In this document: positions 1-64,000 of the stretch, one piece after another
Layout of the letters: each line of letters starts with the position of its first letter
Position numbering within the stretch: position 1 is the stretch's first letter
Assembly: GCA_913055685.1 (NCBI GenBank)
Contig: CAJXKC010000002.1
Span: 372,001-436,000 of the forward strand
DNA length: 64,000 bases
Direction: 5' to 3'
Source of the DNA: an uncultured Flavobacteriales bacterium
GTDB taxonomy: Bacteria; Bacteroidota; Bacteroidia; Flavobacteriales; Schleiferiaceae
Made by a program: the position numbers and the translations under genes
The notes under the pieces: generated by a model
The model's database searches: none
Seen by the model: the letters and a program-made list of their open reading frames with translations, nothing else
Told to the model about the DNA's origin: nothing

Positions 1-2
1 TT

Positions 3-1349
3 AGTATGGGGGCCGAACTAAAGGCACATTCTAAGTGGTTAAACTACGTTTATGTTAGCCATCCACAACCTGAGCTTATTGCTCATCTTGACTTTGTAAA
101 GCGCATCGAGTTTCCCAAGGCCCATCAATCGAATTTATCCGGGGTCGCAACAAATGATACTTTAAATTATGGATTTGGCCGTACTCAGGTTGAAATGCTG
201 GCCGGCGAAAAGCTTCACCAAAGAGGATTTACCGGAACAGGTATTACCATTGCCGTTATCGATGCTGGTTATATGGGTTATTTTGCCTCTAATGCCTTAG
301 ATAGCTTACGTAACTCCAATCGTTTCCTCGGTTCATGGAACTTTATAAATGGCGATACGAATGTATTTAGTGGTAATGGGAGTCACGGTGCCTCGGTACT
401 ATCTACAATGGCCGCCCTTCTACCAGATACTTTTGTGGGGACAGCTCCGCATGCTAATTATTGGTTATTAAGCTCCGAGAATGTGGCCCATGAACGTCCG
501 ATTGAAATGGATCATTGGCTGATGGCCGCAGAATTCGCTGATAGTGTGGGCGCGCATGTTATTAATTCGTCGCTAGGCTATACCACCTTTGATAATGCAT
601 CCAATGATTTTTCATACAGCGATATGGATGGTAATACTACGGTGGTTACTAAGGCAGCTGACTGGGCAGCCAGTAAAGGAATTTTGGTGGTAGCCAGTGT
701 CGGCAATAGCGGGGCGTCTAACTGGCGGTACCTCGGTGCACCTTCCGATGGTGACTCAGTTTTAGCGGTAGGAGCGGTTAATTGGCAAGGAAATTACGCC
801 AGCTTCTCGAGTCACGGTCCCAGTGCCGATGGTAGAGTAAAGCCCGATGTGGTTGCTCAAGGCTCTCCAGCGACCATTAGCGATATGATGGGCAATGTAT
901 CCATAGGATTTGGTACCTCATTTTCCGGACCAATTATCGCTGGTATGGCCGCTTGTTTAATAGAAGCCTATCCAGCGAAACACAGCGAGGAAATCGCGGA
1001 TCAAATTAGAAAGTCGGCCCATTTATATGCTAGTCCCACTGATACCATGGGCTATGGTATTCCTAACTTCGACTTGGCATATGTGCTTAATCAGCCCGAA
1101 TACATTAGCAACGAATCACAATTAAGCCTTTATCCAAACCCCATAAAGGATTACCTAATCATTGATTCGAAAGGCCTTAAAAATTGGGATGTTAATTGGC
1201 GTATTGTTGACCTGAACGGACGAGTTATAAAAGCTGGTCAGTTAGGAGCTTATGATGCAGCTCGACTCAATTTAAATCTTGAATCTGGTATATATCAGCT
1301 TCAATTGGAAGGGGATTTTAATGCTAGTTATAAAATTGTAGTGCGATGA
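3..1349 (+). CDS. S8 family serine peptidase with T9SS type A sorting domain (5' end outside window)
   Basis: Secreted subtilisin-like endopeptidase. The catalytic triad is visible, counting from the first in-window Met (base 6): Asp86 in AVIDAGY, His127 in GSHGAS and Ser305 in GTSFSGP; the oxyanion Asn lies in INSSLGY. The last ~75 residues begin with LYPNP and end with a lysine/arginine-ending beta strand, typical of the type A C-terminal domain that directs cargo through the type IX secretion system. No signal peptide is seen, the frame stays open to the window edge, and the first residues resemble the end of an inhibitory propeptide, so the true start lies upstream. The stop overlaps the next start by 4 bases (ATGA), suggesting co-transcription. 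Family and catalytic residues are secure; the substrate is unknown. Confidence 0.93.
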   Translation, partial: SMGAELKAHSKWLNYVYVSHPQPELIAHLDFVKRIEFPKAHQSNLSGVATNDTLNYGFGRTQVEMLAGEKLHQRGFTGTGITIAVIDAGYMGYFASNALDSLRNSNRFLGSWNFINGDTNVFSGNGSHGASVLSTMAALLPDTFVGTAPHANYWLLSSENVAHERPIEMDHWLMAAEFADSVGAHVINSSLGYTTFDNASNDFSYSDMDGNTTVVTKAADWAASKGILVVASVGNSGASNWRYLGAPSDGDSVLAVGAVNWQGNYASFSSHGPSADGRVKPDVVAQGSPATISDMMGNVSIGFGTSFSGPIIAGMAACLIEAYPAKHSEEIADQIRKSAHLYASPTDTMGYGIPNFDLAYVLNQPEYISNESQLSLYPNPIKDYLIIDSKGLKNWDVNWRIVDLNGRVIKAGQLGAYDAARLNLNLESGIYQLQLEGDFNASYKIVVR

Positions 1350-2299
1350 AAAACCGCATAACGGCTTTATTTGGAATTGAAAAGCCCTTAATCCAGGCAG
1401 GAATGATTTGGTGTAGTGGCTGGGAATTAGCCACTGCCGTTTCCAAAGCTGGTGGTCTAGGTATTATTGGAGCAGGATCTATGTATCCCGATGTTTTACG
1501 AAGCCATATCGAAAAGGCCAAAGCGGCCTTGGGCGATAAACCTTTTGCGGTTAATGTGCCTATGCTTTATCCGCAGATAGAGGAATTAATGGCCATTATC
1601 ATTGAGCTAAAAGTGCCAATAGTATTCACTTCGGCAGGTAATCCCAAAACTTGGACCCAGCATCTAAAAGATCAAGGTATTGTTGTAGTACATGTTGTAA
1701 GTTCTTTAAAATTTGCTTTAAAGGCGGAAGTGGCTGGCGTAGATGCTGTGGTGGCTGAAGGTTTTGAAGCAGGAGGGCATAATGGTCGCGATGAAACTAC
1801 AAGCTTGGTATTATGGCCTATGGTCGCGAAAGAGCTTAAGGTGCCCATGATTGCTGCTGGTGGGATTGGCTCTGGAGCGCAGATAGCGGCGGCATTTGCA
1901 TTAGGTGCTGAAGGAGTACAAATAGGTTCACGCTTCGTGGCAAGTGAAGAAAGCTCGGCGCATCTCAACTTTAAAAACGCCGTTATTGCGGCTCAAGAAG
2001 GCGACACCATGCTTACCCTTAAAGAATTAGCTCCGGTACGTCTCATCAAGAATAAATTCTTTCAGGATGTGCAATCAGCCTATCAGGCCGGCGCTGGCGC
2101 AGAGCAATTGAAAGAATTACTCGGAAGAGCCCGAGCAAAGCGAGGCATGTTTGAAGGCGACTTAGAAGAAGGGGAGCTTGAAATAGGTCAGGTTTCGGGT
2201 ATGATTGCCGATTTAAAACCGGCGGCAGAAATAGTTAATGAGTTATGGTCCGATTATGAATCGACCCTGGCAAAGTTGCTACAATCTGCCCCTAACTAA
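1346..2299 (+). CDS. Nitronate monooxygenase / FabK-type FMN flavoprotein
   Basis: A 317-residue TIM-barrel flavoprotein of the nitronate monooxygenase (2-nitropropane dioxygenase) family, which oxidises alkyl nitronates with FMN and oxygen. Seen: the N-terminal IQAGM strand and GGLGIIGAG loop, EGFEAGGHNG near residue 140, and the FMN phosphate-binding run AAGGIGSG followed by GAEGVQIGSRF. The length is normal for the family. The same fold and motifs occur in the enoyl-ACP reductase FabK, so a fatty-acid role cannot be excluded from sequence alone. It is cytoplasmic, with no signal peptide. The start overlaps the stop of the upstream peptidase by 4 bases, so the two are probably translated from one message although no functional link is obvious. 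Confidence 0.85.
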   Translation: MKNRITALFGIEKPLIQAGMIWCSGWELATAVSKAGGLGIIGAGSMYPDVLRSHIEKAKAALGDKPFAVNVPMLYPQIEELMAIIIELKVPIVFTSAGNPKTWTQHLKDQGIVVVHVVSSLKFALKAEVAGVDAVVAEGFEAGGHNGRDETTSLVLWPMVAKELKVPMIAAGGIGSGAQIAAAFALGAEGVQIGSRFVASEESSAHLNFKNAVIAAQEGDTMLTLKELAPVRLIKNKFFQDVQSAYQAGAGAEQLKELLGRARAKRGMFEGDLEEGELEIGQVSGMIADLKPAAEIVNELWSDYESTLAKLLQSAPN

Positions 2300-2327
2300 G
2301 ATAATAGCCTCTTAAAATAAATAAGAC

Positions 2328-2358
2328 TTGGTCTGCCTGCATCTTTAAAATATATTTG
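2328..2358 (+). promoter_or_regulatory. Bacteroidota promoter of the first CHU-type gene
   Basis: TTG at 2328-2330 (-33), 20-base spacer, TATATTTG at 2351-2358 (perfect -7 TAnnTTTG). The box ends 21 bases before the ATG at 2380. It also shows that the in-frame TTG at 2356 is promoter sequence and not a start codon. Confidence 0.8.
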
Positions 2359-2379
2359 AGTCCTAAACTAGTTTTTAGA

Positions 2380-5300
2380 ATGAAGCGCTTAAAAATCTTG
2401 TTAGTGGCAATCCTTGCCCTAGGTTCATTCAATATCCAAGCTTCCCACTTATTAGGGGGAGAAATCTATTGGGAATGTACCGCCAATGGTAATTATATTT
2501 TTACTCTTGTTTTGTACAGAGATTGTACAGGTATCACCATACCTACTGGAACCCAGATGATTAATGGCCCGGCAGGTAACATTGCTTGTACCTATATATC
2601 CTCCCTTTCGGGTGATGTTTCACCGGATTGCCCGAACACAGCACTAGACATTGATTGTGGCACCGGTAATTTTGCGGGAGACCCTGGAAGTATCGAGAAA
2701 GGTGTATACCGCAGTGCTCAGGTAAACCTTAGTGGCATACCGCCAGCGGCAGGTTGGGAATTTAGTTGGACTTCTTGTTGTAGGCCAACTTTACAAAACA
2801 CAAATGCCTCTGGTTATTACCTTCGCTCAGTGATGTATCCTTACACGCCCTTTGGCGCAACACAACCCCTAAATACTAGCACATGTTACGATAATTCTCC
2901 AGTATTTGCCCAGGATGCGAATGCGGTTACTTGTCCGGACTTCCTTTTTGAATTTAACCACTTACCCGCAGATAAGGACATTGACTCTTTAGTTTTTGAT
3001 TGGGCTAGTCCTTGGGATGCAGCTAATTCAGCAATTACCTTTAATCCTTCTGGTGCCAATGGATATGCATTTAACGCCCCCTTCCCAGATCAAACTGAAG
3101 ACCCTAACAATGGTCCCAATACTTTGGATCCAAGCTCGGGTGAGATCACTGCCCTGGCCAATGACCCGAATGAAGGTTGGTACGCTTCCTGTGTGGTAAT
3201 CAAGGAATACCGATGTGGTCAGCTTATTGGTGAGGTATATCGTGATGTTCCGCTTTATTATTTGGATGATACCGATTGTCCTACCAATAACAGTACCCCC
3301 TCGGCAGAAATCGATACGGCTATCTATACGACTGTACAACGTACTGGTAATGTATACCGAGTGCGTACTTATCCTCAGGATACCGTTCAGTTTAGGGTAG
3401 TAGCGCGAGACTTAGACCAGTTTGCTAATGGTGCTTTCCAAGAGATTTGTATGAAAGCGGGTGGTTTACAGCTCAATACCAATAACTACTCCTCGAGTAC
3501 TGGTTGTGACGGCGCAGCTCCTTGTGCGACGCTTACTTCTTTTAACTCGACCGGAACCTATTGTAGTGTAATTCAAAACACGGTAGAGTTCTTCTGGATA
3601 CCCGATTGTGTTCACCTAAACTTTGGTGGTTGTGGTACTGCTTCTAATACCTATTTCTTTACCGTTCGAATGCAGGATAATGGTTGTGCAGCCCCGAAAG
3701 TGGGTCTAGCGACGATTATTGTAGAAGTTATAGCGGGGGATCCTACGCCACCCGGACTCACCTGTGCCGACGTTCAGAAAGATGGTTCGGTACGCTTAAG
3801 CTGGAAAAAACCTGAGCTCGACTCGGTTCTAGAATTTAATTATTACCGGATATATGGCTCGTCTTCACCCAATGGCCCTTGGTCGGTGGTAGACAGTGTG
3901 CCTTATTACGATACTACTTCTACCATAGTTACCGCTATGGGCGCGAATAGCTATTACTGGATGCAGATGAGTACAGGTCCTTGTGACTTCTTGTCTTTAC
4001 CAAGTGATACGATTACCACCATGGATATGACCTTAACGGCGATTCCACCTGGAAGTCCGGAGTATGCCCAGCTGAGTTGGACGCCCTTGGATGGAGGCTT
4101 AGATGCCACTAGGGGTAATATATACGAGGTCTGGATAGAAGCGCCGGAGGGCAGTGGCAACTGGACCAAAGTAGGGGAGACCACCAATACTTCCTTTACC
4201 GATACGGTATCGGTATGTGATATGCTGGTCGCTTATCAGGTAAGGGTTCCGGATACTATTACTGGTTGTTATTCCGGTACCACGCAAGATACTGGTCGTT
4301 TCCAAGATCGTACCAACACTTCTAATCCGGACATCAGTACGGTTAGTGTGAACGGAAACGGCAATGCTACCTTAGACTGGGATGCGGCGCAAGTAGACGA
4401 TATCGTTCAGTTCTACATTTTCTATAACGATCCTTTAAATGGCTGGGTTATCGTTGATACAGTGGACGCTGGAGCCACGATGCCCTATGAGTGGGCAGAT
4501 AGTGATGCCGATTCACGTTCAGAGCAGTTTAAAGTGGTATCGGTAGATAGTTGTGGTAACCAGAGTGATGATCTTGCAGTATTACCTTACAATACTATTT
4601 ACCTGCGTAATTACTTGAATAAATGTGAAGGCTATTCTCAAATCAGTTGGAATGCTTACAAGGAATTCCCCAATGGAGTACATGAGTACCGGGTATGGGT
4701 AGAGATTACCGAAGCGGATGGTACCCAGATTCCACCGACGATCATGTCGGTAGCTTCTCCTGACGATACGACCTTCCGTCAGAATGTATTGGAGAAAGAT
4801 TTTGAATACTGTTATTGGATTGAGGCTCGTGATACCATTGCCAACTTGAGCTCTAACTCAAATCGCTTGTGTATTACGGCTGAAGTACCCCGTCAATCTC
4901 GTCAATTATACGTTTCTAAGGTGAGCAATGACTTTAGTCGCGGTTCATTAAACGTAGAGATTTACATCGATGGTCAGGCGGACGTACGAAGCTTCCAAAT
5001 CCAAAGAGCACCCGAATACTACGGTCCCTACAAGCAAATTGCTCAGGTAGGAAAGCCTACAGCGCCTCCTTACATCATCCGTTTCCAAGACTTCGGAGTA
5101 GAGGCGGATAAGTTCAATTACTTCTACCGCGTTACGGCAACCGATAGCTGTGGTGGCTACGATACCATTAGTAATATTGCCAACAACATTATTTTGAATG
5201 TGCGTGCGGCAGAGGATGTAACCAATCGCTTAAGCTGGAACTCTGTATTAGGCTGGGGAGGTTATGTTGAGAAATACGAGATCTACCGTAGTGTCGCCGG

Positions 5301-5805
5301 TTCAGGCGCCTATGAGAAGATTGGAGAAAATGTTACGGTAAACGGCCGTGAGGATACCACCTATATTGATTATGAGGTTCGCGATTTAGTTAAGGCGAAT
5401 CCCGATCAAGGTTCATACTGTTACTATGTAGTAGCGGTCGAAGGAAACAACCCGCAAGGAATAGTAGACAATCGCGGTAATGCGATTACCACGCTATCCA
5501 ATCAGGCTTGCAGCCAACAGGGAGCCAAGGTATACTTAGCCTCGGCCTTCCGTCCGGGAAGTACTATTGCTGAGAACCAATTCTACGGTCCGTCTTTACG
5601 CCTGGCCAATGTTGAGGACTATGAGTTCTACATCATGAATCGTTGGGGTAAGAAGGTCTTTGAGACCATTGATCCTAACGAGAAGTGGGACGGAAAAGTG
5701 GGCGGTAGTCCAGCCCCTCAAGGTGTTTACGTATACTTTATTAAATACGCGACCCCCGGTGATAAACCGGTCGACGAAAGAGGGAACTTCACCTTGATTC
5801 GTTAG
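2380..5805 (+). CDS. Giant secreted protein with gliding motility-associated (T9SS type B) C-terminal domain, copy 1
   Basis: Exported cell-surface protein of 1,141 residues. A signal peptide (MKRLKILLVAILALGSF, cut near QAS) is followed by a Cys-rich N-terminal third, then repeated beta-sandwich (fibronectin III-like) segments from about residue 455 (for example GSVRLSWKKPELDSV), and a final ~85 residues with NRWGKKVF, WDGKVGG and PQGVYVYFIKY. That ending is the gliding motility-associated C-terminal domain, which sends proteins through T9SS and often anchors them by PorSS-type machinery. The ATG at 2380 is preferred over an upstream TTG because the TTG lies inside the -7 box and the ATG gives a signal peptide matching the paralogue. 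It probably acts as adhesin or matrix protein. It has a near-identical tandem partner downstream. Confidence 0.9.
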   Translation: MKRLKILLVAILALGSFNIQASHLLGGEIYWECTANGNYIFTLVLYRDCTGITIPTGTQMINGPAGNIACTYISSLSGDVSPDCPNTALDIDCGTGNFAGDPGSIEKGVYRSAQVNLSGIPPAAGWEFSWTSCCRPTLQNTNASGYYLRSVMYPYTPFGATQPLNTSTCYDNSPVFAQDANAVTCPDFLFEFNHLPADKDIDSLVFDWASPWDAANSAITFNPSGANGYAFNAPFPDQTEDPNNGPNTLDPSSGEITALANDPNEGWYASCVVIKEYRCGQLIGEVYRDVPLYYLDDTDCPTNNSTPSAEIDTAIYTTVQRTGNVYRVRTYPQDTVQFRVVARDLDQFANGAFQEICMKAGGLQLNTNNYSSSTGCDGAAPCATLTSFNSTGTYCSVIQNTVEFFWIPDCVHLNFGGCGTASNTYFFTVRMQDNGCAAPKVGLATIIVEVIAGDPTPPGLTCADVQKDGSVRLSWKKPELDSVLEFNYYRIYGSSSPNGPWSVVDSVPYYDTTSTIVTAMGANSYYWMQMSTGPCDFLSLPSDTITTMDMTLTAIPPGSPEYAQLSWTPLDGGLDATRGNIYEVWIEAPEGSGNWTKVGETTNTSFTDTVSVCDMLVAYQVRVPDTITGCYSGTTQDTGRFQDRTNTSNPDISTVSVNGNGNATLDWDAAQVDDIVQFYIFYNDPLNGWVIVDTVDAGATMPYEWADSDADSRSEQFKVVSVDSCGNQSDDLAVLPYNTIYLRNYLNKCEGYSQISWNAYKEFPNGVHEYRVWVEITEADGTQIPPTIMSVASPDDTTFRQNVLEKDFEYCYWIEARDTIANLSSNSNRLCITAEVPRQSRQLYVSKVSNDFSRGSLNVEIYIDGQADVRSFQIQRAPEYYGPYKQIAQVGKPTAPPYIIRFQDFGVEADKFNYFYRVTATDSCGGYDTISNIANNIILNVRAAEDVTNRLSWNSVLGWGGYVEKYEIYRSVAGSGAYEKIGENVTVNGREDTTYIDYEVRDLVKANPDQGSYCYYVVAVEGNNPQGIVDNRGNAITTLSNQACSQQGAKVYLASAFRPGSTIAENQFYGPSLRLANVEDYEFYIMNRWGKKVFETIDPNEKWDGKVGGSPAPQGVYVYFIKYATPGDKPVDERGNFTLIR
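3691..5765 (+). repeat. Direct repeat unit A, 2,075 bases identical to 7251-9325
   Basis: Line-by-line comparison at an offset of 3,560 bases shows no difference between 3691-5765 and 7251-9325. The last mismatch before it is at 3690/7250 and the first after it at 5766/9326. Flanking coding sequence upstream differs at many synonymous positions, so the identity is not explained by selection on protein. Confidence 0.95.
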
Positions 5806-5823
5806 TAATCGTTAAATCATTAA

Positions 5824-5848
5824 AACCTCCCTTTGGGGAGGTTTTTTT
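5824..5848 (+). terminator. Rho-independent terminator after CHU copy 1
   Basis: Stem AACCTCCC (5824-5831) pairs with GGGAGGTT (5836-5843) around a 4-base loop, followed by a T run. It separates the two tandem genes into their own transcripts. Confidence 0.9.
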
Positions 5849-5933
5849 ATGCCGTAAAACCAGACCTTATGTCCATTATTTAGTTTTAAGGCTCTTAAAC
5901 TAATCCGCACTTTACAGCGAGCTTATCATATTA

Positions 5934-5941
5934 TACATTTA
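5934..5941 (+). promoter_or_regulatory. Candidate -7 box of CHU copy 2
   Basis: TACATTTA matches TAnnTTTG at five of its six fixed positions and lies 19 bases before the ATG at 5961. I see no clear -33 TTG. It is weaker than the copy 1 promoter, which would allow different expression of the two copies. Confidence 0.4.
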
Positions 5942-5960
5942 GCACTGCAAAACTTACATA

Positions 5961-8900
5961 ATGAAGAATCTTAAATTTCTCTTAGCGCTATTACTGAGTA
6001 CAAGCTTTTTTTCCAGTTCCGCTTCCCACTTATTAGGAGGTGAGATTTACTGGGAGTGTACCGCTAATGGTAATTACATTTTCACCTTAGTGCTTTACCG
6101 TGATTGTACCGGAGCGTCTATGCCTACCGGAACCCAGTTTATTAACGGACCAGCAGGTAATATTGCCTGTACTTATATTGCTTCTCTGTCGGGTGATGTA
6201 TCACCAGATTGTCCCCAAACTTCCTTGGATATCAACTGTGCCGCGGGCGATGATGGGGCGATAGAAAAAGGAGTTTTCCGTAGTGCTCAGGTGAACCTCA
6301 ATGGTATTCCACCGGCGGCGGGTTGGGAATTTAGCTGGTCACTCTGTTGTAGACCTACTTTGGAAAATTCTCAGGGTAATACTAACTATTACCTGCGTTC
6401 CAAAATGTATCCTTACACGCCATTTGGAGCAACTCAACCTCTAAACACCAGCACTTGTTACGATAACTCACCCACTTTTGCGCAGGACGCTAACGCGGTA
6501 ACTTGTCCGGATTTTCTTTTCGAGTTTAACCACTTACCTTCAGATAGAGATATTGATTCTCTAGTATTTGATTGGGCACAGCCTAAATTGCAAGCTGCTC
6601 AGAATATTGCATTTAATACGGGTTACCAATTTAACGCCCCTTTCCCAGATCAAACTGAGGACCCTAATAATGGTCCCAACACCTTAGATCCATTTTCGGG
6701 TGAGATTACCACTTTGGCCAATGACCCGAATGAAGGTTGGTATGCTTCCTGTGTAGTTATTAAGGAATACCGATGTGGTCAGCTTATTGGTGAGGTGTAC
6801 CGTGACGTGCCAATTTATTATTTAGATGATACCGATTGTCCTACCAATAACAGTACCCCCTCGGCAGAGATTGATACCGCTATCTATACGACTGTGCAAC
6901 GTACCGGTAATGTGTACCGGGTGCGTACTTATCCTCAGGATACGGTGCAGTTTAGGGTTGTAGCGCGAGACTTAGACCAGTTTGCCAATGGGTCTTTCCA
7001 AGAGATTTGTATGAAAGCAGGTGGTTTACAGCTCAATACCAATAACTACGCCTCGAGTACTGGTTGTGACGGCGCAGCTCCTTGTGCGACGCTTACTTCT
7101 TTTAACTCTACCGGAACCTATTGTAGTGTAATTCAGAATACGGTAGAGTTTTTCTGGATACCCGATTGTGTTCACCTAAACTTTGGCGGTTGTGGTACTG
7201 CTTCCAATACTTATTATTTCACCGTTCGAATGGAGGACAATGGTTGTGCCGCCCCGAAAGTGGGTCTAGCGACGATTATTGTAGAAGTTATAGCGGGGGA
7301 TCCTACGCCACCCGGACTCACCTGTGCCGACGTTCAGAAAGATGGTTCGGTACGCTTAAGCTGGAAAAAACCTGAGCTCGACTCGGTTCTAGAATTTAAT
7401 TATTACCGGATATATGGCTCGTCTTCACCCAATGGCCCTTGGTCGGTGGTAGACAGTGTGCCTTATTACGATACTACTTCTACCATAGTTACCGCTATGG
7501 GCGCGAATAGCTATTACTGGATGCAGATGAGTACAGGTCCTTGTGACTTCTTGTCTTTACCAAGTGATACGATTACCACCATGGATATGACCTTAACGGC
7601 GATTCCACCTGGAAGTCCGGAGTATGCCCAGCTGAGTTGGACGCCCTTGGATGGAGGCTTAGATGCCACTAGGGGTAATATATACGAGGTCTGGATAGAA
7701 GCGCCGGAGGGCAGTGGCAACTGGACCAAAGTAGGGGAGACCACCAATACTTCCTTTACCGATACGGTATCGGTATGTGATATGCTGGTCGCTTATCAGG
7801 TAAGGGTTCCGGATACTATTACTGGTTGTTATTCCGGTACCACGCAAGATACTGGTCGTTTCCAAGATCGTACCAACACTTCTAATCCGGACATCAGTAC
7901 GGTTAGTGTGAACGGAAACGGCAATGCTACCTTAGACTGGGATGCGGCGCAAGTAGACGATATCGTTCAGTTCTACATTTTCTATAACGATCCTTTAAAT
8001 GGCTGGGTTATCGTTGATACAGTGGACGCTGGAGCCACGATGCCCTATGAGTGGGCAGATAGTGATGCCGATTCACGTTCAGAGCAGTTTAAAGTGGTAT
8101 CGGTAGATAGTTGTGGTAACCAGAGTGATGATCTTGCAGTATTACCTTACAATACTATTTACCTGCGTAATTACTTGAATAAATGTGAAGGCTATTCTCA
8201 AATCAGTTGGAATGCTTACAAGGAATTCCCCAATGGAGTACATGAGTACCGGGTATGGGTAGAGATTACCGAAGCGGATGGTACCCAGATTCCACCGACG
8301 ATCATGTCGGTAGCTTCTCCTGACGATACGACCTTCCGTCAGAATGTATTGGAGAAAGATTTTGAATACTGTTATTGGATTGAGGCTCGTGATACCATTG
8401 CCAACTTGAGCTCTAACTCAAATCGCTTGTGTATTACGGCTGAAGTACCCCGTCAATCTCGTCAATTATACGTTTCTAAGGTGAGCAATGACTTTAGTCG
8501 CGGTTCATTAAACGTAGAGATTTACATCGATGGTCAGGCGGACGTACGAAGCTTCCAAATCCAAAGAGCACCCGAATACTACGGTCCCTACAAGCAAATT
8601 GCTCAGGTAGGAAAGCCTACAGCGCCTCCTTACATCATCCGTTTCCAAGACTTCGGAGTAGAGGCGGATAAGTTCAATTACTTCTACCGCGTTACGGCAA
8701 CCGATAGCTGTGGTGGCTACGATACCATTAGTAATATTGCCAACAACATTATTTTGAATGTGCGTGCGGCAGAGGATGTAACCAATCGCTTAAGCTGGAA
8801 CTCTGTATTAGGCTGGGGAGGTTATGTTGAGAAATACGAGATCTACCGTAGTGTCGCCGGTTCAGGCGCCTATGAGAAGATTGGAGAAAATGTTACGGTA

Positions 8901-9365
8901 AACGGCCGTGAGGATACCACCTATATTGATTATGAGGTTCGCGATTTAGTTAAGGCGAATCCCGATCAAGGTTCATACTGTTACTATGTAGTAGCGGTCG
9001 AAGGAAACAACCCGCAAGGAATAGTAGACAATCGCGGTAATGCGATTACCACGCTATCCAATCAGGCTTGCAGCCAACAGGGAGCCAAGGTATACTTAGC
9101 CTCGGCCTTCCGTCCGGGAAGTACTATTGCTGAGAACCAATTCTACGGTCCGTCTTTACGCCTGGCCAATGTTGAGGACTATGAGTTCTACATCATGAAT
9201 CGTTGGGGTAAGAAGGTCTTTGAGACCATTGATCCTAACGAGAAGTGGGACGGAAAAGTGGGCGGTAGTCCAGCCCCTCAAGGTGTTTACGTATACTTTA
9301 TTAAATACGCGACCCCCGGTGATAAGCCGGTCGACGAAAGAGGAAACTTTACTTTAGTGCGATAA
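5961..9365 (+). CDS. Giant secreted protein with gliding motility-associated (T9SS type B) C-terminal domain, copy 2
   Basis: Tandem paralogue of the gene ending at 5805, 1,134 residues with its own signal peptide (MKNLKFLLALLLSTSF, cut before SASH). It shares the mature start ASHLLGGEIYWEC, the Cys-rich N-terminal third, the fibronectin-like middle and the T9SS type B ending. Amino-acid differences from copy 1 are clustered in the N-terminal third: the segments after SLDIN, around LCCRPTLEN and around WAQPKLQ, the last including a length change. From VGLATIIVEV to near the end the proteins are identical. The role is probably surface adhesion or gliding-associated matrix; the variable loops would then face the ligand. 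It has its own terminator. Confidence 0.9.
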   Translation: MKNLKFLLALLLSTSFFSSSASHLLGGEIYWECTANGNYIFTLVLYRDCTGASMPTGTQFINGPAGNIACTYIASLSGDVSPDCPQTSLDINCAAGDDGAIEKGVFRSAQVNLNGIPPAAGWEFSWSLCCRPTLENSQGNTNYYLRSKMYPYTPFGATQPLNTSTCYDNSPTFAQDANAVTCPDFLFEFNHLPSDRDIDSLVFDWAQPKLQAAQNIAFNTGYQFNAPFPDQTEDPNNGPNTLDPFSGEITTLANDPNEGWYASCVVIKEYRCGQLIGEVYRDVPIYYLDDTDCPTNNSTPSAEIDTAIYTTVQRTGNVYRVRTYPQDTVQFRVVARDLDQFANGSFQEICMKAGGLQLNTNNYASSTGCDGAAPCATLTSFNSTGTYCSVIQNTVEFFWIPDCVHLNFGGCGTASNTYYFTVRMEDNGCAAPKVGLATIIVEVIAGDPTPPGLTCADVQKDGSVRLSWKKPELDSVLEFNYYRIYGSSSPNGPWSVVDSVPYYDTTSTIVTAMGANSYYWMQMSTGPCDFLSLPSDTITTMDMTLTAIPPGSPEYAQLSWTPLDGGLDATRGNIYEVWIEAPEGSGNWTKVGETTNTSFTDTVSVCDMLVAYQVRVPDTITGCYSGTTQDTGRFQDRTNTSNPDISTVSVNGNGNATLDWDAAQVDDIVQFYIFYNDPLNGWVIVDTVDAGATMPYEWADSDADSRSEQFKVVSVDSCGNQSDDLAVLPYNTIYLRNYLNKCEGYSQISWNAYKEFPNGVHEYRVWVEITEADGTQIPPTIMSVASPDDTTFRQNVLEKDFEYCYWIEARDTIANLSSNSNRLCITAEVPRQSRQLYVSKVSNDFSRGSLNVEIYIDGQADVRSFQIQRAPEYYGPYKQIAQVGKPTAPPYIIRFQDFGVEADKFNYFYRVTATDSCGGYDTISNIANNIILNVRAAEDVTNRLSWNSVLGWGGYVEKYEIYRSVAGSGAYEKIGENVTVNGREDTTYIDYEVRDLVKANPDQGSYCYYVVAVEGNNPQGIVDNRGNAITTLSNQACSQQGAKVYLASAFRPGSTIAENQFYGPSLRLANVEDYEFYIMNRWGKKVFETIDPNEKWDGKVGGSPAPQGVYVYFIKYATPGDKPVDERGNFTLVR
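7251..9325 (+). repeat. Direct repeat unit B, 2,075 bases identical to 3691-5765
   Basis: Second copy of the perfect repeat, covering the 3' 61 percent of the second CHU-type gene. No transposase, target duplication or other mobile-element sign borders it, which points to tandem duplication with later gene conversion. Confidence 0.95.
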
Positions 9366-9386
9366 GCATTTGTAAATGAGAGAGAT

Positions 9387-9424
9387 GAATATCCCTTCCC
9401 CAACCGGAAGGGATATTCTTTTTT
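9387..9424 (+). terminator. Rho-independent terminator after CHU copy 2
   Basis: A 13-base-pair stem GAATATCCCTTCC / GGAAGGGATATTC (9387-9399 and 9406-9418) with a 6-base loop is followed by six T. Confidence 0.93.
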
Positions 9425-9459
9425 AGGAAATATAAATACTGCCTATCCCTTTAAGATTA

Positions 9460-9492
9460 TTGCCGAGCACTCATTAAAAAATGCTAAATTTG
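9460..9492 (+). promoter_or_regulatory. guaB promoter
   Basis: TTG at 9460-9462 and a perfect -7 box TAAATTTG at 9485-9492 with a 22-base spacer, 31 bases before the guaB ATG. Confidence 0.8.
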
Positions 9493-9523
9493 CGCGCAAT
9501 TTAATTCTAATTGCATCCGCTCT

Positions 9524-10999
9524 ATGTCAACTTTTAGCGATAAAATCATGGGTGAAGGTTTAACCTATGACGACGTACTTTTAGTACCAGCATATTCTCA
9601 AGTATTGCCACGCGAAGTTGATCTCACTACCCACTTTACTCGTAATATAAAGCTTAAGGCTCCGATTATTTCCGCGGCTATGGATACCGTGACCGAAGCT
9701 CGTATGGCTATTGCAATTGCGCAGGATGGTGGCATTGGGGTCCTTCATAAAAACATGACCATCGAGCAGCAAGCGGTGGAAGTACGTAATGTTAAGCGAG
9801 CGGAAAGCGGGATGATTCTCGACCCGGTTACTTTACAAGAAAACGCCTTAGTGCGTGATGCCAAGAAAATGATGGCCGATTACAAAATTGGCGGTATCCC
9901 AATCGTTAATGAGCATAAGAAGCTGATGGGGATTATCACCAATCGTGATTTGCGCTTCGAAAAGAATGATGATCGTCCTTTACGTGAAATCATGACTAAA
10001 GACGGTCTGGTAACTACCCATGAAAATACCAGCTTAACCGAAGCAGAGGTTATCCTACAACAACATAAGATTGAAAAGCTTCCAGTAGTAGATAAAGAAG
10101 GTAAACTAATTGGTTTAATCACTTATCGCGATATCACTAAGAGTAATATCAAACCGAATGCTAATAAAGACGATTACGGTCGTTTACGCGTTGCCGCTGC
10201 AGTTGGTGTTACCGCAGATGTTTTAGATCGAGTAGGTGCATTAGTAGAATCCAATGTAGACGCCATTATTATAGATACAGCTCACGGTCATAGTGCCGGA
10301 GTGGTAAAGGCTTTAAAAGCCGTAAAAGCGAAATTTACTGGCTTGGATGTGGTGGTAGGTAATGTAGCAACAGCTGATGCTTCTCGCTATTTAGCCGATG
10401 CAGGTGCCGATGCGGTGAAAGTGGGTATTGGTCCTGGTTCTATCTGTACTACCAGAGTAGTAGCGGGGGTAGGAGTACCGCAGCTTACGGCGATCATGGA
10501 AGCGAAAAAAGGTTTAGTTGGAACTGATGTTCCGCTTATTGCCGACGGTGGTATCCGTTTTACTGGAGATATTGTGAAGGCGGTAGCCGCTGGTGCAGAT
10601 ACGGTGATGTTAGGATCTTTACTAGCCGGAACTAAAGAAGCCCCAGGCGAAACTATTATTTACGAAGGACGACGTTACAAGACTTATCGTGGTATGGGTT
10701 CTATTGAGGCCATGCAACAAGGGTCAAAGGACCGTTACTTCCAGGATGTGGAAGATGATATCAAGAAATTAGTTCCTGAAGGCATTGTGGGTAGAGTTGC
10801 TTATAAAGGTGAAGTTGGTGAAGTAATGTATCAGTTTATTGGGGGCTTACGCGCCGGAATGGGATATTGCGGAGCCAAAGACATTAAAACCTTACAAGAA
10901 ACCGGTAAGTTTACCCGAATTACCGCGGCTGGTGTACACGAAAGTCATCCACATGACGTTCACATTACCCGCGAATCGCCAAATTACAGTAGAAGATAA
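9524..10999 (+). CDS. guaB: IMP dehydrogenase
   Basis: Oxidises IMP to XMP with NAD+, the committed step of GTP synthesis, in the cytosol. The 491-residue length is normal. The order is barrel start ([15 protein letters not shown]), two CBS domains at about residues 95-205 inserted in the barrel, then the catalytic loop GPGSICTTR with nucleophile Cys308, the IMP phosphate site IADGGIR, the mobile flap GMGSIEAM, and the [15 protein letters not shown] segment. Start ATG 9524 follows a strong promoter. The parvulin gene starts 26 bases after the stop with no terminator between, so read-through is likely. Identification is secure. Confidence 0.98.
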
Positions 11000-11025
11000 T
11001 AACCCTATTTTACAATTTTAGATTG

Positions 11026-12999
11026 ATGAAGAAGACTCTGTTTTTACTTTGCGCATTGGGCTTGATGCAGCCTTTAGTTGGACAAGAAAAATTGGCTGAC
11101 AAGGTCTTATTTACAGTGGCAGACGACACTGTGAAGGCGGAAGAATTCATTGCGGTTTACAATAAAAACCGAGATATTGGTGAGGAAATTGATCCCAAAA
11201 CCCCATCCGAGTATTTAGAACTTTACATCAACTTTAAGCTTAAAGTACACGAGGCTAAAGCTTTAGGTCGGGATACCTTGCGTTCCTTTGTGAGGGAATT
11301 TCAAAACTATCGCGACCAATTAGCAAAACCTTATTTATCGGATAAGGATGTAACAAAAGAGCTCATCAAAGAGGCTTACACTCGCATGAAAACAGATGTT
11401 AGAGCGGCACATATAATGATAAGCCTGCCTAACAATCCTACTCCAGATGATACCGCGGCTGCTTACAAGGAAATTATGGAAATCCGCAAAAGAGTAACTA
11501 CTGGGGGGGAATCTTTTGATCTTGTAGCCCGCGAATATTCCGATGATACTTACAGCGCTCGAAATGGTGGAGACCTTGGTTATTTCACCGTATTTGATAT
11601 GGTATACCCATTTGAAACCGCCGCCTATACTACTAAGGTTGGCAAAGTTTCTTCGCCAGTACGTAGTCAGTATGGATATCATATAGTGATGCCCACCGAT
11701 CGTCGTCCAGCACGAGGAAAAATCAAAGTAGCGCACTTAATGCTCATCGACAACGATAAGACCACGGCTGATCAAAAAGCCAATGTGAAGAAGAGAATCG
11801 ATGAAATCTATGCTAAGCTTAAGGCAGGAGAAGACTTTGTGACCTTGGTTAAGCAGTATAGTGAAGACAAGACTTCGGTAGTCCGCGACGGACAATTAGA
11901 TGTATTCGGCATCAACAAAATGTACGATACTTTTGAGGATGCTGCATTTGCGCTCCAAGACAGTGGTCAGTTTACCGAGCCAGTAAAAACTCCTGTAGGT
12001 TGGCATATAATCTTACTCTTGGATAAAATTGGCGTGCCTTCTTTTGAATCCGTGAAGGCTGAAATTCGCAATAAAGTAGAGCGCGACGTACGTGCACAAC
12101 AGAGTCAGGTTTCCGTGAAGAAGCGCATCAAGATGGATTACAAGTTTAAAGAGTACCCAAAGGACTTTAAACTGGCATTTAATCAAATTGGTGAGGAAAT
12201 GCTTCAATCGGGCTTCAAAGTACCGGCAAAGGTTAAGTCAGCTGATAAAGTATTATTTGAGTTTGCCAATAAGCAATATACTGTAGCGGATTTCCTTGCT
12301 TACGCTGAAGCACATCAGGGCGCTTACACCCGCAGTACAAAGATTGAAGCTTCTTTGTACCGGATGATGAAGGTCTACCAAGAAGAAGAGCTATTAAATT
12401 ATGAAAAGAGTCGTTTAGCCGAGAAATTCCCTGAGTTCCGTTTATTGGAGCGCGAATACTATGAAGGGATTTTACTATTTGATTTAACGGAAGAGAAGGT
12501 TTGGCGTGCGGCCATGAGTGATACGACCGGTTTAGCGGAGTATTTTGCGGCTAACCGCGATAAGTATCGTTTTGATACCCGTTACCATGCCTACATTGTA
12601 GACGCTGCGACTAAAAAACTAGCCAAGAAGGCCATCAAATTGCTTAAAAAGGGTATGAGTAGAGCTCAGGTAATGACTGAGCTTAACGTAGAGTCCAAGC
12701 TGAATTTAAACATCGATAGCGCGAAGTTTGAATTAGATGGCTTAGATATTGCTTCCGCCTTGAGCGAAATGGATGAAGCCGGAAAATCGGATATGCTTGA
12801 AATCAATGAGCGCTATAAGCAGGCATATGTTTTAGATATCGAAGCTCCTCGTCAGAAAGAGTTGAAAGAATCTCGCGGTGCGGTTATTAGTGATTATCAA
12901 AACTATCTAGAGCAGCAATGGATAAAAGATTTGCGCTCTAAATATGCAGTAAAAGTGGATCAAGCTGTATTAAAGGAGGTAGAGGCAGCGCTTGATTAA
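11026..12999 (+). CDS. Periplasmic parvulin-type peptidylprolyl isomerase, two PpiC domains
   Basis: Exported folding catalyst of 657 residues. The signal peptide is MKKTLFLLCALGLMQPLVGQ. A SurA-like N-terminal helical part precedes two parvulin domains, the first near residue 125 (AAHIMISLP, YHIVMP) and the second near residue 230 (KVAHLMLID, GWHIILL). A long C-terminal segment of about 300 residues, rich in charged helices, resembles nothing I can name. An in-frame TTG three bases upstream was rejected in favour of ATG 11026. The gene heads a run of three chaperone-like genes with overlapping ends; such proteins usually escort outer-membrane beta-barrels or T9SS components. Enzyme family is secure, client proteins are not known. 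Confidence 0.9.
   Translation: MKKTLFLLCALGLMQPLVGQEKLADKVLFTVADDTVKAEEFIAVYNKNRDIGEEIDPKTPSEYLELYINFKLKVHEAKALGRDTLRSFVREFQNYRDQLAKPYLSDKDVTKELIKEAYTRMKTDVRAAHIMISLPNNPTPDDTAAAYKEIMEIRKRVTTGGESFDLVAREYSDDTYSARNGGDLGYFTVFDMVYPFETAAYTTKVGKVSSPVRSQYGYHIVMPTDRRPARGKIKVAHLMLIDNDKTTADQKANVKKRIDEIYAKLKAGEDFVTLVKQYSEDKTSVVRDGQLDVFGINKMYDTFEDAAFALQDSGQFTEPVKTPVGWHIILLLDKIGVPSFESVKAEIRNKVERDVRAQQSQVSVKKRIKMDYKFKEYPKDFKLAFNQIGEEMLQSGFKVPAKVKSADKVLFEFANKQYTVADFLAYAEAHQGAYTRSTKIEASLYRMMKVYQEEELLNYEKSRLAEKFPEFRLLEREYYEGILLFDLTEEKVWRAAMSDTTGLAEYFAANRDKYRFDTRYHAYIVDAATKKLAKKAIKLLKKGMSRAQVMTELNVESKLNLNIDSAKFELDGLDIASALSEMDEAGKSDMLEINERYKQAYVLDIEAPRQKELKESRGAVISDYQNYLEQQWIKDLRSKYAVKVDQAVLKEVEAALD
12972..12980 (+). 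promoter_or_regulatory. Strong ribosome binding site supporting a TTG start
   Basis: AAAGGAGGT, an almost full anti-16S complement, ends 11 bases before TTG 12992. Such sites are uncommon in Bacteroidota, and here it supports the non-ATG start of the lipoprotein gene. Confidence 0.55.
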
Positions 13000-13864
13000 A
13001 AGAAGCTTTCATATCACCCTATACCTTCTAGTACTGTTATTGAGCGCCTGCGACTTCATCGAAAGTTTTGAAGGTGAAGAGGATAAAGGTAAAATGATTG
13101 CTAGGGTCTACGACTCCTATCTTTTTGAAGCCGATATCCAAAATGTTCTCCCCAGTGATTTAAGTAAGGACGACAGTGCCAGCTTCGTGCAAAATTACAT
13201 CAATGTATGGGCCAAGAATCAGTTGATGATTTATAAGGCGGAGTTTAACTTAACGGATGATGACAAGCGATTTGAGGAGCAGATTCGCAATTACCGTAAT
13301 GATCTTTTAAAATTTGCTTTTTTACAGAAGTATGTAGATGATCGTTTAGACACTGCCATTACCGACGCTCAGATAAAGGAATACTACCGCGATAATGAAG
13401 ATGACTTTCAATTGAAGGAAAACATCCTGCGGATGCGATATATAAGCGTACCTGTGGATGCACCTAATATTGATGAGCTTAAGAAATTATTTCGAACCCG
13501 TGACAGTTCTAAGCAAGAGGCTTTATTGGATTATGCCCTAAGTTATGCCCGCAACTTTTCTTTAGAGGACACTTCTTGGATGAGCTTTAATCAATTTCGC
13601 AAACTCATTCCTATCCAAGCTTACAATCAACAGGAGTTTCTATCTAAAAACTCATACCTTGAGCTGGAATCACAGGGACTTATGTACTTAGTCTCGATTG
13701 CAGAATATAAAATCAAAGACAATACTTCTCCGCTTCTATATGTGCGTAATATTATTCGCAATATCTTGTTGAATAAACGCCGCCTTGATTTAATTGCGGA
13801 TTTGGAAAAGAACTTACTTAGCGACGCTATAAAAAAGAAGGAATTTGAAACCTACGATGAATAA
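12992..13864 (+). CDS. SurA-like periplasmic lipoprotein
   Basis: Lipoprotein of 290 residues between two parvulin genes. The TTG start is chosen because the next residues form a signal peptide with lipobox (LLLLSAC, Cys20) and because a good Shine-Dalgarno site precedes it; no upstream ATG exists in frame. It overlaps the stop of the preceding gene by 8 bases and is overlapped by the next gene by 8 bases. The helical region around residues 45-140 (ending in ITDAQIKEYYRDNEDDF) resembles the SurA/PrsA N-terminal chaperone domain, and YISVP near residue 148 may be the remnant of a parvulin strand, but I see no complete catalytic domain. Inference: a non-enzymatic, membrane-tethered chaperone partner. 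Confidence 0.75.
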   Translation: MIKRSFHITLYLLVLLLSACDFIESFEGEEDKGKMIARVYDSYLFEADIQNVLPSDLSKDDSASFVQNYINVWAKNQLMIYKAEFNLTDDDKRFEEQIRNYRNDLLKFAFLQKYVDDRLDTAITDAQIKEYYRDNEDDFQLKENILRMRYISVPVDAPNIDELKKLFRTRDSSKQEALLDYALSYARNFSLEDTSWMSFNQFRKLIPIQAYNQQEFLSKNSYLELESQGLMYLVSIAEYKIKDNTSPLLYVRNIIRNILLNKRRLDLIADLEKNLLSDAIKKKEFETYDE

Positions 13865-15206
13865 ATACTACTTCGGAATACTGTTTTTTGTTTTGAGCCT
13901 AGGCTTAAGTGCGCAACCTCGACTGGTAGACGGCGTTCTTGGGGTAGTAGGTAAAAACATTATTCTAAAAAGTGATTTAGATAAAGCTTTAGAGGCTCAG
14001 AAAAAGCAAAACCCTGCCTTAAAGGTTGATCAGTGTACTGTTTTTGAAGACCTCTTGCTGGAAAAACTTTTACTGCATCAAGCTGAGCTCGATTCGGTAG
14101 AGGTTAGTGATGAAGAGGTGCAAGCCAATATTGATCGACGTATTAATGTCTTTATTCAACAAATTGGTAGTCAGCAGCGCCTTGAGCAATATTATGGAAA
14201 GTCGGTTGTCGAGATTAAAGAGGAAATGAGCGATCTTATTCGCAATCAGCTTACCGCCCAAAGAATGTTGCAGCAGATAAATGGAGACGTAGAAATCACG
14301 CCCTCCGAGGTGCGTGAATTTTACCAAGCAATCCCCCAGGACAGCTTGCCTCTTATTAATGCTGAAGTGGAGTATGCAGAAATAGTCTTTTTCCCTGAAG
14401 TTAGCGAAGAGGCTAAGCAAGAAGCGATTGATAAATTAAAAGAAATCAAAGGCAGAATTGAGAATGGCTCTTCCTTTAGTACGATGGCTGTTTTGTACTC
14501 AGAAGACCCAGGTAGTGCGCGTAATGGTGGCGAGTACAAAGGAATCAAGCGCGGTCAGTTTGTAAAAGAATTTGAAGCGGTAGCCTTTAACTTAGCCTTA
14601 AACGAGATTTCCGAACCTTTTGAATCAGAGTACGGCTATCATATCGTGCAATTGCAGCGGAAAGTGGGGCAGGAGTTAGACCTACGTCATGTCCTTATAA
14701 AGCCAAAGATTTCAGCTGAGAACCTCGAAAACGCAAAGAATAAGGCGGATAGTGTGCGTCAACTTATTTTAGACGACAAGCTAAGCTTTGTTGAAGCCGC
14801 CAAGGAGTTTTCCGATGATGAAGAAAGTAAGCTCAATGGTGGTAAAGCTATGAATCCTCAAACTGGTGATAGCCGTTGGGAAACCGGCCAATTGGATAAA
14901 GGAGTATTCTACACCTTACAGAACATTGAAGAGGGTACGATCTCGGCTCCATTATTTTTTACCACTCGCGATGAAAAGGAAGGCTACAAATTGGTTAAGT
15001 TAATAGACCGCACCGAAGCACACACCGCTAATCTCAAGACCGATTACCAAAGAATAATGCAAGTTGCCAAAGGGCAAAAGCAACAGAAAGAGCTTGAAAA
15101 GTGGGTTAATGATAAGATTTTAGACACTTACGTTAGGGTGAATAATGAGTACCTCAACTGCTCTTTCGAAAGAAATTGGATAAATCAAGCTCAATATGCA
15201 GAATAG
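13857..15206 (+). CDS. SurA-type peptidylprolyl isomerase, periplasmic
   Basis: Exported chaperone of 449 residues. Start ATG 13857 gives a signal peptide (MNKYYFGILFFVLSLGLSAQ); an in-frame TTG 12 bases upstream gives a poorer one. Residues 20-150 are a SurA N-terminal domain (VVGKNIILKSDLD, helices with DRRINVFIQQ). Two parvulin domains follow, near residues 175-275 (EIVFFPEVSEEA, YGYHIVQLQR) and 275-390 (LRHVLIKPKIS, FSDDEESKLNGG). Layout matches SurA, which carries unfolded outer-membrane proteins to the BAM complex. It overlaps the preceding lipoprotein by 8 bases and the following moxR by 11 bases, so translation is probably coupled. No exact surA symbol is given because several paralogues sit side by side. 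Confidence 0.9.
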   Translation: MNKYYFGILFFVLSLGLSAQPRLVDGVLGVVGKNIILKSDLDKALEAQKKQNPALKVDQCTVFEDLLLEKLLLHQAELDSVEVSDEEVQANIDRRINVFIQQIGSQQRLEQYYGKSVVEIKEEMSDLIRNQLTAQRMLQQINGDVEITPSEVREFYQAIPQDSLPLINAEVEYAEIVFFPEVSEEAKQEAIDKLKEIKGRIENGSSFSTMAVLYSEDPGSARNGGEYKGIKRGQFVKEFEAVAFNLALNEISEPFESEYGYHIVQLQRKVGQELDLRHVLIKPKISAENLENAKNKADSVRQLILDDKLSFVEAAKEFSDDEESKLNGGKAMNPQTGDSRWETGQLDKGVFYTLQNIEEGTISAPLFFTTRDEKEGYKLVKLIDRTEAHTANLKTDYQRIMQVAKGQKQQKELEKWVNDKILDTYVRVNNEYLNCSFERNWINQAQYAE

Positions 15207-16161
15207 TCAGGATGACGTTGCCGCAGTAAAGGAATTAGGCCAGAAATACGAAGCTTTAAAGGCAGAAATCGGAAAAGTAATCATTGGTCAGGATGAAGTA
15301 ATCCACCTCTTATTATTATCCATTTTTTGCAAAGGTCATGCTTTATTAGTTGGTGTCCCTGGCTTAGCAAAGACTCTTCTGGTAAACACTGTTGCTCAGT
15401 CATTAGGCTTAAGTTTCCGTCGTATTCAGTTTACACCAGACTTGATGCCTTCGGATATTGTTGGGGCCGAGATTCTTGATGAAAACCGTCAGTTTAAGTT
15501 CGTTAAGGGGCCTTTATTTGCTAACATCATTTTAGCGGATGAAATAAACCGTACTCCGCCTAAAACTCAGGCTGCTCTACTGGAAGCGATGCAAGAACGT
15601 TCGGTAACGGCGGCTGGCCATACTTACCAAATGGCTAATCCCTTCTTTGTTTTAGCCACACAAAACCCCATAGAGCAGGAGGGGACTTATCCTTTGCCAG
15701 AGGCTCAATTGGACCGTTTCATGTTTAATATTGAGGTGGGCTATCCTAGCTTTGAAGAAGAGGTGAACATCGTTAAAAATACCACCGTGGGTGTAGAAGC
15801 GGAAGTTCGTGAAGTTCTAACGGTGGAGGAAATCATTAAATTCCAGAAGCTGGTTCGAAAGATTCCGGTTAGCGATAATGTTTACGAGTATGCCATTCGC
15901 TTGGTTCAGGCCACCCGACCAGGTACAGAGGCGGCAAAACCGATAACCAAAGATTATATTTCTTGGGGTGCTGGGCCCCGTGCGAGCCAGAATTTAATTC
16001 TTGCCGCCAAAGCCCATGCGGCTTTAAAAGGTAAGTTTAGTCCGGATAGTGAGGACGTATTGGCCGTAGCAAAGCCGATCTTGCGCCACCGAGTGGTGAA
16101 AAACTACCGCGCCGAGGCCGAAGGAATAAGCATTGAAAAGATCATTGAAGGCTTAGTGTAA
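15196..16161 (+). CDS. MoxR-family AAA+ ATPase
   Basis: Cytosolic ATPase of 321 residues that acts as a chaperone for assembly of protein complexes, usually with von Willebrand A-domain partners. Walker A is GVPGLAKT, Walker B is ILADEINRTPPKTQ, and the sensor region LATQNPIEQEGTYPLPEAQLDRF is typical, followed by the lid domain. The start lies 11 bases inside the previous gene. The usual neighbours of MoxR (DUF58, BatA/BatB) are absent here; instead it ends the parvulin run. Inference: it may work with envelope-stress or outer-membrane assembly functions encoded elsewhere. The family is certain, its client is not. Confidence 0.93.
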   Translation: MQNSQDDVAAVKELGQKYEALKAEIGKVIIGQDEVIHLLLLSIFCKGHALLVGVPGLAKTLLVNTVAQSLGLSFRRIQFTPDLMPSDIVGAEILDENRQFKFVKGPLFANIILADEINRTPPKTQAALLEAMQERSVTAAGHTYQMANPFFVLATQNPIEQEGTYPLPEAQLDRFMFNIEVGYPSFEEEVNIVKNTTVGVEAEVREVLTVEEIIKFQKLVRKIPVSDNVYEYAIRLVQATRPGTEAAKPITKDYISWGAGPRASQNLILAAKAHAALKGKFSPDSEDVLAVAKPILRHRVVKNYRAEAEGISIEKIIEGLV

Positions 16162-17847
<1,686 letters not shown>

Positions 17848-17848
17848 A

Positions 17849-19690
17849 ATGAATAACAAATTAGACATCAACACCATTGTGGGCTTTGTGCTCATTGGTG
17901 CCATTTTAATGTATTTTGGAATTTTCTCACCCGATAGTGAGAAAGTAGCCAATGAGGCCCAAACCGAAGTTTCTGCCGATTCTAGCGCAAGTGAGAGCCC
18001 GGTTATAGAAGACATACCTGCCGCAGAGGAAATTCCTAGCCTTGCCCTCGATACCACAAGTAGCGATAGTGCATCTTTTGTAGAAGCTCAAAGGCTTTAT
18101 GGCCCATTTGCCAAGCAAATGTTAAGTACGGAGGAGCAGTATTTTGAATTGGAGAATGAGTTCTTACGCTTAAAGATTAGCTCCCTTGGCGCGCAGATTG
18201 TTGAAGCAGAATTAAAGAATTTTAAGACTTATGATTCGCTGCCTTTATATCTAATCAGAGATAATGCAGACCTCTCTTTTCCGATCCAGGCCGGCCAATT
18301 GAAGTCAAGTGCCAGCCTTAACTTTAAGCTCTTATCTAAGACTGATAACCAGATTAGCCTAGCGGTACAAAGTGATCAAGGAGCTAGACTGGTGTATAAT
18401 TATCAACTTCCAGCAGATTCTTACATGCTGGATCTTAAGGTGGAGTCAGAAGGAATGGCTTCACTATTAGCTGAGGCTGATAATTATTTACGTTTCGAAT
18501 TAAAAGCGAATCGTCACGAAAAGAATCGCGACAATGAATTAACCCGTTCTGAATTTCAATACCGCTTGGTTGAGGAAGGAGAGGTGGAGAGCTTTAATAC
18601 CACCAGTACTGATGAGGAAATTTCTGAACAGCCGGTAGAGTGGGTGGCATACCGCCAACAGTTTTTCAGCACCATTTTACAGTCCAAGGGTCAGGCTTTT
18701 GCCAAAGCAGATATGGCTTTAGCTAATTTGGAGGAAGAAGAGCACAGCAAGTTTTACGGGTCTAAATTGCTTTATCCTCGCGATTCAAGGGGCGACTTAA
18801 ATCTAGATCTTGGTCTTTACTTGGGGCCTAATAAATATGAGATCCTAGAATCATATGGTTCGGGCTTTGAGGAGCTTGTTCCCTTAGGATGGGGTATTCT
18901 AGGATGGATTAACCGTTATGCCGTTTTGTATATCTTCAATTTCCTAGAAGATTATGGTCTTAATTATGGATTGATAATCCTAATTATTGCGGTAGTTTTC
19001 AAAATGGTATTATTCCCACTTACCTATACATCGTACCGCTCAATGGCTAAAATGCGGGTGATAAAGCCTGAAATTGATGAGCTTAGTGAGAAGTACGATG
19101 ATCCAATGAAAAAGCAGCAGGCGCAATTGGAACTGTACAATAAAGCTGGGGTGAGCCCATTAGGAGGTTGTTTGCCAATGCTCCTGCAATTCCCAATTCT
19201 AATTGCCTTGTTCCAATTCTTCCCAGCGGCGATAGAGTTAAGACAGCAGTCCTTTTTATGGGCCGATGACTTATCGAGCTACGACTCGATTTATAATCTA
19301 CCCTTTGATATTCCATTTTACGGGGATCATGTGAGTCTCTTTACTTTATTGATGACCATTTCGACCCTGATTTATACTTGGATGAATCAGCAATTAACTG
19401 GTTCTGCTCAAAATCAGCAATTCCCCCAAATGAAATACATCATTTACTTGATGCCAATCATGTTCTTAGGGGTCTTTAATAATTATGCTGCTGGACTTAG
19501 CTATTATTATTTCGTAGCTAACATGATTACCTTCGGGCAGCAATTTGCTATTCGTTCATTTATTGATGAAGATAAAATTAAGGCTAAGATTGCTGAGCGT
19601 AAGGAACGTCCGCAGAAGGAAAATCGCTTAATGCGCAGAATGCGTGAGGTTCAGGATCAGCAAAATCGTCAAACCCGACGTAAAAAGTAG
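17849..19690 (+). CDS. yidC: Membrane protein insertase YidC
   Basis: Inserts and folds inner-membrane proteins, alone or with SecYEG. The 613-residue protein has an N-terminal membrane segment (IVGFVLIGAILMYFGIF), a large periplasmic beta domain to about residue 350, then the conserved five-helix YidC/Oxa1 core starting near LEDYGLNYGLIILIIAVVFK with the PLTYTSYRSMAKM cytoplasmic loop and GVSPLGGCLPMLLQFPILIALF. The C-terminal tail is very basic (RMREV...RRKK), as expected for ribosome contact. It starts one base after pyrG stops. Secure identification. Confidence 0.97.
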   Translation: MNNKLDINTIVGFVLIGAILMYFGIFSPDSEKVANEAQTEVSADSSASESPVIEDIPAAEEIPSLALDTTSSDSASFVEAQRLYGPFAKQMLSTEEQYFELENEFLRLKISSLGAQIVEAELKNFKTYDSLPLYLIRDNADLSFPIQAGQLKSSASLNFKLLSKTDNQISLAVQSDQGARLVYNYQLPADSYMLDLKVESEGMASLLAEADNYLRFELKANRHEKNRDNELTRSEFQYRLVEEGEVESFNTTSTDEEISEQPVEWVAYRQQFFSTILQSKGQAFAKADMALANLEEEEHSKFYGSKLLYPRDSRGDLNLDLGLYLGPNKYEILESYGSGFEELVPLGWGILGWINRYAVLYIFNFLEDYGLNYGLIILIIAVVFKMVLFPLTYTSYRSMAKMRVIKPEIDELSEKYDDPMKKQQAQLELYNKAGVSPLGGCLPMLLQFPILIALFQFFPAAIELRQQSFLWADDLSSYDSIYNLPFDIPFYGDHVSLFTLLMTISTLIYTWMNQQLTGSAQNQQFPQMKYIIYLMPIMFLGVFNNYAAGLSYYYFVANMITFGQQFAIRSFIDEDKIKAKIAERKERPQKENRLMRRMREVQDQQNRQTRRKK

Positions 19691-19691
19691 C

Positions 19692-20153
19692 ATGATCAAA
19701 AAGGGCTTACTTTTAATCACCGCCGCCTTATCATTAAGTGCTTGCGCTAGTTTAAACTACAGGCAATTGAAGCGTGAAAGTGCGGAATGGGAGTTCCATA
19801 TAAACGCTGGTCCATGCTTTAAGGCTTGTGCAGTTTATCAGGCTAGTGTAGATGAATCTGGACAATTACGCTATAACGGGATGTCCCAAACCGGTTTTAA
19901 AGGAGATACGCTAATTGACCTAGGAAGGGATTTTGCCTACAATTTAATGTTGGACCTAGAGGCCATGGACTATTTGGCTATTCCTGATTCTAATGGGTTA
20001 GACAGTACCATATTCGATGTGCAGTCTATCCAATACGAACTAATTAGTGATGGTCAATCTAAAAAGGTAGCCTGTCAATTAGAAGAACCCCAAGATCTTT
20101 ACCGTTTAAGGCAAGTTTTTAATAGCAAGCTAAAAGAATTAAAGCTTCTTTAA
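19692..20153 (+). CDS. Small lipoprotein resembling DUF6438
   Basis: Predicted lipoprotein of 153 residues, signal peptide MIKKGLLLITAALSLSAC with the lipobox LSAC. ATG 19692 is chosen over a GTG 48 bases upstream because it places the signal peptide at the N terminus. After the Cys come GPCFKACAVYQ, an acidic strand and a YLAIPDSNGLDST segment; the GPC...C..Y pattern and layout resemble the DUF6438 family of Bacteroidota, whose function is unknown. It starts one base after the yidC stop, so it is likely part of the same message. It ends 3 bases from the stop of the convergent metallopeptidase. Family assignment is moderate. Confidence 0.7.
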   Translation: MIKKGLLLITAALSLSACASLNYRQLKRESAEWEFHINAGPCFKACAVYQASVDESGQLRYNGMSQTGFKGDTLIDLGRDFAYNLMLDLEAMDYLAIPDSNGLDSTIFDVQSIQYELISDGQSKKVACQLEEPQDLYRLRQVFNSKLKELKLL

Positions 20154-20156
20154 GCT

Positions 20157-21923
20157 TTATAGGGCCTGCAGTTTAAAGCTCTTACTTGCCTGGTTTTCAT
20201 CCGCAATCTTAAGAATGTAAATCCCTGCCTTTAATTCAGGGAAGCTTAACTCCACCTTGAGGCCATTGATATTTCCTTTTGCTACCGATCGGCCATTAAG
20301 GTCTAGCAGTTCATATTGCGACAAATTACGCTCACTTTCTATGAACAGCGGGGCCCGCTTGCGTGCGAAGGCCATGGTATTGTAAAGTTTAATTTGAGTG
20401 CTATAAGCACTAGCCTCATTAAGGCTGAAGTCAGCTGGCAGCACATTTCTTCGTACAAAAGCGTCCTTAATAATCTGATAGTTTTGCCCACCATTTAAAA
20501 CTTGGTCGGCCTGAATTACCATCGAAGCAAAATCGGGGTAAGTACTATTATTAAGCAAGGGGAAAAGCGCTTCCAGTACCAGGGCATCGGCAGTAGCACG
20601 ATCGGTATTGTCATGAATTTCCACTAAACAGGAAGCCATTAAATCGGTGTGCTGATAAATATTATTGGTGAAGCTTAAGCTTTGATAGTCCTTATTGCTG
20701 GAAGCCATGCGACCAGGCCAAAAGCTATTGTGGCCATCCCAATTAAAGACACGGTCTCTCTGATTAGGGCTGTGAGCTAAACTGTAGCTTACCGCAAAAT
20801 AATCGCAAATAGCTTCTTCCATACCTGCTCTTTCGCTAATTCGACCGCTATTGGCCGAAGCGCCATAAACTAAACTGTGTACGTATTCGTGAATTATAAC
20901 ATCAGCATCTTCGGCATCATCGACCCCACCTTCTCCCATGTAGATTTTAAGCTCACTGGGACTATAATAACTTTGGTCGGCATTGCTTAAAGCATGCACA
21001 TCAACCGAAATTAGGTTACCGGGTAAATTACTGTAACCGAGACTATCAATATATTTTTTAAAGGTGCTTAGGTGGTAGAAGGCATTTACATCCTCAAAAC
21101 CATCCATACTCCGGGTATAATTAAAGGTGGTGTTATTGCTGGTTGCCGGAGCAATGTTAGGAGCGCTAAAGTCATCAATTTTAATATCCGCGTTCTCCAA
21201 TTTAAAGGTTCCACTGTCGTAGGTGGCGGTGAAGCTCACCAGCTTGCGTTCGCCATTTAGACTACTGTTATCGCCATCATTATTATCAACAAAGCTTCCG
21301 CCGTAATTTACATTGGCAGTAGAAAGTGGGTCGGGCAAGAATATGAAAGTATAGCAAGTGCTATCGCTTCCGCTGAAATGCCTTCTTTGATCTTCTAAAT
21401 AATGAACTTTAGAGCCGCTTAAAAAGCCCTTTATATGCAAGCCCTCGTTCCCGTAGAAATTAGCGCTAAAGCCGCTTAAAAGCCCCTCGGTGCTATTAAA
21501 ATAGGCGGGTACAATATCAGAACGATAGCAATTTAACTCTTGCTTTAAAGCAATGGTATCAATAGTAAGTGCTTGAGCCTCAATTTGTGTTTGATTTAGG
21601 GCGGGATATTGAATTAGAAGATCGCCATTTTTATATTCATGTACCGCTAACTTCTGGTTATCGAGAATCAAGTCCCACTTTTTGAGAATATAGAACCAAT
21701 GTTTGCCTCCTAAAGAATTTACTTCTTTTTCGAGTATCAGCTCCCAGCCAGGAACAAAAGACTGCGCCTTCACTAAGGGATTTTCAATATTCCAATTTTC
21801 TGCTCGCCATTCTAAAGTAGGGGCTGAAGCAGTAAAGACCTCTGGCGTGCTGGTGCCTTTTTGTGCAATACTAGGAAGGCTAAGGACAAGGCCTAAGAGG
21901 AGGGAGGGAAAAGGCAATTTCAT
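20157..21923 (-). CDS. Secreted gluzincin metallopeptidase with T9SS type A sorting domain
   Basis: Exported zinc protease of 588 residues. The signal peptide is MKLPFPSLLLGLVLSLPSIAQ. Zinc ligands are His345 and His349 with catalytic Glu346 in HEYVH, and Glu370 in GMEEAICDYFA fits the third ligand of M4/M36-type (thermolysin/fungalysin-like) enzymes. The N-terminal ~250 residues would be propeptide and linker. The last ~75 residues (YELLDLNGRSVAKG, AGIYILKI) form a T9SS type A sorting domain. The start overlaps the yigZ stop by 4 bases, making it the last gene of a four-gene minus-strand operon headed by ribD. Peptidase class is well supported; exact family and substrate are not. Confidence 0.88.
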   Translation of the reverse strand: MKLPFPSLLLGLVLSLPSIAQKGTSTPEVFTASAPTLEWRAENWNIENPLVKAQSFVPGWELILEKEVNSLGGKHWFYILKKWDLILDNQKLAVHEYKNGDLLIQYPALNQTQIEAQALTIDTIALKQELNCYRSDIVPAYFNSTEGLLSGFSANFYGNEGLHIKGFLSGSKVHYLEDQRRHFSGSDSTCYTFIFLPDPLSTANVNYGGSFVDNNDGDNSSLNGERKLVSFTATYDSGTFKLENADIKIDDFSAPNIAPATSNNTTFNYTRSMDGFEDVNAFYHLSTFKKYIDSLGYSNLPGNLISVDVHALSNADQSYYSPSELKIYMGEGGVDDAEDADVIIHEYVHSLVYGASANSGRISERAGMEEAICDYFAVSYSLAHSPNQRDRVFNWDGHNSFWPGRMASSNKDYQSLSFTNNIYQHTDLMASCLVEIHDNTDRATADALVLEALFPLLNNSTYPDFASMVIQADQVLNGGQNYQIIKDAFVRRNVLPADFSLNEASAYSTQIKLYNTMAFARKRAPLFIESERNLSQYELLDLNGRSVAKGNINGLKVELSFPELKAGIYILKIADENQASKSFKLQAL

Positions 21924-22543
21924 TCGTTAATCTCTTTCAGTTTTATTTGGTACAAATCTGTTATTTGTTGCAGGGCTTCATTGTAATTATTTAAACGCAC
22001 CCTTAGTTTATATCCAGCATCAGCGGCCATAGCTTCTTCGAAAATTTCGAAGTGGCTGTGAGGTAAGACCCTCATTACCGCATCCATTGCCTCATAAGGA
22101 AAGCGCATTTCAAAATAGCGGTATAAATATACATCCTTATGCTTTGCCCCGCTTAAAGCTGCTTCGGCCGCTCCGCGATATGCTTTTATTAAGCCGGGTA
22201 CTCCTAATTTGGTGCCGCCAAAATAACGTACCACTACTACTAAAACATTCCATAGTTCAGAAGATTGTATGGCGTTAAAAATTGGCGTGCCGGCCGAATG
22301 CGCCGGCTCCCCGTCATCATTAAAACGAACTTGAGGCTCTTTAGGTTGGCAACGGTAAGCGTAGCACCAATGGCGCGCATCGTAATATTGCTTTTTAACC
22401 TCATCTAAAAGCTCATTTAATTGGCTTTCACCTTCTAGGGGCAATGCAATGGCAATAAATTTAGAGCCACGATCTTTATACAATCCCTCACTTTTGGATT
22501 TTAAGGCCAAATAATGATCTCCGCTTATGCGCTCTTGTATCAT
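21920..22543 (-). CDS. yigZ: YigZ/IMPACT family protein
   Basis: Cytosolic protein of 207 residues of the conserved YigZ (IMPACT) family, implicated in translation-related functions but without a proven reaction. Seen: the diagnostic core with DARHWCYAYR, FNDDGEPAHSAGTPIF, VLVVVVRYFGGTKLGVPGL and the following AYRGAAEAAL helix, then the C-terminal ferredoxin-like DUF1949-type domain. Length is normal for the family. It overlaps both neighbours by 4 bases (ATGA type), consistent with translational coupling in the ribD operon. Confidence 0.92.
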   Translation of the reverse strand: MIQERISGDHYLALKSKSEGLYKDRGSKFIAIALPLEGESQLNELLDEVKKQYYDARHWCYAYRCQPKEPQVRFNDDGEPAHSAGTPIFNAIQSSELWNVLVVVVRYFGGTKLGVPGLIKAYRGAAEAALSGAKHKDVYLYRYFEMRFPYEAMDAVMRVLPHSHFEIFEEAMAADAGYKLRVRLNNYNEALQQITDLYQIKLKEINE

Positions 22544-23406
22544 AAGGCTAAAGCTATCAATACAATTGAAATGATGGCCAAGAATATACCTATGATATTA
22601 AGTCGGCTAAGGTTTTCCCGGAAGAAAAAGGTGCCCAACAATGCGCTGAAGGCCACGATGCCCACATTGTTTAAAGCAAAAATGCTTGAACTCTCTAGGC
22701 CTTCGAAACTTAATGCACGCAGCAAGTAATATATGCTACCGTAATTTGGAATTCCTAAAGCCACCCCGCCAATTAACGCTTTCCATTGTAGCTTTTGCTT
22801 TAAGATGAATACTTGATGAAGCACAAATAAAATTCCAAACAAAGCGGCCATGCCAAATATACTGGAGGCAAACCAGGCCTGCTGAGAGGGAGGAACTAAT
22901 TCCGATTCATTGTACTTTAAGAAGGCATCGAGAAAGCCACTGCCTAAGAATAATATTATGGGGTACCAAAGGAAACTGGCACTGCGCTTCGTTTTCTCGG
23001 GCTTATAGGTAGTCATGTAAACGGCAATCAAGGCTAGTAAGATGCCGGTGATTTTTATGAAACCCAAAGACTCCTTAAAATACACCACTCCAAAACTCAC
23101 GGGTACAATTACTGACATCTTAACGGCAACCGATACAGTAGCTAAACCAAAATTCTGACTAACCCAAGCCATTAGGCGAAAGAGGGTTATAAAAAGTAAG
23201 CCTAAGATTAGAATGGATTCAAACCAGGCTTGTTGGCTTACCTCCCAAGGGGCATTCGCCCAGTCGTTTTGCCAGTTACCAATGCTAAAGGCAATGAAGT
23301 AGTTTACCAGTATAGCTTGGAGATTATCAACCTCATACTTCTTAAAGTATTTAAAAACGATGAAAATTAGTATCGAACAGCTGATGCTAAGGAGTAGCCA
23401 AATCAT
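22540..23406 (-). CDS. EamA/DMT-family transporter
   Basis: Inner-membrane protein of 288 residues with about ten hydrophobic helices in two repeats, the EamA (drug/metabolite transporter) layout. The first half ends with the helix ITGILLALIAVYMTTYKPEK and the second with NIIGIFLAIISIVLIALAL, positions typical of the family, and FFFRENLSRL matches the conserved segment before the last helix. It overlaps ribD by 4 bases upstream and yigZ by 4 bases downstream. Substrate is unknown; its place after ribD allows, but does not show, a link to riboflavin or precursors. Confidence 0.85.
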   Translation of the reverse strand: MIWLLLSISCSILIFIVFKYFKKYEVDNLQAILVNYFIAFSIGNWQNDWANAPWEVSQQAWFESILILGLLFITLFRLMAWVSQNFGLATVSVAVKMSVIVPVSFGVVYFKESLGFIKITGILLALIAVYMTTYKPEKTKRSASFLWYPIILFLGSGFLDAFLKYNESELVPPSQQAWFASSIFGMAALFGILFVLHQVFILKQKLQWKALIGGVALGIPNYGSIYYLLRALSFEGLESSSIFALNNVGIVAFSALLGTFFFRENLSRLNIIGIFLAIISIVLIALAL

Positions 23407-24425
23407 CTACGGTAATGCTTTAAAAGGTCATTTTTTAGGCGAGAAACTTGACCATCTAGTTCAATTTTAGGTGCTTCTAAGCCGTCTTCAATCACTTGTT
23501 TAGATTCGATAATAAAGGCCTCATCCCATAAGTCTGCTTCAATAAAGGCCCGAAGGGTGAAGCTGCCGCCCTCAACTAAAATGCTTTGCAGCCCTCTTTC
23601 ATATGCCGTCTGGATAATTTGGGGGAGTAAATCTCTATCTGGCTTTAAAATTACGTCTTGATTATCAACGCTTTGATAGCAAAAGCGTAGATAACTTGAA
23701 TCTCTAAAAACCTTTAAATGTTGGTCAAGGCTTCTTTGGGGGTCGATAATCAACCTTAAAGGATTAGCACCCTGATAGGCACGGGTATCTAAGCTAGGGT
23801 TATCTATTTTAGCCGTTTTACGACCAACTAATATAGCTTGATGCTCAGCCCTTAGCTTATGGGCGAAAACCTGACTCTCGGCTTCACTGATCCACTGGAC
23901 TCCTTTTTCACCATTGGAGCGATTGGCATCCATGATACCATTGCTCGATTGTGCCCACTTTAGGGTGATATATGGCCTTTGCTTTTTATGAAAGGTGAAG
24001 AATTTACGATTTAATTCCTGTGCTTCGCTTTCCAATACCCCTTCAATAACCTCGATACCGGCCTTTTTTAAGCGAGCAATACCCTTGCCATTAACCTCCG
24101 AATTGAAGTCGCGGGTAGCAACCACTACCCGAGGGATTTCCATTTCAATAATTAGGTTAGTGCAGGGAGGAGTGCGTCCATAATGGGAGCAGGGTTCTAA
24201 GCTTACATAGAGAGTACTTTCCTTAAGCAAAGCCTTGTCCTTAACCGACTCAATAGCTACCACTTCGGCATGTGGTCCTCCAGCATGGTGATGATAACCT
24301 TCACCAATAATTTTATCCTGATGCACAATTAGGGCACCCACCATCGGATTGGGAGCAGTGCTCGACCGGCCCATCTCGGCCAAGTAAAGACATCGCTGCA
24401 TGTATTTTATATCCTGCGCTCGCAT
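23403..24425 (-). CDS. ribD: Bifunctional diaminohydroxyphosphoribosylaminopyrimidine deaminase / reductase
   Basis: Carries out the second and third steps of riboflavin synthesis in the cytosol. The 340-residue protein has an N-terminal zinc deaminase (TAPNPMVGALIV, HAEVVAIES, EPCSHYGRTPPC giving the His and two Cys ligands plus catalytic Glu) and a C-terminal NADPH reductase beginning near RPYITLKWAQSSNG, with the ILVEGGSFTLRAFIE strand. An in-frame TTG at 24434 is inside the -7 promoter box, so ATG 24425 is used; it lies only 6 bases after the box. First gene of the ribD-eamA-yigZ-peptidase operon. Confidence 0.95.
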   Translation of the reverse strand: MRAQDIKYMQRCLYLAEMGRSSTAPNPMVGALIVHQDKIIGEGYHHHAGGPHAEVVAIESVKDKALLKESTLYVSLEPCSHYGRTPPCTNLIIEMEIPRVVVATRDFNSEVNGKGIARLKKAGIEVIEGVLESEAQELNRKFFTFHKKQRPYITLKWAQSSNGIMDANRSNGEKGVQWISEAESQVFAHKLRAEHQAILVGRKTAKIDNPSLDTRAYQGANPLRLIIDPQRSLDQHLKVFRDSSYLRFCYQSVDNQDVILKPDRDLLPQIIQTAYERGLQSILVEGGSFTLRAFIEADLWDEAFIIESKQVIEDGLEAPKIELDGQVSRLKNDLLKHYRR

Positions 24426-24431
24426 TGCTGG

Positions 24432-24439
24432 CAAATTTA
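24432..24439 (-). promoter_or_regulatory. ribD -7 promoter box, nearly at the start codon
   Basis: TAAATTTG on the minus strand, perfect TAnnTTTG, separated from ATG 24425 by 6 bases. Predicts a leaderless or very short 5' end. Confidence 0.65.
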
Positions 24440-24498
24440 GTTATTGCACTTGAGCTATTTTAGATTCAGTCTAACCCCGCTTTTTCTAAATTAGCTTA

Positions 24499-25038
24499 AT
24501 GGCTGAATTAGCACTAAATGAATACCAATTAAGGCCGCGCTATAAATTCCGTAATCATCGCTCTATAAGGGACTTACGGAACTCTTTACGTCATGCTTTA
24601 ATTGAGGATGCCGAGCAGTGGCCTTTGCAGTATAAGGACACCCATGGGCATTTAATCTTTTCTTACCGTCGACCACATAAGCACGCCTGGTCGCCTGAAA
24701 TGGATTTAAATCTTGAGGAAAGTGAAGATGGTAGCACTATCATAAGGGTGCTAATTGGTCCCGCAGCGGGAGTGTGGACCTTATTTATGTTTCTTTATGC
24801 CCTCTGCGCTTTATTGCTAATTGGAGGTTTCGTTTTGGCCTATTCGCAATATGTATTGGATAAGAGCATTTGGGGCTTTTGGTTATTACCAATAGGGGCC
24901 TTGGGTGCCATTGCCATTTACCTAGCCGGATTATATGGTAAAAGCAGAGCTATTCCTCAAATGATTTTCCTGAAAAAGTTTTTTGATGCCACTTTACCTC
25001 AAAGTGAACTCATTGAAGGGGACCTCAGAAAAGTATAA
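24499..25038 (+). CDS. Hypothetical protein with two membrane segments
   Basis: I do not recognise this 179-residue protein. Residues 1-85 are soluble and charged (RHALIEDAEQW, SYRRPHKHAW), followed by two hydrophobic helices near residues 93-120 (WTLFMFLYALCALLLIGGFVL, loosely) and 130-150 (LPIGALGAIAIYLAGLYG), then a short basic/acidic tail. The architecture suggests a cytoplasmic sensing or binding part on a membrane hairpin. It is divergent to ribD, with a near-consensus -7 box TAAATTAG at 24487-24494 immediately before its ATG. A small lipoprotein follows 6 bases after the stop. Reading frame is supported by the membrane pattern and codon use. Confidence 0.65.
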   Translation: MAELALNEYQLRPRYKFRNHRSIRDLRNSLRHALIEDAEQWPLQYKDTHGHLIFSYRRPHKHAWSPEMDLNLEESEDGSTIIRVLIGPAAGVWTLFMFLYALCALLLIGGFVLAYSQYVLDKSIWGFWLLPIGALGAIAIYLAGLYGKSRAIPQMIFLKKFFDATLPQSELIEGDLRKV

Positions 25039-25044
25039 GTGCTT

Positions 25045-25506
25045 ATGAAGTTTTATAAAGCGTTTGGCTTTGGCCTTATTTTTATTGTTTTAGCAGGCTG
25101 CCAGTGGGAGAAGGAGAGCAATGCTTCTTCCATTACCGAAATAGAAGAAGAGACTACAGGAGGTTCTAATAAGGCAAGCTATTATCGAAACCTGAGTCGA
25201 CAGAAACATTTTAGGTACGCGTCTCTCGGTCCATGTACTTATCCAGATTCGATACCAAGGAAGGAAATTGGCTTTAATAGTTTTAGCCGCCTAGATTCTA
25301 ACGAGACTGAACTAGAAATAAGCCTATATGAAGACTGCTGTCAGGAGTTTGGATTCGATTATCAAATTAATGGCGAAAGGCTGATTATTTTCTATGAAGC
25401 CATAAGTGAAGAGGTCTGTGAATGCAAATGCCTATATCGCTATAAATTGATTTTGGCTGAAGATTTGAACCCGGGGATAGAAGTTCAGGTCAAGCGACCG
25501 CTTTAA
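25045..25506 (+). CDS. Cys-rich lipoprotein of unknown function
   Basis: Predicted lipoprotein of 153 residues. ATG 25045 gives MKFYKAFGFGLIFIVLAGC with lipobox LAGC; an in-frame GTG 6 bases upstream is less likely. The mature part has an EDCCQEF motif and a later EVCECKC cluster, a Cys pattern also seen in small Bacteroidota lipoproteins, possibly disulphide-bonded or metal-binding. No domain name can be given. It is probably co-transcribed with the preceding membrane protein (6-base gap) and is followed by a terminator. Confidence 0.7.
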   Translation: MKFYKAFGFGLIFIVLAGCQWEKESNASSITEIEEETTGGSNKASYYRNLSRQKHFRYASLGPCTYPDSIPRKEIGFNSFSRLDSNETELEISLYEDCCQEFGFDYQINGERLIIFYEAISEEVCECKCLYRYKLILAEDLNPGIEVQVKRPL

Positions 25507-25509
25507 ACG

Positions 25510-25540
25510 AAAAAAGACCCTGATTTTCAGAGTCTTTTTT
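25510..25540. terminator. Bidirectional terminator between the lipoprotein gene and tRNA-Met
   Basis: AAAAAAGACCCTGA and TCAGAGTCTTTTTT form a stem with one mismatch and a 3-base loop, with an A run on one side and a T run on the other. It can end the plus-strand lipoprotein message and the minus-strand tRNA. Confidence 0.8.
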
Positions 25541-25547
25541 AATCTAG

Positions 25548-25621
25548 TAGCGAGGACGGGAGTTGAACCCGTGACCTCCGGGTTATGAATCCGACGCTCT
25601 AACCAACTGAGCTACCTCGCC
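25548..25621 (-). tRNA. tRNA-Met (CAT)
   Basis: Minus strand reads GGCGAGGTAGCTCAGTTGG... with a full cloverleaf: acceptor GGCGAGG/CCTCGCT, D stem GCTC/GAGC, anticodon loop TTCATAA, T arm ACGGG/CCCGT with loop TTCAACT. The anticodon CAT could be elongator Met or, if modified, Ile2; the acceptor sequence fits elongator Met better. No CCA is encoded. Confidence 0.93.
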
Positions 25622-25734
25622 GTTTTCGGGCGGCAAATATAAAGACAAATCTTATTTCACAAAGATAAGAGCCGGGGTTTTTCACATTTAGTTTTTTTTA
25701 TATTGCGCCCCAGCTCAGGCTAAACAGATTAAAA

Positions 25735-26124
25735 ATGTCAGATAGAATAAAATTCGAACTTGAATTTCCAGTAAAGGCTTCGCCCTCAATGTTATTTCCT
25801 TATTTATCTACTCCCAGTGGCCTGTCCGAATGGTTTTCGGATGACGTAAATTCTAGGGGAGAGAAGTATACTTTTATATGGGATGGTGACGAAAGAGACG
25901 CCTTCCGCATTGCCAGAAAAAAAGATCAGTTTATTCGTTTCCGCTGGTCGGAGGATGAAGAAGAAGGAAATAAGTATTTTTTTGAATTCCGCATTGAAGT
26001 AGACGAGCTCACTAATGATACCTCTTTAATTATCGTTGATCACAGTGAGGAAGACGAACTCGAAGAAGATAAGTTACTCTGGGATAGCCAGGTACATCAG
26101 TTATTACATACTATAGGCTCTTAG
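25735..26124 (+). CDS. START-like/SRPBCC domain protein
   Basis: Cytosolic 129-residue protein with the helix-grip fold typical of START-like (SRPBCC) proteins: an N-terminal strand and helix (FELEFPVKASPSMLFPYLS), the LSEWFSDDV segment, strands ending FIRFRW and SLIIVDHS, and the C-terminal helix that closes the cavity. This short form is widespread in Bacteroidota; ligand unknown. The middle is very acidic (EEDELEEDK). It follows the tRNA-Met gene divergently and is one base from the PAP2 gene, suggesting a small operon with the two genes after it. Confidence 0.82.
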   Translation: MSDRIKFELEFPVKASPSMLFPYLSTPSGLSEWFSDDVNSRGEKYTFIWDGDERDAFRIARKKDQFIRFRWSEDEEEGNKYFFEFRIEVDELTNDTSLIIVDHSEEDELEEDKLLWDSQVHQLLHTIGS

Positions 26125-26125
26125 G

Positions 26126-26767
26126 ATGAATTTGGGTAAGCTTATCCAAGTAAAATCCACCTATTTAATCTTTAGCATGCTCTTCATTTTGGGGAGCATA
26201 CTTCTTATTAGTCAGTATAGTCAGGCCGAGATTCACCTTTGGTCAAATCACCATCATTACCCTTGGTTAGATGCTATCATGCCTTGGCTTACCTATTTAG
26301 GTGATGGCTGGATTTATTTAATCCTGGCCATTTACAGTGTTTTACTTTTAGAGCGCAGGGCATTCATGTCGGTACTTTTTACCGCTTTGCTTACCCTTAT
26401 TTTTTCTTCTTCATTAAAAGCTTATTTCAACGAAGATCGCCCCATGAAGTATTTTGCTGATCGGGGAATCGAATTAAATGAGGTAGCTGGGGTAAAGCCA
26501 AGGTATCAACATAGCTTTCCCAGTGGTCATACTACTACGGCCTTTGCCGCTTGGGGAATACTCGCTTTTTGGTGGCGGAAAAAGCATTGGCAATTTTTGG
26601 CATTTCTAGTGGCAGTATCCATTGGTTATTCGCGTATTTATCTAAACATGCATTTTTTGCGCGACGTAGGGGCAGGGGCAAGTTTAGGTACTTTCGTGGT
26701 ATTGCTTTCCCTTTATTTAGCTCATCGCTTAAAAGGCGATTGGTTTAAAGAAAAGTGGTTTAAATAG
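26126..26767 (+). CDS. PAP2-superfamily membrane phosphatase
   Basis: Inner-membrane phosphatase of 213 residues with about six helices. The three signature motifs are present in order: K......RP in KAYFNEDRP, PSGH in SFPSGHTT, and SR.....H...D in SRIYLNMHFLRD. Such enzymes dephosphorylate lipid phosphates such as phosphatidic acid, undecaprenyl pyrophosphate or lipid A. It lies one base after the START-like gene and 8 bases before the GT39 gene, so a role in recycling polyprenyl carriers used in envelope glycosylation is a reasonable inference. Confidence 0.92.
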   Translation: MNLGKLIQVKSTYLIFSMLFILGSILLISQYSQAEIHLWSNHHHYPWLDAIMPWLTYLGDGWIYLILAIYSVLLLERRAFMSVLFTALLTLIFSSSLKAYFNEDRPMKYFADRGIELNEVAGVKPRYQHSFPSGHTTTAFAAWGILAFWWRKKHWQFLAFLVAVSIGYSRIYLNMHFLRDVGAGASLGTFVVLLSLYLAHRLKGDWFKEKWFK

Positions 26768-26775
26768 GCTTGCTC

Positions 26776-28431
26776 ATGAAATACTTCGATCGCAATACCT
26801 GGTTATGGATGCTGCTCGCAGCACTTTTCTTCTTACCCTTTTTAGGCGGAGTACATTTATTTGATTGGGACGAAATAAATTTTGCGGAATTGGCTCGGGA
26901 AATGGTCCTGCGAGGCGATTGGCTGCAAATGACTATAAACTTTGAAAGCTTTACCGAGAAGCCCCCTTTGTTTTTTTGGCTTCAAGCAGCGGCTATGAGT
27001 CTTTTCGGAATTGGAGAGTATGCCGCCCGCTTTCCCAATGCTTTACTAGGAGTTATTGTATTGCCCTTCCTCTACATTAGCGGGAAGTTTTTAGTAGATC
27101 GGAAATTTGGCTTCTTATGGGCCCTAAGTTGGTTTGGATCGACCTTACCATTCTTATATTTCAAATCGGGTATCATCGACCCCTTTTTCAACTTCTTTAT
27201 TTTCAACGGTCTTTTCTTTCTAATCCATTTCCTTTGGAAAAGAAACCAGGCCTCTTTCATTTTTCTTTCTAAGTCGGCGACCTTCTATTTAATGATAGGG
27301 GGCGTCTTTATTGGTCTTGGAGTTTTAACTAAAGGACCAGTAGCTTATCTGATTTGGTTTCTGACCTTGATCGTTTACGGTGCATTACATTCTTTTCGTT
27401 TTGGAATGCGCTTCAAGGACTTTTTAATCTTTTCCTTTACCGCTTTAGGAGTCTTTTTAATTTGGTTTGGCATTGAGTACAGTGTGAATGGACCCGACTT
27501 TATTGTGGAGTTTACCCTTCGTCAGTGGGAGCTCCTAACCACTAATGACGCCGGGCATGGTGGTTTTCCAGGATATCATTTTGTAGTGTTATTATTTGGA
27601 TGTTTTCCCGCTAGTATTTTTGCGATTCGAGGCTTGGGGAAAATTCAAGGTTTGCATTCTCAGGTAGCTGATTTTCAAAGATGGATGATTGTATTGCTGG
27701 CGGTAATTTTAGTGCTCTTTTCGCTGGTAGGTACAAAAATCATTCACTACAGCTCTATGGCTTATTATCCTATTAGCTTTTTATCCGCCCTTACACTATG
27801 GCAAGCCAGTGAGTTCCCCCGCAAGAAAAGAGAATGGATACCTTTAGTGGTGTTAATTGTAGGCTCTCTAGCTTTACTGATATCAATTGCCTTGCCGTGG
27901 GCAGGTATGCACTTAGAAGCTATTAAACCCCTTTTTGAGAAGGATCCATTTGCCATGGCCAATTTGGAAGCAGAAGTGCCTTGGTCTATTTGGGATTATA
28001 TTCCAGCATTAGTATTAGGGATAAGTTTAGCTACCTATATTCTTTACCAGAAGAAGCACCCCATCTTTTCTACTCGGGTCCTATTCTTCGGTAATGGCCT
28101 TTGGGTATTCTTAGCGCTCATTTTCTTCATTGCCAAGGTGGAACGGATTTCCCAGCGCGCGGCAGTAGAATTTTTTGAGGATCAAGCGACTGAAGATGTA
28201 TATGTAGTCAATTACGGCTACAAGTCTTATGTCCCATGGTTTTATGGCGAGGTAACTGCCCATGAAAATAAGTCGGCTTACCAACGCGAATGGCTCTATC
28301 ATGGTCAAATAGATAAGCCGGTGCGCATTGCCACAAAGATTAATAAGCGGGAACAGCTGGAGAAGGAAATTCCAGATGCTCAATTCTTATACGCTAAAAA
28401 CGGGTTTTACTTTTACGAAAGGCGACCTTAA
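26776..28431 (+). CDS. GT39/ArnT-like membrane glycosyltransferase
   Basis: Polytopic inner-membrane glycosyltransferase of 551 residues. ATG 26776 is used instead of a TTG 6 bases upstream because it gives a compact N terminus before the first helix. The first periplasmic loop contains the conserved acidic pair in FDWDEINFAE, and FTEKPPLFFW follows, as in PMT/ArnT enzymes that transfer a sugar from a polyprenyl phosphate donor to lipid or protein. About ten helices follow, then a soluble C-terminal end. Its neighbours are a PAP2 phosphatase upstream and a convergent GT2 enzyme of the polyprenyl-phosphate sugar synthase type, which would make a coherent donor/transfer/recycle set. Confidence 0.88.
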   Translation: MKYFDRNTWLWMLLAALFFLPFLGGVHLFDWDEINFAELAREMVLRGDWLQMTINFESFTEKPPLFFWLQAAAMSLFGIGEYAARFPNALLGVIVLPFLYISGKFLVDRKFGFLWALSWFGSTLPFLYFKSGIIDPFFNFFIFNGLFFLIHFLWKRNQASFIFLSKSATFYLMIGGVFIGLGVLTKGPVAYLIWFLTLIVYGALHSFRFGMRFKDFLIFSFTALGVFLIWFGIEYSVNGPDFIVEFTLRQWELLTTNDAGHGGFPGYHFVVLLFGCFPASIFAIRGLGKIQGLHSQVADFQRWMIVLLAVILVLFSLVGTKIIHYSSMAYYPISFLSALTLWQASEFPRKKREWIPLVVLIVGSLALLISIALPWAGMHLEAIKPLFEKDPFAMANLEAEVPWSIWDYIPALVLGISLATYILYQKKHPIFSTRVLFFGNGLWVFLALIFFIAKVERISQRAAVEFFEDQATEDVYVVNYGYKSYVPWFYGEVTAHENKSAYQREWLYHGQIDKPVRIATKINKREQLEKEIPDAQFLYAKNGFYFYERRP

Positions 28432-29175
28432 TTACTTAATCAAGTAATCAGGTTTAATTAAGCCCCATTTTGCTAGTCGATATTGTAAGCTCACTTTTAA
28501 TACGCCTAAACCATAAATAGCAGAACGCTTAAAGTTTATGGAGCTGGCCTCTTCAAAATATTTAGTCGGACAAGTAATTTCCGCAATTTCATAACCCTTG
28601 TAAAAAATTTGGGCGAGCATTTGATTATCGAAGACGAAATCATCGGAATTCACATTGAAGGCTGTGTTTTCCAAAACTTCTCTTGAAAAGGCGCGATAGC
28701 CGGTATGGTATTCCGATAATTTTTGACTCATCAGAATATTCTGGCTCAGCGTAAGAATACGATTGGCTACATATTTATACCAAGGCATACCACCCTTTAA
28801 TGCGCCTTTGCCCAAAATACGGGAGCCTAATACTACCGGATATACATCATTGGCAATGAGGTAAGCCATTGATTCAATTAACTTCGGAGTATATTGATAA
28901 TCGGGGTGGAGCATAATGACTATGTCGCCTCCCAAGTCTAAAGCTTTGTTGTAACATGACTTTTGATTACCACCATAGCCCTTATTCTGCTCATGCGGAA
29001 TAATATGCTTTATGCCTAGGCGCTTTCCTTCTTCTATCGTGTTGTCGGTAGAGTTGTCATCTACTAAAACTACTTCATCAACGATATCCATAGGGATCTC
29101 GTGAAAGGTGCGCTCCAAGGTTTTCTCGGCATTATAGGCCGGTAAAACCACTATGATTTTTTTCTTGTCGATCAT
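28432..29175 (-). CDS. GT2 glycosyltransferase, polyprenyl-phosphate sugar synthase type
   Basis: Cytosolic family 2 glycosyltransferase of 247 residues. Seen: IIVVLPAYNAEKTLERT, the DDNSTDNT donor-binding motif, HPDYQY as the DXD-like segment and HTGYRAFSREVL as the acceptor region. This resembles dolichyl-phosphate mannosyl/glucosyl transferases without C-terminal membrane helices. A longer frame reaching base 29268 starts upstream of the -7 box at 29182-29189, so ATG 29175 (MIDKKKIIV) is the real start, 6 bases after the box. It meets the GT39 gene end to end, with no base between the stops. Confidence 0.88.
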   Translation of the reverse strand: MIDKKKIIVVLPAYNAEKTLERTFHEIPMDIVDEVVLVDDNSTDNTIEEGKRLGIKHIIPHEQNKGYGGNQKSCYNKALDLGGDIVIMLHPDYQYTPKLIESMAYLIANDVYPVVLGSRILGKGALKGGMPWYKYVANRILTLSQNILMSQKLSEYHTGYRAFSREVLENTAFNVNSDDFVFDNQMLAQIFYKGYEIAEITCPTKYFEEASSINFKRSAIYGLGVLKVSLQYRLAKWGLIKPDYLIK

Positions 29176-29181
29176 CTGGTG

Positions 29182-29189
29182 CAAAAATA
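29182..29189 (-). promoter_or_regulatory. GT2 -7 promoter box, nearly at the start codon
   Basis: TATTTTTG on the minus strand, perfect TAnnTTTG, with 6 bases to ATG 29175: the same spacing as at ribD. Confidence 0.6.
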
Positions 29190-29268
29190 GAATTTTAGAC
29201 CGCTCAGAAAAGCTGGTTTTTAAAGAAGAATTATTTAGCTTGCTGAGCACTACTAATAAACAGGACAA

Positions 29269-32154
29269 GTGAGGAAAGTACTACTACTAGCAGTCTTTGG
29301 GCTGATTGGGCAAATTCTTGTTGCTCAGGAGATTAGTGGAAGAGTTATCGATGATAAAACCGGTGAATCGGTGATCATGGCTAATGTGCTAATAAAGGGC
29401 ACTACGCAAGGAACTTCTACCGATATCGACGGAAATTTCACATTAAAGCTTGGTAATAAAGCCTTTCCAGTCACACTGGAAGTTACTTTTATCGGCTACA
29501 GCAAGGCTGAATACACGGTAAAAAGTGCTAACCAAGAAGTGATTATTCGTCTTAGAGAGGATAGTGAAATGCTTGATGCGGTGGAGGTAATTGAGCAGAG
29601 ATTAAGTAAAAAGCAAAGAGAGTCGGCTTTAACCGTAGAAGCACTAGATAATTTGGCCATAAAGGAAACCCCCGCAGCAAATTTCTACGAAGCGCTGGGC
29701 AATTTAAAGGGTGTAGACCTAACTTCAGCAAGTATTGGATTTAAGATTATTAATACTCGTGGCTTTAACTCAACCTCTCCAGTCCGTAGCTTACAGCTTA
29801 TTGATGGAGTAGATAACCAGGCGCCAGGTTTAAACTTTTCTTTAGGTAACTTCTTGGGCGCAAATGAGTTAGATATCATGAATGTAGATATCATTGCGGG
29901 CGCTTCTACCGCCTTTTATGGTCCGGGTGCCTTCAATGGTGTGATTTCTATGACCACCAAAGATCCCTTTTTATTTCAGGGATTGTCATTTTCGCAAAAA
30001 GTGGGAGAGCGGGCGCTTTCCGAAACTTCCCTCCGCTATGCCGAGGCTTTTAAGCTTTTTAGCGATGAGCGAGAAGACTTTGCCTTTAAGCTAAACCTGT
30101 TCTATTTACGGGCTGATGATTGGGAGGCCGATAATTACGATCCAGTGGATGGCTCACCAGTGGGTGCCGATAATCCCGGTCGCTTTGACGCGGTTAATAT
30201 CTATGGAGATGAGAGTCTGGCTAGCAATAATGAGCGTAATAGCTTCACTGACGTGAAGTTTAATGACGTACCTGGTTTGGGTATTTTCTACCGTCCTGGT
30301 TACCGTGAGCCTGACTTAGTAAATTACGACACCCGCAACTTTAAAGCCAATGCAGGACTATTCTATCGTACTAAGAAAGATATTCAGTTTTCCTATACCC
30401 TTAATTATGGCACTGGTACCACGGTCTATCAAGGTGAGAACCGCTTTAGTCTGCAGGGTATTCAGTTTATGCAAAATATCTTCGAGGTAAAGAAGAAGGA
30501 TAAATTCTTTATACGTGCATACAGCACGGTAGAAGACGCGGGGGATAGCTACGATGCGGTGCTTACTGCATTTAAGATGAATGATCAGGTCTTAGGTGAT
30601 GAGGCTACCTGGAACCAGAATTACGCATCGGCATGGAAGCGTCCTTTCCGTTTTAATCAGGCCTTCCAAAATGCCGCAGGCTTTAGTGTGGCAATGCCAA
30701 GCTTTGACTCTGCTTTCTTCGAAAATGAGTACCAAGATATTTTACGTGAATACAACGAGTTACTGCGCGACTTCCATGATTCCTTACTAAATATCACCTC
30801 GGGTAATAGGCCACTTCCCGGTAGTCCTGAATATGATGCCCTCTTCAATGAAATTACTGGAAAGACTTTTACCGAAGGAGGATCCAAGTTTTATGATCGT
30901 TCGGCACTTTACCATATCATGGGTGAGTATCAGTTTGAGCTTTTTGATGATTATAAAATGCGGGTAGGAGGGAACTATCGTATGTATCGTCCCAATTCTC
31001 GCGGAAACATTTTTGATGAAGTAATCCCTTCTTCCATTGTTACCGATAGTGTGGGTAATGTTATTTCTCAGGAATACCGGATTATTACCAACCAAGAATT
31101 TGGTGCCTATTTTGGAGCGGAGAAGAAGTTCTTGGGTGAAATGCTTAAGGCTAGCTTTACTTTGAGGATGGACAAGAACCAGAATTTTGACTACCTCTTT
31201 TCACCCGCATTTTCTTTAGTCTATACCGTAGACGAAAAGAATACCATCCGTGCTTCTTTGGGAAGAGCGATTCGTAATCCAACCTTGCAGGATCAATACT
31301 TACGCTATGATGTAGGTAGAGCGGTCTTACTAGGTAATATTAACGGCTATGACTCTTTAGTGACGATAGAGTCTTTTGACTTTTATCGTGAGCAGCAAAC
31401 TCTAGATCGGGATAACCTCGAATTCTTTAATGTAGCGCCCATTGCTCCAGAAAAGGTTACTACTGCCGAAATAGGGTATCGCGGTACTTGGTTTAAACGC
31501 ATTTTCGTGGATGTTAATTACTTCCATTCTTGGTATACCAATTTTATCGGATTCCAGTTTGGTTTAGATCCACGCTTTTCGCCGGATTTCCCAGACCGTA
31601 TCTTAGGTCTTAGGGCCTATCGGGTCGCGGCTAATGCCGAAGGCTTGGTAACTACTCAGGGTTTAAACATTGGCTTAAATTATTATTTAGATGACCACCT
31701 TAGCTTAAATGGTAATTACAGCTATAATGATATTAACTTAACACCCAATGCGAATTTCATTACGGAAACCTTTTACAAGGAACAGCTGGAAAAATCGCAA
31801 GAGGTAGATCCCATTGTACCAGCCTTCAATACACCGGAACATAAATTCAATATTGGCTTAACCGGAAGAAACTATAAGCCCTTTAGCACACGCGATGATA
31901 AGATTGGATTCGCAGTAACCTATAAATGGATTGAAGGTTTCCTTTTCGAGGGTTCTCCTCAGTTTACGGGCTTTATCGACACCTACGATCTACTTGATGC
32001 TCAGGTGAGTTACGAGGTACCTGCTTGGGATATGACCTTTAAATTAGGTGCCTCAAACCTTCTCAATAACAAGGTATTTCAGGTCTACGGCGGACCCCGC
32101 GTTGGGCGCCTAGCCTATTTTTCACTACTTTACGAACTAGATAGGAACGATTAA
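29269..32154 (+). CDS. TonB-dependent outer-membrane receptor with carboxypeptidase-like N-terminal domain
   Basis: Outer-membrane active-transport channel of 961 residues powered by TonB. Order: GTG start with signal peptide (VLLLAVFGLIGQILVAQ), a carboxypeptidase-D regulatory-like beta domain at about residues 22-105 (ISGRVIDDKTGESVIMANV), the plug (GVDLTSASIGFKIINTRGF, GPGAFNGVI) and a C-terminal beta-barrel ending in an aromatic-rich strand (LAYFSLLYEL). It is not a SusC-type protein by length and has no SusD beside it. A secreted hydrolase gene follows after 33 bases. No ATG exists upstream in frame, so GTG is accepted. Substrate unknown. Confidence 0.93.
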   Translation: MRKVLLLAVFGLIGQILVAQEISGRVIDDKTGESVIMANVLIKGTTQGTSTDIDGNFTLKLGNKAFPVTLEVTFIGYSKAEYTVKSANQEVIIRLREDSEMLDAVEVIEQRLSKKQRESALTVEALDNLAIKETPAANFYEALGNLKGVDLTSASIGFKIINTRGFNSTSPVRSLQLIDGVDNQAPGLNFSLGNFLGANELDIMNVDIIAGASTAFYGPGAFNGVISMTTKDPFLFQGLSFSQKVGERALSETSLRYAEAFKLFSDEREDFAFKLNLFYLRADDWEADNYDPVDGSPVGADNPGRFDAVNIYGDESLASNNERNSFTDVKFNDVPGLGIFYRPGYREPDLVNYDTRNFKANAGLFYRTKKDIQFSYTLNYGTGTTVYQGENRFSLQGIQFMQNIFEVKKKDKFFIRAYSTVEDAGDSYDAVLTAFKMNDQVLGDEATWNQNYASAWKRPFRFNQAFQNAAGFSVAMPSFDSAFFENEYQDILREYNELLRDFHDSLLNITSGNRPLPGSPEYDALFNEITGKTFTEGGSKFYDRSALYHIMGEYQFELFDDYKMRVGGNYRMYRPNSRGNIFDEVIPSSIVTDSVGNVISQEYRIITNQEFGAYFGAEKKFLGEMLKASFTLRMDKNQNFDYLFSPAFSLVYTVDEKNTIRASLGRAIRNPTLQDQYLRYDVGRAVLLGNINGYDSLVTIESFDFYREQQTLDRDNLEFFNVAPIAPEKVTTAEIGYRGTWFKRIFVDVNYFHSWYTNFIGFQFGLDPRFSPDFPDRILGLRAYRVAANAEGLVTTQGLNIGLNYYLDDHLSLNGNYSYNDINLTPNANFITETFYKEQLEKSQEVDPIVPAFNTPEHKFNIGLTGRNYKPFSTRDDKIGFAVTYKWIEGFLFEGSPQFTGFIDTYDLLDAQVSYEVPAWDMTFKLGASNLLNNKVFQVYGGPRVGRLAYFSLLYELDRND

Positions 32155-32187
32155 TTTTATACTTTAGGATCAATTAAATTTTCACTT

Positions 32188-33831
32188 ATGAAAAAAACAC
32201 TACTATTTCTCTTAGCCTTTGCAGGAGTGGCTCAAGCACAACGCTACACCTCAGAGGTTTTTACTTCGGTTAATGTAACGGCCGACGTGCCTTACGCTAC
32301 CAATATCGATTTCTTAACCTCTGATTTAAGTGACCCAGCTTCTGTGGTTGCGGATGTTACTGAAATTAAAACAGCATTAGCTACTGGCCAGCCTATTCCT
32401 GCTAAGTTTTACAATCCTTTCGATACGGCTTCTGATGTAAAAGTTCGTCAGTTAACCATGGATGTATACGAGCCTGCAGGGGATACCGCTACAAATCGTC
32501 CATTAGCTATTTACATTCACACCGGAAACTTCCTTCCTCCTGGGATTAATGGTGGTATCAACGGATCTAAAAATGATTCGGCTGCAATTGTAATGTGTGA
32601 GAAGCTTGCCAAGCGTGGTTTTGTAGCTATTGCTGCTAACTATCGTTTAGGTTGGAATCCATTAGATCCTAACCAATTCGTGCGTCGTGCGCAATTATTG
32701 AATGCGGTTTACCGTGCAATTCACGATATGAAGGAATTAGTAAGAGTGTCTAAAGCAGACGCTGCTAACCTAGGTATCGATCCTAACCGCGTAGTATTAT
32801 TCGGTGAAGGTTCTGGAGGTTACGTAGCCTTGGCTTATGCTACTCTTGATAAGTGGGCGGAAGTTGAAATTGCTAAGTTTATCAACCCTGCTACTCAGCA
32901 GTCTTTCGTTGACTCCAACCTAGTAGGTAATATCGAAGGATTAGGTGGTAACTTAAACCTATATGTTGACAATGGTGAGTCAACCGATGTATCTATGTGT
33001 GTTAACATGGGAGGTGCTTTAGCGGACATATCTTGGTTAGAAGCAGGAGATCCTTCAATGATAGCTTTCCACTGTGTACGTGATCCCTTTGCACCATTTG
33101 GAGATGGCACGGTAGTAGTACCAACCACTCAGGATGATGTGGTAGACGTAAGCGGTGCCAATGTGTTTATGGTAAAAGCTAATAGCTTGGGTAATAATAA
33201 TGCTTGGATTAATCAAACTTACAATGACCCAATCACTCTAGCAGCTCGCGCCCGTTACGGTGTAACTTATAACTACATTTTCCCTGCGCCATTTGATACT
33301 ATTACAGTGAGCAATGCCGAAGGCTTGTATCCAGTAGTATTCCCATTGGCTACTACCGGTTTGTTTAATAATACTGGTGCTCCATGGCAATGGTGGGATC
33401 CTAATGGTCCAATAGCCAGCGATACTCTATTAGCAGGTCCTCCAGTAATTACTTACCACATGGCTGGTTTAGCAAGTAATCCAAATATGTCTCCTGCTTT
33501 CGGTCGCGCTTACCAAGATACTATCTTGGGCTATGTTGCTCCACGCTTAGTACATCAGATGAACCTAATCGGTACCGATGAGTACGCTTTAGCGCAAGCA
33601 GTACAGATGTATCCTAATCCTGCTAAAGAGGTTTTAAACATCTCACTTAGCGATGCCGATTTATCTTTAGAGTCTTTCGAGATTATGGATAATACCGGTC
33701 GTATTGTTAGTGCAGGTAGCTTAGAACAAGGCTTAAACCGCGTAAATATTTCAGGTTTAGACCGTGGCGTTTATATTTTAACTTTAAAAACGAGCATGGG
33801 TGAAACCAGCCAACGTTTTATAAAGGAATAA
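32188..33831 (+). CDS. Secreted alpha/beta-hydrolase (carboxylesterase-like) with T9SS type A sorting domain
   Basis: Exported 547-residue hydrolase. Signal peptide MKKTLLFLLAFAGVAQAQ. The fold is alpha/beta hydrolase: YIHTGNFLPPG as the oxyanion region, FVAIAANYRLGW, and a nucleophile elbow GEGSGGYVALA with Ser in G-x-S-x-G. The C terminus (QMYPNPAKEVLNISL to SQRFIKE) is a T9SS type A sorting domain. It follows the TonB receptor with a short gap that carries only a near-consensus box (TACTTTAG, 32160-32167), and a terminator follows. Inference: it releases ester-linked or lipid products at the surface that the receptor imports. The acid and base residues were not assigned. Confidence 0.85.
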   Translation: MKKTLLFLLAFAGVAQAQRYTSEVFTSVNVTADVPYATNIDFLTSDLSDPASVVADVTEIKTALATGQPIPAKFYNPFDTASDVKVRQLTMDVYEPAGDTATNRPLAIYIHTGNFLPPGINGGINGSKNDSAAIVMCEKLAKRGFVAIAANYRLGWNPLDPNQFVRRAQLLNAVYRAIHDMKELVRVSKADAANLGIDPNRVVLFGEGSGGYVALAYATLDKWAEVEIAKFINPATQQSFVDSNLVGNIEGLGGNLNLYVDNGESTDVSMCVNMGGALADISWLEAGDPSMIAFHCVRDPFAPFGDGTVVVPTTQDDVVDVSGANVFMVKANSLGNNNAWINQTYNDPITLAARARYGVTYNYIFPAPFDTITVSNAEGLYPVVFPLATTGLFNNTGAPWQWWDPNGPIASDTLLAGPPVITYHMAGLASNPNMSPAFGRAYQDTILGYVAPRLVHQMNLIGTDEYALAQAVQMYPNPAKEVLNISLSDADLSLESFEIMDNTGRIVSAGSLEQGLNRVNISGLDRGVYILTLKTSMGETSQRFIKE

Positions 33832-33853
33832 AATAGATCGATCCTATAGATTG

Positions 33854-33883
33854 AAAGCCTCGACCTTAGTGTCGGGGCTTTTT
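33854..33883 (+). terminator. Rho-independent terminator after the T9SS hydrolase
   Basis: AAAGCCTCGAC (33854-33864) pairs with GTCGGGGCTTT (33871-33881) over a 6-base loop, one G-T pair, followed by T. Confidence 0.88.
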
Positions 33884-33889
33884 GCTTTA

Positions 33890-33897
33890 TACCTTTG
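33890..33897 (+). promoter_or_regulatory. -7 promoter box of the class IV aminotransferase
   Basis: TACCTTTG, perfect TAnnTTTG, 14 bases before ATG 33912 and directly after a terminator. It rules out a TTG at 33882 as the start. Confidence 0.7.
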
Positions 33898-33911
33898 CCA
33901 AAATTTTGAAG

Positions 33912-34763
33912 ATGGACTATAATCTCAACGGCTATATCATTCGCAATAAGCACCTTGGTATTCAGGTTAATAACCGAGGTTTAAATTATGGTGATGGCGT
34001 TTTTGAAACAATCAAATACAGTCGCAAGAGATTAAACTTCTTTGAAGATCATTATTTCCGTTTAATGTCCGCTATGCGCATCGTGCGAATGGAAATTCCT
34101 ATGGATTGGTCTCCAGAGTATTTGGAGGAGCAGATACGAAAAACACTAGAGGCTAATCAATTAAGCGATAAAGCGGCCCGAGTAAAAGTGCTAGTCGTAC
34201 GTAAGGCCGGTGGTTTTTACAGCCCAGAAACCAATGACGTTGATTTTTTAATTACCACCGAGGAGTGGCCAATGGACTCATTTGAATTAAATGAGAAAGG
34301 TTTAGAAATTGAGTTGTTTAAGGATTTCTATAAGGTGAGTGGCCTTTTGGGGAATGTCAAAACTACCTCGGCACAGATTTATACAATTGCCTCCATTTTT
34401 GCCCAAGAAAACAATTACGATGATGTGGTTTTAATGAATGAGCAGAAAGAGGTTTTGGAAAGCACAAAGTCAAATTTGTTTATACTCAAAGGAGAGGAAC
34501 TCATCAGTCCACCTTTAAGCTCGGGTTGCTTAAAAGGAGTAATGCGAAAGAAAATCCTGGAGCTTGCACCGCAATTAGGCTTAGTGGTTAAAGAAGAAAC
34601 TTTTTCGCCATTTGCCCTTCAAAAAGCAGATGAAATTTGGCTTAGTAATGCTATGAACGGCTTACAATGGGTGGCAAAATACCGCAAGAAAACCTATGCC
34701 AATACTCAAGCAGAAGCGATGCTTAAAAAGTTAAATGTGGCTTTGGCTCTTAGTTTAGACTAG
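33912..34763 (+). CDS. Class IV aminotransferase (BCAT / D-amino acid transaminase / PabC-like)
   Basis: PLP enzyme of 283 residues, cytosolic. Fold-type IV features are the N-terminal RGLNYGDGVFETIKY, the PLP-lysine region NVKTTSAQIYTIA, VLESTKSNLFIL and the SGCLKGVMR phosphate-binding loop. These fit branched-chain aminotransferase, D-alanine aminotransferase or aminodeoxychorismate lyase; I cannot choose between them from the sequence. ATG 33912 is used because the longer frame would start before the promoter box. It is convergent with yqgE, overlapping its 3' end by 14 bases. Confidence 0.88.
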   Translation: MDYNLNGYIIRNKHLGIQVNNRGLNYGDGVFETIKYSRKRLNFFEDHYFRLMSAMRIVRMEIPMDWSPEYLEEQIRKTLEANQLSDKAARVKVLVVRKAGGFYSPETNDVDFLITTEEWPMDSFELNEKGLEIELFKDFYKVSGLLGNVKTTSAQIYTIASIFAQENNYDDVVLMNEQKEVLESTKSNLFILKGEELISPPLSSGCLKGVMRKKILELAPQLGLVVKEETFSPFALQKADEIWLSNAMNGLQWVAKYRKKTYANTQAEAMLKKLNVALALSLD

Positions 34764-35313
34764 GGTCCAGTGGGGCATTATGCCACAAAGCATATTCTCC
34801 ACCTAATTGACGCATAATCGCCGACCAAAGGCCTTCGCTATCCCGGTTAAATACTAGGGCTGCATTGCTGTCGGCCACTAACCAAGATTTTTGTTCTAAT
34901 TCTTCGCTAAGCTGACCAGGAGACCAGCCGCTGTATCCGAGAAAGAATCGTATGTCCTCGGGGCCTATCATATCAAGGGAAATCATTTCTTTAAGGATTT
35001 CCAAATCGCCGCCCCAAAAAACACCCTCCATTATTTTTTCACTTCCCGGTAATAAATCACCTCTACGATGTAAAAAGAAGAGGTTGTCTCCTTGCACCGG
35101 CCCGCCTTCAAAGATTTTTGCATCAAATTCTGGAAAGTCAACGACCAGATCGTCAAAGGCAATTTCTACTGGCCGGTTTAAAACGAAGCCTACGGTACCA
35201 TTCTCATTGTGTTCAGCAAGGAGCACAATGGAACGATCAAAATTCGGATCACCAAGCAAGGGCTCCGCAATTAAGATTTTTCCGCTATCGGGTTCGCTTA
35301 AATTTAGACTCAT
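34750..35313 (-). CDS. YqgE/AlgH family protein
   Basis: A 187-residue protein of the conserved YqgE/AlgH family, whose biochemical role is unsettled. The family signature is clear: GKILIAEPLLGDPNFDRSIVLLAEH, GTVGFVLNRP, FEGGPVQGDNLFFLHR and FFLGYSGWSPGQLSEEL. No signal peptide is present, so it is probably cytosolic. Its promoter region is shared and partly overlapping with pdxH on the other strand. The 3' end overlaps the convergent aminotransferase gene by 14 bases. Confidence 0.93.
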   Translation of the reverse strand: MSLNLSEPDSGKILIAEPLLGDPNFDRSIVLLAEHNENGTVGFVLNRPVEIAFDDLVVDFPEFDAKIFEGGPVQGDNLFFLHRRGDLLPGSEKIMEGVFWGGDLEILKEMISLDMIGPEDIRFFLGYSGWSPGQLSEELEQKSWLVADSNAALVFNRDSEGLWSAIMRQLGGEYALWHNAPLDPSLN

Positions 35314-35320
35314 AATAAAC

Positions 35321-35351
35321 CGAAGATAAAGGCTTATCGGTAATTTTGCAA
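35321..35351 (-). promoter_or_regulatory. yqgE promoter, overlapping that of pdxH
   Basis: Minus strand TTG (35351-35349), a 20-base spacer and TATCTTCG (35328-35321, one mismatch to TAnnTTTG), 7 bases before ATG 35313. Its -33 end overlaps the pdxH -7 box. Confidence 0.55.
35341..35348 (+). promoter_or_regulatory. pdxH -7 promoter box
   Basis: TAATTTTG, perfect TAnnTTTG, 45 bases before ATG 35394. A TTG inside it (35346) can be mistaken for the pdxH start. Confidence 0.65.
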
Positions 35352-35393
35352 TCTAACTTATCAACAGCTTTTAATAAGTCAAATTCCATTATC

Positions 35394-36035
35394 ATGAAGG
35401 AGAAACTGCAGGATCAGCGCATAGATTATACTCAGGGTAGTCTAGAAATTGGAGATGTTGACCCCAATCCGCTCAAGCAATTTCAAAAATGGTATGAGGC
35501 CTATGAGCAATTAAAGCCAAAGGATCCCAATGCTTTCGTTTTAGCTACCGCTGGGGCCGATGGAGCGGTGCATGCCCGGGTTTTACTACTAAAAGGAGTT
35601 GATCAGGGCGGTTTCGAGTTTTACACTAATTACCAGAGTGATAAAGGGCGAGAAATGGAGGAGAACCCCAAAGTGAGTATGTGTTTCTTTTGGCCCGAAA
35701 TGGAAAGACAGGTTAGGGTAGAGGGATTGGTGGAAAAACTGACTGAGGCTGAAAGTACCCAGTACTTTAAATCCCGACCCCATGGCTCACAAGTAGGTGC
35801 TTGGGTTAGTCCGCAAAGTGAGGTAATAGATTCCAGAGCTTTCCTTGAAGAGCGAGTAAAGCACTATAGTGACAAGTATGAAAGCGAGGTTCCTAAACCC
35901 CCGCATTGGGGCGGTTACCGCCTTATGCCGACCCGAATTGAGTTTTGGCAAGGAAGAGCCTCACGCTTACACGACCGCATTGTTTACAATAAAGAGCAAG
36001 GTGAAAACTGGCTATTAAACCGACTGGCGCCTTAA
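35394..36035 (+). CDS. pdxH: Pyridoxamine 5'-phosphate oxidase
   Basis: FMN oxidase that makes pyridoxal 5'-phosphate from PNP or PMP, cytosolic, 213 residues. Seen: the N-terminal DQRIDYTQGSL, FMN-binding RVLLLKGVDQGGFEFYTN and SDKGREMEENPKVSMCFFWP, then QVRVEG and the C-terminal GYRLMPTRIEFWQGRASRLHDR, which carries PLP and FMN contacts. A frame 16 codons longer begins with a TTG within the promoter -7 box and is rejected. Supplies the cofactor needed by the two PLP enzymes nearby, though no coupling is implied. Confidence 0.96.
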   Translation: MKEKLQDQRIDYTQGSLEIGDVDPNPLKQFQKWYEAYEQLKPKDPNAFVLATAGADGAVHARVLLLKGVDQGGFEFYTNYQSDKGREMEENPKVSMCFFWPEMERQVRVEGLVEKLTEAESTQYFKSRPHGSQVGAWVSPQSEVIDSRAFLEERVKHYSDKYESEVPKPPHWGGYRLMPTRIEFWQGRASRLHDRIVYNKEQGENWLLNRLAP

Positions 36036-36713
36036 TTAGCAGCAAGCTAGTACTTCTAGCATTTTAATATTGCGAATTACAATATTATCGCTTTCTTTAG
36101 GAGGTACCCAAAATCCTAATTGTCTGGCCATTACTGCAAACTCCTGCAGTTCAATCTTCAATTTTTCTAAACAAAGATTGCAAGCACTTAAATTGAGTTC
36201 CCCGCGCAAATGATACTCAATGAGCACATTCATCAGCTCGGTATTTAGGTAGTGGTCCACCAATTTTTTAGTGGGACCAAATAATTCGGGCATATTCTCC
36301 GCATTCATCGAGAAATTGTGGTAAGTAGCGCCACCATTATGCTTGATGAGTTGGGCTTTACCGGCCGCGACTAGTTCGCTTACCGGAGCCTGCACTTCCT
36401 GCCAAATAATGTCCACCGCTTCCAGTAGGCTTAGATATTGCTCGCCGTCCGTGGTATTAAGAAATTCCCCGTATTCCTTCTCGAGGTAATTGCGGTAATC
36501 GTAGACCAGCGCTTTTGAGCTCGAACGAAAAACGGCCTCATTGTGCTCCATATAAGAGTCAAAAAGCTGCTTACGGTAAGAATCCTGAAAAAGGGCCTCA
36601 ATATCTAAATTGTGGTAGTCCTTTATTATTTGTTCTACCAAGTTATGAGCCGCCTCGCGCTCAGCTTTATTAATAGAAGCGAGACTTAAGTTTAGAGTAT
36701 TTAAATAGAGCAT
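36036..36713 (-). CDS. Hypothetical protein under a palindromic operator
   Basis: I do not recognise this 225-residue soluble protein. It is mainly helical, has a CNLCLEKLK motif near residue 180 and ends in ACC, so four cysteines lie in the C-terminal quarter; a metal or disulphide role is conceivable. No signal peptide or membrane segment. The start ATG 36713 is preferred over a TTG 9 bases upstream, because that TTG is inside the palindrome just after the -7 box. The gene abuts pdxH tail to tail. The operator-like palindrome over its promoter suggests tight control. Confidence 0.7.
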   Translation of the reverse strand: MLYLNTLNLSLASINKAEREAAHNLVEQIIKDYHNLDIEALFQDSYRKQLFDSYMEHNEAVFRSSSKALVYDYRNYLEKEYGEFLNTTDGEQYLSLLEAVDIIWQEVQAPVSELVAAGKAQLIKHNGGATYHNFSMNAENMPELFGPTKKLVDHYLNTELMNVLIEYHLRGELNLSACNLCLEKLKIELQEFAVMARQLGFWVPPKESDNIVIRNIKMLEVLACC

Positions 36714-36733
36714 TTGCAGCAATTTGCTGCAAA
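36713..36733 (-). promoter_or_regulatory. 21-base palindrome overlapping promoter and start codon
   Basis: Arms TTTGCAGCAA and TTGCTGCAAA are perfect inverted repeats around one central T. The site reaches from the first base of the start codon back into the -7 box at 36730-36737. Position and symmetry suit a dimeric repressor. Confidence 0.65.
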
Positions 36734-36737
36734 TCTA
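36730..36737 (-). promoter_or_regulatory. -7 promoter box of the hypothetical gene at 36713
   Basis: TAGATTTG on the minus strand, perfect TAnnTTTG, 16 bases before ATG 36713; four of its bases are part of the palindrome. Confidence 0.65.
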
Positions 36738-36810
36738 GAAAAATATTACGATAAAAATAGTAATATGTTGAAAATGAGACTTTAAGTTTTCAGTAAATAG
36801 CTATTTCAAA

Positions 36811-37569
36811 TTAATCTAAATCGGATAATCGACCCAGAAGGGCTTTTAATTCACGATTTGCCTCCAATATATCCTTATTTTGATCTAGTAAATCACTTAA
36901 GATATTAAGCTTCAGAGTAATTATATTCCTAAATTCTCTGGTATGGATTACTTGGTCAATTAAATTGGAACTTACAGGTTTAGGCATATCGTATTCATCA
37001 AACATTTCACCTTGAATTGCCTGAAAGTCCAGCTTTTTGAGAATAAAGGGCTGATAGGAATTAACCAATTGTAGCTCATGGGTATTTTGTACCACTTTAA
37101 TTAAATCGACCAATTGATAATAGGCGGCAATCTGGTTTTTTAATTCAAAGCTGCGGATTAGCTTGAAGTCACCCGAGCCAATAATATTATTGTAAATACG
37201 ATCGGTACTTAGATAAGTAGGCATTCCTTGGATTAGCGATAGATAGTAATTGAGACTATCAATAGGTAAGCTAATTTGTTCTTTAGCGGATTCTTCGAGT
37301 AGTAGCATTAAGCGCGGAACCATGTACTCGATCCACTCAATGGTAGATTTGGAGGATTCTAAATTACTTTCGATATCCGAACGCCATTCCTTTAAGTAGA
37401 CCTTTTCTAGTTCCCTTGCTTTCGACAATTCATTTTGATTGTTGATCTGTAAAGCAATTAAAATCCCTAATACCACCAACACAATCTCGCTCAAAGCGTA
37501 TTTACCATAGGTGTTAAGTTGCGATTTGAGCAGCGCATTAAAGCGAAGTTTGTTAAAGGCTTTTATCAT
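36811..37569 (-). CDS. DUF6090 family membrane-anchored protein
   Basis: A 252-residue protein of the DUF6090 type, common in marine Flavobacteriales and without known function. The family look is clear: a short basic N terminus (AFNKLRFNALLKSQLNTYGK), one membrane helix (ALSEIVLVVLGILIALQINN) and a long helical soluble part with coiled-coil character, probably periplasmic. There is a TYLSTDRIYNNIIGSGDF segment near residue 115, conserved in the family. Its stop lies 73 bases upstream of the -7 box of the next minus-strand gene, which thus has its own promoter. Confidence 0.82.
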   Translation of the reverse strand: MIKAFNKLRFNALLKSQLNTYGKYALSEIVLVVLGILIALQINNQNELSKARELEKVYLKEWRSDIESNLESSKSTIEWIEYMVPRLMLLLEESAKEQISLPIDSLNYYLSLIQGMPTYLSTDRIYNNIIGSGDFKLIRSFELKNQIAAYYQLVDLIKVVQNTHELQLVNSYQPFILKKLDFQAIQGEMFDEYDMPKPVSSNLIDQVIHTREFRNIITLKLNILSDLLDQNKDILEANRELKALLGRLSDLD

Positions 37570-37723
37570 GACAAATAAATGCTTTTGGTATTGCGTTTTT
37601 CAATATCGGGATTTTTTCACGCTTGCTCTGGCTTAATATCTTAATCCTAGTGTTGCCCTAAGGCTTTTACGATTTTTAAATACAAGGATTTGATTGTAAA
37701 TTCAATCCAGAATTATAAGCAAT

Positions 37724-39118
37724 ATGAAAACCAAACCAATCTTAATTTTAAGCCTAGTTGGCCTTAGTACCTTCACTAGTTGTAAGGATGACGAGCTTCC
37801 AGGTGACCAAGGGAATACAGATTCTACGCCGGTTCCAAATGGCTATAGTTTGCTATGGGCCGATGAATTTTCAGGTAATGATATTGATCCTTCCATTTGG
37901 ACCTATGAGCTTGGGGATGGTACTGCCTATGGCTTGCCTCCAGGCTGGGGGAATGATGAAAAGCAGTTGTACACCGATGCCTCAGATAATGCCTATTTAA
38001 CTATGCATGATGGGGAAGATGTTTTGGCCATTACCGCTTTAAAAAGTGGAGACGATTACAGCTCAGCAAAACTCACTACCCAAGGCCTTAAGAGTATTTT
38101 ATTTGGACGCATCGATATTCGCGCAAAAGTACCAAGTGGCAATGGCCTTTGGCCCGCCCTCTGGATGCTAGGCGAAAACCGGAACATTATCGACTGGCCT
38201 GGCTGTGGGGAGATAGACATTATGGAGGTATTAGGGAAAGATCCGTCCAAAATGTATACTACTTTACATTATGTGGCGACCGATAACAAAAAAGGCGAAC
38301 TTCAGAAGGAACATCAATTGGCTGCCGGGGCTTTGTTCAGTGATGATTACCATGTTTACAGCATCGAATGGACTCCTTCAAAAATTCAATATCTACTAGA
38401 TGGTAGCCCGGTTTATGAAGAATTAATCCAATCGGATATGAAAGAATTTCTTCGCCCGCACTACTTCATTATGAACTTAGCGGTAGGTGGATATTGGCCC
38501 GGAGATCCCGATCCGAGTACAAGCTTCCCCGCAAGTCTATATATCGACTATGTAAGATGTTATTCCATTGATGGATTAAATATTCCCACCCCGCCACCAT
38601 TGGACACCAATGAAGAAAGATTGGGCCCTATCTTGGATACCAATCTGGCAAATGCAGCTATTAAGGATGATTTTACCGACTTCGGCCCTTTAAGTATTAC
38701 ACCTTATGGTGCAGGAGGTGAACCAGCTCTGCGCCTTTCGGACACCGCCGTAGATGGTAGTCATAGCTTGGTATTCGACTTCCCTGGAGGCAACTGGGGC
38801 GGAGCATACATTGAGCTTGATGCGCCCAAAGACCTGTCCGCTTACAGTAGCTTAAACTTCTCCTTACGAAAGCCCGCTAGTTTACATGATGCCGAAATTA
38901 AATTAGAAGGGGTAGGCAATAATGCGATTGTCATGTTAAAGGATTATACTGGAGTACCCACCTCTAATGGTTTTGAGGAATACAGTATTCCTCTTAGCGA
39001 CTTCTCGGGAGTTAATTTTAGTGAATTGCGCATTCCCTTTGCGATGTGGAATGCAATGGACCTCAATCAGAATTTTAGTCCGGCTACGGTATATGTAGAT
39101 AAAATCTACTTTAATTAA
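37724..39118 (+). CDS. GH16 family beta-glucanase-like lipoprotein with C-terminal accessory domain
   Basis: Surface or periplasmic polysaccharide hydrolase of 464 residues. Signal peptide with lipobox ending FTSC (Cys20). Residues 40-285 are a glycoside hydrolase family 16 domain (LLWADEFSG, GLWPALWMLG), with the active-site motif EIDIMEV: nucleophile Glu163, Asp165 and acid/base Glu168. Substrate is probably laminarin-type beta-1,3-glucan, but agarose or related galactans cannot be excluded. Residues ~300-464 form a separate beta-sandwich-like module that looks carbohydrate-binding. There is no SusCD pair nearby, so this is not a classical polysaccharide utilisation locus. A terminator follows. 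Confidence 0.9.
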   Translation: MKTKPILILSLVGLSTFTSCKDDELPGDQGNTDSTPVPNGYSLLWADEFSGNDIDPSIWTYELGDGTAYGLPPGWGNDEKQLYTDASDNAYLTMHDGEDVLAITALKSGDDYSSAKLTTQGLKSILFGRIDIRAKVPSGNGLWPALWMLGENRNIIDWPGCGEIDIMEVLGKDPSKMYTTLHYVATDNKKGELQKEHQLAAGALFSDDYHVYSIEWTPSKIQYLLDGSPVYEELIQSDMKEFLRPHYFIMNLAVGGYWPGDPDPSTSFPASLYIDYVRCYSIDGLNIPTPPPLDTNEERLGPILDTNLANAAIKDDFTDFGPLSITPYGAGGEPALRLSDTAVDGSHSLVFDFPGGNWGGAYIELDAPKDLSAYSSLNFSLRKPASLHDAEIKLEGVGNNAIVMLKDYTGVPTSNGFEEYSIPLSDFSGVNFSELRIPFAMWNAMDLNQNFSPATVYVDKIYFN

Positions 39119-39174
39119 TTCATAGAAGCATAAAGAAAATACTTATCTGACTCCTAAACTTTGGTATTTCATGG

Positions 39175-39200
39175 AAAGAAGCCTTCTGGGCTTCTTTTTT
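39175..39200 (+). terminator. Rho-independent terminator after the GH16 gene
   Basis: AAAGAAGCC (39175-39183) pairs with GGCTTCTTT (39189-39197) with a 5-base loop and trailing T run. Confidence 0.9.
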
Positions 39201-39248
39201 GTGGACAAACTCTTAATTTCGGGGCCCTATTAAGAATCTCTACCGAAT

Positions 39249-41090
39249 ATGAAGAATCATCAATTAAAAGCTTTTCTCGAGCAATTAATTCAAAATACAC
39301 CCAGTGACTGGTTAAAGCTAACTACGCATCGATTAGATATTTACAATGAGGCTAGGGCTAAATTTGAGTTTTTGGAGCAATTAGAGCTTGTCTTTAATCG
39401 GGGAGAGTTTAATGAGGCAGAATTAGCAAAACTACCAACGGCCTACGATTACATTCGTCTTGGGCATCCCTTGTCCTCTGTGCTAGAATGGTCTATAGCG
39501 AAGGAATTAGGCTTTAAGCCTGATGACTTAATCGCCTTTGCCTCGGAAACTATGGCGTTGATGGCTATTCTACGCGAAAATCTAATGCGGAAGCAAGAGA
39601 CCATACTTTGGTATGAGGGTTCCTTACCAAGTGCTTTAGATCTTGAAAGCTTGAAGCAGGTTTATAATTATCAATTCAAATTGAAGGAATGGCAAGGGGA
39701 AGAAGATTTAACTAAGGAATCTACACCCTCTGTTTTTATAAGTGAAAAGGATCTAGTTAATGATTGGGAATCTTTGCCTAAAGCTGATTTTTACATCAGC
39801 CGTAAGGCAAAGCGCGGAAGTATAGTCTTAATAAATGCTAAAGATTCGAGTTCATATGTAAAGGCTATTCAGCATGTGCGTAGGAGGGAGTCTATTGCCA
39901 TGACTCCGGCAGATTGCTTTAGCACTTTAAAGGAAATGCTGAGTCAAAAGTCCAATGCGTCCCCGCTTGATACCACAAACAGCTTAGCCGAATTGCGCTC
40001 TACCATTGCGCAAATCACCGCCTCAAAAACACCTGCTTTGCTAGCATCTAGTGGTCTTTCGATTCAATACGCCATAATGATGGGTTTGGTGGATGATGCG
40101 CTTGAAAAACATCCAGGAAAAGCAATCAAGATTATCGTGCCTCCCAATTGCTACGGAGGTACCAATGATCAAGCACGACGCGTGGCCGCTTCTCATGAGA
40201 AGGTATCAATCATGGATTTACCGGTAGATGGTCGTAATGATATGGTGAAAAGTACCCAAGTGGTTCTAGAAGCATCTGCGGCTCTCGATGCGGTGCCTTT
40301 AATTATCGCTGAAATACCTACTAATCCGCGCGTGGAGGTCCCTAACTTAAAGGCCTTAAGAGAGACCTTAGCTGCTAAGCGTCTTACGCCTGAAGCTAGG
40401 CCTGCGGTGGAACCGGTCTTTATTTTGGATCAGACTTTTTGTCCCAATTATCAATTTTTAAAGCCAGGGGGCATCTTTGCCGAGGTATCAGCTATTTCTT
40501 ATGTAAGTGGATCTAAATTTCCTAGCGGAGGTAAATGTACTGCCGGCTATTGTGTGGCAAATGAACAAGCAGCTTCACTAATGGCCAAAATAGAGAAGCA
40601 CTTAGCTATCTGTGATAATCAGGCGACCGACCTGCAAATTGAGATTTTAAAAGAGCAGATGCCAAGTATGAATGAGCGCATTGCAAAGGCCTACCATAAT
40701 ACCCGTGAGTTCGTAAGTTTTATTGAGAGTGAGCTTCCCGAAGCTAAAATCAATTTCGTATCCGAAGAATTAGCTCAGCAAGGTTTTACTCCTTCGGTTT
40801 TTTCGCTCGATTTACCTACCAAAGGAGAGAGTCCGGAAGAAAGAGAAAGCTACAAAAGGATGCTTAATCAAAGACTAATCAATAGTATGATTAGCGAGAT
40901 ACCGAATGAGAGTAAATACTGCGTTAGCTATGGCCAGCTAAAAGGCTGCTATTGGACGATTCCGGCAACCTCGACCCAAGGCACTACCAAGGAGGAGGAC
41001 AAAGACTATATCGCCCGTGTATCGGTATCACCTAAGCTCGATTTAGAAAAACACAAAGAAGTTTTTAAAGAGTTTGTGGCAAGCCTTTAG
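39249..41090 (+). CDS. PLP-dependent Cys/Met-metabolism family protein with long N-terminal extension
   Basis: PLP enzyme of 613 residues, far longer than the ~400 usual for cystathionine gamma-synthase/lyase relatives. Residues ~265-600 carry the fold: IIVPPNCYGGTNDQARR (substrate/PLP ring loop), AEIPTNPRVEVPNL (matches the NP motif), FILDQTFCPNYQ (PLP Asp) and the likely Schiff-base Lys423 in SGSKFPSGGKCTAG. Around this Lys the normal TKY..GHSD pattern is replaced by SKFPSGGKC, so the substrate probably differs. The first ~250 residues resemble no domain I can name. Cytosolic. A near-consensus -7 box (TAATTTCG, 39214-39221) precedes it. Class is well supported; the reaction is unknown. Confidence 0.8.
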   Translation: MKNHQLKAFLEQLIQNTPSDWLKLTTHRLDIYNEARAKFEFLEQLELVFNRGEFNEAELAKLPTAYDYIRLGHPLSSVLEWSIAKELGFKPDDLIAFASETMALMAILRENLMRKQETILWYEGSLPSALDLESLKQVYNYQFKLKEWQGEEDLTKESTPSVFISEKDLVNDWESLPKADFYISRKAKRGSIVLINAKDSSSYVKAIQHVRRRESIAMTPADCFSTLKEMLSQKSNASPLDTTNSLAELRSTIAQITASKTPALLASSGLSIQYAIMMGLVDDALEKHPGKAIKIIVPPNCYGGTNDQARRVAASHEKVSIMDLPVDGRNDMVKSTQVVLEASAALDAVPLIIAEIPTNPRVEVPNLKALRETLAAKRLTPEARPAVEPVFILDQTFCPNYQFLKPGGIFAEVSAISYVSGSKFPSGGKCTAGYCVANEQAASLMAKIEKHLAICDNQATDLQIEILKEQMPSMNERIAKAYHNTREFVSFIESELPEAKINFVSEELAQQGFTPSVFSLDLPTKGESPEERESYKRMLNQRLINSMISEIPNESKYCVSYGQLKGCYWTIPATSTQGTTKEEDKDYIARVSVSPKLDLEKHKEVFKEFVASL

Positions 41091-41194
41091 CCCCCAAATA
41101 ACGCTAGAGACTTTATTACCGTCTGACTTAAGCCCCATATTAAAGGGATTGCCACTAGGGTCCAGAATAAAAGGACTTTTAGCTTTTCTTTCAT
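41087..41194 (-). CDS. 35-residue single-helix companion of the OFA-type MFS transporter
   Basis: Small gene found by reading past the MFS stop codon. Its ATG at 41194 overlaps the transporter stop in an ATGA junction, and it encodes MKEKLKVLLFWTLVAIPLIW followed by GLSQTVIKSLALFGG. It is one hydrophobic helix with a short basic N terminus. A similar tiny protein (W..VGIPL.WG...T...A..LF pattern) commonly follows oxalate/formate antiporter-family genes and is known as an MFS transporter small subunit; this assignment rests on memory of that pattern. Its last 4 bases overlap the convergent PLP gene. Probably translated by coupling to the transporter and inserted beside it. Confidence 0.75.
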   Translation of the reverse strand: MKEKLKVLLFWTLVAIPLIWGLSQTVIKSLALFGG

Positions 41195-42546
41195 GACTGG
41201 AAGTGTTTGTTTTTTACGGGTTTAACGCTCAGATTAACCACAAAGCCAATTACTAATAAAGCGGCCATAATATACATGGTAGTGCTGTAGGCTTCGGCAG
41301 GAGCTAGGCCCATAGAGTTTATCTGATAGGCACGGATGTAATTTACCAGCACTGGTCCGAGTAAGGCCGCCAGTGACCATGCTAATAATAGCCGACCGTG
41401 GATGGCACCGACCTGCTTGGTTCCGAACAGATCCTTTAAATAAGCCGGGATAGTAGCGAAGCCGCCTCCGTACATGGAAATTATTAAGGCAAAGAAGCCT
41501 ATAAACAGAAGCACATTGCCTTGTGAGCCCGCAAAGGGCACTAGGATGTATAACAAGGCTCCTAAAAGGAAAAAGATGCTAAAGGTATTTTTTCGACCCA
41601 GTTGGTCGGAGAGGGAAGACCAAAAGAAACGGCCCAACATATTAAAAATACTCAGCAACCCCACAAAACCGCCAGCCGCTGCAGCTCCAACAACTAAATG
41701 CTCAGGAACAGATTGGATTGAAAACATTTCCTGAATCATAACCGAAGCTTGACCCAAAACACCTATACCTGCGGTTACATTCAGGGCCAAAACCGTAAAG
41801 AGTAAGTAGAACTGAGGGGTTTTTACCGCTTGATTAGCGTTTACAAAAGGTTCCTTTTTTACGGATTTTTCCTTGTTAACGGCGAGACGGTAATTCTCTG
41901 GTGGGATGCGGATGATTAGCATACCAAACATCATAAAGAGAAAATAGATTAAACCCATTGTAAGAAAGGTTTCGCCCACCCCAGTGGAGCTTGGGCTGCT
42001 GTAAAAGTTCATTAGCCCCACGGCCATCGGGGAGGCAATCATTGCACCACCGCCAAAACCCATGATAGCCATTCCAGTTGCCATTCCAGGTTTATCGGGA
42101 AACCATTTCATTAAGGTAGATACCGGAGATATATAACCAATTCCTAAACCAATTCCGCCCAATACTCCGTGTCCTAAGTAAACTAACCATATTTGATGGA
42201 GATGGATACCTAAGGAGGCAACCAAAAAACCACCCGAAAAGGCTAATGCAGCGGCAAACATGGCCTTTCTTGGTCCCACTCGCTCCAGCCACTGACCAAA
42301 TAAGGCGGCCGATGCACCAAGGCTAAATAAGGCAATCGAAAATATCCAGCCCAAAGTGGTTAGCTCCCAATCTGCTTCTGCAGAATGGTCAATGCCAATG
42401 ATTTGGGTCATTGGTTTATTAAATACGCTGTAGGCATAAATCTGGCCGATACAGAGGTGAATTGCTAGTGCTGCCGGAGGAACGAGCCATCGATTGTAGC
42501 CAGGTTTTGCTACAATGCGTTCACGGTCTAGGAAGGTAAATGGCAT
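41191..42546 (-). CDS. MFS transporter, oxalate/formate antiporter (OFA) family
   Basis: Inner-membrane carrier of 451 residues with 12 predicted helices. Family marks are the first helix APPAALAIHLCIGQIYAYSVF, ERVGPRKAMF in the loop after helix 2, GIGYISPVSTLMKWFPDKPG in helix 4-5 and GRFFWSSLSDQLGRKN after helix 8. OFA proteins exchange small carboxylates (oxalate, formate, lactate, others); the actual substrate cannot be read from the sequence. A possible -7 box TACCTTCG (42569-42562) lies 15 bases before the ATG. It is followed by an overlapping 35-codon gene. Confidence 0.9.
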   Translation of the reverse strand: MPFTFLDRERIVAKPGYNRWLVPPAALAIHLCIGQIYAYSVFNKPMTQIIGIDHSAEADWELTTLGWIFSIALFSLGASAALFGQWLERVGPRKAMFAAALAFSGGFLVASLGIHLHQIWLVYLGHGVLGGIGLGIGYISPVSTLMKWFPDKPGMATGMAIMGFGGGAMIASPMAVGLMNFYSSPSSTGVGETFLTMGLIYFLFMMFGMLIIRIPPENYRLAVNKEKSVKKEPFVNANQAVKTPQFYLLFTVLALNVTAGIGVLGQASVMIQEMFSIQSVPEHLVVGAAAAGGFVGLLSIFNMLGRFFWSSLSDQLGRKNTFSIFFLLGALLYILVPFAGSQGNVLLFIGFFALIISMYGGGFATIPAYLKDLFGTKQVGAIHGRLLLAWSLAALLGPVLVNYIRAYQINSMGLAPAEAYSTTMYIMAALLVIGFVVNLSVKPVKNKHFQS

Positions 42547-42720
42547 AATTCTTATTTACTACGAAGGTAGAATAGGGATCAGGCGAGAACTATGATATTT
42601 ATTAGTTGTGCCTTGAAGGAGTTACAGATATCGAAAGAGTGGAGGCCAATATTCTATCATTCTTAGTTTAAGACACTAAAAATATTTAGATAGGCTTCTT
42701 TAAGTCTTACTATTGGATAT

Positions 42721-42753
42721 AAAAAAACCCGACGAAATTTTTCGTCGGGTTTT
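42721..42753 (-). terminator. Terminator of tRNA-Leu
   Basis: AAAACCCGACGAAA (42724-42737) and its complement (42740-42753) make a 14-base-pair hairpin with a 2-base loop; on the minus strand it is followed by seven T. Confidence 0.92.
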
Positions 42754-42756
42754 AAG

Positions 42757-42840
42757 TGCCCAGAACAGGATTTGAACCTGCACGGCCATAAGGCCACCAC
42801 CCCCTCAAGATGGCGTGTCTACCAATTCCACCACCTGGGC
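42757..42840 (-). tRNA. tRNA-Leu (GAG)
   Basis: Minus strand begins GCCCAGGTGGTGGAATTGG and shows the long variable arm of class II tRNAs. The anticodon stem CCATC/GGTGG encloses TTGAGGG, giving anticodon GAG. The acceptor ends CTGGGC plus A; no CCA encoded. 84 bases. Confidence 0.95.
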
Positions 42841-42930
42841 TTAAATCGTCTAATTCCTATTATTGGATCTCGACTTAAAATTAAAGAACTGAACTAAAGT
42901 AGCAATTTGACTATTAAAGTTCAAACCCAA

Positions 42931-42953
42931 AAAAAGCCCTCGAAGGGCTTTTT
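42931..42953 (-). terminator. Terminator of tRNA-Lys
   Basis: AAAAAGCCCT (42931-42940) and AGGGCTTTTT (42944-42953) with a 3-base loop, read on the minus strand just downstream of the tRNA. Confidence 0.9.
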
Positions 42954-42957
42954 CTTG

Positions 42958-43030
42958 TGACTCAGCAGGGGCTCGAACCCTGGACCCTCTCCTTAAAAGG
43001 GAGATGCTCTACCAGCTGAGCTACTGAGTC
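42958..43030 (-). tRNA. tRNA-Lys (TTT)
   Basis: Minus strand begins GACTCAGTAGCTCAGCTGG; acceptor GACTCAG/CTGAGTC, anticodon stem TCTCC/GGAGA with loop CTTTTAA, anticodon TTT. 73 bases, discriminator A, no CCA encoded. Confidence 0.96.
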
Positions 43031-43131
43031 AATCCCGTTTTGTTTTGGGGCTGCAAATATAAGGGCAAGTTTCCTTTTTAAACAAGGCTCATCAAGAAAA
43101 AAAATAGAGAAATTTTTCCCGGCTTCTGCAT

Positions 43132-43139
43132 TAGCTTTG
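43132..43139 (+). promoter_or_regulatory. aroK -7 promoter box
   Basis: TAGCTTTG, perfect TAnnTTTG, 19 bases before ATG 43159. No good -33 TTG. Confidence 0.65.
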
Positions 43140-43158
43140 TTAGCAGTAATTTAGCGCT

Positions 43159-43668
43159 ATGAAAATTTCACTTTTAGGCTATATGGGCAGTGGTAAAAGC
43201 ACCTTAGCTCGGCATTTAGCTTTGCAATTGGACCTTCCACTCAAAGATCTCGATCAACTTATTGAGCAAGAAGAGGGGGAGTCCGTTTCCGAAATAATTT
43301 TTAACCGAGGTGAAATATACTTTCGCAAACTGGAACGGGAAATGTTAGAGGCAGTGCTTCAGGAGGAATCCTTTGTTTTGGCTTTAGGGGGAGGCACGCC
43401 ATGTTATTATGATAATATTGAACTGGTGAATAAATTCTCCTTATCCGTTTACTTAGAAGCGACTATTCCTCAATTATACAATGTGTTGAGTCAGGATAGA
43501 CGCGAACGACCCCTTATAGCTCATTTGGCCGATGAAGAATTAAAAGAGTTTATCGCTAAACATTTGTTCGAGCGAAGAGATTATTATGAAAAAGCAATTC
43601 TAAAAATTCCAGCAAAACAAAATAGCCTCGAAGATCGACTTGAGGCCATTCAAGCATACTTATCATGA
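43159..43668 (+). CDS. aroK: Shikimate kinase
   Basis: Phosphorylates shikimate with ATP in the pathway to chorismate and aromatic amino acids; cytosolic, 169 residues, normal length. Seen: Walker A LLGYMGSGKST, the shikimate Asp in LKDLDQLIE, FRKLEREML with the binding Arg, the GGG loop ALGGGTPCY, and RRERPLI in the lid. Its stop overlaps the start of the nitroreductase gene by 4 bases (ATGA), so the two are probably translated together from the promoter at 43132. Confidence 0.96.
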   Translation: MKISLLGYMGSGKSTLARHLALQLDLPLKDLDQLIEQEEGESVSEIIFNRGEIYFRKLEREMLEAVLQEESFVLALGGGTPCYYDNIELVNKFSLSVYLEATIPQLYNVLSQDRRERPLIAHLADEELKEFIAKHLFERRDYYEKAILKIPAKQNSLEDRLEAIQAYLS

Positions 43669-44252
43669 ACGAAGCATTAGTACATCTAAAGAGCATTATA
43701 GCTGAAAGGCGCACGGTTAAGCCAGATACTTTCAGTGGTGAATTGATTGATGATCATTTTATAAATCAAATTTTGGAACAGGCCAATTGGGCCCCAACGC
43801 ACGGTTATACTGAGCCATGGCGGTTTGTGGTTTATAAAGGGGAGGCCCTTAAGCGTTTAGGGAGATTTTTAGCCGATTACGATCAGCCAGATCCTGAGGC
43901 GGAAGGATTTAACCAAATTCGTTACGATCGTATTGCTAATCGCCCTGGTTTAGCTTCTCATGTAATCGCTATCGCGATGAAGCCCGGTACTAATCCTAAG
44001 ATTCCTGAAATTGAAGAGGTATCTGCCGTGGCCATGGCAGTACAAAACATGTGGTTGATGAGCCATGCTTTAGGATTAGCAGGCTATTGGAGTACTGGCA
44101 AGGTCGCTTTCTCCGATGAGCTAAGAGACTTTATGGCTTTAGATGATAGTCACCAAGCCTTGGGCCTATTTTACTTGGGTAAGCCAGGCAAAGAGAATCC
44201 AAAGGGTAGAAGGATTACCGATATCAGCACTAAGGTTCGCTGGGAGTCCTAA
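43665..44252 (+). CDS. Nitroreductase-family FMN protein
   Basis: Cytosolic flavoprotein of 195 residues in the nitroreductase superfamily, which reduces nitro compounds, quinones or other electron acceptors with NAD(P)H. Seen: IIAERRTVKPDTFSG with the FMN phosphate-binding Arg pair, QANWAPTHGYTEPWRFVV as the conserved W.P. .. PW segment, the VAMAVQNMWLMSHALGLAGYW helix (read loosely), and GLFYLGKP near the end. Length and order fit the YdjA-like group of single-domain enzymes. It overlaps aroK by 4 bases upstream and the tolC gene tail to tail by 4 bases. Confidence 0.92.
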   Translation: MNEALVHLKSIIAERRTVKPDTFSGELIDDHFINQILEQANWAPTHGYTEPWRFVVYKGEALKRLGRFLADYDQPDPEAEGFNQIRYDRIANRPGLASHVIAIAMKPGTNPKIPEIEEVSAVAMAVQNMWLMSHALGLAGYWSTGKVAFSDELRDFMALDDSHQALGLFYLGKPGKENPKGRRITDISTKVRWES

Positions 44253-45643
44253 TTAAGGACCCCAGCTGCCGCTGCAAGTTTAGCCTGAACCTGGTTTAAT
44301 TTACTCTCGGTAGCAATTTCCTTTAAGCGGCTATCGATGTATTTCAGCTCCCTAGAATTAACTAAGAATAAGGAACTTTCGCCATTGCGGAATTTGGTGT
44401 TTTCCGCCCGAAGAAGGCGACGATAATTATTAACCATTGCCCTTATTTCGGTAAGTTGGGCAGCGTTTAAACTGAGTTCATTCTCCAAGGCAGCTACCTT
44501 ATTGCGTATTTCTTGCGCCTTTAAATCACGGGATAGCTGACTCTCCTGAATTTTAACCTTTTGTTTTAAGACCTCACCACGTCCTTTACGCACAAAGAGC
44601 GGAAAGCTCGCCTTTAAACCCCAATTGTAATTATCGACCGAGTAATTGGCAAAGAAATCATTGGGTGCCGGCTGGTTTAGGAATTTATAATTAAGGGTAA
44701 TTTCTGGCTTAATTTGCTCTATCTGTAATCGTCGCTCTACATCCAGTCTCTCAATTTTAAGGTCGTAGACCGCCAAGGCAGGGTGGGAGCTAAACCAGTC
44801 CTCGGGTAAAATTAAATCGGAGGCAGCCATTTGATATACAGGGTAGGCGCGACCGCTAATTTCCAAGGGAATCTGTCCTTCTAGCCATAGGTAAGTGGCT
44901 AAAATGTTACGTTTATGGATAAAGTCGGCTCGACTCTTCTGTAAACTAACTTTTCGGTCTTGCACCTGTATAGCCGCTTCTAAAGTGTCGATAAATGGTT
45001 CATCACCAACTATTGCTGCTCGCTTTACCGCATTAAATCGAAATTGGGCAAGGCGCAGCGCTTCTTGATAAATCATTACTTCTTGGTAAGAAGCATACCA
45101 ATCCCAATAAGCATTTAAGGCATCTTCAAATAGTTGGTTAAGGGCTAGGTCGATTTCAAATTCTGCTGATTCTTCTAAAAGTCGCGCCTGTTTTAGCATC
45201 GCTCGTCGTTCATCAATGAACAGGCCCCTCCCTAGAGTCCAACTAATATCCGCGTACCAAAGACCACTAGCAGGCACGGTGTTCTGCCCGTTCAAAAAGA
45301 GACCTTCATTGAGTTCGTATCCGGCCTTAGCCTTAAAGCCAAGCCAGCCCGGGATTTCTAAACCGCTATTTTGTAACTGGTAATAGTTTTTCCCATCGAA
45401 ACGCTTGTTGTCCATTTCGGAGAAGAGCTTGGGGTCGAAATTACCACTAGCCTTTAGTCTTGCGGCGCGCGCTGCCTCACGTATTAGCCGAGCTTGAGTC
45501 GCTAAAGGATGATGGCGCTCGACTAAAACCATAAAGCTATCTACTGGCAAAGCCACGCTATCAAGGGATTCATCTGAATCTTGAGCGCTCATGTTCCATG
45601 CCAAAAGCGCGAGAAATATGAACAGACTATTTCTTCTTAGCAT
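44249..45643 (-). CDS. TolC-family outer-membrane efflux protein
   Basis: Outer-membrane channel component of 464 residues. ATG 45643 gives a signal peptide (RRNSLFIFLALLAWNMSAQ); a longer frame to 45727 would lie inside the hlyD gene and lacks a signal. The rest shows two repeats of long amphipathic helices (LVERHHPLATQARLIREAAR, RLDVERRLQIEQIKPEI) with short beta strands, as in TolC. The start overlaps the hlyD 3' end by 17 bases. As the last gene of the tetR-ABC-hlyD-tolC operon it completes a three-part export machine spanning both membranes. Confidence 0.88.
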   Translation of the reverse strand: MLRRNSLFIFLALLAWNMSAQDSDESLDSVALPVDSFMVLVERHHPLATQARLIREAARAARLKASGNFDPKLFSEMDNKRFDGKNYYQLQNSGLEIPGWLGFKAKAGYELNEGLFLNGQNTVPASGLWYADISWTLGRGLFIDERRAMLKQARLLEESAEFEIDLALNQLFEDALNAYWDWYASYQEVMIYQEALRLAQFRFNAVKRAAIVGDEPFIDTLEAAIQVQDRKVSLQKSRADFIHKRNILATYLWLEGQIPLEISGRAYPVYQMAASDLILPEDWFSSHPALAVYDLKIERLDVERRLQIEQIKPEITLNYKFLNQPAPNDFFANYSVDNYNWGLKASFPLFVRKGRGEVLKQKVKIQESQLSRDLKAQEIRNKVAALENELSLNAAQLTEIRAMVNNYRRLLRAENTKFRNGESSLFLVNSRELKYIDSRLKEIATESKLNQVQAKLAAAAGVLN

Positions 45644-46988
45644 CGCTTTCTGGGGCTTTTTCGGGCTGGTAAAAATCAGCCGGGAATCCATTAATTTGTC
45701 GCCAAATCTCGTACCAGATCTGTACATCGTTTAAAAGAGCAAAGGTGCGGGCACCTGCGCCAACCCTTACCCCCTGAGGCCAGGGCTCTTGTTCTGGGTC
45801 AGGGGCCACTAACAAACGGTACATTCCATTATCGGAGGTGAAGTTATCAATGGCCACAATTCTGCCTCCAAAGGTTCCCACCGATACTCCGGGCCAACCA
45901 CTAAAGAAGAAGGCAGGCCAACCATCGAATTGGATACGCACCTCTTCGCCTATATGCATTAAGGGGTAGTCGAGAGGTTTTACGAACATCTCGATTGCCA
46001 GATCATAATTAGCAGGCATAATGGTTAAAATACGCTCGCCTTCCTTTACTGTTTCTCCAATACCGGTTTTAACCGCTTTTGTAATGTATCCATCCTGGGG
46101 AGCGGTTAGGTAATAATTGCTGCGGCGGATGGAATAATTGCTAAACTGGTTCTCCAATTTGCTAACCTCAGCATCGGTACCGTACATGCTCGATAAGGTG
46201 GCAAATCGCTCACTGCGGGCTTTAGAAATCTTAGAATCGTACTCGGCCTCTAAGGCATTGAGGTTTACCTTAGCATTAATTAACTCATTGCGACTGGCCA
46301 GTAGTTTAGACTCTTGAGAGACTCTTTTGGAAATAGTTTCTTGCAGTTTCTGACGTCTTTTTTCTAGGTCAGTTCGAGAATACAACCCTTGGGCAAAGAG
46401 CGTGTCCATCCGCTTCATCTGCGCTATAGCGATGTTTTCATTAGTCTGGGCCGCTACTAAGTCAATGGAATCTGCTGTAACTTTTAAACGACTGATTTTA
46501 ATCTTATTAAAGGCCTGTTCGAGCTTTAAACGCTTGTTTTCTACCAGCGCATTGATCTGCGTTTCAAGAGCATTAGCCTTCTCTTGATAATTACTACGCG
46601 AAGAGGTCTTTGCCTTTATCTGTGCATCGGTTCGGTCCAGTAACTGCGGGTCGAAATAATCGTTTTTGGTTTCCGAGATATACAGAATTGTATCTCCCTT
46701 TTTCACAAAATCACCTTCCTGCACAAACCATTCCTCGATTCTACCACCGATAACCGATTGCAGGGTTTGAGGTCTTTTATCGGGTTGAAGACTAGTTACA
46801 TAGCCTTTAGTCATAACGTTCTGAGTCCAAGGCAGAAACAAAGCCCCTAAAATGGCTACTAGAAATGCGATGAATAGATTTCGACGGCCTTTGTTAAAGC
46901 GTTGTTCGTCTAGAAAAACACGTAAACTTGAATATTTGCGCCGATCTACCTTCGACTCGATTGAATTTTCAGGAGATATATTTAACAT
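45627..46988 (-). CDS. HlyD-type membrane fusion protein
   Basis: Periplasmic adaptor of 453 residues linking the inner-membrane ABC protein to TolC. Order: cytoplasmic N terminus, one membrane helix (NLFIAFLVAILGALFLPW, residues ~37-54), a biotinyl-lipoyl-like first half (GGRIEEWFVQEGDFVKKGDTI), a long coiled-coil hairpin (residues ~110-290), the second lipoyl half (APQDGYITKAVKTGIGETVK) and a C-terminal beta domain. The tail is Lys-rich (ESDAKKK). Start overlaps the ABC gene by 7 bases. Type I secretion or multidrug export are both possible. Confidence 0.92.
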   Translation of the reverse strand: MLNISPENSIESKVDRRKYSSLRVFLDEQRFNKGRRNLFIAFLVAILGALFLPWTQNVMTKGYVTSLQPDKRPQTLQSVIGGRIEEWFVQEGDFVKKGDTILYISETKNDYFDPQLLDRTDAQIKAKTSSRSNYQEKANALETQINALVENKRLKLEQAFNKIKISRLKVTADSIDLVAAQTNENIAIAQMKRMDTLFAQGLYSRTDLEKRRQKLQETISKRVSQESKLLASRNELINAKVNLNALEAEYDSKISKARSERFATLSSMYGTDAEVSKLENQFSNYSIRRSNYYLTAPQDGYITKAVKTGIGETVKEGERILTIMPANYDLAIEMFVKPLDYPLMHIGEEVRIQFDGWPAFFFSGWPGVSVGTFGGRIVAIDNFTSDNGMYRLLVAPDPEQEPWPQGVRVGAGARTFALLNDVQIWYEIWRQINGFPADFYQPEKAPESDAKKK

Positions 46989-48688
46989 GGCAATTCGTCT
47001 TTTAAATCAGCGTAGGTTCCTTCTTTTACAACTCTTCCTTTGTCGAGCACAACAATACGATTCATGCGTTCCAAAGTCTTGCAATTATTGGTGGCAATAA
47101 TTACCGATTGCCCGCAGTCGAAGCAGAGGTAGTCTAACCACACTTGTCTGGTTTTATCGTCAACATCGAACCAATTATCCTCTAACAATAAGAGATTATG
47201 CTTACCCGCTAAGCTGCGTGCCATTAAAATTCGGTTGCGGGTTGAACTAGCCAGTCCCAGCCCAGAAGAAGGCAACTGGGTGAAAATCCCATTGGGTAAA
47301 TCCTCAACAAAGTCTTTTAGGCCTACTAGGTCAATAAGTTGCATCACTTCATCCTGACTAACCCCGTCGCGAGCTAGACTAATATTGTCTAGAATAGAGG
47401 CTTCAAATACTTCCTCTTGGCGTAAATTATCGCCAATAAGACTGCGTAAGGTTTCCAATCGCACATTGCGATGAGGAGTGGAATTGTAAAGGATAGAGCC
47501 TTCGTAGGAGTCAAATAAACCCGCTATTAATTGAAGGAGGGATGACTTACCCGAACTCATGGTACCGGTGATTCCAATTTTTTCACCGTGATTCACTTCC
47601 AGATTAATGTTGTGAAGGATTTTATGTCCCCATTGAGGAGATATTAAGTTGATGTTTTTCAGCTTAATATGTAGTTTGTCTTCACGTTTTAAATCAATCT
47701 GGGTTTCCTCATCATGATTCTCTAACTCAAGGTCGGTTACAGCCCCTAATTTTTCCAGGCCTGTGAGTACATCGTAAATGGTTTCGATGCTGTAAACCAG
47801 TTTCTCTACCGAGGAAATAATCTGTACAATTACAATTTCGGCGGCAACAAACTGACCAATATTCATCTGAGCGTCAAAGACCAATAAACCACCTAGTAAT
47901 AACAAGCCTCCGGCAATAAGAACCTTAAAAAAGATTAGGAAACCATATTGGCGCACCAGAATGGCGAAATGAGATCGGCGTGACCTGAGGTATTTACCAC
48001 TTAAGACATCCGTTTTCTGAAGCGGCAAATCGGTTTTACCGGCCATTTTAAAGGTAGAGAGGTTTCGGGCTAGTTCTTCCAGCCAGCTCACCACCTCATA
48101 CTTATGCTTACTTTCTTCAAGACTGGTTTCTAGTCCTCTCCGTGAAGTTGTTCGGAAATACAATGCCAATAATACCACCAAGAAAAGCCCAAAAGCAATA
48201 AAGAAGGGGTGATAAAGCGAAAGTAGGATAAGTCCAAATACAATCTGTAGGCTGGCTACAGAAAAGTCGAAAAGTAATTTGTACAAGCCCTTCTGGACGG
48301 TTAAAACGTCGAAGAAACGGTTAATTAACTCGGGCGGATAGTTATTGCGCAGTGCGCTTAATTTTAAACGTGGTATGCGGTAAGCAAATTCTACCGATGC
48401 ATTCACAAAGAGCCTTTGCTGGATGCGCTCCGCAACGCTTAATTGAAATATTTGAAAAATTCCGGCCAGCGTTAGGCCAATTAACACTACGATTACTAAA
48501 ACCACCCAAGAGGTAGAAGTACTGCCGCTTTGGATTAGGTTAATAATTGCCTGAATTCCCAAAGGAATAGATAGGGTAAGTAGCCCGTTAAATAGGGCGT
48601 AAATGTAAATATTGCCTATATCTTTTCGCTCGCTAGCAAGCAGTTGCCAGAAGCGCTTTAGAGGCATTTTAGGGTCACTAGCTGCCAT
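46982..48688 (-). CDS. ABC transporter, fused membrane and ATPase domains, degenerate ATPase motifs
   Basis: Inner-membrane exporter half of 568 residues. Residues ~20-300 form a six-helix type I exporter domain; there is no N-terminal C39 peptidase domain. The ATPase keeps Walker A (GTMSSGKS, Lys381) and a Q-loop Gln (NLRQEEVF), but the signature LSGGQ is LASST (residues 479-483), Walker B reads LLLLED with Glu503-Asp504 where DE is normal, and the H-loop His is Asn534. If it works as a homodimer, both ATP sites would be affected. It overlaps tetR upstream by 11 bases and hlyD downstream by 7. Substrate unknown. Confidence 0.9.
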   Translation of the reverse strand: MAASDPKMPLKRFWQLLASERKDIGNIYIYALFNGLLTLSIPLGIQAIINLIQSGSTSTSWVVLVIVVLIGLTLAGIFQIFQLSVAERIQQRLFVNASVEFAYRIPRLKLSALRNNYPPELINRFFDVLTVQKGLYKLLFDFSVASLQIVFGLILLSLYHPFFIAFGLFLVVLLALYFRTTSRRGLETSLEESKHKYEVVSWLEELARNLSTFKMAGKTDLPLQKTDVLSGKYLRSRRSHFAILVRQYGFLIFFKVLIAGGLLLLGGLLVFDAQMNIGQFVAAEIVIVQIISSVEKLVYSIETIYDVLTGLEKLGAVTDLELENHDEETQIDLKREDKLHIKLKNINLISPQWGHKILHNINLEVNHGEKIGITGTMSSGKSSLLQLIAGLFDSYEGSILYNSTPHRNVRLETLRSLIGDNLRQEEVFEASILDNISLARDGVSQDEVMQLIDLVGLKDFVEDLPNGIFTQLPSSGLGLASSTRNRILMARSLAGKHNLLLLEDNWFDVDDKTRQVWLDYLCFDCGQSVIIATNNCKTLERMNRIVVLDKGRVVKEGTYADLKDELPC

Positions 48689-49361
48689 AGTTCAGGGTGC
48701 TAAAGGTCATTGATTTAAAAAAGGCGATCACATCTTCGTCGCTGTGGGCGATATCGGTAATACCAGGTATATGTGCGCCAAAAAACTTTTGCAAGTGATT
48801 AGACTCTAAAAGGGTAGAGGCTAATGTTTTAGGGAAAGGATACTGGGGGTTTAAACCGCTAATAATTCCTTCTAATCGCTCCACAAGATTTTTATAAGAT
48901 TGAAAATAACCATTCTTATTCTCTGAGTCAATTTCCTTGGTTAAGAAGGCTTTTGAAGACTCTGAAATTACGATTTTTTGAAGCTTTTCTTCATTAATAT
49001 GACTAAAGTCTTGATCTTCTTCCACAGTTTCACAAATAGCACGAATGGAGTTTTCTAACTGTTGCTCGCAAGATTTAATATTAGCGGTGGCAAAGGCTAC
49101 TTTATACTCCAGCCAACCCCAATACCAAGAGGTAAGGTATAAGAGGAGCTTGTGCTTGTTTTCGAAGTAGCGGTAAACCGTACTTTCTGGCGAACCAATG
49201 GCAATACCAAGCTTCTTAAAGGTGAAAGACTCAAAGCCTAACTCTTCGATTAATAAAATACTGTGCTCTACTATTTTTTTACCTAAGTCACTGGAATCCG
49301 GGTCCTTAACATATAGTTGCTCCGGAATTTGTATCCTTAGATTTCCCAATAATCGCTGCAT
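48678..49361 (-). CDS. TetR/AcrR-family regulator of the export operon
   Basis: DNA-binding repressor-type protein of 227 residues. The helix-turn-helix near residues 45-70 reads FTFKKLGIAIGSPESTVYRYF, followed by ENKHKLLLYL as in TetR proteins; the C-terminal ligand domain is unlike any I can name. It is the first gene of the minus-strand tetR-ABC-hlyD-tolC operon and overlaps the ABC start by 11 bases. A palindrome lies between its -33 and -7 promoter boxes, so it probably represses itself and the pump until a ligand binds. Confidence 0.9.
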   Translation of the reverse strand: MQRLLGNLRIQIPEQLYVKDPDSSDLGKKIVEHSILLIEELGFESFTFKKLGIAIGSPESTVYRYFENKHKLLLYLTSWYWGWLEYKVAFATANIKSCEQQLENSIRAICETVEEDQDFSHINEEKLQKIVISESSKAFLTKEIDSENKNGYFQSYKNLVERLEGIISGLNPQYPFPKTLASTLLESNHLQKFFGAHIPGITDIAHSDEDVIAFFKSMTFSTLNYGS

Positions 49362-49381
49362 AGGCCATTAAATTAGTGTCG

Positions 49382-49413
49382 CAAATATAATAGTATTACT
49401 ATCATAACTGCAA
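49382..49413 (-). promoter_or_regulatory. Promoter of the tetR-ABC-hlyD-tolC operon
   Basis: Minus strand TTG (49413-49411), 21-base spacer, TATATTTG (49389-49382, perfect -7), 20 bases before ATG 49361. Confidence 0.8.
49390..49402 (-). promoter_or_regulatory. Putative TetR operator
   Basis: ATAGTA and TACTAT are perfect 6-base inverted arms around one base, placed in the spacer and touching the -7 box. TetR-family proteins commonly bind such sites in their own promoters. Confidence 0.55.
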
Positions 49414-49479
49414 GTTTTGCCTTTTGTTCAGTGATTACTCCTTTATTGGTATAAAATTTTCATCTTAGCAAAAAAACCT

Positions 49480-50718
49480 ATGGATCTCTTTACCATCATA
49501 GCCCTACTAAGTACTATGGCGGCTATTTTCGCCTACCTCAATACCCGATATTTAAAATTACCATTTACCATAGGTTTGATGGTGCTGGCCCTGGTCTTTA
49601 CCATTATTGTGATTGCTCTGGGTGCAATTTTCCCCGTGGTGCTTGCAGATGCCAAGCTAATCGTTAATACGCTCGACTTTAAAGCGCTTTTACTGGATGT
49701 GATGCTCAGTTTTTTACTTTTTGCCGGCGCTTTGCATACCAAATTGGATGCCCTTTCGAAAAACCGGGGACCAATTTTAATGCTCGCCACCCTCGGGGTC
49801 TTGCTTTCTACCGTGCTAATTGCTTCTTTTCTGTATGCTTTAATGGCCTGGGTGGCTTATCCCATTGACTTTATCTATTGTTTGCTTTTTGGGGCTTTAA
49901 TTTCTCCCACCGATCCCATTGCGGTTCTAAGCATCATGAAGGAAGTCGGGGCGCCCAAGAATCTAAATGTTAAGATAGTTGGGGAGTCGCTATTTAATGA
50001 CGGTGTAGGGGTAGTAGTCTTTTTAGTATTACTGTCGATAGCCGCTCAGGGAATGGAAAATTTTAGTTTGGGTGAGGTTGGAATACTATTTTTAGAGGAA
50101 GTAGGAGGTGGACTGGCTTTGGGCTTATTGGGTGGTTATGTAGCCTTTCGGCTGATGCGAAAGATCGATCATTACGAAACCGAGGTAATATTAACCTTAG
50201 CCTTGGTAATGGGTTTGTATACTTTGGCTTCACATCTACATTTTAGTGGTCCGCTCGCAGTGGTGGTAGCCGGATTGTTTATCGGTAATAAGTCACCAGA
50301 GGCTGCTTGGTCTATAAGTGCTCAGAATTACATCGATAAGTTTTGGGAAATGTTGGACGTTTTCCTAAATGCTATACTCTTTGTTCTCATTGGATTAGAG
50401 CTCCTCATTGTTGAGCTAAATGCCTTTCATCTAACCCTTGGTTTAGCAATGATACCCTTAATGCTCTTAGCTAGATACATTTCGGTTTTAGGTCCGGTTG
50501 AAATCTACAAGCGGCGACTCGAGTTTGCTCCTAAAACGGCCTTTTTACTTACTTGGGGTGGGATTAGAGGTGGCATTTCTATTGCATTAGCCTTAAGCCT
50601 TACGGCTGATATGCACCGCGACCTATTCCTTGCCATGGCTTACGTCTTGGTGGTTTTCTCTATTTTAGTACAAGGTTTAAGCTTGTCTAAGGTCATGAAA
50701 AAGGTGCTTAATAAATAA
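49480..50718 (+). CDS. Sodium/proton antiporter, CPA1 (NhaP-like) family
   Basis: Inner-membrane exchanger of 412 residues with about 12 helices. The family's ion-binding features are visible: SPTDPIAVLSIMKE in the unwound helix 4-5 region and the Asn-Asp pair in GESLFNDGVGVV. RGGISIALALSL near residue 365 matches the conserved late helix. It exports Na+ (or K+) in exchange for protons for pH and salt balance, fitting a marine lifestyle. It has no long C-terminal regulatory domain. It is divergent from the tetR operon; no clear promoter box is seen. The 136-residue gene after it may be co-transcribed (20-base gap). Confidence 0.93.
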   Translation: MDLFTIIALLSTMAAIFAYLNTRYLKLPFTIGLMVLALVFTIIVIALGAIFPVVLADAKLIVNTLDFKALLLDVMLSFLLFAGALHTKLDALSKNRGPILMLATLGVLLSTVLIASFLYALMAWVAYPIDFIYCLLFGALISPTDPIAVLSIMKEVGAPKNLNVKIVGESLFNDGVGVVVFLVLLSIAAQGMENFSLGEVGILFLEEVGGGLALGLLGGYVAFRLMRKIDHYETEVILTLALVMGLYTLASHLHFSGPLAVVVAGLFIGNKSPEAAWSISAQNYIDKFWEMLDVFLNAILFVLIGLELLIVELNAFHLTLGLAMIPLMLLARYISVLGPVEIYKRRLEFAPKTAFLLTWGGIRGGISIALALSLTADMHRDLFLAMAYVLVVFSILVQGLSLSKVMKKVLNK

Positions 50719-50738
50719 AATTCCCCTTTGCTCTTGCT

Positions 50739-51149
50739 ATGAAAATTTATAAGTCGAAGTCTCGAACCATTGCGCATACCTTTATCGGTCTTTTCCTGGT
50801 AGTTTATTTCCAACTTTTATACAGTGGATCGGCAAATAGTTCTTTACAATCGTTTATTTGGATTGCGGTCCTAATCATTGGAGTTCTTACCACCCTTTTA
50901 GAGCTACCTAACTTTTTTTTACCCCTCTTTTACATTGAAGACGAGAAGATTTGGTATCGTACTAGTTTTCTCCAAAAAAAGCAGCTGCAAGGTATTGAAG
51001 GCTCAAAGAATAGTTTTTACAAAGCCAATCGCCTATACGATAGTCAAGGAAAGAAGTATTGGGTCTTAGAACGGGATTTAAATTACGAAGACTGGGAAAA
51101 GATATTTAAGGTTTTGCCCAAGCGTAACGCAGAGTTAAACGAGTCCTAG
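50739..51149 (+). CDS. Hypothetical membrane protein
   Basis: I do not recognise this 136-residue protein. It has two hydrophobic helices (about residues 10-30, HTFIGLFLVVYFQLLYSG, and 38-60, FIWIAVLIIGVLTTLLEL) and a soluble C-terminal half (YIEDEKIWYRTSFLQKKQ, LERDLNYEDWEKIF) that looks like a small beta-rich, PH-like fold, an arrangement seen in several bacterial two-helix proteins. It follows the antiporter by 20 bases and is convergent with the gene ending at 51165. Reading frame is supported by the helix pattern and neighbour spacing. Confidence 0.6.
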   Translation: MKIYKSKSRTIAHTFIGLFLVVYFQLLYSGSANSSLQSFIWIAVLIIGVLTTLLELPNFFLPLFYIEDEKIWYRTSFLQKKQLQGIEGSKNSFYKANRLYDSQGKKYWVLERDLNYEDWEKIFKVLPKRNAELNES

Positions 51150-51164
51150 GCTTTCTTTAAATAA

Positions 51165-51929
51165 TCAATCAAATTGCTCCAAAAAACCCTCTAGCTCGCG
51201 ATCCTTCATGTAGCGCTGAAAACAGGCTTGTACCGCTAAAAGAAACTCGTAATCATTTAAGCGATTCATGTTCACCGGTATGTACTTACAATAGAACATA
51301 AAGGCCTCTAGCTCGCTACGTTTAAGTCCGGTTAACTTTATAACCGATTCACGATTATTGCTTTCTTCCAATTTTTCGCGGTATGCATCCTCGGCTTTTA
51401 ATTGAGCTAATTTCCGAAGCTGACGTGGCTTAGATCCAAAAAGGTTGTAAAGGTATTCGGCAGGGTTTTGCAAAGTGGCTTCTAGGGGCTTTCGATCCTT
51501 TATTTCGGCATTAGATTTTATCGCAGGTTTTTTTAATTCCATTGGTCGAGGCTTATTGGTGCTAAGGGTGTAGCTAAAAACACTCACTTCGTCTAGTAGG
51601 TAATTCTGTTCTTCCATTTGGATTATAACCTCCTCTAATACGCTGCTATCGCGGTAAACGAAGTAAAAGTATTTAAAGGCAATATTGCTAAAGAGAATAC
51701 TATCCCCCCTTTGCAGCTCGATTTCAAAAAAGCCTTCACTATTCGTTACTGTGCCCTCTAAAGTCCTTTTGTTTATTACATGCACTCCAGGAACAGTTTC
51801 TTTGCTTTTACCATCTAAAACCCAACCGTTTAATTCCTCCATTTTTTGAGCTGCTAAGGAGCTTCCAATTAGCAGGAGACAGGTTAGCACGATTGAAAAT
51901 AGCGCTGTATCTTTGAATGCCTTTAGCAT
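51165..51929 (-). CDS. Carboxypeptidase-like regulatory domain protein, exported
   Basis: Exported 254-residue protein. The signal peptide is LFSIVLTCLLLIGSSLAAQ. Residues ~30-110 are a carboxypeptidase-D regulatory-like beta sandwich (LNGWVLDGKSKETVPGVHVI, EGTVTNSEGFFEIEL), as found at the N terminus of TonB receptors, but no barrel follows. The C-terminal half is helical and charged (RKLAQLKAEDAYREKLEE) and unlike anything I can name; this domain pairing is common in Bacteroidota periplasmic proteins. It is divergent from ettA. Function unknown. Confidence 0.8.
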   Translation of the reverse strand: MLKAFKDTALFSIVLTCLLLIGSSLAAQKMEELNGWVLDGKSKETVPGVHVINKRTLEGTVTNSEGFFEIELQRGDSILFSNIAFKYFYFVYRDSSVLEEVIIQMEEQNYLLDEVSVFSYTLSTNKPRPMELKKPAIKSNAEIKDRKPLEATLQNPAEYLYNLFGSKPRQLRKLAQLKAEDAYREKLEESNNRESVIKLTGLKRSELEAFMFYCKYIPVNMNRLNDYEFLLAVQACFQRYMKDRELEGFLEQFD

Positions 51930-51966
51930 AGGATATTTCTAAGCTTTTATTCTAATTAAACAGTAT

Positions 51967-53661
51967 ATGTCAGACGATAAAAAAGTCATTTTTTCGATGA
52001 GCGGGGTTACTAAGACCTATGCTCAGAATAATAAGACCGTTTTAAAAAATATTTACCTCAGCTTCTTTTATGGAGCTAAGATCGGTATCCTCGGTTTAAA
52101 TGGTGCAGGTAAATCTACACTATTAAAGATAATCGCAGGAATCGAAAAAAATTATCATGGAGATGTAGTTTTTTCTCCCGGTTACACCGTCGGTTACCTC
52201 GAACAGGAGCCCGAATTAGATGAATCCAAAACGGTTATCGACATTGTTAAAGAAGGAGCGGCCGAAAAGGTAGCCATCTTAGATGAATACAATAAGATAA
52301 ATGATGATTTCGGTTTACCAGAAGTATATGAGAATCCCGATAAAATGGAGAAACTCATGGCGCGCCAAGCCGAATTGCAGGATAAGATCGATGCCACCAA
52401 TGCTTGGGAACTGGATACGATGTTAAATCGGGCAATGGATGCATTGCGTTGCCCTGAGCCAGATACTCCTATTTCGGTACTTTCAGGAGGAGAACGTCGT
52501 CGAGTAGCCCTTTGTCGACTATTGATTCAACAACCCGATGTATTGTTATTGGATGAGCCCACTAACCACTTGGATGCCGAATCGGTATTATGGTTAGAGC
52601 AACACTTACAGCAATATAAGGGGACGGTGATCGCCGTAACGCACGACCGTTATTTCCTCGATAATGTGGCAGGCTGGATTTTGGAATTGGATAGAGGAGA
52701 GGGAATTCCTTGGAAAGGGAATTACAGTTCTTGGCTCGATCAGAAGTCAAAGCGCCTGCAACAAGAGGAGAAACAAGCTTCTAAACGACGGAAAACTCTA
52801 GAGCGAGAATTAGATTGGGTGCGGATGTCTCCCAAAGGGCGTCAAGCCAAAGGAAAGGCTCGTTTAAATAATTACCAGAACCTTCTAAATCAAGAGCAAA
52901 AAGAGCGCGAAGAGAAATTAGAGATATTCATACCTAATGGTCCGCGCTTGGGAACAAATGTTATTGAAGCGAAGGGGGTTAAGAAGGCTTTCGGAGATAA
53001 GTTGCTATACGATAATCTCGAATTTAACCTACCTCCAGCCGGTATTGTAGGAATTATTGGTCCCAATGGCGCTGGTAAGACCACCATATTTAGGATGATT
53101 ATGGGGCAGGAAGAGCCAGATGGAGGAGAGTTTTTAGTTGGCGACACCGTAAAAATCTCTTACGTGGATCAGAGTCACAAAGACTTATTGCCCGAGAAAA
53201 GCATTTATGATGCAATTTCTCAAGGTGATGAAGAAATTATGGTAGGTGACCGGAAACTAAATGCACGTGCATACCTCTCTCGTTTCAATTTTGGTGGATC
53301 TGATCAAAATAAGAAGATCAGTGCTCTTTCGGGAGGTGAAAGAAACCGCTTGCATTTAGCGATGGCTCTTAAAGAAGGGGGTAATGTATTACTTTTAGAT
53401 GAGCCCACTAACGACTTAGATGTTAATACATTACGCGCATTAGAAGAAGGCCTAGATAATTTTGCTGGATGTGCGGTAATCATCTCTCACGACCGTTGGT
53501 TCTTAGACCGAATATGTACCCATATTTTAGCTTTTGAGGGCGATTCAAATGTGTATTATTTCGAAGGAAGCTTTAGCGATTACGAAGAAAATAAGCGCAA
53601 GAGGTTAGGTGATGTTGACCCAACCCGGATTAAGTATAGAAAGCTGCTTAAAGACCAGTAA
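51967..53661 (+). CDS. ettA: Energy-dependent translational throttle protein EttA (ABC-F ATPase)
   Basis: Ribosome-binding ABC-F protein of 564 residues that gates entry into elongation according to the ADP/ATP ratio. Two soluble ATPase halves: first GLNGAGKST, LSGGERRR and LLLDEPTNHLD; second GPNGAGKTT, LSGGERNR and LLLDEPTNDLD. Between them lie the P-site tRNA-interaction linker and the basic arm (RQAKGKARLNNY). Length and order match EttA rather than Uup or YbiT. No membrane segments. The next gene's start may lie within its last 50 bases. Confidence 0.96.
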   Translation: MSDDKKVIFSMSGVTKTYAQNNKTVLKNIYLSFFYGAKIGILGLNGAGKSTLLKIIAGIEKNYHGDVVFSPGYTVGYLEQEPELDESKTVIDIVKEGAAEKVAILDEYNKINDDFGLPEVYENPDKMEKLMARQAELQDKIDATNAWELDTMLNRAMDALRCPEPDTPISVLSGGERRRVALCRLLIQQPDVLLLDEPTNHLDAESVLWLEQHLQQYKGTVIAVTHDRYFLDNVAGWILELDRGEGIPWKGNYSSWLDQKSKRLQQEEKQASKRRKTLERELDWVRMSPKGRQAKGKARLNNYQNLLNQEQKEREEKLEIFIPNGPRLGTNVIEAKGVKKAFGDKLLYDNLEFNLPPAGIVGIIGPNGAGKTTIFRMIMGQEEPDGGEFLVGDTVKISYVDQSHKDLLPEKSIYDAISQGDEEIMVGDRKLNARAYLSRFNFGGSDQNKKISALSGGERNRLHLAMALKEGGNVLLLDEPTNDLDVNTLRALEEGLDNFAGCAVIISHDRWFLDRICTHILAFEGDSNVYYFEGSFSDYEENKRKRLGDVDPTRIKYRKLLKDQ

Positions 53662-54541
53662 TTTGTGGCTTAAGTTCTTATATCATTGGAAAAAATGGAG
53701 GGCCTCTTTAGCATCGGCGCAAAGGGTTAAAGAAGCCCCCCTTTTTATTGCGACTATCATTAAGAACGAAAGACCTTACCTGAAGGAGTGGATTGATTTT
53801 CATCTTGCTCAGGGTGTGCGCCGAATTTACATCGCGGATAATGGCAGCAAAGATGACCCCATATCGGTTTTGCTACCCTATATGGAAAGCGGAAAGGTCT
53901 ATTTTCAACGTACCCGCTCCAAGGCCTGGTCTATTCGCTTACAAGCTCTTGAACTCAACCGTTTACTCTCCAATATTAGCTTAGCCGAAGGCAAACATGC
54001 CTGGGTGGCAGTGTTTGATATTGATGAGTATTTGTGGCATACTGAAGGTCGAAAGCTTATATCATTTCTGCAAGACTTTAAGAATCAGAAGATTGCCTCC
54101 ATTTCTGTTAACTGGCTTATGTTCGGGACCAATGGTGTAAAGCACTTAGATACCGAAAAGCCAATGCTAGAGCAACTTACCATGCGGGCCCATGTGTCAT
54201 TAGGAGAGCATAAAATGGTTAAGCCTATTCTATATTTGAGGAATACAGCGGGCTTTCTTGAAGGTCCGCATTATGCTTTTGCTAAAGGGGATGCGCAAGA
54301 TATTTACAGCGACGGTTCTCCTTATTTGCCAAAAGAACCTAAAATCGTTCACCAGCCTTTATGTTTAAACCATTATTGGTATCGCGATGAGGCTTATTAT
54401 AATTCAGAAAAGCGAGCAAAGAGACTGGCTTTTGGTGATGAACGCTCCGGTAAACGCGAAAGTGACCATATTAGAGCTTGCAATTATGAAGAAGACCGAA
54501 GAATTTTAGAAAAAGGACCCTTTACGAGCAATTCTAATTAA
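53612..54541 (+). CDS. Glycosyltransferase, family 2/92-like
   Basis: Probable cytosolic glycosyltransferase of up to 309 residues. Core motifs are IATIIKNERPYLKEWIDFHL, the donor-binding IADNGSKDD, the metal-binding FDIDEYLW (DXD-like), and CLNHYWYRDE near the C terminus, as in the GT92/Glyco_tranf_2_4 group. The start is uncertain: ATG 53612 would overlap ettA by 50 bases, while TTG 53663 lies directly after the ettA stop; both keep the whole catalytic domain. Acceptor unknown; envelope or capsule sugar is likely. Confidence 0.82.
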   Translation: MLTQPGLSIESCLKTSNLWLKFLYHWKKWRASLASAQRVKEAPLFIATIIKNERPYLKEWIDFHLAQGVRRIYIADNGSKDDPISVLLPYMESGKVYFQRTRSKAWSIRLQALELNRLLSNISLAEGKHAWVAVFDIDEYLWHTEGRKLISFLQDFKNQKIASISVNWLMFGTNGVKHLDTEKPMLEQLTMRAHVSLGEHKMVKPILYLRNTAGFLEGPHYAFAKGDAQDIYSDGSPYLPKEPKIVHQPLCLNHYWYRDEAYYNSEKRAKRLAFGDERSGKRESDHIRACNYEEDRRILEKGPFTSNSN

Positions 54542-54559
54542 GATCAATTTGGTTAATAA

Positions 54560-57141
<2,582 letters not shown>

Positions 57142-57143
57142 AT

Positions 57144-58025
57144 ATGCATGCTTTTCGAGGTACTGGTGTGGCACTGGTAACACCCTTTGCAAAAGACCTT
57201 TCGATTGACTTCAACGCTTTAGAACGTTTGGTAAGTCATTGTATCGAAGGTGGTGTAGAATATTTGGTAGTGATGGGTACTACCGGAGAAAACCCCGTTC
57301 TCACTAAGGACGAAAAGAAACAAGTTTTAAAAGCAGTTATTGAGGCAGCTAACGGACGAGTACCTATTGTTTACGGCGTAGGCGGAAACAATACAGCGTC
57401 GGTAGTAGATGAGCTGAAAAGTCAGAATTTTACTGGGGTGGATGCCATATTATCGGTTTCTCCCTATTATAATAAGCCAACCCAAGAAGGTATTTATCAG
57501 CATTATAAATTAATCAGTGAGAATAGCCCCTTGCCGATTATCCTTTATAATGTACCTGGAAGAACCGGTTCTAACATGAATGCTAATACCACCTTACGCT
57601 TGGCGCGTGATTTCGAAAATATCCTTGCGGTTAAGGAAGCAAGTGGTGATCTTAACCAAGTGATGCAAATTATAAATGAGCGCCCTGAAGGTTTTATGGT
57701 AATCAGTGGAGACGATAATTTAACTTTCCCCATGCTGGCTCTAGGTGGCGATGGCGTTATCAGTGTAAGCGGTCAGGCTTTTCCTGCAGTTTTTACCGAA
57801 ATGGTGCGCAAGGGATTAGCAGGTGATTTTACCGCTGCCCGTCCTTTACATTACCGACTTTTCGATATCACCAACATGCTTTTTGAAGAAGGTAACCCAG
57901 GGGGAGTAAAAGCTTGTCTAGATATTCAGAACATCATGCAGCCTTACATGAGACAGCCATTATGGCCTATCTCCAATGAGCTGCGCAAGCGCCTCGAACT
58001 AGAAATAGAGAAACACGGATTATAA
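57144..58025 (+). CDS. dapA: 4-hydroxy-tetrahydrodipicolinate synthase
   Basis: Condenses pyruvate with aspartate semialdehyde, the first step to diaminopimelate (cell wall) and lysine; 293 residues, cytosolic tetramer in the family. ATG 57144 (MHAFRGTGVALVTPF) is the family-like start; a frame 16 codons longer would overlap the previous gene. Seen: VMGTTGENPVLTKDEK, SVSPYYNKPTQEG, the Tyr in ILYNVPGRTG, and Schiff-base Lys164 in AVKEASGD, then ISGDDNLTFPML. A strong bidirectional terminator follows. Confidence 0.97.
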   Translation: MHAFRGTGVALVTPFAKDLSIDFNALERLVSHCIEGGVEYLVVMGTTGENPVLTKDEKKQVLKAVIEAANGRVPIVYGVGGNNTASVVDELKSQNFTGVDAILSVSPYYNKPTQEGIYQHYKLISENSPLPIILYNVPGRTGSNMNANTTLRLARDFENILAVKEASGDLNQVMQIINERPEGFMVISGDDNLTFPMLALGGDGVISVSGQAFPAVFTEMVRKGLAGDFTAARPLHYRLFDITNMLFEEGNPGGVKACLDIQNIMQPYMRQPLWPISNELRKRLELEIEKHGL

Positions 58026-58056
58026 AAAAAAAAGAGGCCCTGAGGCCTCTTTTTTT
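58024..58056. terminator. Bidirectional terminator between dapA and the convergent membrane gene
   Basis: GAGGCC / GGCCTC (58034-58039 and 58044-58049) with a 4-base loop, extended by an A run on the left and a T run on the right. The right side contains the stop codon of the minus-strand gene at 58055. Confidence 0.92.
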
Positions 58057-58528
58057 ATGCCGTTTTCATTTCAATGGTTGGCTTTTTGAGTAACTGTAGC
58101 GCCATATAACTAATCACAAAAGAGGAGCCAAGACCCTCAATAAATACAATACCTGCGGCACTAACTGGTGAAAGAAATGGACTAGCACTTTCCATATCTC
58201 GTAGTTCCTGCATAAATACTGGATCAATCACATCTAAGTAAAGTGCCAAGAAAACGGAGAAACTAGCAATTCCGATAAAAGCAGTGCGCATGGCGATTTT
58301 AAAATGTTCGATAAAGCTTCCATAGCGTTCATGGTTCATGCTTTTTCTATACTTGGTGATCACCTGGTGTATTACCATGAAAAGGATTAGGGCGTTAAAC
58401 ACTCTTAGGTAATATTCGTGACCTAATCCAACCAGGCGCATCACCAAGAAATAAGCACTTAAGAAAACACCAAGTGCAATTCCATAATTCCTCGAAATTC
58501 GAAATCCTTGTATTTTTAAATCTTCCAT
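58055..58528 (-). CDS. Four-helix membrane protein, DUF4199-like
   Basis: Inner-membrane protein of 157 residues with four hydrophobic helices (residues ~15-35 YGIALGVFLSAYFLVMRLVG, ~42-58, ~82-100 and ~122-145). The layout and the central soluble MNHERYGSFIEHFKIAMRTAF segment resemble DUF4199 proteins of Bacteroidota, function unknown; I am not certain of the family. The stop lies inside the shared terminator. It begins one base downstream of the next minus-strand gene's stop, so both probably form a transcript. Confidence 0.7.
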   Translation of the reverse strand: MEDLKIQGFRISRNYGIALGVFLSAYFLVMRLVGLGHEYYLRVFNALILFMVIHQVITKYRKSMNHERYGSFIEHFKIAMRTAFIGIASFSVFLALYLDVIDPVFMQELRDMESASPFLSPVSAAGIVFIEGLGSSFVISYMALQLLKKPTIEMKTA

Positions 58529-58529
58529 T

Positions 58530-59114
58530 CTAATTTTTTAGAGTTAGCTTAAAATAATCCTCGAGGGTGATTTCAGCATCTAAGCGACTCGCTTTATCCT
58601 GGAATAATGGGCTTATGGTATCCTGATAGTTCATCAGAAAGACTGCTTTTTCTTCCAGAAGGGAAGTATAAGTTTTAGCAGCAATGCGAAAATGTCCCTC
58701 GCTATTGATACCCTGTAAGTCTTCGTGATCAGAGTATTTTTCAAATATAACTCGCAGAGAATCATATTGTTCAAAGCTTTTTCCGATTTCGGAGTAAATG
58801 TATATCTCCTCTGCGCCAGGATATTGAACGATATTAAATGAGAGGCTCAGGCTATCTCTTTCTGGACTCCTACGTTTTAAGGAATAGATTAACATTGGAG
58901 CCTTTGAGTGCCGATCTATGTGATAATAGTAGGAACGAATATTTTTAAAATACAGGCGTGAATCGGCCGTAGATAGATAAGAGATGGAACGATAATCTAC
59001 CGGCTTAGATTCAGGTGCCGAAAGTACCGCGAGGATTACTAAAGCAATAATACTTAGTGCAAACCAGCGAATAGGCGGAGAAAGTGATTGAAATTTGCGC
59101 CAATATTTCTTCAT
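58530..59114 (-). CDS. Hypothetical membrane-anchored protein
   Basis: I do not recognise this 194-residue protein. It has a basic N terminus and one membrane helix (PPIRWFALSIIALVILAVLS), then a soluble, probably periplasmic part with alternating strands (SRLYFKNIRSYYYHID, SLSLSFNIVQYPG, IYIYSEIGKSF) and a final acidic helix. ATG 59114 is used in place of a GTG 6 bases upstream. It is divergent from the carotenoid genes and followed after one base by the four-helix membrane gene; the two may act together. Confidence 0.65.
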   Translation of the reverse strand: MKKYWRKFQSLSPPIRWFALSIIALVILAVLSAPESKPVDYRSISYLSTADSRLYFKNIRSYYYHIDRHSKAPMLIYSLKRRSPERDSLSLSFNIVQYPGAEEIYIYSEIGKSFEQYDSLRVIFEKYSDHEDLQGINSEGHFRIAAKTYTSLLEEKAVFLMNYQDTISPLFQDKASRLDAEITLEDYFKLTLKN

Positions 59115-59161
59115 ATCCACTAAACATCGTAGGCATTGTTTAGTTTTATTGCTGGTAGATT

Positions 59162-60640
59162 ATGCGTGAAAAGGTAATTATAGTAGGAAGTGGTATTGCT
59201 GGTTTAGCCACCGCCTGTCGTTTGGCAGCGCAAGGCCTAGAGGTTCAAGTTTTTGAAGCCGCCTCTGGTCCGGGTGGAAAACTAAGTGTAATCGGAGATG
59301 ATCGCTACCGCTTTGATGCAGGCCCTTCCTTATTCACTTTACCTCATTTGGTCGATGAACTAATACGCTACTGTGGCAAAGAGCCTAGCGATTATTTTCA
59401 ATATAAAAAGAAAGATCTTGCCTGTGTATACTACTGGGAGGATGGTACACGATTAGTGGCCCATGCCGATTCGCAAACTTTTGCCAAGGAAGTAGAGGAG
59501 AAATTAGGGGTCTCTTCCGAACAGGTTTTAGCTTATTTGAAAAAGTCGGCCTACGTATTCAAGTATACTGAAAAGGTTTTCTTGAGGTCTTCTTTACATA
59601 AGTTGGCTACCTATTTAAACCGGAGTACTCTAAAGTCTTTGTTGCGCATTCATAAACTGCATTTGGGCGATACTCTGCATAGACTCAACGAACGAAAACT
59701 CAAGAACTCAAAGTTGGTGCAGCTTTTTGATCGTTTTGCTACCTATAACGGAAGCAGTCCTTACCTCACTCCGGGAGTAATGACCAGTATTCCGCACCTT
59801 GAGCATAATGTGGGTACTTTTTATCCTAAAGGAGGAATGTACGCCATTGTAGATGCCCTTTACCAACTTGCCCTAGACATGGGGGTGCAATTTAATTTTG
59901 AAAAGCAAGTTGAGGAAATTCTGATAGATCCCAATCAACAGGCTAGAGGGGTAGTGGTAGGAGGTAAGGAGCAGTATGCCGATATAGTGGTTAGCAATAT
60001 GGATATTGTTCCAAGCTACCGCAAACTTATGCCACAGCAAAAGGCACCAGAGAAAACCCTGGCCCAAGAAAGAAGTAGTTCTGCACTTATATTTTATTGG
60101 GGCATAAAAAAGGATTTCCCACAACTGGATTTACATAACATCTTCTTTAGTGAAGATTATAAGAAAGAGTTTAAGGAAATATTTGAGTTTAAAAGGGTTT
60201 ATGAGGACCCTACCATTTATGTGAATATCAGCTCGAAAGAAGGAGAAGGAGATGCTCCTCCGGGCTGCGAGAATTGGTTTGTGATGGTCAATGTACCTGG
60301 GAACATTGGTCAAGATTGGGATGCATGGATTCCTCAAATTCGTAATAATGTCATCAGCAAACTAAACCGAATGCTTGGAGAGGATATTGAGTCTTTAATT
60401 GAATTCGAAGATTATTTAGACCCTAGGCGGATTGAAGCTCGAACCTCGTCATTCCAAGGCTCATTGTACGGAGCCGGATCAAATGATACCTTCTCGGCAT
60501 TCTTAAGGCATCCTAATTTTAAAAGAGACATCCGGGGTTTATATTTCTGTGGAGGATCGGTCCATCCTGGAGGAGGAATTCCCCTTTGTTTAATGGGAGC
60601 GGAAATAACGGCTAGTTTAATTAAGAAAGATTATGCTTGA
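59162..60640 (+). CDS. CrtI/CrtD-family carotenoid desaturase
   Basis: FAD-dependent, membrane-associated carotenoid desaturase of 492 residues. The FAD site is VIIVGSGIAGLATACRLAAQ at the N terminus, with VFEAASGPGGKLSV and FDAGPSLFTLP following, and the family's C-terminal signature GLYFCGGSVHPGGGIPLC. The next genes are cruF and crtZ, which favours the 1-hydroxycarotenoid 3,4-desaturase CrtD over phytoene desaturase CrtI; sequence alone does not decide. A near-consensus -7 box TAGTTTTA is at 59141-59148. It overlaps cruF by 8 bases. Confidence 0.88.
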   Translation: MREKVIIVGSGIAGLATACRLAAQGLEVQVFEAASGPGGKLSVIGDDRYRFDAGPSLFTLPHLVDELIRYCGKEPSDYFQYKKKDLACVYYWEDGTRLVAHADSQTFAKEVEEKLGVSSEQVLAYLKKSAYVFKYTEKVFLRSSLHKLATYLNRSTLKSLLRIHKLHLGDTLHRLNERKLKNSKLVQLFDRFATYNGSSPYLTPGVMTSIPHLEHNVGTFYPKGGMYAIVDALYQLALDMGVQFNFEKQVEEILIDPNQQARGVVVGGKEQYADIVVSNMDIVPSYRKLMPQQKAPEKTLAQERSSSALIFYWGIKKDFPQLDLHNIFFSEDYKKEFKEIFEFKRVYEDPTIYVNISSKEGEGDAPPGCENWFVMVNVPGNIGQDWDAWIPQIRNNVISKLNRMLGEDIESLIEFEDYLDPRRIEARTSSFQGSLYGAGSNDTFSAFLRHPNFKRDIRGLYFCGGSVHPGGGIPLCLMGAEITASLIKKDYA

Positions 60641-61277
60641 TACTTTAGCCCGATTTTCCAAGCAATACGGCATTTACGTGCTCCTGGCATTCCATTTTTT
60701 TGGCGTAATAATGATGGCTTTTTACGATTTGGATTTATTCGCCAGTTTTACGCCTGGCAATCTAATTTTGTCGGCCCTAATATTGTTTTTTGCCTCAGAG
60801 CGAAGGGAATGGAAGAAGTTGGCAATATTCTTTAGCCTCAGCTATTTAATTGGTTATTTGGCGGAACTCATCGGTACCCAAACCGGATTTCCTTTTGGTG
60901 AGTACTGGTACTTACCCCATTTAGGGCCTCAATTGATCGGGGTTCCTCTGGTAATTGGGGTAAATTGGTTTCTAATTGCTTACAGTGCTGCTTTATGGAC
61001 GAGAAAGTTCAGCCCTAATTCAGTCGTGCAAGTACTCGTTGCAAGCGCCTTAATGGTCGGTTTAGATCTGTTTATAGAGCCACTCTGTGAAAGGCTTGGG
61101 TTTTGGGCTTGGGCCGATAAAATTGCCCCCTGGCAAAACTATTTAGGTTGGTACGGGGTTTCAATGATAGTGCAGCTTATCTTCAAAGCATTAAAGATAA
61201 ATGCCGATAATGCCCTTGCGCGCTGGTATTTTGTGATGGTGACCTTATTTTTTATTATGCTCAACCTATTATTATGA
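60633..61277 (+). CDS. cruF: CruF-like carotenoid 1,2-hydratase
   Basis: Inner-membrane protein of 214 residues with about seven helices. It matches the CruF/bisanhydrobacterioruberin hydratase (DUF422) group: YLIGYLAELIGTQTGFPFGEYWY (in part), LGPQLIGVPLVIGVNWFLIAY (in part) and the acidic DLFIEPLCERLGFW segment. The enzyme adds water to the psi-end of acyclic or monocyclic carotenoids, giving a 1-hydroxy group. It overlaps the desaturase upstream by 8 bases and crtZ downstream by 4 bases. With CrtD and CrtZ it would convert gamma-carotene-type precursors to saproxanthin or myxol. Confidence 0.88.
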   Translation: MLDTLARFSKQYGIYVLLAFHFFGVIMMAFYDLDLFASFTPGNLILSALILFFASERREWKKLAIFFSLSYLIGYLAELIGTQTGFPFGEYWYLPHLGPQLIGVPLVIGVNWFLIAYSAALWTRKFSPNSVVQVLVASALMVGLDLFIEPLCERLGFWAWADKIAPWQNYLGWYGVSMIVQLIFKALKINADNALARWYFVMVTLFFIMLNLLL

Positions 61278-61765
61278 CTTGGTATTGGATTGCCCTAATC
61301 GTGTTTTTAACCTTTTGGTTTATGGAGTTCATGGCCTGGTTTACCCACAAGTTTGTGATGCACGGCTTTCTGTGGTTTTTACATGATGATCACCATAATA
61401 AGAAGCCTGGCTTTTTTGAAAAAAATGATGCTTTCTTTCTCATTTTTGCGGTGCCCTCCTGGCTTTGCATCATGCTGGGAATGATGAATAATTCTTGGAT
61501 TTCAGTGAGTGTTGGAGCCGGTATAGCGGTTTACGGCTTTGCTTACTTCTTGGTGCATGAAGTATTTATCCATCGCCGGTTTAATTGGTTCAAAAACAGT
61601 AATAACCTTTATCTAGCGGCGGTTTTGAGAGCCCATAAAATGCATCATAAACATTTAGGAAAAAATCCAGGTGAGAGCTACGGAATGCTACTTATCCATC
61701 CTAAGTATTTAAAGGCGGAAATAGAGGCTAGACGTAAGAAAAAATCTAAGGTATCCCTAGCCTAA
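61274..61765 (+). CDS. crtZ: Beta-carotene hydroxylase (CrtZ type)
   Basis: Di-iron membrane hydroxylase of 163 residues adding hydroxyl groups to beta-ionone rings. The His clusters of the family are all present: HKFVMH, HDDHH, HEVFIHRR and HKMHHKH, between four hydrophobic helices. Length is normal. It overlaps cruF by 4 bases and ends 3 bases before the stop of the convergent phosphoribosyltransferase gene. No lycopene cyclase, phytoene synthase or IPP enzymes are in the window, so the rest of the pathway must lie elsewhere. Confidence 0.95.
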   Translation: MTWYWIALIVFLTFWFMEFMAWFTHKFVMHGFLWFLHDDHHNKKPGFFEKNDAFFLIFAVPSWLCIMLGMMNNSWISVSVGAGIAVYGFAYFLVHEVFIHRRFNWFKNSNNLYLAAVLRAHKMHHKHLGKNPGESYGMLLIHPKYLKAEIEARRKKKSKVSLA

Positions 61766-61768
61766 AGT

Positions 61769-62269
61769 TTAGCGAACCTCTACCGAATAAGGTTCACTTT
61801 CGATATTTACACTTACATGTTCCTGCAGGCTGGTTGAGAGAGATAAACCTTTAAAATCAGCTTTCACAGGATATCTCTTATGATTTCGATCCACTAAAAC
61901 TACCGTTTTCATAGATCGAATTTCGAAGTCCAAGAAGTACTTAACCCCGTAGATTAAAGTTGACCCGGATTTTAGGACATCATCCACTAATACAATGTTC
62001 TTGTCATTTAGGTTGGTAGAAGGGTGAAGAATGGGCTTATCTTCTATAGGATTGTCTTTGTCGAATTGCAAGGAGCAAATGCCTATTTCAATATCTGCAA
62101 TTCTATCTAACTCCGATTTTAATAGTTCAGCTAAGAGAAAACCACGTTCGGCAATGCCAGCTAAGAGTACCGCTGGTTGATCTTGAAACTCTTCGTAGAT
62201 CTGCCATGCAATTCGCTTAATGCGATCTTTAACTTCCTTGTCGTTGAGTACTTGCGTTTCCGTGGCCAT
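61769..62269 (-). CDS. PyrR-like phosphoribosyltransferase
   Basis: Type I phosphoribosyltransferase of 166 residues, cytosolic. The PRPP-binding motif is NIVLVDDVLKSGSTLIYG, the N-terminal LLAGIAERGFLLAELL fits the flexible region, and the end VDRNHKRYPVKADFKG...STS closely follows PyrR, the uracil phosphoribosyltransferase and pyr mRNA attenuator. No pyr leader element is seen here, and in this phylum the protein may work on another base. The promoter box is at 62283-62290. Confidence 0.85.
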   Translation of the reverse strand: MATETQVLNDKEVKDRIKRIAWQIYEEFQDQPAVLLAGIAERGFLLAELLKSELDRIADIEIGICSLQFDKDNPIEDKPILHPSTNLNDKNIVLVDDVLKSGSTLIYGVKYFLDFEIRSMKTVVLVDRNHKRYPVKADFKGLSLSTSLQEHVSVNIESEPYSVEVR

Positions 62270-62282
62270 AGATGATTTTTAG

Positions 62283-62290
62283 CAAAGATA
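62283..62290 (-). promoter_or_regulatory. -7 promoter box of the phosphoribosyltransferase
   Basis: TATCTTTG on the minus strand, perfect TAnnTTTG, 13 bases before ATG 62269. It overlaps nothing else and begins 2 bases after the stop end of the methyltransferase gene at 62293. Confidence 0.65.
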
Positions 62291-62292
62291 CA

Positions 62293-62874
62293 TCAAGCAA
62301 TGAGCTCTATGAAAAATTCTCGTCCTTGTCTGGGCTTTATTGAGTTCTTGGCTTTTTCTAAACGCTTAATGTGAAACTTAGCTTCAAATAATTGCTTGTA
62401 TTCCTCATAGGAGCCTCCATAGGGCGGACCTTCCTCACTTAAGGGAAAGTCGAATAGCAAACCAATCAAGCGACCACTTTTCTTTAAAAGTGAGTGGCAT
62501 TTCTCGGCATATTCCTTCCTCATGCTAGGGCTTAAAGCACAAAAGAAGGTCTGTTCCATAAGGTAATCATATTGGCCCTGATGCTTAAAGAAATCGTCTT
62601 GATGCAAAGTTGCCTTATTTAAAATGGGGGCCCTTTCTAGCGCCTCTTTTAAAGCGGTGGCACTCCAATCCAGTACGGTAACATTTTTAAAGCCTTTTTC
62701 TAAGAGGTATTCTGCTTCATAAGCATGACCAGCACCCGGAATAAGAATTTGCGCCTCGAGGTCTACTTGTTTTGTGAAATACTCTACCAAAGCGGGAGAG
62801 GGGTAACCAATGTCCCAACCAGTTTTTTGCTGATCATAACGTTCTTCCCAGTACTGAGCATTTAAAGTTTTCAT
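62293..62874 (-). CDS. TPMT-like S-adenosylmethionine methyltransferase
   Basis: Cytosolic methyltransferase of 193 residues in the thiopurine/thiol methyltransferase group. Seen: N-terminal YWEERYDQQKTGWDIGYPSPAL, the AdoMet loop LIPGAGHAYEAEYLL, VLDWSATAL, and EQTFFCALSPSMRKEYA with LFDFPLSEEGPPYGG. These are close to TPMT and to halide/thiol methyltransferases; substrate is likely a thiol, sulphide or halide. ATG 62874 is used, since a frame reaching 62958 lacks family similarity before this Met and a near-consensus box (TTCCTTTG, 62886-62879) lies 4 bases before it. Confidence 0.88.
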   Translation of the reverse strand: MKTLNAQYWEERYDQQKTGWDIGYPSPALVEYFTKQVDLEAQILIPGAGHAYEAEYLLEKGFKNVTVLDWSATALKEALERAPILNKATLHQDDFFKHQGQYDYLMEQTFFCALSPSMRKEYAEKCHSLLKKSGRLIGLLFDFPLSEEGPPYGGSYEEYKQLFEAKFHIKRLEKAKNSIKPRQGREFFIELIA

Positions 62875-63117
62875 GGGACAAAGGAAAAGATTAATGAAAT
62901 GTATAACCTGAAAATTCTGCAGGTTTTCCCGAAAATCTGTCGGCTGACAAAATTGCAAAATGGGTTAGAAAACGCAAAAAATTGAATAAAAAGCCCTTAA
63001 AAAGCTAAAAAGCGAAGGTTTTTAGGTGAAAATTTGTTAAAAATGGAGTTTCGCATGATGCTTGCGCCAAATGGTGTATGCTTTTAAGCAAATCATTTTT
63101 TATAATCTAAAAACATC

Positions 63118-63927
63118 ATGAAAGTACTAGTTATAGGTGCTGGCAATATGGGCCTCGCCTACGCGGATGCCATTGCTCAAAGTGATCTCCTTCGCACAGG
63201 AGATATGCTTATTTACGACAAGGATTCGGAAAAACTTAAAGAGTTAAAAAAGATCAAGCACTTTTCAGTGCAAGAAGATTTGGCGCTTTGCACTCCGGAA
63301 GCGGATATTATTTTTCTGGCAGTGAAACCTTTCCACGCAGAAGATTTATACGATGAGTTACGTCCTCATATACAAGAAGATCAAATAATTATATCGATAA
63401 TGGCTGGCGTCTCCATTGGTGCTATGCAAGGGGGAATGGGACTTAAAAAGGTGGTTCGAGCTATGCCTAATTTACCCGCGCAGGTAGGTAAGGGACTTAC
63501 CACTTTTACCGCGGCACCCGAGGTTAGTCGCCTTGAATTATCTACGGTCGAAAGTATTCTAGATACCACCGGCCGTAGCATTAAGCTAGATAATGAAAAT
63601 GATATTGATGCCTCAACGGGTATATCAGGCTCAGGGCCGGCTTATGTCTTTTACTTTATGCAATCAATGCTGGAGGCCGCTTTAAAAATGGGCTTTAGCG
63701 AATATGATTCCAAGGTATTGGTAAGCGCGACCTTCGATGGGGCCATCGAATTATTTAAGAAACATAAACTTAGTCCGGAGTCATGGATGCAAAAAGTAGC
63801 CTCTAAAGGAGGGACTACTCAGGCAGCACTGGATTCTATGGAAGATAATAATGTGAAAGAACGTATTCAAGAAGCTGCCTTTGCTGCCTTTAATCGTGCT
63901 GTAGAATTAGGAAAGGAAAACGCTTAA
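63118..63927 (+). CDS. proC: Pyrroline-5-carboxylate reductase
   Basis: Makes proline from pyrroline-5-carboxylate with NAD(P)H, cytosolic, 269 residues. Seen: the dinucleotide-binding VLVIGAGNMGLAYADAI, FLAVKPFHAED, VVRAMPNLPAQVGKG, and the substrate/oligomer helix ISGSGPAYVFYFMQSML with SKGGTTQAALD. Length is normal. The proB start follows the stop by one base, so proline synthesis genes are clustered. The upstream 240 bases hold no box matching the other promoters and no gene I can support. Confidence 0.96.
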   Translation: MKVLVIGAGNMGLAYADAIAQSDLLRTGDMLIYDKDSEKLKELKKIKHFSVQEDLALCTPEADIIFLAVKPFHAEDLYDELRPHIQEDQIIISIMAGVSIGAMQGGMGLKKVVRAMPNLPAQVGKGLTTFTAAPEVSRLELSTVESILDTTGRSIKLDNENDIDASTGISGSGPAYVFYFMQSMLEAALKMGFSEYDSKVLVSATFDGAIELFKKHKLSPESWMQKVASKGGTTQAALDSMEDNNVKERIQEAAFAAFNRAVELGKENA

Positions 63928-63928
63928 T

Positions 63929-64000
63929 ATGACACTCGACACGAATAAGGACATAAAAAGAGTTGTGGTAAAAGTGGGTACCAATGTGATGACCAATAAA
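63929..64000 (+). CDS. proB: Glutamate 5-kinase, N-terminal part only
   Basis: Only 24 codons are in the window. The text MTLDTNKDIKRVVVKVGTNV followed by MTNK matches the start of glutamate 5-kinase, including the ATP-binding KVGTNV strand-turn. It begins one base after proC stops, and proA or the rest of proB should follow. Glutamate kinase starts proline synthesis. Confidence 0.85.
   Translation, partial: MTLDTNKDIKRVVVKVGTNVMTNK

Follow-up and report, generated by a model that had tools for sequence, protein, structure and literature searches.

Partial concerted evolution in a tandem array of predicted T9SS type B protein genes from an uncultured Flavobacteriales bacterium

Lasting concerted evolution of duplicated genes has been described in prokaryotes, for example for tuf (PMC6053082). 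A partial form affects surface-protein paralogues of Helicobacter pylori, where, in the account given by PMC3960876 (citing Pride and Blaser 2002), the 3' segments of babA/babB and of homA/homB are alike within a strain and the 5' segments are alike between strains. In Porphyromonas gingivalis, T9SS surface proteins including Kgp and others undergo domain rearrangement and recombination (PMC5266723). The tandem array described here resembles the H. pylori genes, as far as that account portrays them, in that the 3' parts of surface-protein paralogues evolve in concert while the 5' parts follow orthology. The bab and hom genes, by the same account, encode outer-membrane proteins at separate loci of a human pathogen and vary at strain level, whereas in our case species of uncultured Flavobacteriales are compared, the genes are adjacent, their products are T9SS type B proteins, and nothing about the array points to phase or antigenic switching. 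The likeness to Kgp and the other P. gingivalis proteins, drawn here at the level of description, lies in the recombination of T9SS cargo in Bacteroidota; there, alleles and domains are exchanged between strains, whereas here conversion would act between two tandem copies in one genome. As in tuf-type cases, within-genome paralogues are closer than orthologues, synonymous sites included, and synteny is conserved; those cases mostly concern members of core complexes or pathways, whereas here a surface protein is involved and the 3' part alone is homogenised. A literature search on gene conversion and T9SS, with most subscription journals outside its scope, found no report of this array, which adds a clear further instance of a kind of event that has been described elsewhere among bacteria.

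The two genes lie in a 64,000-nucleotide stretch (the window) of the genome designated G000. The features of the locus are as follows.

1346..2299, + strand: nitronate monooxygenase gene, conserved neighbour upstream of the array.
2380..5805, + strand: gene A, the upstream copy, an ORF of 1141 aa, with a signal peptide (by eye), an N-terminal region starting ASHLLGGEIYWEC, an FN3-like middle and a C-terminal CHU_C (T9SS type B) signal.
3691..5765, + strand: identical tract in gene A, from an exact-match search.
5806..5960, + strand: A-B intergenic region with a terminator-like hairpin (AAAACCTCCCTTTGGGGAGGTTTTTTT) and the gene B promoter region, not homogenised.
5961..9365, + strand: gene B, the downstream copy, 1134 aa, with the same architecture as gene A.
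6030..6713, + strand: unconverted 5' part of gene B (codons 24-252), which matches A at 74% and has near-saturated synonymous sites.
6714..7250, + strand: likely older converted stretch of gene B (codons 252-430), matching A at 92.7%.
7251..9325, + strand: gene B counterpart of the identical tract (codons 431-1122), from an exact-match search.
7305..7523, + strand: first FN3-like domain, gene B residues 449-521, a weak Pfam fn3 match below cut-off.
9366..9523, + strand: intergenic region 3' of gene B, with its own hairpin and no match to the region after gene A.
9524..10999, + strand: guaB (IMP dehydrogenase), conserved neighbour downstream of the array.

For gene A, the ATG at 2380 was preferred over a TTG at 2356, the resulting 'MKRLKILL...ASHLLGGE' fitting the starts of relatives. 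By eye, the N-terminus has a basic start, a hydrophobic stretch and a conserved ...ASH junction. Both proteins carry a CHU_C type IX secretion signal at the C-terminus (PF13585 above cut-off, E 3e-10 for gene A), with TIGR04131 (Bac_Flav_CTERM) slightly below its cut-off (E 3e-7 for gene A, 30.7 bits against 35). On the evidence of these C-terminal matches, A and B are T9SS type B (CHU_C) proteins, predicted to be surface-bound or secreted. Likeness to FN3 begins at residue ~430-450, as indicated by a titin FN3 chain (E 1.8e-7, residues 429-525) and by Pfam fn3 below cut-off (E 0.007, gene B residues 449-521). No Pfam family matched the N-terminal 430 residues. The region starting with the motif given above (window 2380-3670 and 5961-7250) recurs in several other proteins of the genome, and is a candidate unnamed surface domain. 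A whole-protein AlphaFold2 model built from seven sequences was poor, with a mean pLDDT of 36.9.

Gene B is 95% identical to gene A overall, and this identity is distributed very unevenly. The longest exact match, at an offset of 3,560, is 2,075 bp (3691-5765 = 7251-9325), precisely the coordinates and length reported in an earlier note on this DNA, and when the block was searched against the full genome (2.96 Mb, 8 contigs, 99.93% complete), it turned up at these two places only. Change-point analysis resolved the A-B identity into steps, in gene B residues, of 74.2% (24-252), 92.7% (252-430) and 99.9% (431-1130). At the 3' end, the tract breaks off 40 bp short of the stop codons, past which the 3' UTRs and terminators of A and B are mutually unmatched, with a separate terminator-like hairpin after each gene. 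The 5' edge, one of the sharp edges claimed in the note, does not form a single cliff; it is the final and youngest of two or more steps, a shape that suggests earlier conversions.

The contrast is sharpest at synonymous sites. From 5' to 3', the synonymous p-distance falls from 0.80 through 0.56 to 0.26 (residues 300-430), and then to 0.00 over ~680 codons (residues 432-1115). None of the ~310 four-fold sites in the tract differs between A and B, placing its synonymous divergence at no more than ~1%. In a GENECONV-like test, the longest run of family-variable sites at which A and B agree was 1,187 of 1,892, a value that none of 5,000 permutations reached (p = 2e-4, the lowest attainable). Similarity in the tract thus extends to synonymous as well as replacement sites, as in concerted evolution. 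Purifying selection was considered as the source of the identity and is ruled out by the synonymous sites. The note's reasoning that such selection would leave synonymous differences in place, and that the block was therefore copied recently, agrees with the values of 0.00 inside the tract and 0.26-0.80 upstream of it; the many synonymous and replacement differences that it described 5' of the block are indeed present, and are mostly synonymous (dN 0.13 against a saturated dS).

Exact identity of this kind is also what an assembly or polishing artefact could produce, if the true 3' halves differ and were merged by the assembler or by cross-mapped reads, or if only a single copy exists. In several short-read relatives (G001, G002, G022, G035) the contig does end inside the array. 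The window copies, however, are set apart by their 5' ends, their 3' ends and the intergenic regions, all on a single 835-kb contig (assembly of 8 contigs, 99.9% complete), and the same pattern, with some real differences, is found in single-contig genomes from other species, G003 (CP051243.1), G005 and G009. An assembly error behind the window identity is therefore unlikely, and we give it very little weight. Short-read assemblies (G001, G002, G035) break inside or at the array, and copy numbers in fragmented genomes are accordingly lower bounds.

To place the pair in its evolutionary context, we examined tandem relatives in six genomes of the same genus and in others of the family. The order subtilase, nitronate monooxygenase, one to three copies of the array gene, guaB and PpiC is conserved across the family and partly beyond it, with three copies present in G005. 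Promoter regions of first copies are 47-93% like those of other species' first copies, compared with 31-46% for second or third copies. In the tree of the 5' parts, the window pair are weak sisters (84/75) on long branches of 0.22 and 0.26, and so a lineage-specific duplication predating the conversion may have given rise to this pair. The great age of the 5' parts of the pair is certain: the duplication in the window is old, though possibly younger than some splits in the genus.

The weak sister relationship is also the point in favour of a recent whole-gene tandem duplication, after which the 5' part alone would have diverged fast. Against this, the 5' synonymous distance of 0.80 stands beside no synonymous differences in the 3' part, a contrast that is not a product of protein-level selection; tandem copies occupy the same syntenic place throughout the genus, with conserved first-copy promoter regions; and the 5' parts of the G004 copies are orthologous to those of other species. 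We consider such a history extremely improbable. Tandem position alone is also insufficient to force homogenisation, since the genome carries another tandem pair (C1:1511994-1515398) that has a protein identity of only 38% and is not homogenised. This pair (G000 C1:1509000-1518000, 2970-6675) encodes shorter related proteins of 616-618 aa.

The earlier note had attributed the block to gene conversion, predicting that copies within a genome would be closer to each other than to orthologues in the 3' part alone. Comparison of the syntenic arrays bore this out. Over residues 440-1085, within-genome identity is 100% in G000, 96-99% for G005_1/2, 83-98% in G003, 82-97% in G004 and 100% in G006, compared with 58-82% between species; the one exception between species is never-converted G005_3 with its orthologue G001_1, at 85-91%. 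The values of 82-83% in G003 and G004 belong to the beginning of the block (residues 440-600), which conversion did not cover in full in these two, and in G003 identity after residue 600 is 97-98%. Apart from the block start in G003 and G004, the 3' half is 94-100% identical within the genome in four species of the genus besides that of the window. The assembly of G006 is a short-read MAG of low coverage whose second copy contains a run of N, which makes its 2.9 kb of identity weaker evidence.

In the 5' part, by contrast, within-genome copies are mostly about as distant as orthologues. Over residues 24-150, G004_1 and G002_1 are 76.8% identical and G004_2 and G002_2 74.2%, against 62.6% for G004_1 and G004_2; likewise, G005_3 and G001_1 are 87.6% identical, against 63.7% for G005_1 and G005_3. 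A clade of G004_1 and G004_2 was rejected in the N-part tree (AU p = 5e-6), whereas the C-part tree joins the two copies as sisters, at 100/100 in every case, in G003, in G004 and for G005_1/2. The flanks of the tract thus keep an older history, seen in the rejected 5' clade of G004 and in positionally orthologous upstream regions; for the window pair, the tree instead leaves the 5' parts as weak sisters (84/75). The permutation test gave p = 2e-4 (the floor) for G000, G003, G004 and G006 and 0.012 for G005_1/2, compared with 0.1-0.33 for four cross-species pairs, and change-point analysis divided converted pairs into 2-5 segments while orthologous pairs formed one homogeneous segment.

Conversion was detected in five of the six assessable genomes of the genus; G001, with too little of its first copy present to judge, was left out of this count. 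Beyond the genus, the copies in G009 are 100% identical in residues 451-721 and 97.8% identical in residues 723-1130, compared with 61% in residues 24-262, and those in G064 (another genus) share a partial identical tract. No recent conversion was seen in G002 or in most other genera with tandem copies, a long identical tract being absent from the copies in G008, G014, G021, G023, G030, G048 and G059. In G009 (C1:143500-158500, ORFs 4023-6267/6241-7486), the reading frame of the first copy breaks in two around codon 721, within the near-identical tract, through either a genuine frameshift or an error in long-read sequencing. The tract ends just before the stop codon in G000, G003, G004, G005 and G009, where the 3' UTRs are dissimilar. 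In G000 (431), G005 (441) and G009 (411-451) the 5' edge falls close to where the FN3-like region begins; a fixed breakpoint at this domain border is not general, with edges elsewhere in G003 (543), G004 (640) and G006 (135).

These observations are very probably explained by old tandem paralogues whose 3' half has been repeatedly homogenised by gene conversion or an equivalent two-sided recombination, and the orthologue comparison and the recurrence in other species support the conversion first proposed for this pair. In our model, an old A/B pair occupies a fixed slot between the nitronate monooxygenase gene and guaB, and homologous recombination (ectopic gene conversion, presumably RecA-dependent) would repeatedly overwrite the 3' half of one copy. 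The latest event in the window genome is recent and covered at least 3691-5765/7251-9325; any direction of transfer is a matter of inference, donor and recipient being indistinguishable because both copies are homogenised. One or more older events probably produced the 93% identical stretch just upstream. Since recombination needs near-identical DNA, conversion would halt at the unrelated 3' UTRs and toward the 5' end, where identity of ~74% would make strand exchange inefficient. The process may be self-reinforcing, with each conversion renewing homology so that converted parts remain good substrates, while each copy retains its own promoter, signal peptide, N-terminal ~250 residues and terminator.

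Unequal crossing-over, through a transient three-copy stage and subsequent contraction, could replace conversion without crossover in this model, and the family copy number of 1-3, with three in G005, is in keeping with it. The tract, however, ends inside both genes and the 3' UTRs differ, so that a single crossover is insufficient and at least two exchanges are needed. We regard this route as rather unlikely; it differs from conversion in detail and has the same outcome.

The earlier note had pictured a constant secretion/anchor half and a varying, exposed N-terminal third. Between species the reverse is seen, the homogenised half changing faster (dN 0.18-0.25) than the N-terminal 430 residues (0.05-0.19). 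Nor is the tract simply a secretion/anchor half, as it holds ~600 residues of FN3-like and other sequence, the first FN3-like domain beginning 18 codons within it, in addition to the C-terminal CHU_C signal. Diversifying selection on the N-terminal part, giving variable ligand binding on a constant stalk, would fit the fact that it is the N-terminal end that is spared in G009 and in each of the five converted pairs within the genus. But loss of homology alone would spare this part; at the 5' end of the window pair dN is 0.13 while dS is saturated; and, of the two parts, it is the N-terminal one that changes less between species. No sign of diversifying selection was found there in the dN and dS values, in the window pair or between species, and the excess of replacement change in the variable part that antigenic variation would leave is absent, the N-terminal part being conserved between species. 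Diversifying selection is thus a doubtful explanation; selection preserving two N-terminal types is possible. More speculatively, the array may be a long-lived head-and-stalk module of Flavobacteriales, in which an FN3-like stalk and secretion half are matched within the cell and drift between species, and two to three N-terminal head types with their own promoters are kept for different partners.

The array, near-universal in the family, offers a clean and replicated case of partial concerted evolution in tandem T9SS type B genes, for which whole-gene trees would mislead on the age of duplication. Its single syntenic slot provides a natural series of conversion tracts of varied ages and boundaries, usable for studying the limits that sequence divergence sets on recombination in bacteria not yet in culture. 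Three further genes lie 3' of guaB (window 11023-15206), two PpiC/SurA-type peptidyl-prolyl isomerases flanking a 290-aa protein without a Pfam match, placing periplasmic chaperone genes beside the surface-protein array.

Follow-up and report, generated by a model that had tools for sequence, protein, structure and literature searches.

A HlyD-TolC export operon whose ABC-fold membrane protein has a degenerate ATPase domain, in a family with an NBD-less clade

What drives an ABC exporter whose ATPase domain has kept a single intact motif? The question is raised by a gene in the window, the stretch of 64,000 nucleotides analysed here, which comes from contig CAJXKC010000002.1 of an uncultured Flavobacteriales bacterium. 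An open reading frame of 568 amino acids with the fold of an ABC exporter lies there at 46982-48688, within a set of four overlapping genes that are all on the minus strand:

48678..49361, minus strand: TetR-family regulator, gene 1 of the set (ORF, Pfam TetR_N)
46982..48688, minus strand: ABC-exporter-fold gene, 568 aa, with degenerate ATPase domain (ORF, Pfam, AF2 model, Foldseek)
45627..46988, minus strand: HlyD-family periplasmic adaptor (ORF, Pfam HlyD_3, NCBIfam)
44249..45727, minus strand: TolC-family outer-membrane factor, OEP (ORF, Pfam OEP)

Open reading frames and Pfam matches agree that this is the complete and overlapping tetR-ABC-hlyD-tolC operon described in an earlier note on this DNA; the true start of the TolC-family gene may be the Met codon at 45643, ahead of a signal-peptide-like stretch. 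With a HlyD adaptor and a TolC-family channel encoded alongside the ABC protein, the arrangement is that of a tripartite or type I export operon, and its inner-membrane protein is of ABC type (Pfam ABC_membrane and ABC_tran, ABC fold) instead of the RND or MFS type. The top NCBIfam models for the ABC protein are bacteriocin and type I secretion exporters, with scores far under their cut-offs (best score 191.8 against a cut-off of 853.3 bits). The operon holds one ABC gene and the rest of the genome no close paralogue of it, the next best exporters being 21-24% identical, and a related half-transporter with complementary canonical residues, as a heterodimer would need, was found in neither place, though an unrelated partner may exist.

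The substitutions that the earlier note had reported (LASST in the signature, Glu503-Asp504 in Walker B and Asn534 in the H-loop, beside a retained Lys381 in Walker A) are all in the sequence as described. Their register was checked in an alignment of the family's nucleotide-binding domains (NBDs) with those of 30 canonical orthologues of L265, an MsbA-like exporter from the window's own genome. These controls have K, S-G-G-Q, D-E and H in 30/30 and are canonical in 30/30 at all eight checked motif positions, so the register is sound and a shifted motif alignment can be dismissed, with the Q-loop alone needing correction: The earlier note had considered it kept, but the column that holds Gln in 30/30 controls is Arg423 in the window protein, whose Gln424 is displaced by one residue. 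Walker A is thus the only motif of a functional ABC ATPase that is intact:

47639..47641, minus strand: A-loop position, Ser350 for an aromatic residue (alignment; Tyr in 30/30 controls)
47543..47566, minus strand: Walker A GTMSSGKS, residues 375-382, the sole retained motif (sequence, control alignment)
47417..47422, minus strand: Q-loop column, Arg423 in place of Gln, with Gln424 displaced (control alignment)
47240..47254, minus strand: signature position LASST, residues 479-483, for LSGGQ (sequence, control alignment)
47177..47194, minus strand: Walker B LLLLED, residues 499-504, Glu-Asp for Asp-Glu (sequence, control alignment)
47087..47089, minus strand: H-loop position Asn534 (sequence, control alignment)

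Judged by these motifs, the NBD would be a pseudo-ATPase, in which the fold and Walker A remain and A-loop, Q-loop, signature, Walker B and H-loop have all changed. The predicted structure is that of a normal ABC exporter half: The AF2 model (mean pLDDT 84.8, 43 sequences) has the type IV ABC exporter fold, with six long helices, two coupling helices (residues 110-113 and 210-216) and a C-terminal NBD fold. Foldseek gives a TM-score of 0.87 to 6quz_A and places TM287/288, TmrAB and HlyB (8dck) nearest to the model, and the nearest structure by VIA-align is MsbA (7ph3_A; Z 30.0, rmsd 2.8, 560 aligned). Three features of the membrane domain (TMD) recur below:

47729..48664, minus strand: membrane domain, residues 9-320, comprising the elbow helix and TM1-TM6; the region that the family conserves (AF2 secondary structure, conservation)
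48041..48061, minus strand: coupling helix 2, residues 210-216, relaxed in NBD-less homologues (entropy windows, AF2 model)
47837..47839, minus strand: Glu284 in TM6, invariant among those of the 158 dereplicated homologues with a residue at this position

The altered motifs are not private to this protein, which belongs to a family widespread among bacteria. Homologues were collected from a relatives set of 59 genomes including the window's own (38 of them with a single match at E <= 1e-60) and from a genome-collection scan of which the best 80 of 133 loci were kept; the resulting 110 loci gave 61 sequences after dereplication at 80% identity, from which profile A1 was built. A profile search of a sample of the phylum matched 75 of 296 genomes at E <= 1e-100, and the wider dereplicated set comprises 158 sequences, 119 with an NBD and 39 without. 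Not one of the 119 NBD-bearing homologues is canonical at all eight motif positions, against 30/30 controls, in a listing that fully canonical and more distant relatives would escape because the searches were seeded from the window protein or profiles derived from it, with one scan pattern placed on Walker B itself. Near-canonical members occur in deep-branching outer lineages alone: In the outer group of 11 sequences (L146-L156), all 11 retain the Walker A Lys, 10 the Walker B Asp-Glu and 8 the H-loop His, and none has Gln at the Q column. The crown group, to which the window protein belongs, keeps the Walker A Lys in 103 of 106 sequences, Asp-Glu in 2, the H-loop His in 2 and Gln at the Q column in 7. 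A Sphingomonadales pair from plasmids (L221, L224) has lost Walker A in 2/2, and a Pfam search did not recognise the NBD of either.

Across the family, constraint has shifted from the NBD to the membrane domain. Mean identity to the window protein among 29 homologues of the relatives set is 0.652 over the TMD and 0.437 over the NBD, with the NBD lower in 29/29, whereas the canonical exporter of the same relatives set shows the reverse (TMD 0.587, NBD 0.696, NBD lower in 2/29); L265 has the same fold class and length range as the window protein, yet its orthologues have the NBD as the more conserved domain in 27/29. Column entropy over the 61 sequences is likewise lower in the TMD (1.23 bits) than in the NBD (2.14 bits). 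Among the 15 pairs within the window genus, the 4 with finite dS over the TMD give dN/dS values of 0.024-0.030 there and the 3 with finite dS over the NBD values of 0.048-0.074, all others being saturated. By these estimates, the NBD of the window genus is looser yet not free, and purifying selection on it persists; because this selection continues and the Walker A Lys is kept in most of the crown group, the NBD presumably does something, possibly weak hydrolysis. The earlier note had argued from the intact operon against decay, and the fixation of the substitutions across the family, together with purifying selection on the gene, bears this out: Decay of a single gene is ruled out.

In one clade nested within the family, the NBD is missing altogether. 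Four of the 75 matching genomes gave matches to the membrane domain only, and their loci (L141-L144) hold clean genes of 333-339 aa followed by HlyD and TolC genes. We searched two orders with an alignment of these four (A2), calling a gene TMD-only by an open frame of 333-394 aa, and found such genes in 73 of 250 genomes of the first order (75 places) and in at least 33 of 241 genomes of the second (34 places among the matches listed), or at least 106 of 491 genomes over both orders, spanning four families (f17, f23, f24, f79). The NBD-less protein has about 335 residues, with the HlyD and TolC genes immediately downstream of its own: In all TMD-only loci examined, the open frame closes 1-9 residues past the TMD, HlyD starts -34 to +119 nt from the stop in every one of them except L187, downstream of which no HlyD was called, and TolC is next in line wherever the flank is long enough. 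An NBD hidden behind a frameshift was considered and ruled out, HlyD starting -7 nt from the stop in most.

A tree of 102 TMD rows, with SH-aLRT as its only support measure and two Sphingomonadales sequences on long branches as its root, joins the TMD-only proteins in one clade (19 rows, SH-aLRT 99) that adjoins Runella and Rhabdobacter proteins with degenerate NBDs. Median dN/dS among TMD-only genes is 0.033 and the maximum 0.149 over 21 usable pairs, with synonymous sites near saturation and the 49 of 70 pairs without finite dS dropped; on these estimates, the NBD-less genes are under strong purifying selection. In the first order, TMD-only and full-length genes do not occur together: 0 of its 250 genomes, 73 with the former and 41 with the latter, have both (P about 1.5e-7, shared ancestry ignored). 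Comparison of motifs and gene structures thus shows a predicted loss of the ATPase that is family-wide and graded and that culminates in one clade, where the whole NBD is gone and operon and membrane domain are preserved. On the same comparative grounds, the oddity that the earlier note had spotted is real and forms part of a wider pattern, in which an export operon has persisted through the degeneration and loss of its exporter's ATPase.

Neighbouring genes in 21 TMD-only loci gave no pointer to the substrate. A TetR-family gene stands divergently upstream in 4 of these loci, in our reading one like the TetR of the window, and beyond the operon only minor clusters recur (TetR in 4 loci; small unassigned proteins in 4 and 3); two small proteins of L143 and L144 have no Pfam match above cut-offs. 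Some TMD-only operons have RND-like genes nearby (cluster C7: L143, L144, L254, L259), the designation RND being our reading of the L143 gene.

An ATPase acting in trans, which the earlier note had offered as one of three ways to power the pump, would be expected to dock on the coupling helices. Here, the TMD-only proteins are relaxed at coupling helix 2: Over residues 205-224, mean column entropy is 0.83 bits higher in the 39 TMD-only sequences than in 18 NBD-bearing sisters (rank 2 of 294 windows of 20), and against three other reference sets the stretch ranks 1, 1 and 2. When NBD-bearing groups are compared among themselves, it ranks 33, 112 and 16 of 294, and in the comparison with rank 16 the top window, 202-221, also lies over coupling helix 2, with a negative difference. 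Its length is freed as well, residues 200 to 230 being 31 long in 106/106 NBD-bearing sequences and, among the 39 TMD-only ones, 32 long in 30, 31 in 7, 34 in 1 and 43 in 1. No split-off gene for a family-like NBD was seen in 11 TMD-only genomes, where the best matches to the family NBD all lie within complete exporter frames and NBDs in short frames, of up to about 410 aa, reach at most 113 bits among the matches listed, and the 21 loci show no recurrent stand-alone NBD gene next to the operon. Coupling helix 1 shows no such relaxation in the TMD-only proteins, and all these genomes encode many other NBDs, both of which would suit docking by another ABC ATPase. Because coupling helix 2 is relaxed and no family-like stand-alone NBD was found, a trans-acting ATPase for the TMD-only proteins is nevertheless disfavoured; for the window protein, the lack of a close unlinked paralogue in its genome speaks in the same direction, and we regard this means of powering the membrane domain as very improbable.

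Many residues of the membrane domain itself are strictly conserved. Eleven residues (Pro42, Asn123, Lys133, Ser193, Lys196, His240, Leu263, Gly266, Gly278, Ala282 and Glu284) are present in 100% of the 158 sequences, gaps aside, and seven more (Arg124, Asp127, His160, Tyr197, Arg237, Asp306 and Lys313) in at least 97%. By helix order in the AF2 model, they map to the cytoplasmic extensions of the TMD and to its periplasmic end. The invariant residues suggest a fixed substrate path or coupling network, and strict conservation of polar residues suggests one conserved substrate and not broad drug export.

Of the three options in the earlier note, a pump that is driven differently is best supported, because a whole clade without the NBD keeps the operon. 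We consider it about an even chance that the window protein, with its ABC fold, is the inner-membrane component of an export system with HlyD and TolC for which its own ATP hydrolysis is no longer the drive and which is probably driven by an ion gradient. Under TetR control, the ABC protein in the inner membrane, the HlyD adaptor and the TolC channel would carry out export independently of ATP hydrolysis at the window NBD; the NBD that is retained, and that may still bind nucleotide, would serve as a structural or regulatory lid and be dispensable, and a proton or sodium gradient would power alternating access of the membrane domain. The analogy is with engineered membrane domains: In one report, LmrA-MD in proteoliposomes mediates ethidium-proton symport and H+-Na+-Cl- symport, and a TM6 glutamate, E314, is needed for the part driven by the pH gradient (PMC2704374), and another describes pH-gradient-driven efflux by MsbA-MD (PMC4979069). 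Like these, the TMD-only proteins are ABC exporter membrane domains without an NBD; however, LmrA-MD and MsbA-MD are laboratory truncations of canonical exporters and come without HlyD or TolC, whereas the loss here is natural, confined to one clade and set within a tripartite operon. Helix order in the AF2 model puts Glu284 close to the periplasmic end of TM6, so a role for it in proton coupling is only speculation.

Slow ATP hydrolysis, the remaining option of the earlier note, would persist in the window protein by means of the substituted residues, for example with Glu503 or Asp504 as catalytic carboxylate, so that only the NBD-less branch would be ATP-free. The near-universal Walker A Lys of the crown group, purifying selection on the NBD and its intact fold in the model suit such activity, as do a Walker B Glu-to-Asp exchange and H-loop mutants that keep transport, both described in a review of degenerate sites (PMC7756269). 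In the transporters covered there, however, a canonical site accompanies the degenerate one, as it does in the heterodimers TM287/288, TmrAB, TAP and MRP1, which have the same kinds of signature, Walker B and H-loop substitutions but keep one canonical site; the window protein, encoded by one gene that has no partner, lacks any canonical site and combines altered signature, Q-loop, H-loop, A-loop and Walker B order in one chain. As the NBD-less branch also shows hydrolysis to be dispensable for retention of the operon, slow hydrolysis seems to us unlikely. A gated channel or facilitator, in which the membrane domain, extended by HlyD and TolC, lets a substrate run down its own gradient, would fit a TMD-only branch devoid of an energy domain and has a precedent in CFTR, an ABC protein that acts as a channel. 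Efflux across two membranes normally requires energy, however, and the many strictly conserved polar residues of the membrane domain look like a coupling or binding network more than a simple pore, which leaves a channel rather unlikely. The ABC-like protein might finally transport nothing and anchor the HlyD-TolC pair, or pass it to another pump of the RND or MFS type, as retention of HlyD and TolC beside the ABC-like gene and the RND-like genes near some TMD-only operons would allow; but such neighbours are found at few loci, and the conserved positions are spread over both the cytoplasmic extensions of the TMD and its periplasmic end instead of one surface, and we think such a scaffold improbable.

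Fold and operon type are known already, and the changed energy source is what we propose by analogy. HlyB, LssB and PrtD of type I secretion and the NHLM bacteriocin exporters have fold, domain order and a HlyD/TolC operon in common with the window system, but this family differs from them in its lost ATPase motifs, its NBD-less clade, the lack of an identified cargo gene and NCBIfam scores far below cut-offs. Until now, the question whether ABC exporter membrane domains can work without ATP has depended on the laboratory truncations of LmrA and MsbA. For one and the same operon, this family supplies natural members with a near-canonical NBD, with a pseudo-ATPase and with no NBD, and because these can be compared in their own hosts, the question is directly testable. 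With slightly less than even probability, the family is a natural ATPase-free tripartite exporter, in which an ABC membrane domain became a secondary, ion-driven transporter by way of a pseudo-ATPase stage and subsequent loss of the NBD, with HlyD and TolC kept. If so, evolution has taken a primary (ABC) transporter across the boundary to secondary transport, and labelling these genes as ATP-driven pumps is wrong over much of the phylum.

Our searches of the open-licence PMC literature turned up no account of this family, nor of an ABC exporter naturally devoid of its NBD. One article reports on a Blastomonas 'hlyB' that resembles a Novosphingobium protein (PMC9505733), which may or may not be the homologue encoded at the Sphingomonadales locus L221.

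Divergent from the TetR gene of the window and adjoining it lies a probable Na+/H+ antiporter gene, as judged from its sequence (49480-50718), and the same divergent antiporter-TetR arrangement is present at homologue loci L002-L006, L031-L033 and L035. Among the loci whose homologues lack the nucleotide-binding domain (NBD) and consist of the membrane domain only, L143 has a putative RND-like transporter gene, as judged from its open reading frame (8893-13224), adjoining the operon, as well as a small open reading frame beside it (7253-7603) that encodes a conserved protein common to L144, L251 and L264.

Within the crown group of NBD-bearing sequences, to which the window protein belongs, Walker A is likewise destroyed or altered in the full-length homologues of L158, L160 and L225, and these changes are further decay steps. 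At L145, the family gene is divided between two overlapping open reading frames of 135 and 489 amino acids (1736-3509), perhaps through a frameshift or an assembly error. Many full-length relatives (L222, L227, L228, L230-L233, L146, L147 and L149-L154) carry an N-terminal extension of approximately 130-250 amino acids, and the five extensions sampled contained no Pfam domain.

Some genomes have more than one copy: G436, G555 and G709 each hold two membrane-domain-only copies, and G437 holds three full-length copies.

On a Sphingobium plasmid (L224, 1362-3914), a DabA-like DUF2309 gene precedes the ABC, HlyD and TolC genes. A Riemerella record (L223, NZ_CP081938.1) is labelled as a plasmid, yet it may be a piece of chromosome, since its copy of the operon lies amid housekeeping genes that include fabG, rsmI and murB.
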